Source: an uncultured Bacteroidales bacterium (GTDB taxonomy: Bacteria; Bacteroidota; Bacteroidia; Bacteroidales; UBA932). Taken from it: 45,686 nt of DNA. Positions 1 to 45,686 of the stretch are shown here, piece by piece; the first letter of the stretch is position 1, and each line of letters starts with the position of its first letter. The stretch is taken from positions 1 to 45,686 of the forward strand of contig ONOI01000024.1 in assembly GCA_900319375.1 (NCBI GenBank). The letters are read 5' to 3'. Under the pieces are notes generated by a model, which made no database searches, was not told where the DNA came from, and was given only the letters and a program-made list of their open reading frames with translations. The position numbers and the translations under genes were made by a program.

Positions 1-1137
1 AAGATTTTCCTTTCCAGGCCCGAAGACGGGGCAGCGGCCCAGATTGCTGTTACCTCTTCCATGGCCGAGCAAGTCGCGGTACGCGGCCTTTTCCTCCCTT
101 CGCCCTCACACACTGTCTCTTTCCTGAGCTACGACAACGTCTGCTCGTCGCTGGATCTGATGGCGGAGCTCAATTTCAACACCCTCTTCGTATGCTCTTG
201 GGCGGCTACTAAAGCCGCATGGGACAGCGACGTCCTGGTTCGAGAGACAACCTACACTAGCGCGAAGCAGGGCAATATGTATGCGAACTATACCGGCGGC
301 TCGGGCGATGCTCTTAAAGACATTATCTCCGAAGCCCACAAACGCGATATCAAGGTAGTCCTCTGGTTCGAATACGGCTTCATGCACCGCGTAGGCGGAG
401 TGGATATGAACGATCCTCTGCTCGCGAAGCATCCCAATTGGATAGGAATCGACAATAAGGGAGGATATGCCAACTACAACGGCAACGACTTCTATCTCAA
501 CGCCTTCGACCCTGAGGTACGCGGCTTCTTCCTCTCTCTTATCGAGGAGGTCATGACCAAGTATCCGGAGGTAGACGGAATCCAGGGCGACGACCGTATG
601 CCGGCCATGCCGATCAATTCCGGCTATGATCCCGTAACTTCGGCGGCCTACCTCGCCGCGGAAGGAACAGAACCCCCGGCAAACTACCTCAGCAACAAAT
701 TCCAGCAGTTCAGGCTTCGCATCCTGAATGATTTCGCTGGAGACATATGGAATCTCGTCAAGGGCATCAAGCCCACGGCGGCCGTATGTTTCAGCCCCAA
801 CAATTACCCGTGGTGCCTGAATAACCTGATGCAGGACTGGCCTACATGGGTGGCGGAAGGACACGCAGACCTGATAAGTGTGCAGTGTTACATCCCCGCC
901 AATTATGAGAATTATGTAACGCTGTCCTTACGTTATGTGGACAGAACCAAGTTGAATCCGGTAATGATTCTTAAGAACGGAAGCAAGATCCTCTCCGAAG
1001 AGGATATCAGAAGCGAACTCGCAGTCAACCGTAAGATGATGACTTGCGGAGAATCTCAGTTCTGGTTCGACGGAATCAAGGAACGTGCGGATCTTTTCCG
1101 CGAACTTTACCCCAATAAAGCTGTAAACCCGCTATGA
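1..1137 (+). CDS. GHL10-type glycoside hydrolase (DUF187 family), 5' partial
   Basis: The reading frame is open from base 1, so the gene probably begins outside the window; the ATG at 61 is only the first methionine seen and no signal peptide is visible after it. The protein resembles the family 10-like glycosylhydrolases (GHL10, YngK-like): an RGLFLP opening, NTLFVCSWA strand, VVLWFEYGF, and the acidic GIQGDDR segment of a TIM barrel. It lies four bases over the next gene (ATGA), a phosphodiester glycosidase, suggesting that the two act together on an extracellular glycan. The substrate cannot be read from the sequence. The family assignment is firm; the true start is unknown. Confidence 0.82.
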   Translation, partial: KIFLSRPEDGAAAQIAVTSSMAEQVAVRGLFLPSPSHTVSFLSYDNVCSSLDLMAELNFNTLFVCSWAATKAAWDSDVLVRETTYTSAKQGNMYANYTGGSGDALKDIISEAHKRDIKVVLWFEYGFMHRVGGVDMNDPLLAKHPNWIGIDNKGGYANYNGNDFYLNAFDPEVRGFFLSLIEEVMTKYPEVDGIQGDDRMPAMPINSGYDPVTSAAYLAAEGTEPPANYLSNKFQQFRLRILNDFAGDIWNLVKGIKPTAAVCFSPNNYPWCLNNLMQDWPTWVAEGHADLISVQCYIPANYENYVTLSLRYVDRTKLNPVMILKNGSKILSEEDIRSELAVNRKMMTCGESQFWFDGIKERADLFRELYPNKAVNPL

Positions 1138-2741
1138 TGAAACGTTATTTAGCCGCTTTTGCTCTGCTGGCTTTCATGCTGGCAGGATGCAAGGATAACA
1201 ACCCTACTCCCACTCCTGAGCCCGAACCGCAGCCTGAGGTTCCCGTTTTCGCAGCTCCTACAAACCTCAATGTAGAGACTCCGGACGGCATCTCAGCTGT
1301 CCTTACCTGGGAGAACGCCTCTACCGACTACGACGGAGTAGAGGTCCAGAAAGCAGGCCCCTCGGGTAAATATAAGATGATGGGCAACGTCCCTGCCGGA
1401 GTTATGATTTTTACAGACAAGGACTTCACAGAGAACGGAAAGTACTCTTACCGTATCTGTACCTTCAAGGGTAATACCTACAGCGACTATGCTATTGTAG
1501 ACTTTACTATTGACGGTATTCCGGAACCGACTCCTGAAATAAGCGTTACCTCGATCAGCAATGAACCGAATATGCTGGTCATCAATTATACTGTTACGGA
1601 TGATCTTGGCGGTTCGGTCAAGAACGGTATAGTCTGGACTACGGATTCTACTGACCCTTCGCTGGAAAACGGCGAATCCTTCGAGTATTGGAAGAACCTT
1701 CGAAAGGGAGCCAGCGGAATCGGTATTCTGCTGAATCCGACTTGTCCGGTAAAGGTCAGAGCCTACGCAAAATCTATTACCGAAGGTACAGTAGGCTATT
1801 CAGAGACCATCGAAGTTAATCCGGCACAGCAGCCCGCTCCTTACAACGTGTCCTATGAGGACATAACCCCTTCCGAACTCCCTTCGGAAATCAAGGTCTA
1901 TAAGGCCCATACTACAGTAACCGGACATCCGCTCAATATCTGGTATTCAATTGCCGATCTCTCTACCGGCAATGTAACCCTTAGAACTATCTGTACCGAC
2001 TCCGGTAAACAGAAATCGAGTGCGATGGCAAAGGCACAGACCGAAAATCCCTATGTCTTCGTCAACGGAGGTTACTTCGGAGGAAATGCTTCGGTCAGCT
2101 ATGTCCTCGACAAGGGAGTACAGAAAGCAGAGAACGAGTCGTTCCTCGCCCGCAAGAAGTCCTATTATGTCTCCAGAGGAGTTTTCGGTGTTACTTCCGA
2201 TGCCAAGAGTTCAGTCAACTGGAGGTTCGGACGCAGCGTCTCGGGTGGCCCTTACTTCTACGATACTCCCATCCCTCAGATAGACGGCGCTCCGGAACTT
2301 TCTCCTTCCAAGAACTTCCCTTCACCGGCTATCGATCCCGGCTACTATAGCGCTATCGGAGGCGGTCCGGTCCTCGTAAAAGACGGAAAGATCAGGATCA
2401 ACTTCGTAATGCTGGACGATGTCTATCTGTCTAACTTCGAACTTTTCCCCTCTGATATCTACAACAGGTCTACCCGTCAGCCAAGAACTGCTATAGGCTG
2501 TACTGCAGACGGTAAGGTAGTCCTGATGGTGGTAGACGGCCGCAATACCGGCGTCAGCGAAGGTGTAATTCTTACTGACCTTGCACGCCTGATGACGGGA
2601 GTAGGCTGCGTGGATGTTATGAATCTCGACGGCGGCGGTTCGTCTGTATTCTGTGTAGGATCGGACATGACCGTACTGAACAGACCTACAGACGGTACTG
2701 AAAGAGCTGTCGTTTCTGCAATAGGATTTGCTAAGAAATGA
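1134..2741 (+). CDS. Phosphodiester glycosidase (NAGPA domain) lipoprotein with N-terminal Ig-like domains
   Basis: A 535-residue lipoprotein: a hydrophobic signal ending in a LAGC lipobox (Cys19), then a Pro/Glu-rich linker, a fibronectin type III-like domain (about 37-126), a second Ig-like domain (about 132-228) and a C-terminal NAGPA/DUF2233 domain. Signature segments of that domain are NGGYFGG near residue 310, GGGPVLV, RTAIG and the Gly-rich LDGGGSS near residue 497. Members hydrolyse sugar phosphodiesters, as in human NAGPA and bacterial teichoic acid or polysaccharide processing. The start overlaps the upstream hydrolase by ATGA and the stop overlaps the glycosyltransferase the same way, so the three are translationally coupled. 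It is probably anchored to a membrane surface. The natural substrate is unknown. Confidence 0.88.
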   Translation: MMKRYLAAFALLAFMLAGCKDNNPTPTPEPEPQPEVPVFAAPTNLNVETPDGISAVLTWENASTDYDGVEVQKAGPSGKYKMMGNVPAGVMIFTDKDFTENGKYSYRICTFKGNTYSDYAIVDFTIDGIPEPTPEISVTSISNEPNMLVINYTVTDDLGGSVKNGIVWTTDSTDPSLENGESFEYWKNLRKGASGIGILLNPTCPVKVRAYAKSITEGTVGYSETIEVNPAQQPAPYNVSYEDITPSELPSEIKVYKAHTTVTGHPLNIWYSIADLSTGNVTLRTICTDSGKQKSSAMAKAQTENPYVFVNGGYFGGNASVSYVLDKGVQKAENESFLARKKSYYVSRGVFGVTSDAKSSVNWRFGRSVSGGPYFYDTPIPQIDGAPELSPSKNFPSPAIDPGYYSAIGGGPVLVKDGKIRINFVMLDDVYLSNFELFPSDIYNRSTRQPRTAIGCTADGKVVLMVVDGRNTGVSEGVILTDLARLMTGVGCVDVMNLDGGGSSVFCVGSDMTVLNRPTDGTERAVVSAIGFAKK

Positions 2742-3778
2742 GAGTAGCTGTCGTCATACTTAACTGGAACAACCTGGATTACCTGAGGCTCTTCGTCCCG
2801 GGCATCCTCTCTTCGTTGGGTCCGGACGACAAACTCTTTGTTGCAGACAGCGGGAGTACAGACTCCTCGCTGGATTATTTAAAGGAAAACCATCCCGAGG
2901 TGGGGCTCATCCCTCTCGGGAAGAACTATGGATTCGCGGAGGGCTACGACCGTGCGCTGGAAACGATCAGCGATGCCGAGTACTTCCTTCTGCTGAATTC
3001 CGACATAGAAGTGGGGGAGAACTGGCTCGAGCCGCTCGTACGGTGGATGGAAAACCATCCGCGGTGCGGCGTCTGCGGGCCGAAGCTCCATGCGCTGGAC
3101 GCCGCCGCAAACGGCGGCTGGGCGCGCACAGACCGCTTCGAATATGCAGGCGCCGCGGGCGGATGGCTGGACTATTATGGGTTCCCGTACTGCAGGGGGC
3201 GTGTGCTCCAAAAGGTGGAGATGGACCATGGGCAGTATGACGAGCCTGCGAAGGTGTTCTGGATCACGGGCGCTTGCCTTATGGTGCGCTCGAAACTCTG
3301 GCGCGAGCTCGGCGGGCTGGACCGTGAGTTTTTCGCCCACATGGAGGAGATTGACTTCTGTTGGCGCGCTCAGATAGCGGGCCACGAAGTCTGGACGGTC
3401 CCGGAGGCGGTTGTGTGGCATATTGGCGGGGGCACCCTGTCGCCGGCCTCGCCGCTGAAACTGAAGCTGAACTACCGCAACTCGGAGTGGATGCTCCGAA
3501 AGAACCTGCCGGCGACTCTTGGCCCCCGCAAGGCCCGCGCCCGGATAGCGGTAAGAAGGCTGATCGATTTCGGGACTCAGGTGGCTTATCTGCTGCAGGG
3601 TAAGTTCCCGTATGTAAGGGCAGTGTCCGAGGCCCGCCGTGAGGCTTCAAGGAGGCAGGTAGTCCCGACTGAGGCCGGGGCGAAGGTAGCGCTTTCGAAG
3701 GTGAGGATTATTGCGGCATGGGCCTTCAAAGGCAAAAAAGTATTCGATTATTTGAGAAGATATGAAAGTAGTAATTGA
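2738..3778 (+). CDS. Glycosyltransferase family 2 protein
   Basis: A 346-residue GT-A fold enzyme. It starts with the nucleotide-sugar binding strand VAVVILNWNN, has ADSGSTD and the Asp-containing NSDIEVGENW (about residue 87), then FWITGACLMVR and the EEIDFCWRAQIAGHEVW block typical of rhamnosyltransferase-like GT2 enzymes. The C-terminal third is basic and probably contacts the membrane. It overlaps the upstream glycosidase by four bases and the downstream trkA by 17 bases. It likely transfers one sugar during surface glycan assembly; donor and acceptor are not predictable. The coding sequence looks richer in GC than its neighbours. Confidence 0.88.
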   Translation: MRVAVVILNWNNLDYLRLFVPGILSSLGPDDKLFVADSGSTDSSLDYLKENHPEVGLIPLGKNYGFAEGYDRALETISDAEYFLLLNSDIEVGENWLEPLVRWMENHPRCGVCGPKLHALDAAANGGWARTDRFEYAGAAGGWLDYYGFPYCRGRVLQKVEMDHGQYDEPAKVFWITGACLMVRSKLWRELGGLDREFFAHMEEIDFCWRAQIAGHEVWTVPEAVVWHIGGGTLSPASPLKLKLNYRNSEWMLRKNLPATLGPRKARARIAVRRLIDFGTQVAYLLQGKFPYVRAVSEARREASRRQVVPTEAGAKVALSKVRIIAAWAFKGKKVFDYLRRYESSN

Positions 3779-5120
3779 CGGAGCCGGTGAGGTAGGATCA
3801 CACCTTGCCAAATTGCTCTCCAGGGAGGGTAATGAAGTAACCGTGATGGATAACGACGAGAAGAGACTCGAAGCTATTTCCAATACGGCCGATGTAGGTG
3901 CGGTGGAAGGAGAGCCGAGCTCGATAGCCGCTATGAGAAGGGCGGGAGTAGACGAGGCGGATCTCTTTATCGCTGTCTTCCCCCATGTAAATCAGGAGGT
4001 TAACCTAATCGCCTGTATGTTTGCAAAGAAGCTCGGCGCGAAGAAAGTCGTCGCCCGTATCCACAACGATCTTCTCGGCGCGGAGCCGAAGAAGATGATA
4101 CGCGAGACGGGAATCGATATGACCTTCTGTCCGGAGAAGATTGCATCGGACGTCATAGTCAGCCATATAAAGAGGGGACTCAACTCTGATACTCTCGATT
4201 TTGTTGGCGGTAAGCTCCAGCTTGCAGTCTTCAGGATGGGTGAGGAAAGCCCTATCCTCGACACAAAGTTGATTGACTTCGTACAGGAATTCTCTGTAGA
4301 AGAGGCATCTCAGTTCCGCGTTATCGCTATTACACGCGACGAAAAGACTATCATCCCGCGCTTCGACACTAAATTCAAGTTCGGCGACATAGTCTATATA
4401 ATGATAAAGAAGACCGGGCTTAAAAAGCTAACCAACTATCTGGGTGTCAGTGATATAGATGTAGATAAGGTAATGATAGTGGGAGGCGGTACGGTAGGTA
4501 CTATGACCGCGGCTTCGCTTTTCGGCGACATAGAAGATATTAAGGTTATTGAGGTAAACCACAACCGCTGTGTTGAGGTCGATGAAATTCTCGACGACAG
4601 TATCCTAGTAGTAAACGGCGACGGCCGTAACCCTGACTTCCTCGTTGAAGAGGGTATTATGAGCTACGACGCCTTCGTTGCAGTAACCGGAAACGACGAA
4701 GCCAATATTCTGGCCTGTGTAGCGGCAAAGAAATTCGGTGTGCCGCGCACCATCGCTGAGGTTGAGAACATCGAATATGTAAGCCTCGCCGAAGAGATGG
4801 GTATCGACCTGGTAGTCAATAAGAAACTCTCGTCTGCAAGCCTCATCTTCAAGATGACCCTGAGCGACAAAGCCAAGTTCATACGCTATATGAGCGGTAC
4901 TAAAGCGGAGGTACTCGAGTATACCGCCGCCAAGGACAGCGCCATCACCCGAGCGCCCCTGCGGGACATCGATTTCCCAGAAGGCGCTGTCGTCGGCGGC
5001 GTTCTCCGCGATCAGGATGCGATTATCGCTGTAGGAAGTACCGTCATTCAGGACGGCGACAGGGTAGTAGTGTTCGCCCTGCCCAGCGCCATCAAAGCAG
5101 TAGATAAAATGTTTAAATAG
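3762..5120 (+). CDS. trkA: Trk potassium uptake regulatory protein TrkA
   Basis: A 452-residue cytosolic protein with two RCK units, the usual TrkA architecture. Each half starts with a Rossmann nucleotide-binding motif: GAGEVGSHLA near residue 6 and GGGTVGTMTA near residue 245, each followed by a TrkA-C domain. It gates the TrkH/TrkG potassium channel in response to NAD(H) or ATP. No trkH is present in this window; the next gene is an unrelated transporter. The start lies inside the 3' end of the glycosyltransferase gene (17-base overlap), and the MKVVIDGAGE opening fits family starts exactly, so this start is preferred. Confidence 0.93.
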   Translation: MKVVIDGAGEVGSHLAKLLSREGNEVTVMDNDEKRLEAISNTADVGAVEGEPSSIAAMRRAGVDEADLFIAVFPHVNQEVNLIACMFAKKLGAKKVVARIHNDLLGAEPKKMIRETGIDMTFCPEKIASDVIVSHIKRGLNSDTLDFVGGKLQLAVFRMGEESPILDTKLIDFVQEFSVEEASQFRVIAITRDEKTIIPRFDTKFKFGDIVYIMIKKTGLKKLTNYLGVSDIDVDKVMIVGGGTVGTMTAASLFGDIEDIKVIEVNHNRCVEVDEILDDSILVVNGDGRNPDFLVEEGIMSYDAFVAVTGNDEANILACVAAKKFGVPRTIAEVENIEYVSLAEEMGIDLVVNKKLSSASLIFKMTLSDKAKFIRYMSGTKAEVLEYTAAKDSAITRAPLRDIDFPEGAVVGGVLRDQDAIIAVGSTVIQDGDRVVVFALPSAIKAVDKMFK

Positions 5121-5126
5121 TGTACT

Positions 5127-6107
5127 ATGGGAATTCGTGAACAATTCGCATCACTCGACGCGGTTAACCTGAACCTCGGCAGCGGCACCGGCCTCGTAAT
5201 GAGCATCGTGCTCGGCCTCATCATGTTCGGAATCGCCTTGAATATCAAGGCCTCCACCCTTAAGGAAGTGTTTGTAAAGCCTAAGTCCATCCTTACCGGA
5301 GTCGTCCTCCAGTGGATAGGTCTTCCTCTCGTAACCTTCCTTCTGATTATGATCCTGAATCCGATCCTTACCCCTATGGTATGTCTCGGAATGCTCCTCG
5401 TCGCAAGCTGTCCCGGAGGCAACATCTCCAACTTCATGAGCACCTTCGCCAAGGGCAATATCGAACTGTCGGTAAGTATGACTGCCGTATCAACAATAGC
5501 TTCCCCTGTCATCACCCCCTTCAACTTCTGGCTCTGGGGTAATCTCTACCTCAAGTATGCCGGAAAAGTAGGAGAACTGACTATCCCTCAGCTCGTCATT
5601 CCTTTCAAGGATATCTTCGTTACGGTATTCCTGATTCTCGGAGTTCCCATCATCCTGGGTATGCTCTTCGCCCATTTCTGGCCGAAAGCAGCTGAGAAGA
5701 TGAAAAAACCTGCCTCTATTTTCTCGCTGGCAGTCTTCGGTGTGATGGTCCTCGGTATGTTTATCCCGAACTGGCAGCTCTTCGTCAAGTACATCATCTT
5801 CATCTTCCTGCTTGTGCTCGTCCACAACGCCAGCGCGTTCGGCACCGGCTTCGGCGGCGCTACCCTTATGAGGCTCCCGAAGAAGGACAGACGATCAGTT
5901 ACTATTGAGGTAGGTATACAGAATTCCGGCCTCGGACTCACGCTCCTTCTCAATCCGGCTATCTTTAAGCCTGAGATCTGGAACAATCCCGAAACCGGAA
6001 TTATGTACGGAGGTATGCTGTTCGTCACCGCCTGGTGGGGAATCTGGCACATCATCTCCGGCCTGACGCTCGCGAGTATCTTCCGCGCACGTCCACTGGA
6101 AGACTGA
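5127..6107 (+). CDS. Bile acid:sodium symporter family protein
   Basis: A 326-residue inner-membrane protein with about nine to ten hydrophobic segments. It carries the SBF/BASS hallmark SCPGGNISN near residue 95, and the second crossover region near IQNSGLGL. Family members couple sodium to uptake of organic anions such as bile acids, pantoate or 2-keto acids. The gene begins six bases after trkA and ends before a strong terminator, so it is the last gene of this transcription unit. A physiological link to TrkA, such as ion homeostasis, is possible but is inference. The cargo is unknown. Confidence 0.9.
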   Translation: MGIREQFASLDAVNLNLGSGTGLVMSIVLGLIMFGIALNIKASTLKEVFVKPKSILTGVVLQWIGLPLVTFLLIMILNPILTPMVCLGMLLVASCPGGNISNFMSTFAKGNIELSVSMTAVSTIASPVITPFNFWLWGNLYLKYAGKVGELTIPQLVIPFKDIFVTVFLILGVPIILGMLFAHFWPKAAEKMKKPASIFSLAVFGVMVLGMFIPNWQLFVKYIIFIFLLVLVHNASAFGTGFGGATLMRLPKKDRRSVTIEVGIQNSGLGLTLLLNPAIFKPEIWNNPETGIMYGGMLFVTAWWGIWHIISGLTLASIFRARPLED

Positions 6108-6139
6108 AAAATCAGTTTTTCAAAATTGTATCCAAATTA

Positions 6140-6179
6140 GACATTATGAGACTCGAAAGGGTCTCATAATGTCGTTTTT
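6140..6179 (+). terminator. Intrinsic terminator after the symporter gene
   Basis: A perfect 13-bp stem (6140-6152 with 6161-6173) encloses an eight-base loop and is followed by a run of five T at 6175-6179. It closes the plus-strand unit that began before the window and separates it from the TonB/DUF4249 unit. Confidence 0.9.
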
Positions 6180-6204
6180 GCTTATTTAATTAATTATTTA
6201 TTTA

Positions 6205-6212
6205 TACCTTTG
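6205..6212 (+). promoter_or_regulatory. Putative -7 promoter box for the lipoprotein-TonB receptor-DUF4249 unit
   Basis: TACCTTTG matches the Bacteroidota -7 consensus TAnnTTTG and lies 25 bases before the ATG at 6238, in a very AT-rich stretch directly after the terminator. A TTTG at 6177-6180 is a possible -33 element, but the spacing of 24 bases is longer than the usual 19-21. Confidence 0.6.
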
Positions 6213-6237
6213 CAGCCTCAAACGAACATTGTAGACT

Positions 6238-6843
6238 ATGAATAAAAAATTCTTTTTGTTTCCGTTGATGGCCGCCTTGTTTTTCTCATGCAATCCCGAA
6301 GAAGGGCCTGATAAATATGACACTATACTAGCGCAATACGAGGGAGATTATCAGGTCGAATCGATGGAATTCACCACTCAAGAAGGGAAGACCGTGGTCG
6401 TGGACCTGAATAATGATAAAATGGCATCAAATGATCTATTGAGCGAAATCATTGTTCTGCATAGTGGTGCATCCAGGATGGGGACTAAGTTTATTCCAAG
6501 TTATGGTAAAATGTCTGGGATGCTGGATGTGAAGATTCCTGTTATGGACTATTATAATACCGTATACGGTTATTATGATTGGTCTGTTTCGCCCTCTATA
6601 CATTGCTTCCTTGATGTGAGCATCAACGAAGATGGCTCCTTGACTTCAAGTACTTTAGACCATCTGGAATGGCCGGATGAAGAACGGATTGGAATGAAAG
6701 CTTTCGGAGGCGTGTCAATCAAGAATGCAGAGCCCGGTCGTATCGATCTTTCCGTGGAACGCTATATGGTCTATGACTATAGAACATCAAAAGAAATGAT
6801 AGGGAAGGTATCTGTTATACTCTCAAGGTATGATGCTGAGTAA
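6238..6843 (+). CDS. Hypothetical lipoprotein, first gene of a TonB receptor unit
   Basis: A 201-residue protein with a lipoprotein signal: MNKK start, hydrophobic core and FFSC lipobox with Cys18. The mature part reads like a small beta-rich domain, with alternating strands such as YQVESMEF and KVSVILSRY, and may be lipocalin-like; I recognise no named family. It overlaps the TonB-dependent receptor gene by 14 bases, so it is cotranscribed and likely functions with that receptor at the outer membrane or in the periplasm. The base composition is visibly more AT-rich than the genes on either side, which could reflect transfer or simply low expression. Confidence 0.72.
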   Translation: MNKKFFLFPLMAALFFSCNPEEGPDKYDTILAQYEGDYQVESMEFTTQEGKTVVVDLNNDKMASNDLLSEIIVLHSGASRMGTKFIPSYGKMSGMLDVKIPVMDYYNTVYGYYDWSVSPSIHCFLDVSINEDGSLTSSTLDHLEWPDEERIGMKAFGGVSIKNAEPGRIDLSVERYMVYDYRTSKEMIGKVSVILSRYDAE

Positions 6844-9247
6844 TAGCCGAATATCACTGGCGTTATTGCTTCTTCTTGCCTGTCCGGCCTTGGCTTTTAG
6901 CCGACCGGACAGTCGTTTTTTCTCAGTTCACGGTCTTGTCACGGACTCGGAGTCTGGGGAAACGTTGATCGCAGCAGGAGTATCGTGCGGCTCGGAAGGT
7001 ACCGTTACAAACGAATTCGGCTTCTACTCTTTTTCTTTGCCGGAAGGAGAGTGCGAGCTTGTATTCAGTTATATCGGTTACGAATCTGTTACAAAGCGTT
7101 TTTTGCTGTCTGGAGATATGACGCTCAACATCTCGTTGACTCCGGGAGTTCAGCTGGAGGCTTCTACGGTTGTGGGGAGAGCACAAACGGGAGTGCATGC
7201 GACAAGATCAGGATCAGTAGAATTGTCCAAAGCCCAGATAAAGAGCACCCCCGTGTTGTTCGGTGAAGCCGATGTCCTCAAGACCATACAACTTCTTCCC
7301 GGAGTGCAAAGCGGAGCAGACGGTTTTGCAGGGATATTCGTGCGCGGAGGCGGAGATGATGAGAATCTTTTTCTGCTTGACGGCGTGCCTCTCTATAATC
7401 CGGCTCATGCCTTTGGACTGTTTTCTGTCTTTACCCCGGATGCGGTAAAGAAGACTACGTTCTACAAAAGTGATTTCCCCGCACGTTTTGCTGGCCGAGC
7501 ATCATCAATTATAGATGTGAGGACTGTCGACGGCGACATGAATGTCCTGCACGGGAGTGTCAGTGCGGGGCTTCTCAGCGACAAGTTCCACATAGACGGC
7601 CCGATTGTCAAGGGTAAAACTTCGTTCAGCCTTACGGGCAGGGCAGTTCACACATTCTTCCTGGCCCCTTTGCTCAAGACCAAGGAGTCGGAAAGGAACT
7701 ATTATTTTTACGACATCAATGCTAAACTGAGCCATAAGTTTTCAGACAAGGACAGAGTTTATTTCGGAATATACTCTGGCAAAGATTATTACAAACAGTA
7801 TTCTTCGTCGGACTGGACGGAAGGAAAAACACATTTCACTTCGGATAGCAACTCTAATCTGCTTTGGGGTAATTCTATGGCTTCTTTCCGTTGGAATCAC
7901 GTGTTCGGAAGCCGTCTCTTTTCCAATACGACTGTTTTTGTCAACAAATATGACGGCAGAACAATTTCCGGCAGCAGCAGTGCAAGTGAGTCTGAGGATG
8001 AGTATTCTTCTACAACAAGCGACTATCTTTATACAACAGGTGTGACCGATTCAGGTATCAAGATGGATTTTGACTGGGCGCCGATCCCACGGCACTCCGT
8101 CCGGTTCGGAGTGAGCGCAATCAGGCACCTGTTCCGTCCTGAAAGCATCCTTACGGAACTACAGGCAAAAGATAAGTCAAGCCCTGCAGTAGATACGACA
8201 AAATCTGAAAACCTTGTGTCGGACTTCGTAGGAGGAGAGTTTGGAGTCTATGCTGAAGACGATTTTACGATCGGTACCAGAATGAGAGTTGCTGCAGGCC
8301 TGCATATGGCTGTGTTTACAACTCAGGGTAAGACTTACTACCGCCCCCAGCCCCGGATTTCGTTGCGTTACGATTTCGATGGAGGATATTCCCTGAAGGC
8401 AGGTTATTCGAGAATGTCACAGTATATTCACAGGCTTTCGTCCAGCGTTCTCACGATGCCTTCTGACAATTGGGTTCCGATTACGAGCAAAATCCGTCCG
8501 TTGACTTCAGACCAGTTCAACATTGGTGCCCTGTGGACGGGACAGCCTGCCTGGGAGTGTTCTCTCGAGGGTTTTTATAAAGTCTCGGATGCCGTACTTG
8601 ATGTCCGTGATGGTGCAAGCGCAGGAACAGGCGCCTCAGACTGGGACCGAAATGTTTCACTTGGAGAGGGCCTGTCTTATGGGGCAGAACTGCTCGTAAG
8701 GAAAACCGAGGGCAAAACTACCGGGTGGCTGGCATATACTTTGTCGAGGACGACGCGCGTTTTCCCTGATGGAAGCATAAACAATGGCAAACCATTTCCG
8801 TTCCGTTATGACCGGCGTCACGTCATTACGCTATGTGTTGACAATAAACTGAGTGATAAAGTCTCTCTTACTGCCTCATGGCATTTTGCAAGCGGGCAGA
8901 TGGTTACCGTGCCTACCCGGGTAGTGTCGTCTTATGATGTGAATGGAACTGATCGGATGGGCTTTTATATTCCGGCGAGGAACAACTACAGGCTTGAGCC
9001 TGATCACAGGCTCGATCTCAGTATCAGCATAGTCAATCGAAAGAAAAGGGGAACCGGAACGTGGAATATAGGAGTCTATAATGTATACGCTCACAAAAAT
9101 ACCCTGTCACTCGACTATGGTCTGAAAGGAGATTTGATTGGAGTGCAGTACGGCGATGAAGCCTACGGTTATTACGCGCGCCTTGAGATCAACAGACTGT
9201 CAGCATTGCTTTTTATCCCTTCCTTTAGTTACACCTATTCTTTTTGA
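6830..9247 (+). CDS. TonB-dependent receptor with N-terminal carboxypeptidase-like regulatory domain
   Basis: An 805-residue outer-membrane protein. After a signal peptide (LLLLLACPALAFS) comes a CarboxypepD_reg-like beta-sandwich (about 32-108), then a plug with VLKTIQLLPGVQSGADG, IFVRGGGDDENLFLLDGVP and LYNPAHAFG, then a beta-barrel ending in an aromatic strand (SYTYSF). The plug motifs are those of the receptor group usually paired with DUF4249 proteins rather than of SusC. It is shorter than SusC proteins, which have about 1000 residues. DUF4249 follows three bases after its stop. It imports an unknown ligand using TonB energy. The double-Met start at 6830 overlaps the lipoprotein gene. 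Confidence 0.9.
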   Translation: MMLSNSRISLALLLLLACPALAFSRPDSRFFSVHGLVTDSESGETLIAAGVSCGSEGTVTNEFGFYSFSLPEGECELVFSYIGYESVTKRFLLSGDMTLNISLTPGVQLEASTVVGRAQTGVHATRSGSVELSKAQIKSTPVLFGEADVLKTIQLLPGVQSGADGFAGIFVRGGGDDENLFLLDGVPLYNPAHAFGLFSVFTPDAVKKTTFYKSDFPARFAGRASSIIDVRTVDGDMNVLHGSVSAGLLSDKFHIDGPIVKGKTSFSLTGRAVHTFFLAPLLKTKESERNYYFYDINAKLSHKFSDKDRVYFGIYSGKDYYKQYSSSDWTEGKTHFTSDSNSNLLWGNSMASFRWNHVFGSRLFSNTTVFVNKYDGRTISGSSSASESEDEYSSTTSDYLYTTGVTDSGIKMDFDWAPIPRHSVRFGVSAIRHLFRPESILTELQAKDKSSPAVDTTKSENLVSDFVGGEFGVYAEDDFTIGTRMRVAAGLHMAVFTTQGKTYYRPQPRISLRYDFDGGYSLKAGYSRMSQYIHRLSSSVLTMPSDNWVPITSKIRPLTSDQFNIGALWTGQPAWECSLEGFYKVSDAVLDVRDGASAGTGASDWDRNVSLGEGLSYGAELLVRKTEGKTTGWLAYTLSRTTRVFPDGSINNGKPFPFRYDRRHVITLCVDNKLSDKVSLTASWHFASGQMVTVPTRVVSSYDVNGTDRMGFYIPARNNYRLEPDHRLDLSISIVNRKKRGTGTWNIGVYNVYAHKNTLSLDYGLKGDLIGVQYGDEAYGYYARLEINRLSALLFIPSFSYTYSF

Positions 9248-9250
9248 CAA

Positions 9251-10276
9251 ATGAGAAGATATATCATACCTTTGTGTTTGTGCTTGATTGCAGCGGCCTG
9301 TAAGGATGAACTCCGGACTCCGTCTGATGATTTGCCAGAGACGGTTCTTTTGCTCGACGGGTGGCTTAGTTCCGCGGATACGCTCCATACTATAAAAGTA
9401 GCGGCAAGTTCCTTGTCAAACGGCATTATTGAAGCTAGAGACGTAAAAGTAAGCATATATGTAAACGGCGTCCTTAAGGATGAATCAGATTCAGTAACTG
9501 TTCAGAATTATTGTACATCCGAATTCGTCCTCAAGGCTTGTTTCGGTCCTGGGGATCTGGTGGAAGTCAGGGCGGACAGTCCAATGGGTAGTGCCAGAGC
9601 CTCGTCTGAGATTCTTCCTGCTCCGACTGTGTCGAACTTGACTTACGAGGGTAATCTCAGAATGTCCTATTACGATTATTCTGAAAAGCGGGAAGGTGAC
9701 TTTGACCTTTTCCGATTTGATCTGCATGATGTCCCCGGGAGGGGGAATAATTACCATATAGGAATTTTTCGTACGTCCCGACACGTCCTTGTGTCGAGTG
9801 AATCCGATAATCCATATATTTACCATAATCCGGTAGGTTTTACCATTGACTATCCTTTGGAGAAGTTTGCCGCCTACAATATGCTCGAACCGGCGATGCA
9901 GCAGGACTGGGGAAAGACTGAGTATTCCAATTCTGATTTTGTCCTGTTTGATGACCGTTTCTTTGACGGAGAAACATACAAGGTTTCAGTTTTATCCCTT
10001 CCATATTCGTCTCTACGCTATTCATATGGCGAAGGAGAAGTATGGTCCTTTATGAAGAAGGCTATCGTCCGGGTAGAAGCAGTTTCAGAAGATGCTTACC
10101 GCTATTATTCCGGCGTGGAGTATTCCGTAGGAGGCAATTCCGGATTATCGGCTTTCAATGAACCGCCCATTCCTCCATACAATGTAGAAGGAGGAATAGG
10201 ATTTGTCTGTTTTGCCTCAGCTGTAGAGTTGGATGTGAATCTGCCTGAGGTCTTATATGGATGGGGAATAGACTAG
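9251..10276 (+). CDS. DUF4249 family lipoprotein
   Basis: A 341-residue lipoprotein with IAAAC lipobox (Cys17). The mature N-terminus carries the ETVLLLDGWLS strand and VKVSIYVNGV segment, and the GYDWGID-like end (YGWGID) seen in DUF4249 proteins. In Bacteroidota these proteins are usually encoded directly after a TonB-dependent receptor of the type found here, as a lid or ligand-binding partner analogous to SusD, but without its fold. The function is not established. Its stop lies six bases from the stop of the convergent slyD-like gene, and I see no terminator between them. Confidence 0.83.
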   Translation: MRRYIIPLCLCLIAAACKDELRTPSDDLPETVLLLDGWLSSADTLHTIKVAASSLSNGIIEARDVKVSIYVNGVLKDESDSVTVQNYCTSEFVLKACFGPGDLVEVRADSPMGSARASSEILPAPTVSNLTYEGNLRMSYYDYSEKREGDFDLFRFDLHDVPGRGNNYHIGIFRTSRHVLVSSESDNPYIYHNPVGFTIDYPLEKFAAYNMLEPAMQQDWGKTEYSNSDFVLFDDRFFDGETYKVSVLSLPYSSLRYSYGEGEVWSFMKKAIVRVEAVSEDAYRYYSGVEYSVGGNSGLSAFNEPPIPPYNVEGGIGFVCFASAVELDVNLPEVLYGWGID

Positions 10277-10282
10277 TTGTCT

Positions 10283-10795
10283 TTATTCCTTGCAGCAGCC
10301 TTCTTTGCGGGGGAGATACTCGCCGTGGAGTCCTTCGGTGAGTTCTTTCTCGGTAGCTTCGCGCACTGACACGACCTTTCCGCTGAAGTTCAGCGTTTTT
10401 CCGGCCATAGGGTGGTTGAAGTCCATTGACACGGAGTCTTCCTTGACTGCAGCAACCGTGCCCTGGAGCACGTGACCGTCCTGGTTCATCATAGGGATGG
10501 TGTGGCCTATGACCAGAAGGTCGCGGCGTACCTCTCCGTCAATCATAAACGCAGCGAGGGGGATGTCGATCACCTGCTGGGGGTTGTGGACGCCATAACC
10601 CTCCTCGGGGCTGAGGGTGAAGGCATATTCTTCGCCCGGCTCCTTGCCTGCGACTTCCTCTTCGAAGCGGGGAAGAAGCATTCCGGTGCCGTGGATGTAT
10701 TCAAGTGGTTTTTCCGCTGAGGCGCTGTCGGCGACCGCGCCGTCAACTACAAGAGTGTAGCTAAGTGCTACCACTTTGTTCTTTTCTACTTTCAT
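10283..10795 (-). CDS. FKBP-type peptidyl-prolyl isomerase, SlyD-like
   Basis: A 170-residue cytosolic protein. The MKVEKNKVVALSYTL opening, FEEEVAGKEPGEEYAFTL, PEEGYG and an inserted flap domain (IPMMNQDGHVLQGTV) match the SlyD group of FKBPs, which act as prolyl isomerase and chaperone. The C-terminal tail is short, with GCCKE, and lacks the long His/Cys nickel-binding tail of E. coli SlyD. I chose the start at 10795, not the longer frame to 10852, because family proteins begin here and because it creates a TAATG one-base overlap with the tldE stop. It is the last gene of the lpxL-to-slyD operon. Confidence 0.9.
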   Translation of the reverse strand: MKVEKNKVVALSYTLVVDGAVADSASAEKPLEYIHGTGMLLPRFEEEVAGKEPGEEYAFTLSPEEGYGVHNPQQVIDIPLAAFMIDGEVRRDLLVIGHTIPMMNQDGHVLQGTVAAVKEDSVSMDFNHPMAGKTLNFSGKVVSVREATEKELTEGLHGEYLPRKEGCCKE

Positions 10796-12132
10796 TATCC
10801 GTTGAAATCTACATTTGTGAATGCTAATGTGGGAATAAGTTTGGCCATGCATGGTCTGGCATCATCGCCGGCGGCTATGAGGTTCTTCCACAGCTCACGG
10901 AAATTGCCGGTGATGAGCATACCGCTCACAGGGCTGGTTATGACCCCCTTCTCGAAGCGGAAGCCTTCGATTCCATATGAGAAATCGCCCGTAGCGGAGT
11001 TGCAGTTTCCGCCGTTGAAACCGGTAACGAGGATGCCTTCGCCGCACTTCTTGAGGATCGAGTCGCGGTCCGAAGCCCCGCCGAAAGGCATCAGGTGGGC
11101 CCTGGTGCAGTCTTCGACCGTGGGCGAAATCTCCATTTTCTTGGAGATGTACGTGTTGATGAAGTACTGCTTCACCTCACCGTTTTCGATGACGGGCCCG
11201 GGCTTGGTCGCTACGCCTTCCGAATCGAACAGACGCGAACCCGACTGGCCCTTGATGTGGGCGTCGTCAAGTATCGTAAGCCCCTCGCTGAACATTTTCT
11301 TTCCGAGCGAACCGTTCATAAACGAATTACCCTGCTGGAGGGAATAGCCTCCGAGCGCGTTCAGGACGGGCGTAACGAGCTTCGAAGCTACATTCGATTC
11401 GACCACCATCTTGTATTTCCCGCCCGCAAAGGGCTTCGCTCCAATCTGCGCCGCTGCGCGGCAAATGGCAGTCGTCCCTACGTCTTCAAGCCTCAGCCCG
11501 CTCTTCGAAGGCGACGATTCCCACCAGAAACTGCTGTACTTCGAGCCATCCGTTGCCTCGACCGTCACCTCGACCCCGTATTCGAACGAAGTCTCTTTGT
11601 GGCGGCAGAAAAGCCCGTTGGAATCGAGCGTGACCGCATCGAATTCGGAGTCGGAATATTCGCCTTCTTCCGAAATCAGCCGGTATTCGGGCGTCTCGGG
11701 AATCTTGCCGGTTACTGTTGCCTTAAGCGCGAGATTCCTGCGCTCGTCGGCGGTAACTTTCGAATACTCAGGATCATAGAGTCCCAGCTCATCGCCGCTC
11801 CCGGCCGTCTTGCAACAGCGGGCCGGATCCGGCAGGTCGCGAGGCTCGTCAACGGCCAGTATCCTTGTCATCGCGACCGCCTTCGAGACGAAATCCCGCA
11901 GGCTCGCTTCGTCCAGCTGGTTGGTAGAGAAGGTACCGAAGCGCCCGTCTACAAACAGAGTCAGCGAAAGCCCACGGTCCAGGCAATGCGAGACTTTGTC
12001 GATCTGCCCGTCGAGGGTTGAGATAATATCGGAAACGCTCTTCGAGAGACAGACCCTGCTCTTCTGAGCTCCCTCCCTTGTCGCCAGGTCCATCGCCAGG
12101 CGCGCGAGTTCAAGTTCGTAATTCTCTATCAT
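10795..12132 (-). CDS. tldE: TldE/PmbA-like peptidase subunit
   Basis: A 445-residue homologue of TldE (PmbA), the non-catalytic partner of the TldD metalloprotease. It shows the family fold: an N-terminal half with SRVCLSKSVSDI, a central ILDDAHIKGQSGSRLFDSEG segment and a C-terminal GNFRELWKNL block. There is no HExxxH motif, as expected for TldE. The start at 12132 (MIENYELEL) overlaps the tldD stop by ATGA; an upstream extension to 12219 would run deep into tldD and is rejected. TldD and TldE together cleave unfolded peptides and mature microcins or degrade antitoxins. Confidence 0.9.
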   Translation of the reverse strand: MIENYELELARLAMDLATREGAQKSRVCLSKSVSDIISTLDGQIDKVSHCLDRGLSLTLFVDGRFGTFSTNQLDEASLRDFVSKAVAMTRILAVDEPRDLPDPARCCKTAGSGDELGLYDPEYSKVTADERRNLALKATVTGKIPETPEYRLISEEGEYSDSEFDAVTLDSNGLFCRHKETSFEYGVEVTVEATDGSKYSSFWWESSPSKSGLRLEDVGTTAICRAAAQIGAKPFAGGKYKMVVESNVASKLVTPVLNALGGYSLQQGNSFMNGSLGKKMFSEGLTILDDAHIKGQSGSRLFDSEGVATKPGPVIENGEVKQYFINTYISKKMEISPTVEDCTRAHLMPFGGASDRDSILKKCGEGILVTGFNGGNCNSATGDFSYGIEGFRFEKGVITSPVSGMLITGNFRELWKNLIAAGDDARPCMAKLIPTLAFTNVDFNG

Positions 12133-13556
12133 TGGGCTCCTCCTACCGTTAAGTTTTTGATAAGGACCGAAGGGATGCCGCAGCTGACCGGAGCGCTCTG
12201 CCCCTTGCCGCAGGTCCACCTGCCCGGATCCACCTTGAGATCGGCCGCGACAGCGACTATGTCTGCGAGGGCCTGCGGGCCGTTCCCGATTATGTTTATG
12301 TCCTTTACGGGCATCGTAAGCCGCCCGTTTTCAATCAGATAGCCGCTCTTGACGTAGAAGGTGAAATCGCCCTCTCCGATCTTGACTTCGCCGTTGGCGA
12401 ATTCGTCGACATAGATTCCGCTGCCCGCCGTCTTGATGAGGTCTTCGACCGTCCCGTCCGCTCCGTTTTCCATATAGGTCGAGCGCATACGCGGGATGGG
12501 GTTGTAGCGGAACGATTCGCGACGGCCGTTGCCCGTCGGGGCGACTCCGTAGAAGGCGGCGCTGATGCGGTCATGGAGATAGGAAGTCAGCACGCCGTCC
12601 GTGACCATGTAGGTTTTCTGGCCGGGCACGCCCTCGTCGTCGTAGTTGCAGCTCCCGCGAAAGAAGGGGAGGGTAGCGTCGTCGACTATGTTGATGCCCT
12701 TACGGCATACCTGCTGGCCGATTTTGCCGGCGAAGATCGACTGGCCCTTGCGGTTGAAATCGGCTTCGAACGCGTGGCCCATGGCTTCGTGGAGCAGGAT
12801 TCCGGAGGCTCCGGCGCCCATCACGACGCTCATCTGGCCTCCGGCAGGGCGGCGGGCCTGGAACATGGCATCGACCCCGTCCGTGGCTTCGGCCGCGACC
12901 TGGGCTATCAGCTCGTCCGTGAAGAATTCGACTCCCATTCGGAAGCTGCGCGAGGCGGTTTTCGTCTGGACCGAGCCTTTGCTCTGGTAGACTACTTGTA
13001 CGCTCAGGCTGGCCATCGGGCGAAGGTCTGAGGTAAGCTCGCCAAGCGAGTTGTACATCAGTATTTCGCTGACTGAATAGCCCAGAAGGGCGATAACTTT
13101 CGCAACGCGGCTGTCTTTGGCGCGGATCAGGCTCTCGAGTTTATGGAGCCCGGGGAGGAAGTCCGCCGGGTTCGCCAGGCGCCAGTCCTGGACTATCGGG
13201 TAGAAGTTTGGTTTCTCGCCTTCGAACTTAGTTCGGGCGAAGCTTAGCTTGCTGCCCCCGGCGGCGATAGCCGATGCCGCTTTCGCCGCTTCGAGCAGCG
13301 AGCGCATATCTGTAGATTCGGAGTATGCGTAGCCGGTCTTTTCTCCTTCAAGAACGCGTATTCCGCAGCCGTAGTCGTTGGTGTAGCCGCCGGAAGAGAC
13401 TTCGCCGTCGCGCAACATAAGGTTGCTGACAGTAGTATTTTCAAAGAAAAGATCGCAGTAAGAGCCGCCGGAGCGGAGAGCCTCACTGATCAGGGTCTCC
13501 AGCAGGCCTCGTCCGATGACGATCTGGCTGATTCCCTGGTTCACTTTACCCTTCAT
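12129..13556 (-). CDS. tldD: Metalloprotease TldD
   Basis: The catalytic subunit of the TldD/TldE heterodimer, 475 residues. The zinc motif HEAMGH (HExxxH, His256-Glu257-His261 from this start) sits in LLHEAMGHAFEAD, followed by NGRRESFRYNPIPRMRSTY, typical of TldD. I prefer the ATG at 13556. A GTG at 13589 would add 11 residues lying inside the upstream kinase-like frame. The 3' end is coupled to tldE by an ATGA overlap. The 5' end overlaps the truncated zeta-like gene by 11 bases, an arrangement that looks created by a deletion. No peptide precursor gene of a microcin type was found near it. Confidence 0.92.
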   Translation of the reverse strand: MKGKVNQGISQIVIGRGLLETLISEALRSGGSYCDLFFENTTVSNLMLRDGEVSSGGYTNDYGCGIRVLEGEKTGYAYSESTDMRSLLEAAKAASAIAAGGSKLSFARTKFEGEKPNFYPIVQDWRLANPADFLPGLHKLESLIRAKDSRVAKVIALLGYSVSEILMYNSLGELTSDLRPMASLSVQVVYQSKGSVQTKTASRSFRMGVEFFTDELIAQVAAEATDGVDAMFQARRPAGGQMSVVMGAGASGILLHEAMGHAFEADFNRKGQSIFAGKIGQQVCRKGINIVDDATLPFFRGSCNYDDEGVPGQKTYMVTDGVLTSYLHDRISAAFYGVAPTGNGRRESFRYNPIPRMRSTYMENGADGTVEDLIKTAGSGIYVDEFANGEVKIGEGDFTFYVKSGYLIENGRLTMPVKDINIIGNGPQALADIVAVAADLKVDPGRWTCGKGQSAPVSCGIPSVLIKNLTVGGAQ

Positions 13557-13977
13557 CAGGGCGGGAGAGGGATTGATAGCCACATCCACGATACGTCCAT
13601 GGGATGTTGTGGCCTCCGGCCCGAACCCTGGCCTGTACTCTCTTGATAGCGAGTTCGGGGGAGTTGATCCAGAAATATAGCAGGGTAACCGTGTAGCCCA
13701 GAGTCTTTGCTTCGCGGATTATGTTCAGCAGCGAACGAGTCGCAAGGGTGGTTTCAATGCTGAAATCAGCTTTACGAGAAAGCAAATACCTGATTTTCAG
13801 GAGCATATAGCGGCTCGCCGATACCGAAGCACTGGACGGATCGAAGGGCGACAGGCTCTTTGCGAACTCGTCTGAGTTGACGAATTCCCTACATTCGAGC
13901 ATCTCCGGAAGAAGGGTGTACGAGGCCGTCGTTTTCCCGGAGCCGTTGCATCCTGAAAGTATATACAGTCTAGGCAT
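13546..13977 (-). pseudogene. Truncated zeta-toxin-like P-loop kinase
   Basis: A 143-residue frame with a Walker A motif GCNGSGKTT (residues 9-17), NSDEFAKSLSPF and IETTLATRSL, all typical of the zeta toxin/AAA kinase-like proteins of Bacteroidota. Family similarity runs to RVRAGGHNIP and then stops; the last 17 codons do not resemble the usual continuation, which starts near xVIxRRY and adds about 40-60 residues. The break lies near 13597 and the frame ends inside the tldD start region. I therefore read it as truncated, perhaps still expressed because it overlaps TIGR02757 by eight bases. No antitoxin gene is adjacent. Activity may be lost. Confidence 0.68.
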
Positions 13978-14665
13978 CCTTTCTTGTTACTCCGTATCCG
14001 AACAGGGCAAAATCGCCCTTCACCGGATCATCGGGCCATATTTCTTTGAATGCGTCAGTTATCTGCTGCGCAGTTACTATATCTTTCTGCTTTCTACTAG
14101 TCAGCCCAAGCGCCGCGGCTTGAGTGTAAACATGAACATCCAGAGGAATGATGAGATCTGCCGGACTCGTTTTCTTCCACAGTCCAAGGTCGACCTTCCC
14201 GTCGTCCCTTACCATCCACCTTCTCATCATGTTTATCTTCTTGTTCGCCGCCCTCTTATCCTCCTTCTGCCTGAATATCGTCGTCCTTATTTCACTTTGA
14301 TTCAGTTTTTCTAAAGATTTATTATTTGAATAAAAATGAAATAAATGATTGCAGATAAGAGCGATTTCAGACCATTTGACGGTGCGGTGAAGGGAGGTGT
14401 TGTCGTCGCGGTAGTCGTGGGCCATTATGTAGTCGTAGGGACGCCACTGCATTTCGTCGAAAAGACGGGCGCAGTCGCGTACGATCATCGCTCTGCGGCC
14501 CCAGGCAAGGTGGGCCGAGAAGATGGCGGCTATCTCGATGTCCTGAAGCGATGCTCCGTTCTCGAGGAACTTACGCGGGAAGGCTATAGGATCTTCGAGA
14601 AAGTAGACTGGGTCGTTGTACGTCTCGGCCCAGTCTATGAGTTGCTGCTTCAGGTCTTGTTTCAT
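13970..14665 (-). CDS. TIGR02757 (DUF2400) family protein
   Basis: A 231-residue soluble protein of the TIGR02757 family, common in Bacteroidota. Diagnostic parts are DPIAFPRKF, AAIFSAHLAWGRR, the RRWMVRDDGKVDLGLW block and DVHVYTQAAALGL near the C-terminus, then the FALFGYGVT ending. The family looks distantly like helix-hairpin-helix DNA glycosylases, but no biochemical function is established. Length matches family norms, slightly on the short side. It overlaps pepD by four bases (ATGA) upstream and the truncated kinase by eight bases downstream, so it is within the polycistron. Confidence 0.87.
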   Translation of the reverse strand: MKQDLKQQLIDWAETYNDPVYFLEDPIAFPRKFLENGASLQDIEIAAIFSAHLAWGRRAMIVRDCARLFDEMQWRPYDYIMAHDYRDDNTSLHRTVKWSEIALICNHLFHFYSNNKSLEKLNQSEIRTTIFRQKEDKRAANKKINMMRRWMVRDDGKVDLGLWKKTSPADLIIPLDVHVYTQAAALGLTSRKQKDIVTAQQITDAFKEIWPDDPVKGDFALFGYGVTRKDA

Positions 14666-16110
14666 TCGGGTATGTTTGCAAGAACTTCCTTAAGATACTC
14701 CCAGACGATGCCTATCGAAGGGATGTAGGTGCGCTCGTCGGGGGAGTGGGGGCTGAGGATGGTGGGTCCGCAGGAAACCATATCCCAGTGTGGATAAGCT
14801 CCGGAGAGGATTCCGCACTCGAGGCCGGCATGGATGGCCATCACCTTAGGCTCTTTGCCGAACTTACGGAGGTAGACTTCCTTCATGACCTTGAGGATGG
14901 TGGAATTGGGGTTCGGTTTCCATCCGGAGTAGGCGCCCGTGAATTCGATGCTGGCGCCGGCGAGATCGAAGACTGCCTTCATGCGGGCGGCGAGAGCCAT
15001 CTTGGCCGTATCGACCGAGCTGCGAAGAAGGCTCTTGACGAACCATTTTCCGTCTTTCATTCCGACCATGGCAAGGTTGGTAGAGGTCTCGCAGAGGTTC
15101 TCAACCGATGCGCTCATCCTCTCGACGCCATCCGGGCATGCGAGAATAGCGTTGACGATGCGAAGGGCGTCTGCATCAGTGGCGCATTTGGGCGCGGCGG
15201 CCTCGGCGGGCTCGAGAACGAACTGCATGTCGGGGTCGGTTTCCGCGTACTCGCTCTTAAGCTCCGAGGCGAGCGTCTCCAGCTTGCCCGCAACCGCCGC
15301 TGCGTCCTTGACGAGAAGGGTTGCGAAGCACTCGCGCGGGATAGCGTTGCGGAGGGTACCGCCTTCGAGGTCCACGAGCTTTACAAGACCGGTCTCAAGC
15401 AGGCCGAGAAGGACCCTGGCCGCTACACGGTTGGCGTTGGCGCGATACAGGACTATGTCCATTCCGGAGTGTCCGCCCTGGCAGCCTTTGACCGCAAAGT
15501 TGAAGGTCTTATAGGCTGCTGGCGCGGCCTCGAGCTCGTATTTGCCTTCGGCCGAGGCGTCGAGTCCGCCCGCGCAGCCTACATAGAGCTCGCCTTCGGT
15601 CTCGGAGTCGAGGTTAATGAGGATATCGCCCTTGAGGATGCCGGGCTTAAGGTTGGCAGCGCCGGTCATTCCCGTCTCTTCGTCGTAGGTGGCGAGGATT
15701 TCGATGGGGCCATGGGGCACGTCGGTCGATTCCGCTACCGACATCGCGAGGGCGAGGCCGAGTCCGTTGTCTGCGCCTAGGGTAGTTCCACAGGCTTTGA
15801 GCCAGTCGCCTTCGACCTTGGTCTCGATAGGGTCGGTGAGGAAGTCGTGTTTGACGTCCGAGTTTTTCTGAGGGACCATATCCATATGGCCCTGGAGAAT
15901 AACGCCCTTACGGTTTTCGTAACCGGGGGTGGCGGGAACGGTCATGATGACATTTCCGGTCTCGTCAGTGAAGGCTTTGATATTGTGTTCCTCTGCCCAT
16001 TTCAGGAGAAACGCGCGGATTATCTCTTCGTGTTTCGAGGGACGGGGATTACGGGTGATTTTGTAGAAGTTGTTCCAGACAATAGCTGGGGTTAAGTCTT
16101 TGATGGTCAT
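14662..16110 (-). CDS. pepD: Aminoacyl-histidine dipeptidase PepD (M20 family)
   Basis: A 482-residue cytosolic M20C metallopeptidase. Metal ligands and catalytic residues are visible in order: QGHMDMVP (His and catalytic Asp), GADNGLG (bridging Asp), YDEETGM (catalytic Glu and metal Glu), NLDSE and the final SPHSPDE with a conserved His. A central dimerisation domain includes CQGGHSGMD. It hydrolyses Xaa-His and other dipeptides to free amino acids. The POT peptide transporter encoded divergently nearby could supply the dipeptides. The gene starts 12 bases after DUF4831 and overlaps TIGR02757 by ATGA. Confidence 0.94.
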   Translation of the reverse strand: MTIKDLTPAIVWNNFYKITRNPRPSKHEEIIRAFLLKWAEEHNIKAFTDETGNVIMTVPATPGYENRKGVILQGHMDMVPQKNSDVKHDFLTDPIETKVEGDWLKACGTTLGADNGLGLALAMSVAESTDVPHGPIEILATYDEETGMTGAANLKPGILKGDILINLDSETEGELYVGCAGGLDASAEGKYELEAAPAAYKTFNFAVKGCQGGHSGMDIVLYRANANRVAARVLLGLLETGLVKLVDLEGGTLRNAIPRECFATLLVKDAAAVAGKLETLASELKSEYAETDPDMQFVLEPAEAAAPKCATDADALRIVNAILACPDGVERMSASVENLCETSTNLAMVGMKDGKWFVKSLLRSSVDTAKMALAARMKAVFDLAGASIEFTGAYSGWKPNPNSTILKVMKEVYLRKFGKEPKVMAIHAGLECGILSGAYPHWDMVSCGPTILSPHSPDERTYIPSIGIVWEYLKEVLANIPE

Positions 16111-16122
16111 ATTGTTGAGTGT

Positions 16123-17151
16123 TTAATCGTACAGGGGATAGGAGGTTTCCAGACCAAGCTGGTAGACAGGCGCTCTGAGGCTCATTATCTCATCGATGCC
16201 GTCTGTAAGAGTGATGTCGCAGATAGCGGGGATGAGGTAGACTATCTTCTGGGCCGGCTGCTTCTTTGACTGCTGGCCGGAGAGGGTTTTTGTCATCGGC
16301 TCAGCCTTGATCGTGAGCTCGAATACGTTTGCGCCGGGTTTTGTGGCCTTGACCGGTCCGCGGGTGGGATCGAGGGCGAATACTGCGAGGCTGCCTTCGC
16401 GGTCGGGGATGACGTCAAAGTAGGCCCTGCCCTTAGCGGTCTCGGTAGTTCCTTCGAAGAGGGGGAGAAGCTCGTTTTCAAGCCTGGTCAGTTCGGTAAT
16501 GGCGGTCCCGAGGGCTTCGCCTGCGTATGAGGCGTCTGTGTCTCCGGTAAGGATCTTATAGCGCTGGTCGCGATACTGTTTGATTTTTCCCGCAGCCAGT
16601 TGGGCTTCGAGAAGCAGGGAGTCGATGGGCTCCACTTCGACCAGGACGGTGTCGATGACGGTATTTCCGAGGGTATCTACGATGGGGATGAAGCGCTCCT
16701 CGTAGTAAGTCTTTTTAACCATGGGGGCAGGTTGGAAGTTTTCATGCTTTCTGTAGTTGACCTGCCTGCCAAGCGGACTGGCGGAATGACGGCTGCCGCC
16801 GTTTTCCTTTATCTCGCCTTCACTGGCCGAGATGAGGCCTTGCTCGGTAAGGGAGAGCAGGGTAGGGCGGGTGTTGCCGCTCAGGTTGACGCTGTAGCGC
16901 TTTGTCTGGTCTGCTTCGACCCTGGGGCGGATCTTGAACTGGTTGATCGTAGTGATGACGGTGTCTCTCTGGGCTACCTCGAGATTGAGGAGGTCCTTGG
17001 CGTATTTGGCATACTTGCCGGCATGGACTATGTCCTGAGAATAGCCGACCTCTACGGTGAGGGTCGTTTTTGGCAGGGCATACGATACTTCCTGGGCGCC
17101 GGCCGAGAAAGCGGCCAGCATCAGAGAGGCGGCTATGAGTGTCTTTTTCAT
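16123..17151 (-). CDS. DUF4831 family protein, exported
   Basis: A 342-residue exported protein of unknown function. The start at 17151 gives a clean signal peptide (MKKTLIAASLMLAAFSAGA) and overlaps the acyltransferase stop by ATGA; the longer frame reaching 17457 would be a shadow of that gene and is rejected. The mature part begins VSYALPKTTLTVEV and contains YYEERFIPIVDTLG and GVYQLGLETS-like strands, matching the Bacteroidota family DUF4831. It is probably periplasmic. The neighbouring lpxL-like gene suggests an envelope role, but this is inference only. Confidence 0.82.
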   Translation of the reverse strand: MKKTLIAASLMLAAFSAGAQEVSYALPKTTLTVEVGYSQDIVHAGKYAKYAKDLLNLEVAQRDTVITTINQFKIRPRVEADQTKRYSVNLSGNTRPTLLSLTEQGLISASEGEIKENGGSRHSASPLGRQVNYRKHENFQPAPMVKKTYYEERFIPIVDTLGNTVIDTVLVEVEPIDSLLLEAQLAAGKIKQYRDQRYKILTGDTDASYAGEALGTAITELTRLENELLPLFEGTTETAKGRAYFDVIPDREGSLAVFALDPTRGPVKATKPGANVFELTIKAEPMTKTLSGQQSKKQPAQKIVYLIPAICDITLTDGIDEIMSLRAPVYQLGLETSYPLYD

Positions 17152-18059
17152 TGCGTTTCGGGAGTCTTTTTCCATCTGCGGTGGGACCAGAGATAGTTTC
17201 CAGGGTCTGCGTAGATGTCTTCTTCTATGTATTTGTAATATTGTTCGACTATTTGTTGGTCTGTAAGGGTACTGGCATCCTCTGCTATCGGCTTGAACTC
17301 GCAGATGTACTTTTTGTGGTTCTCCCTGCGGGTGATGGACAGGTAGGTTACGGCCATATGGAGCTTTCTGGCAAGGGCTGCCGCAGCGGTCATCGAACGG
17401 GTCTTGCGGTTCATGAATTCTACGATAGTGTATCCCTTGGCGCTGCCGTAGGGCCACTGATCTGTACAGAAGAACCAGAACATACCCTGTTTCTGATGTT
17501 CGAAGACGTGGCGGATGATGTTGTTGGTCTCGACGTAGTTCTCGTCTTTGATACCTTTTGCATGAAGACGGTTGTCTCGCATTACATCGTCCCAGACCTT
17601 GTCCGTCAGCCTTTTATACACGTTGGCGGTGTTGTCCGGATTAAGGGGAATACTCTTTCCGCCATAATCGAAGTAGGGAAATCCGGGGAGTATCTCCCAG
17701 TTTCCGCAGTGGGCGAAGATAACTATAGTCCCGTTGGGATTCTGAATCCGCTCGAGTTCTTCCGGATTCTTTACCGTAATTATCTTTGAGCGAAGTATGC
17801 GCCTCGGGCTGCTGCCGCCGAACCAGATTGCTTCGGTGATGATCTGAGCGAAGTGGAGATAGAAATCCTTGAAGATGCGCTTGCGCTCTTTTTCGGATTT
17901 CTCAGGGAAGGCATTGTCTATGTTTTCCTTTACGACCTTGACTCTGTAGCGCGCTACGCAGCGGGTAAGCCAGCCGAGGATGTGTGCATTGAAATGATGC
18001 ACACTCAGGGGCAGCAATGAGAACAGCCGCAGGAACGCTTTGACCAGAAATCGCTTCAT
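17148..18059 (-). CDS. LpxL/HtrB-type lysophospholipid acyltransferase
   Basis: A 303-residue inner-membrane-associated acyltransferase. The catalytic HxxxxE motif appears as HCGNWE (His117, Glu122), preceded by NPNGTIVIFA; further conserved parts are MFWFFCTDQWP and the N-terminal hydrophobic helix LRLFSLLPLSV. Such enzymes add the secondary acyl chains to lipid A. It is the first gene of the eight-gene minus-strand operon. The start codon lies only four bases beyond a TAAATTTG -7 box, so the mRNA may be leaderless. The exact acyl position on lipid A is not predictable. Confidence 0.9.
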   Translation of the reverse strand: MKRFLVKAFLRLFSLLPLSVHHFNAHILGWLTRCVARYRVKVVKENIDNAFPEKSEKERKRIFKDFYLHFAQIITEAIWFGGSSPRRILRSKIITVKNPEELERIQNPNGTIVIFAHCGNWEILPGFPYFDYGGKSIPLNPDNTANVYKRLTDKVWDDVMRDNRLHAKGIKDENYVETNNIIRHVFEHQKQGMFWFFCTDQWPYGSAKGYTIVEFMNRKTRSMTAAAALARKLHMAVTYLSITRRENHKKYICEFKPIAEDASTLTDQQIVEQYYKYIEEDIYADPGNYLWSHRRWKKTPETQ

Positions 18060-18063
18060 CTCC

Positions 18064-18071
18064 CAAATTTA
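18064..18071 (-). promoter_or_regulatory. Putative -7 box for the lpxL operon
   Basis: On the minus strand this reads TAAATTTG, a full match to TAnnTTTG, ending five bases before the ATG at 18059. It forms an inverted repeat with the plus-strand box at 18084-18091. No clear TTTG -33 element is seen at the usual spacing. Confidence 0.45.
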
Positions 18072-18083
18072 ACAATTTATTAG

Positions 18084-18091
18084 TAAATTTG
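18084..18091 (+). promoter_or_regulatory. Putative -7 box for the POT transporter
   Basis: TAAATTTG matches the Bacteroidota -7 consensus and lies 32 bases before the ATG at 18124. It is the mirror copy of the box serving the lpxL operon, with 12 bases between them. No clear -33 TTTG is seen. Confidence 0.5.
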
Positions 18092-18123
18092 TGAACTCTG
18101 AAAATTCAGTAATACGTTATAAT

Positions 18124-19650
18124 ATGTTTAAAGGACAACCTAAAGGTCTGTTTGCCCTCGCTCTCGCCAATACTGGCGAACGCTTCGGCTACTACACTAT
18201 GATCGCCGTCTTTGCGCTGTTCCTTCGCGCAAACTTCGGCCTTGAGGCTGGAACCGCCGGCCTTATTTACAGCTCTTTCCTGATGCTGGTTTATTTCTTC
18301 CCCCTGATCGGAGGTATTCTTGCCGATAAATTCGGTTTCGGAAAGATGGTAACCGCTGGTATCTTCGTGATGTTTGCCGGTTATCTCCTCCTTTCCATTC
18401 CTCTTGGAGGCGGAACCGTCGCCCTCGTAGCTATGTTGGCGGCTCTTCTGCTGATTGGATTCGGAACAGGTCTGTTTAAAGGAAACCTGCAGGTAATGGT
18501 GGGTGATCTCTACAACGATCCCCTCTACGCCGCAAAGCGCGATTCCGGCTTCTCCCTCTTCTACATGGCTATCAACATCGGTGCTCTCTTTGCTCCGACC
18601 GCAGCTATCAAGATCCGCGAGTGGGCTATCACCCTCGGCTTCGACGGAAACGCTGCCTATCACTTCTCCTTTGCGGTAGCATGCGTCTCCCTGATCGTCT
18701 CAATCGCTATCTACTACGCTTTCCGCAGCTGGTTCAAGCATGTTGAGGGCGGAACCAAGAAGGGTGAGAAGGCTCAGGTAGTCGATACCCTTACCCCCGA
18801 GCAGACCAAGAAACGTATGGTCGCTCTGTTCCTGGTTTTCGCAGTCGTTATCTTCTTCTGGATGAGTTTCCACCAGAACGGTCTTACCCTCACTTACTTT
18901 GCAGATGAGTTTACTCAGCGCAGTGCCGAAGGCCTCGCTTCGATGCCCTTCAACGTATGGAACCTCGTCGCTGTTATAGCCATCGTCTATATGCTCTTTA
19001 CTATTTTTGATAAGGAGACCTCGAAGAGGGGTAAGTGGATCGGTGTCGCAGTCATCCTTCTTGCCTGCGCATTCCTCTGCTGGCAGTACAGCCGTCTGAG
19101 CGGCTCTATCGCTATCAGCGCTCCAATCTTCCAGCACTTCAACCCGTTCTATGTCGTAGCTCTGACCCCTGTGTCGATGGCTATCTTCGGCGCCCTCGCA
19201 AAGAAAGGCAAGGAGCCTTCCGCTCCACGCAAGATCGCTTACGGTATGCTCGTAGCTGCCGTCGCTTTCGGCCTCATGGTCTTCGCCTCGATCGGCCTCA
19301 ATACTCCTGATGTTCAGGCCGCCGCCCGCGAAGCAGGCATGCCCGAGACTCTCGTTTCTCCGTACTGGCTTATCACCGTATACCTTATCCTTACTTTCGG
19401 CGAGCTCCTTCTCAGCCCGATGGGTATTTCCTTCGTCTCGAAGGTTGCTCCTCCTAAGTACAAGGGTATGATGATGGGTATGTGGTTCGTCGCAACCGCC
19501 CTCGGAAACTTCCTTGTCCAGGTCGGCGGACACCTCTGGGGATCGATTCCTCTCTGGGTTGTCTGGAGCGTCTTCCTCGGCGTCTGCGTCATCTCCGCGA
19601 TCTTCATGTTCGCCATGATGAAGAAGCTCGAGGCCGCCACCTCCGAGTAG
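18124..19650 (+). CDS. POT family proton-coupled peptide transporter
   Basis: A 508-residue major facilitator of the POT/PTR2 family with about 12-14 membrane segments. The proton-coupling signature appears as TGERFGYY near residue 18, together with GGILADKFG and FYMAINIGALFAP. It imports di- and tripeptides with protons across the inner membrane. I chose the ATG at 18124 (MFKGQPKG), the family-typical start; a GTG at 18091 would lie within the promoter box. It is monocistronic, divergent from lpxL, and followed by a terminator at 19760. PepD in the divergent operon could use its cargo. Confidence 0.93.
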   Translation: MFKGQPKGLFALALANTGERFGYYTMIAVFALFLRANFGLEAGTAGLIYSSFLMLVYFFPLIGGILADKFGFGKMVTAGIFVMFAGYLLLSIPLGGGTVALVAMLAALLLIGFGTGLFKGNLQVMVGDLYNDPLYAAKRDSGFSLFYMAINIGALFAPTAAIKIREWAITLGFDGNAAYHFSFAVACVSLIVSIAIYYAFRSWFKHVEGGTKKGEKAQVVDTLTPEQTKKRMVALFLVFAVVIFFWMSFHQNGLTLTYFADEFTQRSAEGLASMPFNVWNLVAVIAIVYMLFTIFDKETSKRGKWIGVAVILLACAFLCWQYSRLSGSIAISAPIFQHFNPFYVVALTPVSMAIFGALAKKGKEPSAPRKIAYGMLVAAVAFGLMVFASIGLNTPDVQAAAREAGMPETLVSPYWLITVYLILTFGELLLSPMGISFVSKVAPPKYKGMMMGMWFVATALGNFLVQVGGHLWGSIPLWVVWSVFLGVCVISAIFMFAMMKKLEAATSE

Positions 19651-19759
19651 CCCTCCTTTGGCGGCGCGGCCCCTTAATCTCAATCCTCGAGCCGCTCCCT
19701 ATCACAACATATCGGCGTGGAAATAACCTATTTCCTCGCCTCTTTTGAAGAAACTTTAT

Positions 19760-19799
19760 ACTACTCTGCGGAAATTCCCGCAGAGTAGTTCTATTTTTT
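19760..19799 (+). terminator. Intrinsic terminator after the POT transporter
   Basis: A perfect 12-bp stem (19760-19771 with 19778-19789) with a six-base loop, followed by a T-rich tail at 19790-19799. It lies 110 bases after the transporter stop. Confidence 0.85.
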
Positions 19800-20042
19800 C
19801 CTTCCGCGGACGTCTCCTGCCCTTATTCGCGGAAGGTCCCCGCTGTTTTTGCACAAGGTGGAATTCTAACACGCGGACCTTGCGCGCAAAACCCCATCAC
19901 ATGCCTTCTAGCGCACAAGGTGTCGCCCCTTTTCTTCCACCCTGGTGTGGCAGAAGCCCAAATCGCACACCACCCCCCTGCGGACGGGAACTCCGGCTCT
20001 TCGCGCTTCCACTCCCGCCCCGGCGCAGCCCAGGTAGGTCCT

Positions 20043-20071
20043 CGGCGCCAAAAACACGGAATTTGGCGCCG
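20043..20071 (-). terminator. Hairpin at the 3' end of the PUL operon
   Basis: A perfect 10-bp stem (20043-20052 with 20062-20071, arm cggcgccaaa) with a nine-base loop starts 14 bases after the GH2 stop. There is no T run after it on the minus strand, so it may act as a 3' end stabiliser or a factor-dependent stop rather than a classical terminator. Confidence 0.5.
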
Positions 20072-20085
20072 GAAACAAGAAGTAA

Positions 20086-22143
20086 CTAGAAATACAGCGA
20101 AGCGGAGCCGACAGTCAGAGTGACAGGGCCGGATGATCCCTCAATCGAGCGGATGATGACCTGTGCACGCCCTACGAAGGGGTAGATGGTCAGCGTCTGC
20201 GGGCCGCGGGCGGAACTGCCGTCTGCGCGACCGGGAGCGGGGCGCTCGACGTGTTGGAACTGCGGATCGCCGTTGCCCCAGCCGAGAAGCTCGGCACCCT
20301 CAACGCTTACCTCGAGGGATGCCGCCTCTGAGAAGACATCGACAACTATAACATCCTGTCCGTCGCGCTGCAATTCTGGTTTATGCCCCTGTAAAACGAT
20401 TGATTTATTCCCGGAAACCACAGGTCGAGGCACAAATGGTCGACGCGAAAAATGCCGTAACCTGTAGTTCGGGTCCTCTGACTGGCGCGCAGCCTTCAGT
20501 TCGCGCTTTGTCTCGCCGGACCAAAGCCCGCGTAGCTCCCACATTTCCTCCTTCGGATAACCGCAGTAGTCCAGAAGGCCAAAGAGCGATCCAGTGTTGG
20601 GCCAAACCTTAGGGTTGGGCTCGCCGCGATAGTCGAAGCCGGTCCAGAAGAAAAGTCCTGCCGTCCATGGCCTTTCGACATAGAACTGGTATCCGGTCGC
20701 GACGTAGTCGATATCGAATTCGCCGCGGGCTCCGCGAACACCGCCGCCGGTAGTTTCCTCGGTTCCGATAGCGGAGCGGGAGGGGTGGGCGGCATGGTCT
20801 TGATCGACTCGGTTCTGGCGGATGTAGTTGTAGCCCGGGACGTCGACCTCGTCGTCGATCAGATACTCGCCGCCCGAATTTCCGTAGGTCGTCGGACGCG
20901 AGGGATCGAGCTCATGGGCATATTCGACGGCCCTGCGCGTAACGGCAGTCCCATCGCCCTGGACGCCCCATTCCTCATTGCCCATGCCCCACGCGATAAC
21001 GCAGGGATGGTTGCGGTCGCGCTCGATCATATTCCGAAGAAGCTCGAGCGCCTCGGGATAAGCCCCGTACTGCCGGACTTCTTCGAGAACCAGAACGCCC
21101 ATCTCGTCGCAAACGCGTAGCATCGACGGGGACGCCGGATTGTGGGCCGTACGAATCGCATTGAAGCCGAATTCCTTAAGGCGGGCGATTCTCCAGCGCC
21201 ACAGTTCATCGGGCACTCCAACTCCGACTCCGGCCGCATCAAGGTGGACATTCGCCCCCTTCAGGAACACTTTCGAGCCGTTGAGAAGAAAGCCCTGCTC
21301 GGGGTCAAAGCTCGCCGTACGCACGCCGTATTTCTCTGAGACAGAGTCGCTTAGCTCGCCATTATAGTAGATGTCTACCTGAACCGTATACAGGTACGGA
21401 TCTTCCAGGCTCCACGGCCGGGTAAGGCGAGCGACCTCACGTCCGGTCGCATCGAACCAGCGGACGCGGGAGCTGATCGAACCACGGTCGATGCCGGGCA
21501 TGCAGACATAATCGCATCCTACCTCGGTCCCGTTGATTCGCAGGGAATGCGGCCTTATGGCCACAGGCCCATCGCTTACTCGAAGCCAGACGTTGCGGTA
21601 GATTCCGGCGCCCTCATAGTACCACCCTTCCTCGAGCGATGCGTCTACCCGGACGGCAATTACATTGCGCTCGCCGTATCTCAGATAGTCCGAAAGGTCG
21701 TACCAGCGCGAAGCGTAGCCGCTGCGCTCATGGCCGATGTAAACTCCATTGATGTAGATCTCGCTCGAGCGGAAGATGCCCTCGAACTCGACCGTCACTA
21801 CCTTGCCCTTGTCGGAGGCCGGGACCTCGAACTCCTTCCGGTACCAGCCTACGGAGTTCTGCGGGTATTTCCAGCCTATACACTTATACCCATGGCTATG
21901 CGAGGCCTCGCTGCTGTAGGGCAGATCTACCACCCAGTCGTGGGGGAGATTGACAGTAGTCCAGCTCGAATCCTGCACGAATTCCAGACTGGTCGCATCA
22001 ACGCCGCTCCAGGAGCGGTATTTTGCCATATGGGTGAAATACTGTGTTCCATGGGCGAAATCCTCAGACATAGATGCGGCATCTCCCAGATGGAAACTCC
22101 AGCCATTATTGAACAGAAAGAGCGAGAGCAGGGCAGCGAGCAT
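20086..22143 (-). CDS. GH2 glycoside hydrolase, beta-galactosidase type
   Basis: A 685-residue GH2 enzyme: N-terminal jelly-roll with VGWYRKEF and SSEIYINGVYIG, a short Ig-like domain, a TIM barrel with FNAIRTAHNPASP and the acid/base in WGMGNEEWG, a probable nucleophile Glu in IGTEETT, then FWTGFDYRGEP, followed by C-terminal beta domains. TGFDYRGEP is typical of beta-galactosidases rather than beta-mannosidases. The start gives a short hydrophobic segment (MLAALLSLFLF) that could be a signal peptide without the usual basic residues; placement in the periplasm is inferred. It is the last gene of the PUL, two bases after GH94. It probably removes beta-linked galactose from side chains, but other beta-glycosides are possible. 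Confidence 0.82.
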   Translation of the reverse strand: MLAALLSLFLFNNGWSFHLGDAASMSEDFAHGTQYFTHMAKYRSWSGVDATSLEFVQDSSWTTVNLPHDWVVDLPYSSEASHSHGYKCIGWKYPQNSVGWYRKEFEVPASDKGKVVTVEFEGIFRSSEIYINGVYIGHERSGYASRWYDLSDYLRYGERNVIAVRVDASLEEGWYYEGAGIYRNVWLRVSDGPVAIRPHSLRINGTEVGCDYVCMPGIDRGSISSRVRWFDATGREVARLTRPWSLEDPYLYTVQVDIYYNGELSDSVSEKYGVRTASFDPEQGFLLNGSKVFLKGANVHLDAAGVGVGVPDELWRWRIARLKEFGFNAIRTAHNPASPSMLRVCDEMGVLVLEEVRQYGAYPEALELLRNMIERDRNHPCVIAWGMGNEEWGVQGDGTAVTRRAVEYAHELDPSRPTTYGNSGGEYLIDDEVDVPGYNYIRQNRVDQDHAAHPSRSAIGTEETTGGGVRGARGEFDIDYVATGYQFYVERPWTAGLFFWTGFDYRGEPNPKVWPNTGSLFGLLDYCGYPKEEMWELRGLWSGETKRELKAARQSEDPNYRLRHFSRRPFVPRPVVSGNKSIVLQGHKPELQRDGQDVIVVDVFSEAASLEVSVEGAELLGWGNGDPQFQHVERPAPGRADGSSARGPQTLTIYPFVGRAQVIIRSIEGSSGPVTLTVGSASLYF

Positions 22144-22145
22144 AA

Positions 22146-24548
22146 TTATACTTCTATAGTGACAGAGTGTTTGCCTGGCTCATAGGGGATGAACTCCGAT
22201 GAGCCTTTGCCTGTATTCAAAATAGTAATGTCGTATACGGCCTCGCGCCAGACCTTTCTAACCTTCACCTTCTTGATAGAGGCGGGCAGGCAGGGCTTTA
22301 CGAGCAGGCCGTCGTATTCGGGCTTTATACCGAGGATCCACTGCGTAGCGGTGTACCAGTTCCAGGCCGCGGTACCGGTCAGCCAGCTGTTCTTACCCTC
22401 GCCGGGCAGCGCGGCGTCCTTGCCGGCAACCATCTGGCAGTAGACATAAGGCTCGACCTTGCGGCGCTCCTGGTCCACGACGAAGGCGGGGCAGATCTTG
22501 CGGTAGTGGTCCCAGGCGTCCTCCGCCCGGCCGGCTACTACCTCGCCGATTATGACCCACGGGTTGTTGTGGCAGAAGATGCCGGCGTTCTCCTTGTAGC
22601 CGGCCGGGTAGGTAGATATCTCTCCGTATTCGATGTAATAGCGGGTAAAGGCAGGGTTGTTCAGTACGAGGCCATACTCGCAGTCGAGCATCTCCTTCGC
22701 GCTGTCAAGCGCCTTGTTACACATATCCTTTTCGGCGCCGATTCCTGCCATCGTACACCATCCCTGGCTCTCGATGAAGATTTTGCCTTCTTCGTTTTCA
22801 TCGCTTCCGACCTTATTGCCGTAGAAATCGTAGGCGCGAAGGAACCAGCGTCCGTCCCAGCCGTACTTTTCTACGGCCGCGACCATCGCCTGGACCTGCT
22901 CGAGAACCTGGCCGGCAGGCCGGCCTATCCTCTCGAGCAGTTCGGCGTACTGGCGGCCGCAGAACACGAACTGTCCTGCGATCATCAGCGACTCTGCCTT
23001 GCTGCCTTCGGAATTGTTCTCGGTAGTCTGGAAAGACTCGTTGGGGTCGCTTGAGAAGCAGTTGAGGTTGAGGCAGTCGTTCCAGTCGGCCCGGCCGATA
23101 AGCGGAAGGCCGTGGGGACCGAGATTGTCTGCGACGTGGTTAAACGATATCCTGAGGTGTTCCAGCAGGGTTTTTTCGCTGCCGGGCTCATTGTCGAAGG
23201 GAACCATCTCATCGAGAATGGAGAAATCGCCGGTTTCCTTTATGTAGGCAACAGTACCGAAGATGAGCCAGAGCGGATCGTCGCCGAAGCCGCCGCCGAT
23301 ATCGTTGTTGCCGCGCTTCGTAAGGGGCTGATACTGGTGGTAGCAGCCTCCGTCCGGGAACTGGGTAGCGGCGATGTCGAGTATCCTCTCGCGGGCGCGG
23401 GCCGGAATCTGGTGGACAAAGCCTACCAGGTCCTGGTTCGAGTCGCGGAAGCCCATTCCGCGGCCGATTCCGCTCTCGAAGAACGAAGCCGAGCGCGAGA
23501 AGCAGAAGGTAATCATACACTGGTACTGATTCCAGATGTTGACCATCCTGTCCAGCTCAGGGCTGTCGGACTCGATGCTGAAGCGTCCGAGGATGTCGTC
23601 CCAGTAGCGGCCCAGCTCGGCGAAAGCCTTTTCGATCTTGGCGGGGGAGTCGAACTGAGAGATAAGAGCGTGGGCGCGCTTCTTATTGATAGTAGGGCTC
23701 CAGACAGTTCTGGGAGCATCGAGATCGAATTTTTCGTTTTCGGGATTCTCGATGTAGCCTATCATGAAACTGCGGGTCACGCTTTCTCCGGGCTGGAGAG
23801 TGATCTCCAGCTCGAATGCGGCGATAGGACTCCAACCATGGGCGATGGACTTGCGGCATTTGCCTTCCACGACGGCCTGCGGAGCCTCGAGCCCATTGTA
23901 GAGCCCGACGAAACTCTCGCGGTCGGTGTCGTACGACGCTTTCTTGTCGGAGCAATAGTAGAACGCATAGTGATTTCGGCGCTCCTTATATTCTGTTTTG
24001 TGGTATAGTACTCCGGGTTCGACTTCGACTTCTCCTGTAGAGAGGTTTCTCTGGAAGTTCTCGCCGTCGGTAAGGCCGTTCCAAAGACACCACTCCGTGT
24101 AGGCGTACAGCTTGAAAGTACGTTTGACGGCGCTCTTATTTGTCAGCGTCAGGTGTTGAATCTCGCAGTTGCTGCCTACGGGGACGAAGAAAAGTTCGTC
24201 TGCGCGGATTCCGTCTTTTTCGCCTGTGATTCGGGTGTAGCCCATTCCGTGGCGACACTCATAGAAGTCGAGCGCCGTCTTGCAGGGCTTCCAACCGGGA
24301 CTCCAGACGCTCTCGCCATCCTTTACGTAGAAGTAGCGCCCGACGCTGTCCATCGGGACATCGTTGTAGCGGTAACGCGTGATTCGGCGGAACTTAGCGT
24401 CGCGATAGAAGCAGTAGCCTCCCGCGGTGTTTGAAATCAGCGAAAAGAATCCTTCAGTCCCCAGATAATTAATCCAGGGCCATGGAGTAGCGGGAGAGGT
24501 AATCACATACTCCCTGGCTTTGTTATCGAAATGACCGTATTGTTTCAT
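22146..24548 (-). CDS. GH94 phosphorylase, cellobiose phosphorylase type
   Basis: An 800-residue cytosolic enzyme with no signal peptide. It has the N-terminal beta-sandwich ([18 protein letters not shown]), a linker, and an (alpha/alpha)6 barrel with [32 protein letters not shown] and the catalytic Asp in [10 protein letters not shown] (Asp488). Length and motifs fit cellobiose phosphorylase, which turns cellobiose and phosphate into glucose-1-phosphate and glucose; longer cellodextrin phosphorylases differ. The start at 24548 overlaps the GH5 stop by ATGA; the open frame continues to 24776 but there it shadows GH5. In this PUL it would handle glucose-glucose pairs from glucomannan, and perhaps glucosyl-mannose. 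Confidence 0.9.
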
Positions 24549-25576
24549 TTTGTCTCTAATATCCAATCTTTTACGATCTTGCCCCAGGGCTTGATCACTT
24601 CTTCGCTCCAAGGGCCTTCTGAAGAAGCTGCCTTGGTAAACATCGAGCAGGTCTCGACCTTGTCGGAGATGCTCCAGGCCATCATGGTGATACCATTTTC
24701 GGTAGCCCAGTCGCTGTATCTCTTCCACTCCTCGAGGTCCATGGGGCCATCGCCCGTAGCCTCGCATGCGGCGCATTCGCTTACAAAAATCGGGATGCCG
24801 GCTGCCAGAGCGGCGTCGCAGGCCTCGCGAAGATTCTTATGTGTCGCAGCATAGAAGTGCATCGTATACATGATGTTGGCGTATCCCTCGATGGGCGAGG
24901 CGGCGGGAAGATCTACTCTCTGATCCCAGCTGGGGCAGCCCATCAGGATAAGGGGCTCGGAGGGGTCGATGTCGGTAATAACCTTAATCAGCTCGCAGGC
25001 GTAGCGCTTGAGTTCCTGCCAATAGGCCATCATCGCCTCGGGATTGCCTAGATCCTCGTAGGGGTTGGCGCGCCACTCTTCAAAAGAAAAGCATACGGGC
25101 TCGTTGAAAAGCTCGTATATGATGTTGGGAACACCTTTGTAACGGGTCGCAACAGCAGTAAAGAACTCCTTGGCGGCATCCAGATGAAGAGTATGGGAAT
25201 GCCAGTCGACTATTACGTAGCAGCCGTTTTCAATGGCGCCGTCGATTAAGGCATAAAGCTTCTCAAGAGCAAATTCGGGTTCGCCCATATAGCCGCTGGG
25301 GATTCCGGGGTTATCTGCAAGGGCATGGTCGTCCGAACCGATCGCGGCACGGAAGATTCGGCAGCCAGTGTCTTCGTGGAGCTGCCTTACGGCAGCCTTA
25401 TTGTAGAAGCGTGGCCATATGTTGTGCCAGCCGAAGCTGATGCCGCGAAAGGCAACGGGCTTCCCGTCTGCGGTAAGTTGGGTTCCGACTACCTTAAGCG
25501 GAGCGACTTCCGTCTTTTTCGGACAGCATCCGACAAGAACAAGGGCCATGACAGCGGCGAAAAATATTTTTTTCAT
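24545..25576 (-). CDS. GH5 subfamily 2-type endo-glycanase lipoprotein
   Basis: A 343-residue lipoprotein with LVLVGC lipobox (Cys17) and a single TIM-barrel domain. [21 protein letters not shown], the acid/base in IIYELFNEP (Glu159) and the nucleophile in [15 protein letters not shown] (Glu267) match GH5_2 cellulases. It probably cleaves beta-1,4-glucosyl bonds in cello- or glucomanno-oligosaccharides, in the periplasm or at the surface. Its place next to GH94 suggests it feeds that enzyme with cellobiose. It sits ten bases after the symporter gene and is coupled to GH94 by ATGA. Confidence 0.88.
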
Positions 25577-25586
25577 ACCGAAAAAT

Positions 25587-26930
25587 TTACTTTTTGATCG
25601 GGTACAGACGGAGGAGGAGCAATATCAAAAGGGCGATAGCTGCGGGGAATAGCGAGAACAGCGACCAGATCATAGTCTGTACGGAAGTCATATTGGTGAT
25701 AGTGACTACCGTCTCGCCTGTGATGGGATCTGTGTTGGAGATGAAACCTGCAAGTCCGAGAAGCATGGCTACAAGAGCTCCGGAGATAGCAGATCCGAAC
25801 TTCTGAGCCATAGTACCGGAGGAGAAGATAAGACCTGTTGAAGAAGTCCCGTTCTTCTCGGTAGCATAATCAGCTACGTCGGCATACATCGACCACAGAA
25901 GCGGGGAATAGAAGCCGATACCGATAGAAGTGATAATTACATTTGCCACCATCACCCAGATCCAGGACGCCTTCATAGGAATGAAGAAGAACAGGATGGA
26001 TGAAACGGCGCATATAATGGCTGCCCAGGCGAAGGCCTTCTTCTTAGAGCCGACTTTCTTGGTGAACCAGGGGCTGAGGCCTCCGAATACCATGCAGGTA
26101 GCTTCTCCGAACATCATAAACACCGTGTAGTTGATAACAAGGCCCATCACGGTAACATCTCCGTGGAGGCAGTACTCCATCAGGTAGGCGGCTACAGCGT
26201 AGCGGAAGCCGTTGAAGAAGTTGGTGCAGATACCTATAAGGGTGAGGTAGATCCACGGTTTGTTGCGGAACAGATCAGCAAAAGGCTTGAAGGAGAACTT
26301 CTCCGCGCGGATTGGCTTCAGACGCTCCTTGGTCAGAAGGCCGCAGGCGAGGGTTCCCAGGGCTGCAACCGCTCCAAGGATAACGCCCAAAACCGCATAC
26401 TGATGCTGAGGAGTACCTCCGACAAGGCGCTGCAGGTATGGGAAGGAGAAAAGCATCACGAAGCCCATTGCGTAAGCGCCCACCATACGGAAAGACGAGA
26501 ACTGGTTCTTCTCGTTGTCGTCGTCGGTCATAACACCGAGGAGTGAACCGTAAGGAACGTTCACGGCGGTGTAGACTACCATCATCAGCAGATACAGAGT
26601 ATAAGCGTAGACGCGCTTGCCGGCGAGTCCAAGGTCCGGAGTATAGAGCAGCAGGGCGAATACCAGACCCAGCGGAATGGCTCCGAAGATGAGCCAGGGG
26701 CGATAGGTGCCCCAGCGGGACTGGGTACGGTCCGCGATAGCCCCCATCAGCGGGTCGGTCACCACGTCGAACAGGCGGGCTACCAGCATAAGGGCGGCGG
26801 CGTCTGCTACCGTAAGGCCGAAGACGTTGGTAAAGAAGAAGGGGAACGCGATGGACATCACCTTCCAGGTAATACCGCCGGCGGCGGCATCGCCCAGGGC
26901 GTAGCCTATTTTCTCGGAGAGTTTAGCCAT
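25587..26930 (-). CDS. GPH-family sugar:cation symporter (MFS)
   Basis: A 447-residue inner-membrane transporter with 12 predicted segments. The MAKLSEKIGYALGDAA opening, ARLFDVVTDPLMGAIADRT and the VPYGSLLGVMTDD segment are those of the glycoside-pentoside-hexuronide symporter family. In mannan loci of other Bacteroidota, such a transporter lies next to GH26, GH130 and cellobiose 2-epimerase genes and carries mannobiose or related disaccharides into the cytosol. That role fits here, since GH130 lies immediately upstream (two-base gap). Whether it also carries cellobiose for GH94 is an open question. Confidence 0.9.
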   Translation of the reverse strand: MAKLSEKIGYALGDAAAGGITWKVMSIAFPFFFTNVFGLTVADAAALMLVARLFDVVTDPLMGAIADRTQSRWGTYRPWLIFGAIPLGLVFALLLYTPDLGLAGKRVYAYTLYLLMMVVYTAVNVPYGSLLGVMTDDDNEKNQFSSFRMVGAYAMGFVMLFSFPYLQRLVGGTPQHQYAVLGVILGAVAALGTLACGLLTKERLKPIRAEKFSFKPFADLFRNKPWIYLTLIGICTNFFNGFRYAVAAYLMEYCLHGDVTVMGLVINYTVFMMFGEATCMVFGGLSPWFTKKVGSKKKAFAWAAIICAVSSILFFFIPMKASWIWVMVANVIITSIGIGFYSPLLWSMYADVADYATEKNGTSSTGLIFSSGTMAQKFGSAISGALVAMLLGLAGFISNTDPITGETVVTITNMTSVQTMIWSLFSLFPAAIALLILLLLRLYPIKK

Positions 26931-26932
26931 AT

Positions 26933-28093
26933 TTATTTGATTTTCAGATTCTTATCGATAAGACGGTTGATGCGCTCGACCGTAAGACCGGTTCTGCCGC
27001 CGTCGGGCTCGGTGTTGAGGCAATAGTCAACCAGCCTGTCTACGGTAGAGGTGGCGACATGCATGCGAGTATCGGACGAAGCGTAGTAGATGAACACCTT
27101 TCCGTCCGGATCCTCGATCCAGCCGTTGGAGAAGGCGACGTTCATGACATCTCCTATATACTCCGGTCCTTCGGGAGCGATGAAAAAGCCTGAAGGCTGC
27201 GCGATGAGTTTTGAAGGATCGTCCAGCGCAGTCATATACAGGTAGAGGACGTAGCGAAGTCCGCTGGCGCAGCCGCGTACGCCATGGGCCAGATGGAGCC
27301 AGCCCTTAGAGGTCTTGATGGGGTGAGGTCCCTCGCCGTTCTTGACTTCGTAGACGGTGTGGTACTTACGCGCGCTGATGATCTTCTCTTCCTTAACCTC
27401 GGCGTTGGTGATATCGTCGATCAGAGCCCAACCGATTCCTCCGCCGCTGCCGGTGTCGATGAAACCGTCCTGCGGGCGGGTGTAGAGAGCATATTTGCCG
27501 TCTACGAACTCAGGGTGGAGGCAGACATTGCGCTGCTGCGAGGCCGATTTGAGGTCTGGCAGTCGCTCCCAGTTTACGAGATCATGGGTACGGGCGATTC
27601 CGCAGGCAGCGGTAGCGGCTGAGGGGTCGCCTTCGTTGTCGTGGTCCTTGCGCTCAACGCAGAAAAGACCATAGATCCAGCCGTCTTCGTGGCGCGTCAG
27701 GCGCATATCGTAGACATTGGTCGCCGGCTCGCCGTACTCGGGCAGGGTGATGGGCCTGGGCCAGAAACGGAAGTTGTCGATGCCGTTGGGGCTCTCGGCT
27801 ACTGCGAAGAATGACTTACGGTCGTCGGCTTCCACTCTGACTACCAGAACGTATTTGTCGCCCCATTTGATAGCGCCGCTATTGAATGCGGCGTGGATGC
27901 CGATGCGCTCCATCAGATAGGGGTTGGTCTTCGGGTCGAGGTCGTAGCGCCACTCCAGCGGGGCATGGGCCGCCGTCAGAATAGGATTTTCATACCTTTC
28001 GTACACACCGTTTACGTAGTCGGTGTGGTTTTTCTTCGAGAGAAGCTCTTCGTGTTCTTTTCGGAGAAGCTTAATTTTCAGTTTCCAGTCCAT
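26933..28093 (-). CDS. GH130 phosphorylase, 4-O-beta-D-mannosyl-D-glucose phosphorylase type
   Basis: A 386-residue cytosolic five-bladed beta-propeller enzyme with no signal peptide. The catalytic Asp lies in NVYDMRLT (Asp129), and phosphate-site residues in WIYGLFCVERKDHD, QQRNVCLHPEF and YHTVYEVKNGEGPHPI follow the GH130 subfamily 1 pattern. That subfamily splits mannosyl-beta-1,4-glucose and phosphate into mannose-1-phosphate and glucose. Its partner is the cellobiose 2-epimerase at 43581-44771, which makes mannosylglucose from mannobiose. It is encoded one base after GH26 and two bases before the symporter gene, an order seen in other mannan loci. Confidence 0.93.
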   Translation of the reverse strand: MDWKLKIKLLRKEHEELLSKKNHTDYVNGVYERYENPILTAAHAPLEWRYDLDPKTNPYLMERIGIHAAFNSGAIKWGDKYVLVVRVEADDRKSFFAVAESPNGIDNFRFWPRPITLPEYGEPATNVYDMRLTRHEDGWIYGLFCVERKDHDNEGDPSAATAACGIARTHDLVNWERLPDLKSASQQRNVCLHPEFVDGKYALYTRPQDGFIDTGSGGGIGWALIDDITNAEVKEEKIISARKYHTVYEVKNGEGPHPIKTSKGWLHLAHGVRGCASGLRYVLYLYMTALDDPSKLIAQPSGFFIAPEGPEYIGDVMNVAFSNGWIEDPDGKVFIYYASSDTRMHVATSTVDRLVDYCLNTEPDGGRTGLTVERINRLIDKNLKIK

Positions 28094-28094
28094 C

Positions 28095-29192
28095 TTACTT
28101 GATATCGTTAAGAAGAAGTATATTGTTGTTTTCTATGAATTCGCAGAAATCGTTCTCAGTAGGTCCGCCGGGGAAGGGAGCGTAGAAGTGGACATCCCTG
28201 CGGCCGGGTTCGCTGGTGTTGCGCCAGGTGAGGAGGTAAGCGATGGGGAAGTCCTTGATAGCCGCCGCGAGCACCTCGGTCCACCAGGTCGGATAGGTCA
28301 GGCCTTCGTAGCCGGTTTCGGTGAAGGCGAGTATCTTGCCATGGTCTTTCGCGAAGCCCTGCAGGCTCTCCAGAAGAAGGCGGGTGTTCTTGATGTAATA
28401 GGGTATGGCTTCCTGCTGAGGCATCCAGGTAGGGCAGTACATATCAAGTCCTACTATGTCTACATAGGCGTCGCCGGGGTAGCGCTCAGGCCATCTTTCC
28501 CACCAGTCTACTCCGTTGGGCGAGATAGCCCAGATAAGGTTCTTCAGGCCTCTTTCCTTAACAAAGAAGTCGTAAGTCAAGATCCAGAGAGCGTTGTACT
28601 CTTCGGCGCTGCAGAAGTCCCAGCCCCACCAGAACCAGCTTCCGGTGTGTTCGTGCCAGGGGCGCCAGATAATAGGTATAGGTTTTCCGTCGGGGGTCTT
28701 GATGCTGCCCAGGAAATCTGCGATCCTGCCCATGCGCTCCATCCACATTTCGTGGAGGTCGCCGCCCTTGAGGATGCGGGCTACTACATTGCCGCCGGTA
28801 AGGTCCCACGCGTCGCTGCCGGTAACGGGGTTATCGGGATGCCAGCTGATGGTGACGATGCCGCCGCGCTGATAGTGCTTGATCGCTGCTTCGCGGGTGA
28901 GGTCGATGTCGTTGCCGTCGAGATTCTTTTTGGCTCCAAGTTCGAAGTCGCCGAGTTCAAGGCCGAGGATAGCGGGGTAGTCGCCCGTAACGGCCTTGAC
29001 GTCCGAACGCTCGAGAGAGTGGTCGCCGTCTTCATTGGCATTCCAGGTGTGGCCATACATGAGGTCGTCCTGGTGGCCATAAAGGACTTTGCCTTCTGCT
29101 ACGGCCTTTTCAAGTGTAGAGATCACTTTGTCAGTAGGTTGGGTGCATGCTGCAATTGAAAGCATGGCTGCGAGAACACAAATCTTCTTCAT
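28095..29192 (-). CDS. GH26 beta-mannanase lipoprotein
   Basis: A 365-residue lipoprotein with SIAAC lipobox (Cys16) and one catalytic domain. The start of the barrel KVLYGHQDDLMYGHTW, the acid/base in WRPWHEHTGSWFWWG (Glu181) and the nucleophile in FTETGYEG (Glu292) identify GH26. This compact form resembles the mannobiose-releasing enzymes next to GH130 in other Bacteroidota mannan operons. It likely yields the beta-1,4-mannobiose that the epimerase and GH130 use, acting in the periplasm or at the cell surface. It ends one base before the GH130 gene. Confidence 0.92.
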   Translation of the reverse strand: MKKICVLAAMLSIAACTQPTDKVISTLEKAVAEGKVLYGHQDDLMYGHTWNANEDGDHSLERSDVKAVTGDYPAILGLELGDFELGAKKNLDGNDIDLTREAAIKHYQRGGIVTISWHPDNPVTGSDAWDLTGGNVVARILKGGDLHEMWMERMGRIADFLGSIKTPDGKPIPIIWRPWHEHTGSWFWWGWDFCSAEEYNALWILTYDFFVKERGLKNLIWAISPNGVDWWERWPERYPGDAYVDIVGLDMYCPTWMPQQEAIPYYIKNTRLLLESLQGFAKDHGKILAFTETGYEGLTYPTWWTEVLAAAIKDFPIAYLLTWRNTSEPGRRDVHFYAPFPGGPTENDFCEFIENNNILLLNDIK

Positions 29193-29193
29193 T

Positions 29194-30624
29194 TTATAAT
29201 GAGGCTCTTATTATTGCGTCTTTAATGTAGGGTTTTGTCCATTTAGGAACACTCCTGTCTGCTCCGTCGCTAAGGAGCATCCAGCAGAAGCAGGCTCCGC
29301 CGTATTGCTTGCAGGTCTGAACATAGCATGTGACCTGTTTGGCGATCTCTGTATCTGCGCGGGGGGCGGTCGTTCCGTATTCTCCGATTATGAAGGGTAC
29401 CCCCTTGGCTGAAGCCAGGGTTGCGATGGATTTTATCTGGTTCTGGACTTCTTTCTGGGCCGCTTCGCTCCAGGTGGTGACTTCTCCGGCGCCCTCGTAC
29501 ATGGCGAACATGTAGGGGGAGTAGCTGTGGAATTCGGCGATAATGTGGTCCTTGGCGCTGTCCTGAGGGATAGTGAGCGCAGCAAAGGCATTGGCTACAG
29601 AACTTGCGCAGTAGTCGTTGATTACGAGATTTCGCTTAGCGTTATTGGAGCCGGTACCGCGTACTGCATTTACGAAATCCTGATTGTATTTGTCTATATA
29701 TATGTAGCTTGTAGAGGATTTGGGCTCGTTCCAGTAGTTGCTGGCGTCCAGCATTTCGTTGAAGCTCTCGAAAAGGAGCTTGGAACCGTAGTCCTTGAAC
29801 CTTTCCGCTATCTGTTGCCAGAGGGTGATGAAGCGCAGCCTTGTATTGTTGTAGACTGTCTGGTCTGCGCGCAGCCAGCCATTAGTTCCAGTGTCGTGAT
29901 GGACGTTGAGGATGCAGTACATCCCGGCATCGAGAACGTAGCCGACGACTTCCTCTACGCGGTCCATCCAGGCCTTGTCTACCTGCCCGTTAGCGTCCAT
30001 GTGCTGATACCATGTAACTGGAACACGGATAGCGCCGAAGCCGGCGTCGGCGAACAACTGCATCAGGGCGGGGGTAGTGATGGCCTGGCCCCAGCCGGTT
30101 TCGAAGCGGCTTACGCTCTGGCCGTCGAGCCAGTCTCCGCAGGTGTCAAGTGTATTGCCGAGATTCCAGCCCGTCCTCATATTGAGTACTGCGGCGGCGG
30201 CGTTTTCCCAGCCGTCGCTGTCTGCCCCCGGGTCCGGGGGCGTAGGCTCCGGCTCGGGCTCTGCCGCCGCCTGCCTTACCGTCAAGTTCTGATCTGCGAG
30301 TCCCTTGGCGGAGACGGTGATAACGGCCTCCCTGGGCTCTTCTACACTGTTCTTAGCGACGACAAATCTGAAGGTTATGCTATAATGATTGAAGGTTCCG
30401 TCTTTGAACTCTATCCAGTCTGGCAACCCGCTGACTTTCGGCCTGGCGGGGGAGGTAACCGTCAGAGATAGGGTAGCTCCGCTAGCTGGTGCATCAAGTG
30501 AGCTCGCGCTCAGCGTCATCCCTTCCGGGACCTGATCCACGGCGGGATTCGGCTCCGAGTCGGGCTTGACGCAGGAGAAAGCTGAGAGCAGCGCAGCAAA
30601 GAATATGAACCCGAATCTTCTCAT
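29194..30624 (-). CDS. BACON-GH5 endo-glycanase lipoprotein (GH5 subfamily 4 type)
   Basis: A 476-residue lipoprotein: lipobox SAFSC (Cys18), a BACON domain (about 36-118), a Pro/Glu linker and a GH5 barrel from about residue 138. GWNLGNTLD, NVHHD, the acid/base in FESFNEM (Glu290) and the nucleophile in FIIGEYGTT (Glu415) place it near GH5_4, a subfamily with endoglucanase, xyloglucanase, licheninase and mannanase members. It probably makes initial cuts in glucomannan at the cell surface. Its BACON domain shares SPARPKVSGLPDWI exactly with the neighbouring GH5, pointing to duplication. It lies one base after the preceding GH5. Confidence 0.9.
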   Translation of the reverse strand: MRRFGFIFFAALLSAFSCVKPDSEPNPAVDQVPEGMTLSASSLDAPASGATLSLTVTSPARPKVSGLPDWIEFKDGTFNHYSITFRFVVAKNSVEEPREAVITVSAKGLADQNLTVRQAAAEPEPEPTPPDPGADSDGWENAAAAVLNMRTGWNLGNTLDTCGDWLDGQSVSRFETGWGQAITTPALMQLFADAGFGAIRVPVTWYQHMDANGQVDKAWMDRVEEVVGYVLDAGMYCILNVHHDTGTNGWLRADQTVYNNTRLRFITLWQQIAERFKDYGSKLLFESFNEMLDASNYWNEPKSSTSYIYIDKYNQDFVNAVRGTGSNNAKRNLVINDYCASSVANAFAALTIPQDSAKDHIIAEFHSYSPYMFAMYEGAGEVTTWSEAAQKEVQNQIKSIATLASAKGVPFIIGEYGTTAPRADTEIAKQVTCYVQTCKQYGGACFCWMLLSDGADRSVPKWTKPYIKDAIIRASL

Positions 30625-32160
30625 TTACAGTCTGGGAGCGGAATCGTATACTTTCTGAAGAGTGTAAGACTGGCTGTCTGTTTTCCAGGCTTTAACCATC
30701 GCATTTACCGGCTCCGAGGAGTTGCCGATGTACTGGCCGGTTCCATGGTCTATGTACGCATGCTTTTCTTTGCCTGAACCCTTGGCGCCGTTGTCCCAGA
30801 GGAACGGGGCGATTCCGTAAGTCTTGGCAGCCTTTACTACGTATTCCAAATAATAGAGGAAGAAGGCCCACGGTCTTGCGTCGCTCTTCGAGCGGAACGA
30901 GCAGCCGAATTCGCCCATATAGACGGGGATGTCCTTGGCGATATAGTTCTCGTAAATACCCTTGAAGAGGTTTTTGATCTCTTCCTCGCCGCGAGGGTAA
31001 CTCGAGCCGGTGTGGCCCCAGTCGGGAAGCTGGCGGTCTCCGATAGTGTAGTCGTAGGGATCGTAGCAGTGGAAGGCGAGCATGGTCTTGTTTGCGGGGT
31101 CCTCGGGGACTGCAAGGTACTTAAGGTAGTTAGGACTTGCGGCGTAGCCGGGAACGCCCAGCCAGCGGGTTTCGTTGTTCCCGCCAGTAGCGCGAACTGC
31201 ATTGACAAATACCTGATTCCACTCGTTGATGACTTCGCACTTCCTTTCTGTATTGGAGGAAGAAGACCACTCATTGCCGTAGATAAGCTCGTTGAAAGAC
31301 TCGAACATAAGGAAATCGCCCTTTGTCTTGAACTTTTCGGCAATCTGAGTCCATACCGCTGCGATTTCTTCCTTAATCTGGGAGTTGACCGCCGCGGTAT
31401 TTACAGCGCCCCTGAGATCGAGCCAGTTGCTGTCGCCGTGGTTCTCATCGTGGTGGGTGTTGATGATGACGTTCAGTCCGGTTTTTTCCGCATAGCCGAC
31501 TATCTCGGCGACACGGTTGATCCATGCGGTCTCGATCGTATAATCGGGCGCCGCTCCGATATGGCCCTGCCAGGTGATGGGAATGCGGACGCTGGTGAAA
31601 CCGGCGCTCTTGACTCCGTCGAAGGTGGCCTGGGTGGCCTTGGGGTTGCCCCAGCAGGTCTCGTTCGCGACTCCGCCGCTGATAGCGTCCATCTGATTGC
31701 CCATATTCCAGCCCAGCCCAAGCTCGACCGTGCGACGGGTTGCAACGTTATCGGGCAGGACGTTGGGATCCGGGATGTCTTCCTTCCCTTCCTGGCTCAC
31801 GGCAATAGTTATGTCCGCGACTCCCTTGGCGCTGACGGTCAGTTCGGCCGCGCGGGCGGTGGTACTCTCGTTGGCGCGTACTGTCAGAGTAACGGTCATC
31901 TGGTAGGTACTGGGATTGTATGTTCCGTCTTTATAGCTGATCCAGTCCGGGAGTCCGCTTACCTTCGGGCGGGCGGGGGAAGTCAGCTTTACACTGAACG
32001 AACCTCCCTCCTGGGTGGCGGTAATCTGAGCTGGCTCAGCGGTGATGACAGTAGGGACCGTCGGCGTTTCTCCCTGTTCGTTGCCCCCGGGCTTTCCGCA
32101 GGAGCATAGAAGTGAGATAAACGCAAATGAGGAAAGAATCAAGTTGGCTATTCTGAACAT
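30625..32160 (-). CDS. BACON-GH5 endo-glycanase lipoprotein (GH5 subfamily 4 type), second copy
   Basis: A 511-residue lipoprotein (LLCSC lipobox, Cys21) with a BACON domain (about 40-124) and a GH5 catalytic barrel from about residue 140. GLGWNMGNQMD, NTHHDENHGDSNWLDL, acid/base in MFESFNEL (Glu291) and nucleophile in VYMGEFGCSF (Glu417) are GH5_4-like. The catalytic domain differs clearly from the neighbouring copy, so the two may cut different linkages of the same polymer, whereas the BACON domains are close. It is likely at the surface. It follows GH26 by eight bases. Substrate within GH5_4 cannot be told from sequence alone. Confidence 0.9.
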   Translation of the reverse strand: MFRIANLILSSFAFISLLCSCGKPGGNEQGETPTVPTVITAEPAQITATQEGGSFSVKLTSPARPKVSGLPDWISYKDGTYNPSTYQMTVTLTVRANESTTARAAELTVSAKGVADITIAVSQEGKEDIPDPNVLPDNVATRRTVELGLGWNMGNQMDAISGGVANETCWGNPKATQATFDGVKSAGFTSVRIPITWQGHIGAAPDYTIETAWINRVAEIVGYAEKTGLNVIINTHHDENHGDSNWLDLRGAVNTAAVNSQIKEEIAAVWTQIAEKFKTKGDFLMFESFNELIYGNEWSSSSNTERKCEVINEWNQVFVNAVRATGGNNETRWLGVPGYAASPNYLKYLAVPEDPANKTMLAFHCYDPYDYTIGDRQLPDWGHTGSSYPRGEEEIKNLFKGIYENYIAKDIPVYMGEFGCSFRSKSDARPWAFFLYYLEYVVKAAKTYGIAPFLWDNGAKGSGKEKHAYIDHGTGQYIGNSSEPVNAMVKAWKTDSQSYTLQKVYDSAPRL

Positions 32161-32168
32161 AGTCTTTA

Positions 32169-33365
32169 TTATTTAAGTGACGGCATCGCTTCGCGGTTCA
32201 TTACCGCAGAAGATGTCATCAATGTTTTCCAATATGTTTCAGTATTGAGGGGGTAAGATTCCATATCCCAGACCAGGAACCAGCTCCATGCCTGGCCGGC
32301 GGCCTTACACTTCGCCGGATCCGGGATGTTTCCGCACTCGCTGACAGTCACCATTTTGTGTCCCGCGCTGAGCGCGACGGCTGCATCATACTGGCGCTGC
32401 TTGGCTTCGGTGTCATTGGCATATATGTCTACTCCCACTATATCTACCAGGTCGTTTCCTGGATACCATTCGGCGAACTGTTTCTCAGCTCCTTGAGTAG
32501 CATCCAGAGTCCATACCCAGATAAGGTTGTTGAGACCGTACTCGCCTTCTAGTTTGTCGCGAAGCAGTTTCCACAGCTTCTTGCAGGGCTCGGCGCCTCC
32601 GCGGCCCCACCAGAACCACGCTCCGTTTGAGCCGTAAAGATTGTAATTGCCGGCGGCTTCGTGGAGAGGACGCCAGATTACTGGTATGCCTTCATCCTGG
32701 AGCAGTTTCAGGTAACCGGCGACTTTCTCGATGTCGCTAAGTATGAACTCGTTTTCCCATGTACCTTCTACAAGGGCGCGCTCGATGCTGAACGCTGTTT
32801 TGTCGCAATAGAAATTATAGCCGTCGAAATTGCCCTTCTTTCCGTTCTCCCAGGCCTGCTGGTTGGTCGGGACGTTCCAGTGCCACATAAAGGATACAAG
32901 ACCCTTTGCGTTCCACTGCTCGCGCGCCGCCGAGATGTCTCCATAGTTGACTTTCCAACTCCAGTTGTCGGGGGTGGGGGAGTACTGAAGGAAAATGTAG
33001 TCGTAGCCAGCCAGAGCTGGGTGTTTGCCTGTCAGGGTGTAAATCTGATTAACCCTTTCGTTGTTGTTGGCAGTACCGCCGGACTGAACGCCGCTGAGCA
33101 TCTTCTGGCCGGAAAGGATGCGAAGGAATTCATAGACGTTTGCCGCCTGCTGCGTAGCATTCGGGTTTGTTAGGGTCGAGTCCGTCTCTTCAGCGAATTC
33201 GACCGGCTCCGGCTCTGGCTCGGGTTCAGGTTCTGGCTCTGGCTCGGGTTCAGGGTTGACTATGACCGGATCCGGGTCATCCTTTACAGGGGAATCGACC
33301 GGATCAGGATTACATCCCAGAACCAGCAGCGCAAGCGCTGCCGTTAATATATATACTTTCTTCAT
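32169..33365 (-). CDS. GH26 beta-mannanase lipoprotein with Pro-Glu linker
   Basis: A 398-residue lipoprotein (LVLGC lipobox, Cys18). A rigid Pro-Glu dipeptide repeat (about residues 38-54) separates the anchor from a GH26 domain that begins near residue 70. HPALAGYDY, FMWHWNVP, the acid/base in WRPLHEAAGN (Glu236), AWFWWGRGG and the nucleophile in VTVSECGNIPD (Glu343) identify a second, distinct GH26 type that resembles surface endo-mannanases. The linker would hold the enzyme away from the membrane. The gene is the first enzyme after the glycan-binding proteins and is preceded by a strong intercistronic hairpin. Confidence 0.92.
   Translation of the reverse strand: MKKVYILTAALALLVLGCNPDPVDSPVKDDPDPVIVNPEPEPEPEPEPEPEPEPVEFAEETDSTLTNPNATQQAANVYEFLRILSGQKMLSGVQSGGTANNNERVNQIYTLTGKHPALAGYDYIFLQYSPTPDNWSWKVNYGDISAAREQWNAKGLVSFMWHWNVPTNQQAWENGKKGNFDGYNFYCDKTAFSIERALVEGTWENEFILSDIEKVAGYLKLLQDEGIPVIWRPLHEAAGNYNLYGSNGAWFWWGRGGAEPCKKLWKLLRDKLEGEYGLNNLIWVWTLDATQGAEKQFAEWYPGNDLVDIVGVDIYANDTEAKQRQYDAAVALSAGHKMVTVSECGNIPDPAKCKAAGQAWSWFLVWDMESYPLNTETYWKTLMTSSAVMNREAMPSLK
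33204..33256 (-). repeat. Low-complexity Pro-Glu coding repeat
   Basis: A run of near-identical six-base units encoding alternating Pro and Glu in the linker of the GH26 lipoprotein. Slippage could change its length between strains. Confidence 0.8.
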
Positions 33366-33373
33366 ACTTAGGA

Positions 33374-33401
33374 CCGGAAGGGACGGTCAGGTCCCTTCCG
33401 G
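33374..33401 (-). promoter_or_regulatory. Intercistronic hairpin between SGBP and GH26 genes
   Basis: A perfect 11-bp GC-rich stem (33374-33384 with 33391-33401; arm ccggaagggac) with a six-base loop fills most of the 45-base gap between the binding-protein stop and the GH26 start. No T run follows on the minus strand, so it is more likely an RNA stability or processing element, or a partial terminator, than a full stop. Confidence 0.7.
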
Positions 33402-33410
33402 CAATAGTGA

Positions 33411-36140
33411 TTACTTAAGGATGACAGCTGTGATTCTATATCCTTGACCGGTGAGTACAAGACCGCCGGCGGAGTTGAGCTCTGCCAACATCTCTGAAGT
33501 AAGTTCAACTTCAAGAGTGTTTCCTTCCGGCTTGTAGGGGTCTTCCGTTCCGGGGAGAGCAGCCCAGCCGCCATTGGCAACACGGATCTGAACTTCCTCT
33601 TCCACGCGCTCGAACTCAAGAACGAGAGTGGTACCGGCTTCTACCGTGCTCCAGTCGTATCCACCCCAAGAGAGGGCTCCCATAGAGCCTTCTGCTCCCT
33701 CGGGGGCGGGATTCTGCCAGTTCACATAGACACTGCCTTCCCAGATGGTCTTGCCCTGGGATGCGCCGCCCGATTCGGTGGTCACGAGAGCGACCTCGGT
33801 GATGGTCCAGAAGGCGCCGCAGATTACGAGTCCGCCGGCGGTAGTCAGCTGCTCGAGGTCTGCCTCAGTGAGCTCGAACTCATAGCTTGTAAGTCCTGCA
33901 ACGGGGATATTACCGTCCGCTGCGAGGCCTGCAAGGCTAGGCATAGAAGCCCAGCTGCCATTGCCGAAACGCATTACAGCATTGTCTGCGCTGGCTGTGA
34001 AGGACACTGCGAGCTTTGTGCCGGCCTTGACTGTACTCCAGTCATAGCCGCCCCATGAAAGAGCTCCCATGGATCCATCCCAGTCACCGACGGTAAGGCT
34101 GCCTTCCCAGATAACAGTCCTCTTCTCGGCTGCGCCGAAGATGATGAAGGACAGGCCTGTGATCGTGAAACCGGTTCCGCAGACCACGAGTCCTCCCTGA
34201 TTCACCAGTACGTCGAGATCCTCGGCGGTGAGCTCAACCCTGTACTCGGTCATTCCTTCCTCGAGAGGGAGGTTGCCGTCCGTTGCGAGACCTGCAAGGC
34301 TAGGGATAGAAGCCCAGCTTCCGTTGCCGAAGCGGATGCATCCTGTGGGATCGTCGATAGTGAAGTGTGCACACAGGATGGTTCCTTCTGCGACGGTACT
34401 CCAGTCATATCCACCCCATGAGAGGTCGGTCACCGCACCGCCGCTCCAGGTGACGGTCGAGTTGCCTTCCCAGATGAATGTCTCGGTGAAGGGAGCAGTC
34501 ACGGAGAAGGGGATGGGCCAGGTGACTTCGCTGTCGTCTACGAGGGTAATCGCGAGACGATAGACTCCGGGTCCAAGACCCTCGGGAATGTCGAACGACA
34601 TCGCGGTGTCTGTACGGACTGCATAGTTGGTGACCTTCTTGCCCTTGATGTAGATCTTCTCGATCTGCATGAGGTTCGTACCAGTAATGGAGATCTTCTG
34701 TCCGAGTCCGAACGAAGGAGCATCGAACTTGATCGATACGCTCATGTCGTAGACGATGGAGATCTTCTCGGTAGCGGTATCGTAACCGCTGGCTGCGGTA
34801 AGGGTGATAGGACCATTGTAGGCCTGCTCGGGAACGACTACTGCTACAGTGCTGTCTGCAGCGTTGTACTCGAACACGCAGTCAATGAAGGACTGGTCCT
34901 TATTACCGATAGTCACGCTGGTAACAAGGTCGAGATCCGTTCCGCTGACGATGATCGTGTCCTTGCCTGCGGTAGCAGTAGTAGTGTCTACTGCAGTTAC
35001 AACGGGCTTTACGACCTCGATCGCGTCTGAGTAAGCCTTCTTGCCGGACTCGAGGGTCACGACTACCTGGCCGTCTTTGGCGCCCGCGGGCTGAGTAGCT
35101 ACGATAACATCCTTGTTGAGATACCAGTCTGCAGCTGCGCCCTCGAAATCGACTGCGCTGACAAGATCAAGGTCGGTACCGGAGATTTCTACGGTACATC
35201 CTGCCTTGTAGCGTCCGTCATCTGCCTTGGAAACTACTGCGAGTTCGGCCACATTTACGGTCTCGATTTCGCCTGCGTCAAACTCGACACCTGCGAAAGA
35301 GGTGAGTGTAATGTTTCCGTCAGTAGCCTTGGGAGGAAGATTGAAGCTGATGCTGTCAAGCTGTTTGCCAAGGATAAACTCAACAGAAGCAACCTGAGGA
35401 AGAGCAACATTCTTGATCATATCGAGATGCTCGCCTGTTACGACGATAACATCGCCGCTCTTATAGGTAGCCTTGGCCGCCTTGTTGACGGTAGGATTAC
35501 CTACTACGAGATCGGTCTGAGTGTAGATATGGTTAGGAATGGTAGTTCCGTCTTCTACCTCGTTGACATCTGACAGAATGATAGGGCCGGTGATTGCGTT
35601 TGCCGGAACCTTGACCTTCAGCTCGTGACGATCCTGGCTCTCGAAGGTGGTGGCGTATGCATTATCGCCGCTGAAGAATACCTCCTTCACATCGTAGAGA
35701 TATTCGCCCTTGATGGTGATGATATCGCCTGAGAGGACGGTAGCGGGGGAGAATGAGGAAATCTCGATAGGCTCAGAGAAGGTAAGGTCTGCCTGAGAGC
35801 TCTTTACCTCATCGCTCTTGGAGACGATGGAGACTTTGCCTACCTCGGGTCCCTCGAGAGGAACGATTACATAAAGGGTATCAAGTTTAGCTCCCTTGCC
35901 TACCTTGACGAATTCAGTAACGGAAATGTCTCCGGCAAAGCGGACTTCCTTTACCTCGTCAAGCTTGCGTCCGAAGATGCGGAGCTCACCACCGCGCATC
36001 ACCGGATTCGGTGCCATTCCGCTGAAAGTGAAAGCCTCAGTCAGCGGGTTCACGTCGAACTCTTTGTCCTGGCAGCCGGTAAATGCAGCCATCCCAGCGC
36101 AGAGAGCGACGATGAGGGAATATTTGAAAATCTTTTTCAT
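33411..36140 (-). CDS. Large IPT-repeat surface glycan-binding protein with three C-terminal tandem modules
   Basis: A 909-residue lipoprotein (AFTGC lipobox, Cys23). Six IPT/TIG-like beta-sandwich repeats follow, about residues 36-545, with recurring patterns such as SGDIITIKGEYL and AGKDTIIVSGTDL. The rest is three tandem modules of about 112-122 residues starting near 555, 676 and 798, each opening with IWEG and carrying SWGGYDWSTV and a GGLVxxG strand near its end. The position directly after SusD and the IPT protein, and the lipoprotein anchor, point to a surface glycan-binding protein that holds the polymer. The aromatic-rich modules are the probable binding units; I know no name for them. 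Confidence 0.82.
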   Translation of the reverse strand: MKKIFKYSLIVALCAGMAAFTGCQDKEFDVNPLTEAFTFSGMAPNPVMRGGELRIFGRKLDEVKEVRFAGDISVTEFVKVGKGAKLDTLYVIVPLEGPEVGKVSIVSKSDEVKSSQADLTFSEPIEISSFSPATVLSGDIITIKGEYLYDVKEVFFSGDNAYATTFESQDRHELKVKVPANAITGPIILSDVNEVEDGTTIPNHIYTQTDLVVGNPTVNKAAKATYKSGDVIVVTGEHLDMIKNVALPQVASVEFILGKQLDSISFNLPPKATDGNITLTSFAGVEFDAGEIETVNVAELAVVSKADDGRYKAGCTVEISGTDLDLVSAVDFEGAAADWYLNKDVIVATQPAGAKDGQVVVTLESGKKAYSDAIEVVKPVVTAVDTTTATAGKDTIIVSGTDLDLVTSVTIGNKDQSFIDCVFEYNAADSTVAVVVPEQAYNGPITLTAASGYDTATEKISIVYDMSVSIKFDAPSFGLGQKISITGTNLMQIEKIYIKGKKVTNYAVRTDTAMSFDIPEGLGPGVYRLAITLVDDSEVTWPIPFSVTAPFTETFIWEGNSTVTWSGGAVTDLSWGGYDWSTVAEGTILCAHFTIDDPTGCIRFGNGSWASIPSLAGLATDGNLPLEEGMTEYRVELTAEDLDVLVNQGGLVVCGTGFTITGLSFIIFGAAEKRTVIWEGSLTVGDWDGSMGALSWGGYDWSTVKAGTKLAVSFTASADNAVMRFGNGSWASMPSLAGLAADGNIPVAGLTSYEFELTEADLEQLTTAGGLVICGAFWTITEVALVTTESGGASQGKTIWEGSVYVNWQNPAPEGAEGSMGALSWGGYDWSTVEAGTTLVLEFERVEEEVQIRVANGGWAALPGTEDPYKPEGNTLEVELTSEMLAELNSAGGLVLTGQGYRITAVILK
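33414..33749 (-). repeat. Tandem module 3 of the large glycan-binding protein
   Basis: Codes for about residues 798-909. It opens with TIWEG and contains LSWGGYDWSTV, then the more divergent VANGGWAALPG, and ends near GGLVLTGQGYRIT. It is the most diverged copy and forms the C-terminus. Confidence 0.83.
33750..34115 (-). repeat. Tandem module 2 of the large glycan-binding protein
   Basis: Codes for about residues 676-797. It opens with VIWEG and contains LSWGGYDWSTV and FGNGSWASMPSLAGL, and ends near GGLVICGAFWTIT. Its FGNGSWAS stretch is almost identical to module 1. Confidence 0.85.
34116..34478 (-). repeat. Tandem module 1 of the large glycan-binding protein
   Basis: Codes for about residues 555-675. 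It opens with FIWEG and contains LSWGGYDWSTV and FGNGSWASIPSLAGL, and ends near GGLVVCGTGFTITG. It is closely similar to module 2 in protein and DNA. Confidence 0.85.
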
Positions 36141-36152
36141 ATGCGCTTCATT

Positions 36153-37457
36153 TTATTTGATGGGGACCGCACGGATGTTGTCAATCTTGATGATAGGCTC
36201 ACACTCGGTACCTGCAACTCCGCCGCTCCATACGAAGATGGTAAGGGAAGTGAAGGACTGGGCGTTGACCTCATAAGTATTGGCAGTGCCGTCTGAATTA
36301 TAAACAAAGCTTGTGTAAGGGACAGTGACTGTAATCCACTTGTCGCCGGTATCGAAGGAGCCGGTTGCTTCCCAAGGCCTGTAGAGAGCACGGGGAGCCA
36401 TCGGAGCGCCGTCGCCGCTGATGAACTTGTTGTTCGCGCCTGCGGTTTTGTTTCCGTCGATGTCGATTGCGCCTTCAGCACCGCCGGTGACGAGTTCTAC
36501 TCCACCGATAATCAGCTGCATAGCACCTGACTTCCAAGGATTTGCGGAAGGGATGAGCATCTCGAACTTGAGAGCCATGTTGCTCCACTTGCTGAAGTCT
36601 GCGAACTTAGTAAGACGAGGGCTGTCTGCGTATGAGACGGGATCGTCCCAGTCGCCGGGCCAGTACTCGAAAGAGAAGTTTCCGTCTTTCCAGCCGCCGT
36701 CAGCATCGAGCGTGACTCCGGGAGCTCCGAGGCGGAGGAAGTTTCCGTCAAGGGCGGTTCCGTCGGTCTCGATGACCTGGGCGTGCCAACCGTGGTTGGT
36801 AGGATGAGGATCAGTGTCGAAGTTGAAGAGCATTCCGCGGCTGTCCTGATACATAAAGATCGACTGGGCAAGACCGGACGCGGTCTGAACCTTGATCTTA
36901 CCGGGCTTCGCGCCTGCAGGAACGACTACATCGAACGAATCTCCGGTTGATGCAGTAACATCGATGGGATCGGCTCCGGGGAACTCAACAGTAAGAGGAG
37001 CGAAGAGATATGATCCGCTTACGGTAACTGTCTCGCCGGGTTTTGCCCATTCGTTGGAGAGGGCGTTGATCTTCGGGACGGGAGGAAGAACGATAAAGTC
37101 GTAGAGAACTACCGAGCTGTCGCGGGTGACGAGGTGAATCTTGTCATCCTTGACGGTAGGGAGATTCTTAGGTACGGCAACGATGATGGCGTGTTCAGTC
37201 ATATAGCTGGTGTTGAGCACAGCCGCCTGATCGTTGAAGTAGATATCGTGGACACTTGTAAGGTTGTTACCCACGATGCAGATGGTTTCCTCCATGCTGG
37301 CCTGGTTGATGATAAGGTCGCGGTCGGCGTAACGGATGTAGCTTACCTCAGGAAGACCTTTGGTTTCCTTGTAGCGGTCCGGATAATCGATCGCGGTGCA
37401 GGACGCAAGCACGGCAAGACCCATGAGAATACCAATATATCTTGTAATTGCTTTCAT
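36153..37457 (-). CDS. IPT-domain surface glycan-binding protein (SGBP-B type)
   Basis: A 434-residue lipoprotein (VLASC lipobox, Cys20). Two IPT-like domains (about 36-120 and 125-205, the latter with AKPGETVTVSGSYL) lead to a C-terminal beta-sandwich of about 225 residues with FNFDTDP, NFLRLG and a metal-site-like end (IIKIDNIRAV). This layout matches the glycan-binding surface proteins whose C-terminal domain holds the polysaccharide, as in the xyloglucan SGBP-B family. It lies between SusD (11-base gap) and the large IPT protein (12-base gap). It would capture mannan or glucomannan outside the cell. Ligand identity is inferred from the neighbours. Confidence 0.87.
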   Translation of the reverse strand: MKAITRYIGILMGLAVLASCTAIDYPDRYKETKGLPEVSYIRYADRDLIINQASMEETICIVGNNLTSVHDIYFNDQAAVLNTSYMTEHAIIVAVPKNLPTVKDDKIHLVTRDSSVVLYDFIVLPPVPKINALSNEWAKPGETVTVSGSYLFAPLTVEFPGADPIDVTASTGDSFDVVVPAGAKPGKIKVQTASGLAQSIFMYQDSRGMLFNFDTDPHPTNHGWHAQVIETDGTALDGNFLRLGAPGVTLDADGGWKDGNFSFEYWPGDWDDPVSYADSPRLTKFADFSKWSNMALKFEMLIPSANPWKSGAMQLIIGGVELVTGGAEGAIDIDGNKTAGANNKFISGDGAPMAPRALYRPWEATGSFDTGDKWITVTVPYTSFVYNSDGTANTYEVNAQSFTSLTIFVWSGGVAGTECEPIIKIDNIRAVPIK

Positions 37458-37468
37458 GGATTCAGAGA

Positions 37469-39262
37469 TTAAAAGTCATACTTGAAAGTAGCACGTACAT
37501 CGACGTGGACCGGCTCGGCATCAGAACCAACCTTAGGGTTCATGACGACATCCTCGGTCGGGAACGGGATGGTGAACATAGAAGGAGTGACGTTGGTCAG
37601 CTCTTCGTTGGTTCCGTTGTAGCTGATCTTGCTGGAATCCCAAGTGTTGGCTCCGGGGCCTACATAGTTTCCATCCTTTACTACATAGTCATGGTAGACA
37701 TCGGTGATGCCGTCCCAGTGGCCGCGACGCTGGGCCTTGAGCTCTGCGATACAGCCTTCTACATCGTAGTAAGAACGGCGTACGTAGTCATACCAGGTGT
37801 CGCCTTCGAGAGCGAGTTCCAGACGGCGCTCCTTCCAGATATCCTGGACTGTGATAGAAGTTGTGTACGGGATTGCATGGGCGCGGTTACGGACATCATT
37901 GACATACTTACGGGCGTTGGGCTCGTCGCTAAGCAGCATATAAGCTTCTGCACACACGAGATAAATGTCTGACAGACGAAGGATGTGTGTAGGGAGCTGA
38001 TAACACATACGGTCGGCGGAAATTCCGAGAGCGGCTTCGTGGTCGGAACCGCAGCCGTAGATGTGTTTTGCGTACATACCGCCGGTCTGGCAGCACCACT
38101 GGTGGTTGGAACCGTTGGCTTCAAGTCCTGTAGGGTAGTAGTCTGGATCAAAATAGAAGCGGTACATATCGAGGCCGCCCTTATCCCTCCAATACTGGGA
38201 ATACTTGTCGCCGAACATCATAATGGTGGCGTGGCGACGGTCATCCTTGTCGACCCTGAGTACAGGTTCTACGTCGGCGGATACACCGAAGAGGTCCATC
38301 AGGTTTACGCTGGGGCCTTTCCAGTCTCCCCAGGTATTTCCGAATTCGTCGATACCAAGCATACTGACATCGCTCTGGATAGAGTTCTGAGCGGTCCAGA
38401 TACCGGTTCCGGAAGCCCACTGCCAGGAGAAGAGGTTCTCGCCGGTTGCCTGGAAGATGCTGGGCTCGAGGCGGAATACGTCCTCATAATTGGGAGTGAG
38501 GCTGCGGCCGGAGTTCTCGATTACATCGAGAGCGTAATCCCTGGCCTTGGTAAGGTCTGCCTTTGCCTCTTCAGATGAGATTGATCCGCCAAGACCGGCT
38601 TTGGTGAGGTATACCTTCGAGAGGAGACCCTCGGCCGCATAGTAATCGATGCGGTTGTACTTGCCGATATTGGGATCCTTGGGAAGAAGCTCCATAGCCT
38701 TCTCAAGAGTCATAATGATGTACTCGTAGACATCTGCCTTGAGGACCTTGTTCTGCTCGTTGTAGGAAGCTTCGCTGATGACCTGGGTGTTGTCGTGGAT
38801 AATAGGAACATCTCCGAAGGTACGGACAAGCAGGAAGTAAGTCATTGCCTTCCACGCGAGAGCCTCGCCGATAGCTTTGTTCTTGGCGGCGGTGCTGGCA
38901 GAGCCCGTGCTGTTGAGGATGTTCTGGATAACGGTGTTACACTGAGCGTTGACGGCCCAGAGGGAGTAGGACATATTCTTGAGGTCCTTGTCCGTACCGT
39001 TTACCGTAAGGGTTGAATAGGCGTTGTTGCCTTGATATACGTTTCCACACATGGTCTCGGAACCGTAGATATAGAAGCGGATGACGTCGTACCAGGGGGA
39101 ATTGTACAGATAGTTGACGGACTGCTCTACCTGAGCGTCGTTCTGATAGTACTGCGCTGTAGTATAACGGTCTTCAGCCGGTCTGTTGAGGAAGTCCTCG
39201 CAGGAAACGGTGAAAAGAACTACGACTGCTGCGCAAATGATGTATTTGAATCTATTTTTCAT
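37469..39262 (-). CDS. SusD/RagB family outer-membrane lipoprotein
   Basis: A 597-residue lipoprotein with lipobox VSC (Cys21), followed by EDFLNRP, the usual SusD beginning. TPR-like helices with EALAWKAMTYFLLVRTFGDVP and the C-terminal RNRAHAIPY, WKERRLELALEG and DYVRR segments match the family. It covers SusC as a lid and binds oligosaccharides. I prefer the ATG at 39262: a GGAGGAC sequence sits just upstream and the signal peptide starts cleanly with MKNRFK. A start at 39277 would add five residues containing that ribosome site. Confidence 0.94.
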   Translation of the reverse strand: MKNRFKYIICAAVVVLFTVSCEDFLNRPAEDRYTTAQYYQNDAQVEQSVNYLYNSPWYDVIRFYIYGSETMCGNVYQGNNAYSTLTVNGTDKDLKNMSYSLWAVNAQCNTVIQNILNSTGSASTAAKNKAIGEALAWKAMTYFLLVRTFGDVPIIHDNTQVISEASYNEQNKVLKADVYEYIIMTLEKAMELLPKDPNIGKYNRIDYYAAEGLLSKVYLTKAGLGGSISSEEAKADLTKARDYALDVIENSGRSLTPNYEDVFRLEPSIFQATGENLFSWQWASGTGIWTAQNSIQSDVSMLGIDEFGNTWGDWKGPSVNLMDLFGVSADVEPVLRVDKDDRRHATIMMFGDKYSQYWRDKGGLDMYRFYFDPDYYPTGLEANGSNHQWCCQTGGMYAKHIYGCGSDHEAALGISADRMCYQLPTHILRLSDIYLVCAEAYMLLSDEPNARKYVNDVRNRAHAIPYTTSITVQDIWKERRLELALEGDTWYDYVRRSYYDVEGCIAELKAQRRGHWDGITDVYHDYVVKDGNYVGPGANTWDSSKISYNGTNEELTNVTPSMFTIPFPTEDVVMNPKVGSDAEPVHVDVRATFKYDF

Positions 39263-39268
39263 CTTACT

Positions 39269-39275
39269 GTCCTCC
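39269..39275 (-). promoter_or_regulatory. Shine-Dalgarno-like site deciding the susD start
   Basis: On the minus strand this reads ggaggac, six bases before the ATG at 39262. Such strong sites are unusual in Bacteroidota, and it supports the shorter start and high translation of SusD. Confidence 0.65.
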
Positions 39276-39278
39276 ATT

Positions 39279-42200
39279 TTAGAAAGTGAGATTTACACCG
39301 AAGGAGCAGGTCATAGGCGAAGGATAACGTCCGTTATCAACACCGAAGGTAAGACCTGTCGAGTCCTGAGTGGAGGCACCGACCTCAGGATCGAAGCCCT
39401 GATATCTGGTCAGCGTGTAGAGGTTCTGGATATTCATATAGACGCGTACATTGTCGAAGTGGATCTTCTCGAGCATGCTCTTCGGGAGAGTGTAGCCGAG
39501 GGTGATGTTCTTCACGCGAATATACGAACCGTCCTCGACATAACGGTCGCTGAGGCGGTCGTTGTCGTTAGGATCGGCGATAGTCGGGCGAGGGGTCTTC
39601 GTGTTCGGGTTGGAAACGCGGACATTGGTGACATCCCACTGCCAGGACTCGCCAGCTTTATACTCCTTCTCTGGATCGATGACCTCGAGGCGTGCACGGT
39701 CGGTAATGCTGATGTGCTGGTTGTACCAGACGCTGTTCATATGAACGAGACCGTTCCAGCCCTGTCCGAGAAGGTTGTAGTTGAGAACCTTGTTGCCATA
39801 GGATCCGTTGAGGAAGACGCTGAGGTCGAAGTTGCCGAAACGGAAGGTGTTGGTCCATCCGAAGGTGAACTTAGGAAGCGGGGAACCGATGTTGGTACGG
39901 TCGAGCTCGTTGATCTTTCCGTCTTTGTTGACATCCTCGAACTTGAGGTCGCCGGGCCATACGGTAGTATTGCGGTCGAATGCGTAGTAATCATTACCCG
40001 CCTCGTCTTTCTTGATTTCGGGGAACTTCTCGGGTGTAGGAGAATTGAGAATATCGTCCATATCCTTGTAGACACCGACTACCTTGTATCCATAGAAGTT
40101 ATACAGGGATTCGCCGATTTCAGTAACGGAGACGATATCGTTCCACTGGCCGTAACCTACGAGCTGAGCGTTTGCGCTGCCGTCGAGGGCGATGAGTTTG
40201 TTCTTGTTGAACGAAATCTGGAAGTTGCTGTCCCAGGAGAAGAACTCTCTGTCGATAGGGTGAGTGTCGAGGGTGATTTCAAGACCGCGGTTGCGGATGG
40301 AACCGAAGTTGCCCTTAGGAGCTGCGAGAGCCGATGAGCCGTTACCCTGAGTACCCATATACGAAGGAAGAGTCATCGACATAAGCATGTCGCGGGAGAT
40401 CTTCTGGTACATGTCGATAGTAAGGTTGAAGCGGTTCTGGAGGAAGTTGAGGTCGATACCGAGGTTGGTCTGCTCCTGCTTCTCCCAGTGGACGAAGATG
40501 TTCGAGATATTCGAAGGACGCTGGCTGTCGCCGAGGGCGGAAGGCATCTTCGACATTCCGGACTCCCAGGCACCTGAACCGATGTTGGAGTTACCGGTCT
40601 GGCCCCAACCGATACGGATCTTACCGTCGCTGAGGATATCCTTCATCTCGGCAGGGTAGAAAGCTTCATTTGTGAAGCGCCAGCTTCCTGCGAGGGAGTG
40701 GAATCCTGCCCAGCGGTTCTCGGGACCGAAGTTCGAAGAACCATCATAACGGAAGGTGTAGGTAAGGAGGTAGCGGTTGTCGTAGTTGTAGGTCTCACGG
40801 GTAAAGAAAGAGGCCATTGCGCTCGATCCGAATCCGCCACCGATGGTAGGGGACTTGCTGGTAGCAAGGCCGATGCTGTGGATCTCGTCAGAAGGGAGAT
40901 CCGAGCTCGCTGCCCTGAGGTAGTCCCAGCGGGATTCCCAGGCTTCCTGACCGATCATCGCGGTAACGCTGTGCTTACCGAATGTATTATTATAGGTAAG
41001 GTAGTTCTTCCAGGACCAGTAGGTACTTCCGTTGCGCTGCTGGCTGATCTGGTTGCTGCCCTGCTGGAAGGTTCCGAGGGAGATCTTCGGCTTGTAGGTG
41101 TCTGCCTCAGAGCTGCTGATGTCGAAACCTACTTCGCTGCGGAAGGTGAAATGCTTGATGGGAGTAAGTTCTGCGTAGATACCTCCGTTGAGTTTCTGGC
41201 GCTCGAGAAGGTTCTCATTGTACATTGCAAGAGCCACAGGGTTCTTGGTGTTGAGTCCCTCGCGAACTACTGTAGAATAGTTGCCGTCGATGTCGTAGAC
41301 GGGGATGTCCGGCAGAGAGGACAGGGAGTAGAAGATGACACCTTCCTGACCGTCGGCAAGCTTAAGGTTGTCGTGGGTGCGGGAATAGGCGGCGTTGACT
41401 CCGAGTTTGAACCACTCCTTGAGCTGGGCGTCCAGGTTGGTACGTACGCTGAAGCGGTCGAACTGAGAACCGATGATGGTTCCTTCCTGGCTCATGTATG
41501 AGCCGGATACATAGTACTGGACCTTGTCTGTACCGCCGGTAGCGCTTACCTGATGCTGATGCTGGAAAGCGGTGCGGAAGACTTCGTCCTGCCAGTTGGT
41601 ACCCTTTCCGAGGAGGGAAGGATCGGCGTAGAGAGGATTGGCCTCTACCTCGCCGATATTCACCATATCGTTGTAGTACTCTGCGAACTGGCGGAGGTTA
41701 AGCATCTGGATGCGGCTGGTCTGGCGGGAAGCTGCGACCATTCCGTCGTAGGTGAACTTGGCGTCGCCTGCCTTACCGTGTTTGGTGGTGATCAGAACGA
41801 CACCGTTAGCTCCCTGAGCTCCATAAATAGCTGTTGCGGAAGCGTCCTTGAGGATTTCCATGCTGACGATGTCGGGGCCGTTTCCGAGCGCATCGCCAAG
41901 ACCGAAGTCCGAACCCGAGTTTCCACCGCCCTGGACGATAACTCCGTCGATGACATACAGAGGCTCGGCGTTGGCGTTGATAGTAGCCTGACCGCGCACA
42001 CGGATGGATGAGGAAGAACCCGGAGCACCCGATGTCTGCACTGCAGTAACACCGGCTGCACGGCCCTGGAGGGTCTGGTCGAGTGAAGAGATGATCGATC
42101 CGCGGAGGTCTTCCTCCTTCATCGATACGGAAGCGCCCGAGAGGTCGCTCCTCTTCATCGTACCGTAACCGACAACGACTACGTCGTCCAGGAACAGGCT

Positions 42201-42482
42201 GTCTTCTTCAAGAATGACCTCGAAATAGGTTCTTGTTCCAACCTTGATTTCGGCGGTCTTGTAACCGATTGATGAGACCTCAAGCGTAGCTCCTTCCTTA
42301 ACGGTGAGCTCGAAGCGGCCGTCAAAATCGGTAGTCGTGCCATTGGATGTGCCTTGTTCAACTACGGCTGCACCAATGACAGGGCCTGCGGCATCCTTGA
42401 CAACGCCCGTGACTTTCGTCTGAGCCATCAAGGTTACGCTCACTAGGAGCGCCGCAAGGCAAGTAAACAACTTGCTTTTCAT
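39279..42482 (-). CDS. SusC/RagA family TonB-linked outer-membrane transporter
   Basis: A 1067-residue receptor. Signal peptide to about residue 20 (LMAQ), then a carboxypeptidase-like domain (VTGVVKDAAGPVIGAAV, about 22-105), a TonB box region near DDVVVVGYGT, the plug (LQGRAAGVTAVQTSGAPG and SIRVRGQATINANAEPLYVIDGV, split by two residues) and a 22-strand barrel ending in FGVNLTF. Length and motifs are those of SusC. With SusD it imports oligosaccharides across the outer membrane using TonB energy. It is the first gene after the main PUL promoter and has a leader of about 95 bases. Confidence 0.96.
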   Translation of the reverse strand: MKSKLFTCLAALLVSVTLMAQTKVTGVVKDAAGPVIGAAVVEQGTSNGTTTDFDGRFELTVKEGATLEVSSIGYKTAEIKVGTRTYFEVILEEDSLFLDDVVVVGYGTMKRSDLSGASVSMKEEDLRGSIISSLDQTLQGRAAGVTAVQTSGAPGSSSSIRVRGQATINANAEPLYVIDGVIVQGGGNSGSDFGLGDALGNGPDIVSMEILKDASATAIYGAQGANGVVLITTKHGKAGDAKFTYDGMVAASRQTSRIQMLNLRQFAEYYNDMVNIGEVEANPLYADPSLLGKGTNWQDEVFRTAFQHQHQVSATGGTDKVQYYVSGSYMSQEGTIIGSQFDRFSVRTNLDAQLKEWFKLGVNAAYSRTHDNLKLADGQEGVIFYSLSSLPDIPVYDIDGNYSTVVREGLNTKNPVALAMYNENLLERQKLNGGIYAELTPIKHFTFRSEVGFDISSSEADTYKPKISLGTFQQGSNQISQQRNGSTYWSWKNYLTYNNTFGKHSVTAMIGQEAWESRWDYLRAASSDLPSDEIHSIGLATSKSPTIGGGFGSSAMASFFTRETYNYDNRYLLTYTFRYDGSSNFGPENRWAGFHSLAGSWRFTNEAFYPAEMKDILSDGKIRIGWGQTGNSNIGSGAWESGMSKMPSALGDSQRPSNISNIFVHWEKQEQTNLGIDLNFLQNRFNLTIDMYQKISRDMLMSMTLPSYMGTQGNGSSALAAPKGNFGSIRNRGLEITLDTHPIDREFFSWDSNFQISFNKNKLIALDGSANAQLVGYGQWNDIVSVTEIGESLYNFYGYKVVGVYKDMDDILNSPTPEKFPEIKKDEAGNDYYAFDRNTTVWPGDLKFEDVNKDGKINELDRTNIGSPLPKFTFGWTNTFRFGNFDLSVFLNGSYGNKVLNYNLLGQGWNGLVHMNSVWYNQHISITDRARLEVIDPEKEYKAGESWQWDVTNVRVSNPNTKTPRPTIADPNDNDRLSDRYVEDGSYIRVKNITLGYTLPKSMLEKIHFDNVRVYMNIQNLYTLTRYQGFDPEVGASTQDSTGLTFGVDNGRYPSPMTCSFGVNLTF

Positions 42483-42560
42483 TGTACCTGATTTTTGGTT
42501 AATAAAATTGGTTAGTAAAAAATATATTGTTTGTGTTTGTGGCTATGGTGCTTAAAAAAA

Positions 42561-42590
42561 GTACTTTCGCATTATACTCTGCAAAAGTAC
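42561..42590. promoter_or_regulatory. Dyad over the susC -7 box and start point
   Basis: Arms gtactttcgc (42561-42570) and gcaaaagtac (42581-42590) are inverted with one mismatch and a ten-base spacer. The right arm contains the -7 box and the left arm lies in the early transcript, so it looks like a DNA operator rather than an RNA hairpin. Confidence 0.45.
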
Positions 42591-42613
42591 CTTTATATAT
42601 AAGTGTAAACAAA
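42582..42613 (-). promoter_or_regulatory. susC promoter (-33 TTTG, -7 TACTTTTG)
   Basis: On the minus strand, TTTG (42610-42613) is followed after 20 bases by TACTTTTG (42582-42589), an exact fit to the Bacteroidota sigma factor consensus. Transcription would start near 42577, giving a leader of about 95 bases before the ATG at 42482. Confidence 0.82.
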
Positions 42614-42638
42614 TACTAATTTGACAAATAGTGCAAAT
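42610..42638 (-). promoter_or_regulatory. ATTTG direct repeats upstream of susC
   Basis: ATTTG occurs three times on the minus strand, at 42610-42614 (overlapping the -33 box), 42625-42629 and 42634-42638. They are candidate contacts for the adjacent AraC-type regulator, although the region is AT-rich and chance is a real alternative. Confidence 0.3.
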
Positions 42639-42644
42639 TTTTTA

Positions 42645-43523
42645 TTAGACCAACACTTTTTTCTTCTTATAGTTCATCCTGAAGTCGCGGGGTGTTACGC
42701 CACGTTTTGATTTAAATGTCCTGTTGAAGTTTGACAGGTTGTTGAAGCCGCAGTTGTAACAGATTTCAGAGATAGTCTGCGAGGAGTCTACAAGGGCGCG
42801 GGACGCGGCCCCCAGGCGGGTCTCTATGATGTAGTTGCTGACGGTCCTGCCGGTGTGGAGCTTAAAGTAGCGGCTGAAAGCCGTAGGGGTCATTCCGGCT
42901 ATGTCTGCAAGAGTCTCGAGGGTAATGTCCTCGTTGTATCTTGATGCGACATAATCCTTGACAGAAGCAATTCTGGGGTCTTCGGCGGTAGTCTCGGCGC
43001 GTTCCGGATGGGCGGTGACATCGAGCTCATGATACTTCGAACGGGACAGTTCGTAAAGTATCTGGGTGAAGTGCATGAACTGCTTGAAAGAGTCCTTTTC
43101 GCTGGCCAGTCCGTCCAGGTAGTTGTACACTTTCATAATGGCGGATGTAGGGAAGGCGAGGCCGTGTTTTGCCCTTTCGAGCATTTCTTTTATCGATGCG
43201 AACTGGTTGCGGGACATAAGGCTGTCGCCCAACAGGTCGGGAGAAAAATGGATCGTAATCTCGCGGATCTGTTTTGGAGGGCAATTTCCCTGATCCCACA
43301 CATGAGGGAGCTTAGGAGAATTTATAAGAGCGAGGTCGTACTCGCCTATTTCTTCGATGCTGTTGCCTACTATTCTTTTCACTCCTTTCGCGTTCTCAAC
43401 GAAGTTGAGCTCACATTCGGCGTGTTGATGGATAGGGTAGTCGAAGGTTCTTTTGTGGCGCTCTACGATGAAGTAGCAGTCCTTCGGGGTTAGATGGGTG
43501 ATCTCTTCAAGTACTTCTGCCAT
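42645..43523 (-). CDS. AraC family transcriptional regulator with cupin-like N-terminal domain
   Basis: A 292-residue cytosolic regulator. The N-terminal part (about 10-100) has the HQHAECELNFV sequence of a cupin-like effector domain; the C-terminal part (about 190-288) has two helix-turn-helix motifs, with LETLADIAGMTPTAFSRYF and ISEICYNCGFNNLSNFNRTF. It is encoded directly before susC in the same direction, with its own promoter box, and very likely controls the PUL in response to a cytosolic sugar such as mannobiose, mannosylglucose or cellobiose. This differs from the hybrid two-component and ECF regulators of many PULs. Confidence 0.92.
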   Translation of the reverse strand: MAEVLEEITHLTPKDCYFIVERHKRTFDYPIHQHAECELNFVENAKGVKRIVGNSIEEIGEYDLALINSPKLPHVWDQGNCPPKQIREITIHFSPDLLGDSLMSRNQFASIKEMLERAKHGLAFPTSAIMKVYNYLDGLASEKDSFKQFMHFTQILYELSRSKYHELDVTAHPERAETTAEDPRIASVKDYVASRYNEDITLETLADIAGMTPTAFSRYFKLHTGRTVSNYIIETRLGAASRALVDSSQTISEICYNCGFNNLSNFNRTFKSKRGVTPRDFRMNYKKKKVLV

Positions 43524-43545
43524 TGTAAACTGTGTTATTCAGTGG

Positions 43546-43553
43546 CAAATATA
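43546..43553 (-). promoter_or_regulatory. Putative -7 box for the araC-type gene
   Basis: On the minus strand this reads TATATTTG, a match to TAnnTTTG, 22 bases before the ATG at 43523. No clear -33 element is seen. It lies in the 57-base gap after the epimerase gene. Confidence 0.55.
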
Positions 43554-43580
43554 CAAAAATTTCGAAAAACTGATACTTTT

Positions 43581-44771
43581 TTAACCGAGACGATGAATGA
43601 TCTCCATACACATACGGCCGTTGTGGTACGGACATTTCCAGAAGCCGGCGCGGTCGTCGGCGAGGTTGACGCTGGCATCGGGGCGGCGCCCCCAGTACCA
43701 CTCCCCGTCCGGGGCGATTATCGCGCGCTTGATATAGTCCCACTCCGCGAGCGAGCGCTCCAGGTCTGCGGGGTCGCCGGCAAGTTGCCAGCGGTTAAGG
43801 TAGCCGACGACAGCCTCCGCCTGAACCCACCAGTCGCGGTCGTCCTTGCGATATCCGCTCGCCGGATCGTATTCGTAGGTCATTCCCTCGCTTGTAAGGC
43901 CCTCGGTCGCTGCTGCCGCAAGCTCACGGCTTGCCCCAAGACATTCGAGATAGAGCAGACGGTCAATCGGATCTCCGCTCTCGCAGAGAACCTCTGCCGC
44001 CTCTACGAGCAGCCACGAAGTCTCGATATCGTGGCCGAAAGACTGCATTACGCCATGGAGGGTCCAGTTTTCGTCGAAAAATAGCCCAAGATGTCCGTCT
44101 GGCTGGATAATCTTATCGAGAAAGATGCGGATAAGATTGGCAAGCTGAGAGTGGAGCCCCTCATCTTTCCATACACGGTAAAGTCCGGTGTAGGCCTCGA
44201 GGATGTGGAGATGAGTATTCATAGTCTTTGCGAAGTTCTCATCCTTGTCAGATAAGCGCATATCCTCGATTTTTCCCCAGTCGCGCGTACAAGCCTCTAT
44301 ATAACCGTTCAGTTCAGAGTCGAAACTGTGTTCTTCGATACTCCTATACAGCGAAATCGCCAGGTCAAGAGCATCACCCCCGGCCGCGCGATAATACTCC
44401 GCAAGTCCGTAGACTGCGAAAGCGATAGCATAAAACTGCTTCTTCGTATCCAGCGGCTTGCCATCGGAATCAACACTCCAATAAGCGCCTCCAAATTCAT
44501 GATCTACAAAATGGTCGGCAATATAGTCTTTAGCGCGAGTCGCAGCCTCCAGATACTCCGGTTTTCCAAGGATTCTGTAGGCCTGGGAGAAGGTCCAGAG
44601 AATTCTGGCGTTCAGGATCAGTCCTTTCTCGGCTCCATCTACAAGAATTCCATTACCGTCTCTGCGGCCATAGTACCCGCCTGCGGGGTCGGTCATACGG
44701 TTAATCCAGAAGGGAAGAATGTTTGAAGTAAGTTCTTGCGCGACTTCGGCGCGGAGTTGTTCGAGTGTCAT
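43581..44771 (-). CDS. Cellobiose 2-epimerase (AGE superfamily)
   Basis: A 396-residue cytosolic (alpha/alpha)6-barrel enzyme without signal peptide. Catalytic and binding residues of cellobiose 2-epimerase are in place: Arg56 in LNARILW, His187 in MNTHLHILEAY, His247 in SFGHDIETSWLL, and His383 in FWKCPYHNGRMCMEI. It turns the reducing-end residue of beta-1,4-disaccharides between glucose and mannose forms, here mannobiose to mannosylglucose for GH130. With cellobiose it would give glucosyl-mannose. It stands alone upstream of the regulator, separated from the GH130 gene by more than 15 kb of PUL genes. Confidence 0.92.
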   Translation of the reverse strand: MTLEQLRAEVAQELTSNILPFWINRMTDPAGGYYGRRDGNGILVDGAEKGLILNARILWTFSQAYRILGKPEYLEAATRAKDYIADHFVDHEFGGAYWSVDSDGKPLDTKKQFYAIAFAVYGLAEYYRAAGGDALDLAISLYRSIEEHSFDSELNGYIEACTRDWGKIEDMRLSDKDENFAKTMNTHLHILEAYTGLYRVWKDEGLHSQLANLIRIFLDKIIQPDGHLGLFFDENWTLHGVMQSFGHDIETSWLLVEAAEVLCESGDPIDRLLYLECLGASRELAAAATEGLTSEGMTYEYDPASGYRKDDRDWWVQAEAVVGYLNRWQLAGDPADLERSLAEWDYIKRAIIAPDGEWYWGRRPDASVNLADDRAGFWKCPYHNGRMCMEIIHRLG

Positions 44772-44780
44772 ATCGAGGAC

Positions 44781-44788
44781 AAAGATAT
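44781..44788 (-). promoter_or_regulatory. Putative -7 box for cellobiose 2-epimerase
   Basis: On the minus strand this reads TATCTTTG, a match to TAnnTTTG, ending nine bases before the ATG at 44771. Transcription would begin only a few bases before the start codon. It directly follows the T run of the rplI terminator. Confidence 0.5.
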
Positions 44789-44817
44789 AAAAAAAGGCTG
44801 ACCAAACGGTCAGCCTC
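44789..44817 (-). terminator. Intrinsic terminator of the rpsF-rpsR-rplI operon
   Basis: A perfect nine-bp stem (44796-44804 with 44809-44817) with a four-base loop, followed on the minus strand by seven T (44790-44796). It separates the ribosomal genes from the PUL. Confidence 0.9.
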
Positions 44818-44839
44818 TTATTGGGTAATTAACCTGATC

Positions 44840-45283
44840 TTACTCAGCCTCTACAACCTCGATCTTGAGGGTAGCGTAAACGCCTTTGTAGAACTTAGCC
44901 TTAGCCTCGAACTGGCCGAGTGCCTTGATCTCAGGAACCTCGATGTTGCGCTTCTCGACCTCGATGCCTGCTGCTGCGAGAGCCTCTGCAACCTGAGCTG
45001 CGGTGATACCACCGTAGAGTTTGCCGCCTTCGCCAACCTTGGCTGCGATCTTGATAGCAACTGCTTCTGCCTTAGCTGCAACAGCCTGAGCGTCTGCAAC
45101 GAGCTTAGCCTCTTTGTGTGCCCTCTGACGGATTGTCTCCTCATTCTGCTTGATAGCTGAAGGAGTTCCGACGATTGCGAATCCCTGAGGAACCAGGTAA
45201 TTGAGAGCGTAACCAGCCTTTACTTCTACTACGTCGAGAGCCTCTCCGAGACCTGCGACTTCTTTTTTAAGGATAATCTTCAT
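44840..45283 (-). CDS. rplI: 50S ribosomal protein L9
   Basis: A 147-residue L9: the N-terminal RNA-binding part MKIILKKEVAGLGEALDVVEVKAGYALNYLVPQGFA-type sequence (in pieces: MKIILKKEV, VKAGYALNYLVPQG, AIVGTP), a long Ala/Lys-rich helix and the GGKLYGGIT start of the C-terminal domain. L9 binds 23S rRNA at the base of the L1 stalk. I chose the ATG at 45283, the universal MKI start, over one four codons upstream. It is the last gene of the operon. Confidence 0.97.
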   Translation of the reverse strand: MKIILKKEVAGLGEALDVVEVKAGYALNYLVPQGFAIVGTPSAIKQNEETIRQRAHKEAKLVADAQAVAAKAEAVAIKIAAKVGEGGKLYGGITAAQVAEALAAAGIEVEKRNIEVPEIKALGQFEAKAKFYKGVYATLKIEVVEAE

Positions 45284-45295
45284 ACTCTCAATCAA

Positions 45296-45571
45296 TTATT
45301 TAAGAAGGTCAGTAACATAGGGAAGAAGGGCGATGGCGCGCGCACGCTTGATAGCCTGGGCGACCTTGCGCTGGAACTTCAGAGAAGTACCGGTGATGCG
45401 GCGAGGGAGAATCTTACCCTGCTCGTTGAGGAACTTCTTGAGGAACTCTGCGTCCTTGTAATCCACATACTTGATGCCTGCTTTCTTGAAGCGGCAATAC
45501 TTCTTCTTGCGAACCTCTACGGTCGGAGGATTAAGATAGCGGATACCGCTGTTTTCTACATTAGCTGCCAT
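45296..45571 (-). CDS. rpsR: 30S ribosomal protein S18
   Basis: A 91-residue S18 with [38 protein letters not shown] and the closing [13 protein letters not shown], all diagnostic. It binds 16S rRNA beside S6. The order rpsF-rpsR-rplI is conserved across many bacteria. It lies two bases after rpsF and 12 bases before the L9 start codon. Confidence 0.98.
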
Positions 45572-45573
45572 AA

Positions 45574-45686
45574 TTATGCCTCCTCTGCAATTTCGGGTTC
45601 AACTTCGGGCTCTACGATCTCGGCCTTGGGCGCTTCCTCAACCTGAGGAGCAGCAGCCTTAGCGGCGCGGACCTGACGACGGTGCT
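45574..45686 (-). CDS. rpsF: 30S ribosomal protein S6, C-terminal part
   Basis: Only the last 37 codons are in the window. They encode HRRQVRAAK followed by an Ala/Pro/Glu-rich acidic tail ending EIAEEA, as in the extended C-termini of Bacteroidota S6. The assignment rests on position before rpsR and on that tail, since the conserved S6 core lies outside the window. Confidence 0.8.

Follow-up and report, generated by a model that had tools for sequence, protein, structure and literature searches.

Three putative glycan-binding modules related to CBM112, one of them apparently a mosaic, in a predicted surface lipoprotein of a Bacteroidales mannan-type locus

Introduction

What would three modules in a row at the end of a surface glycan-binding protein hold, to which family do they belong, and how was the row assembled? 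These questions are raised by a locus of an uncultured Bacteroidales bacterium (GTDB UBA932; assembly GCA_900319375.1), located on a 45,686-nucleotide stretch of contig ONOI01000024.1, here called the window. An earlier note on this DNA had described three tandem repeats in one protein as recently duplicated binding units for beta-mannan or glucomannan, of a kind that it did not recognise.

A beta-mannan-binding module, CBM112, was described in 2026 inside GH26 mannanases of Bacteroides cellulosilyticus and B. uniformis (PMC13357471, used here as far as its text was available). According to that text, a minimum of four mannoses is bound. W257 and W301 are essential and conserved across the family, Q293 is among the most conserved residues of the cleft, and Q262, S295, K297, Y310 and H339 also lie there. 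CBM112 was further reported in GH5 and CE7 proteins and in putative SGBPs, where it follows Ig-fold domains; loci of the latter kind have a GH26 without the insert (PMC13357471).

Gene content of the locus

The genes are ordered SusC, SusD, SGBP1, SGBP2, GH26, GH5, GH5, GH26, GH130, MFS, GH5, GH94; on the far side of SusC lie an AraC-type regulator and a gene of the epimerase family. The neighbours of SGBP2 are listed below.

43581..44771, minus strand, GlcNAc_2-epim (PF07221) family protein
39279..42482, minus strand, SusC-like TonB-dependent transporter
37469..39277, minus strand, SusD homologue
36153..37457, minus strand, SGBP1 with SGBP_B_XBD (PF18329) domain, from Pfam
32169..33365, minus strand, GH26, the gene next to SGBP2, by eye without internal module
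30625..32160, minus strand, GH5 with BACON domain
29194..30624, minus strand, GH5 with BACON domain
28095..29192, minus strand, second GH26
26933..28093, minus strand, GH130 (beta-1,4-mannooligosaccharide phosphorylase family)
25587..26930, minus strand, MFS sugar transporter
24545..25576, minus strand, third GH5
22146..24776, minus strand, GH94 phosphorylase, overlapping the GH5 ORF at 24545-25576

By gene content (GH26 twice, GH5, GH130, GH94 and the epimerase family) this is a beta-mannan/glucomannan utilisation locus, the same context as that of CBM112. The PF07221 protein is presumably an epimerase of mannobiose or cellobiose. The true start of the GH94 gene is probably downstream of the listed ORF start, because the ORF overlaps the neighbouring gene by 232 nt and Pfam matches are found only from aa 98 on.

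Homologues of both SGBP2 and GH26 were found in all eight related loci (L002-L009). Twenty further regions were picked by hand from search matches, and 16 of these contained a GH26 homologue (15 regions, the match in L088 being weak at 29.7% over 138 aa) or GH130 alone (L087); in L097 and L101, which are among the 16, the modules belong to branches other than that of the window. No GH26 or GH130 homologue was found in the four regions L090, L094, L098 and L100, and Pfam searches of nine ORFs of L090 and L094 gave neither family.

The genes of the locus differ in their conservation. The L002 stretch 14017-16394, compared with window positions 24545-26930, is 95% identical for MFS and 89% for GH5, and SGBP2 and SGBP1 of the two loci are 60% identical each; judging from these sequences, the histories of the two locus ends seem to differ. 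The L005 GH26 beside SGBP2 (10151-11128) is 94% identical to that of the window over 339 compared aa and SusC is 90% identical, at 65% for SGBP2 (7345-10098), which seems to evolve faster than its neighbour genes.

Modules of the superfamily occur in several arrangements. The GH26 enzymes of L028 and L029 carry an internal module after a WHWNVP segment; by eye, the GH26 next to SGBP2 in the window does not. The window (by eye) and L040 thus both have a module-bearing SGBP beside an insert-free GH26, as described in the available part of PMC13357471. In L101 (7035-10791) both places are filled at once, with a CBM112-type GH26 locus whose SGBP2 homologue also carries a module. Three consecutive ORFs with two superfamily modules each lie beside mannan enzymes in L092 (6335-11992), and a 730-aa ORF of L097 (1337-3526) joins two modules to a stretch resembling GH26 (37% over 224 aa). 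L056 (1411-3327, reverse strand) has two N-terminal modules followed, by eye, by a CE7-type esterase, an architecture matching the one given for Segatella copri in the part of PMC13357471 used here.

The three modules of SGBP2

33411..36140, minus strand, SGBP2, predicted second surface glycan-binding lipoprotein; 909-aa ORF in the order Cys 23, TIG/IPT domains, three modules
34506..36023, minus strand, TIG/IPT (Ig-like) spacer part of SGBP2, about aa 40-545, limits by eye
34137..34481, minus strand, Module 1, aa 554-668, apparent mosaic of slot-1 edges and slot-2/3-type interior; W565 and W609
33777..34118, minus strand, Module 2, aa 675-788; W687 and W730; AlphaFold2 pLDDT 95.6
33414..33752, minus strand, Module 3, aa 797-909; W808 and W859; 7-residue loop insertion; sequence-detectable against PDB 6E57

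The cysteine at aa 23 follows a hydrophobic N-terminal start, a lipoprotein signal as judged by eye. Pfam detected TIG in three stretches (4.2e-18), and the modules form the C-terminal end of the protein (aa 554-909, window 33414-34481). The three tandem repeats are real: IWEG is present at aa 556, 677 and 799, SWGGYDWSTV at aa 574, 695 and 824, and GGLV at aa 649, 769 and 892. Alignment scores of the pairs M1/M2, M1/M3 and M2/M3 were 315, 188 and 221, and the maxima of 1000 shuffles per pair were 68, 64 and 58, so the resemblance is not due to chance.

Near-identical DNA around the SWGGYDW segment, from which a recent duplication had been proposed, was not observed. Values for the three pairs are given in the order M1/M2, M1/M3, M2/M3. 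Amino acid identity was 64/120, 46/105 and 51/105, and nucleotide identity across the modules was 221/360 (61%), 166/315 (53%) and 177/315 (56%). The same codon was used for 37/64, 21/46 and 23/51 of the identical residues. Within the 33 nt encoding LSWGGYDWSTV, pairs of copies agreed at 29, 28 and 25 positions; the DNA likeness there follows from the protein, as the peptide is the same and every difference is synonymous. Modules 1 and 2 share the longest similar DNA block (71 nt, 86%), followed by a block in all three copies (47 nt, 72-81%), and Tandem Repeats Finder reported no array over the modules. In trees, each module groups with modules of other genomes and not with its sister copies. 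A recent duplication as the origin of the modules was rejected on the grounds of DNA identity, synonymous differences and tree placement. A restriction of the module to this genome was likewise rejected, since search A2 matched 31 of 200 same-genus genomes (E<=1e-8, own genome included). Modules of this type, named the SWGGYDW branch below, were seen in several ruminant-gut genomes.

Family searches and predicted fold

The profile search proposed in the earlier note gave no named family above the curated cut-off. Pfam had no match to the module region of SGBP2 at E<=1, and the sole NCBIfam match, cytochrome 579 (0.015), was far under its cut-off. This match was taken as noise, as were weak ones to DUF4625 and superoxide dismutase.

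A search of PDB sequences with phmmer gave 6E57, the mixed-linkage-glucan SGBP-B of B. ovatus, at 1.1e-5 as the sole match below E 0.1, the alignment covering mainly module 3. An AlphaFold2 model of module 2, based on 20 aligned modules, reached pLDDT 95.6 and pTM 0.87. With this model, Foldseek found eight PDB matches at E<=0.001, all of them chains of 6E57 or 6E9B (E 2.2e-6 to 2.3e-5, TM 0.69-0.74 by query length, identity 20-21%). Matches to unrelated proteins with E above 0.01 were taken as noise. The predicted fold is one of beta-strands, and the structure search, also proposed in the earlier note, led to relatives that had already been described. A weak fold likeness to CBM65B (5AFE; E 4.5e-3, TM 0.44) was absent from the phmmer matches. 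The model of the whole three-module array was too poor (pLDDT 75.8, pTM 0.42) for module orientation to be read from it.

The best fold match is hence the C-terminal glycan-binding domain of BoSGBP_MLG-B (6E57, 6E9B), which likewise terminates a second SGBP; the window modules share its fold and its C-terminal place after Ig-like domains. The likeness concerns fold and sequence, and one module is matched in BoSGBP_MLG-B, from a mixed-linkage glucan locus, whereas the window has three.

Relationship to CBM112

Module profile A1 matched four of 395 Bacteroidia genomes at E<=0.001, own genome included, and one of the matches is inside a GH26 of L015 whose Pfam match is split. Search A5 started from the L015 module together with two modules resembling it, and within one family it had matches in 22 of 301 genomes. 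The best of these, L028, is a split GH26 in which 8/8 cleft residues of CBM112 stand at the spacing given for that module. That L028 is one of the published CBM112 enzymes was considered and is unsupported, as 0/4 catalytic-domain residues in the available text of PMC13357471 fit at the shift of the cleft residues; its catalytic glutamates, picked by motif, are at 414 and 503, compared with 411 and 500. Direct search with A1 found two of three GH26-internal modules, among them that of L029 at 1e-5, and missed that of L028.

Profile comparison with hhalign of the three window modules against the three GH26-internal modules (L028, L029 and L015, homologues found here and not equated with the published CBM112 proteins) gave a prob of 95.06 and an E of 3.4e-8. 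A 21-row set of the window branch gave 96.41 against the same modules, and the window modules gave 95.7 against two MLG-B-like rows. Controls for the window modules (two TIG sets and reversed CBM112 rows) remained at 0.12-0.61, and all six controls at 0.08-1.81. The window modules are accordingly homologous to a module inside GH26, and the notion of an unrecognised kind did not hold, since relatives are published (CBM112, in the text used of PMC13357471) and present in PDB (6E57).

The pair corresponding to W257 and W301 is kept in 3/3 window modules and in 20/20 other modules of the branch; in module 1 the spacing is 44 by counting, the same as in CBM112. The polar cleft is different. Q262, S295, K297, Y310 and H339 were each found in 0/3 window modules, Q262 and Y310 lying in loop columns that are hard to align and Arg replacing S295, and Q293 in module 3 only. 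All eight residues are present in 3/3 GH26-internal rows. In seven other CBM112-like rows the counts were Q293 7/7, Q262 4/7, S295 3/7, K297 2/7, Y310 4/7 and H339 2/7. The polar residues were treated as a soft mark of CBM112, because they vary in these rows too. Plain CBM112 membership of the window modules is not claimed, as the cleft residues differ, and ligand or affinity may differ from CBM112 because most of the polar residues are absent.

In a tree of 57 rows, built without published CBM112 members, the window modules fall within a branch of 23 rows (96/95). This branch is separate from the GH26-internal rows, and its grouping with the MLG-B rows is weak (83/54). A second, separate branch (99/97) comprises 12 rows, many of which carry a WWQ..GHW-like motif, and the deepest fork is weak (69/75). 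The modules resemble CBM112 in profile homology, in two tryptophans at equal places, in the beta-mannan locus and in an SGBP with preceding Ig-fold domains beside an insert-free GH26; they differ in forming their own supported branch and in standing three in a row at an SGBP tip. From these comparisons they look like a separate SWGGYDW branch of a superfamily that includes CBM112 and the BoSGBP_MLG-B binding domain.

Proposed function

The modules are proposed to be glycan-binding beta-sandwiches at the tip of SGBP2, a predicted outer-membrane lipoprotein. The two tryptophans of each module, which correspond in position to W257 and W301, would stack against the rings of beta-1,4-linked sugars. 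The array may be held away from the membrane by the TIG domains, and its three in-line modules could keep the chain near the surface GH26 mannanase and SusCD, with ligand and avidity as suggested by the relatives and the locus. It is fairly probable, on sequence grounds, that this predicted surface lipoprotein uses its three in-line modules to keep (gluco)mannan next to the GH26 mannanase. The binding role put forward in the earlier note is in line with homology to two beta-glycan binders, the tryptophan pair and the mannan-type locus; a preference for mannan among the beta-1,4-glycans is a less certain part of it, most polar cleft residues of CBM112 being absent.

Those missing contacts would also fit binding of another plant-wall beta-glycan, such as mixed-linkage glucan, xyloglucan or cellulose, SGBP2 then being a general wall tether and not a mannan receptor. 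Among solved structures the nearest relative is an SGBP for mixed-linkage glucan in which a heptasaccharide is bound, the branch groups weakly with the MLG-B rows, and the Arg at S295 has its counterpart in R and K of two MLG-B rows. This is nevertheless unlikely given a mannan-type locus with GH26 twice, GH130 and GH94, and given that an SGBP with superfamily modules shares its locus stretch with GH26/GH130 homologues in 8/8 loci and 16/20 picked regions. Loss of glycan binding could also be read from the altered cleft, the modules then serving in the mannan utilisome mainly as spacers or for contacts between proteins; positioning roles of CBM112-type modules there are discussed in the available text of PMC13357471. 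Such a structural role is improbable, as both stacking tryptophans are kept in 23/23 branch modules (three in the window, 20 others) despite other variation, and the TIG domains would already act as spacers. (Gluco)mannan binding is thus the preferred reading.

Module 1 as a mosaic

Module 1 of the window was compared with the same slot of five orthologues (L002, L003, L005, L006, L007). Its first edge is 73-87% and its last edge 67-86% identical to theirs, and the TIG part is 54-76% identical, whereas the interior is only 19-23% identical. With slot 3 of L003 the same interior shares 79% identity, with slot 2 of L006 76%, and in the tree one module lineage is found in slot 1 of the window, slot 2 of L006 and slot 3 of L003. 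The aligned sequences are clear evidence for a mosaic, in which the edges of the slot were kept and the interior is of another module's type. The mosaic is the new element of this analysis; the binding modules themselves are ordinary SGBP parts. Among the best-matching open-licence literature, judged by title, nothing was found on the SWGGYDW branch or on such SGBP module swapping, and the motif WGGYDW was not found in open-licence literature.

Slot 1 is of the WWQ..GHW type in 13/13 other three-module proteins of the SGBP2 kind (12 by pattern, L059 by eye), a count that omits L004 as a near copy of L003, includes L061-L063, which are near copies of each other, and L019, which is cut by a contig end, and leaves outside L033, L036 and L079, which have three modules but are other proteins. 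In L058, slot 2 too is of the WWQ..GHW type. Codon agreement between module 1 and its three nearest modules was low (35/79, 43/76 and 39/76), so the swap would be an old event and no donor was identified.

The old event and missing donor would also suit a slot 1 of SWGGYDW type from the start, the other arrays having been converted to the WWQ..GHW type with no swap in this lineage, and the polarity of the swap is read from the count only. That history is very unlikely in view of the 13/13 count itself and of the slot-1 edges that the window shares with the five compared orthologues. Replacement of the interior in the window lineage is therefore preferred: the array would have been remodelled, presumably by recombination, with another module's interior placed between the retained edges of slot 1.

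Significance

CBM112 and the MLG-B domain, glycan binders each described on its own, are linked here with a branch that Pfam and NCBIfam do not recognise. The tryptophan pair provides clear targets for mutation, and the natural module swaps are ready-made comparisons of binding specificity. It is conceivable, at slightly less than even chance, that the SGBP tip arrays of these Bacteroidales are recombination cassettes, in which binding faces shift between slots while slot-specific edges remain fixed, and by which the grip of a mannan receptor may be retuned without rebuilding of the locus.
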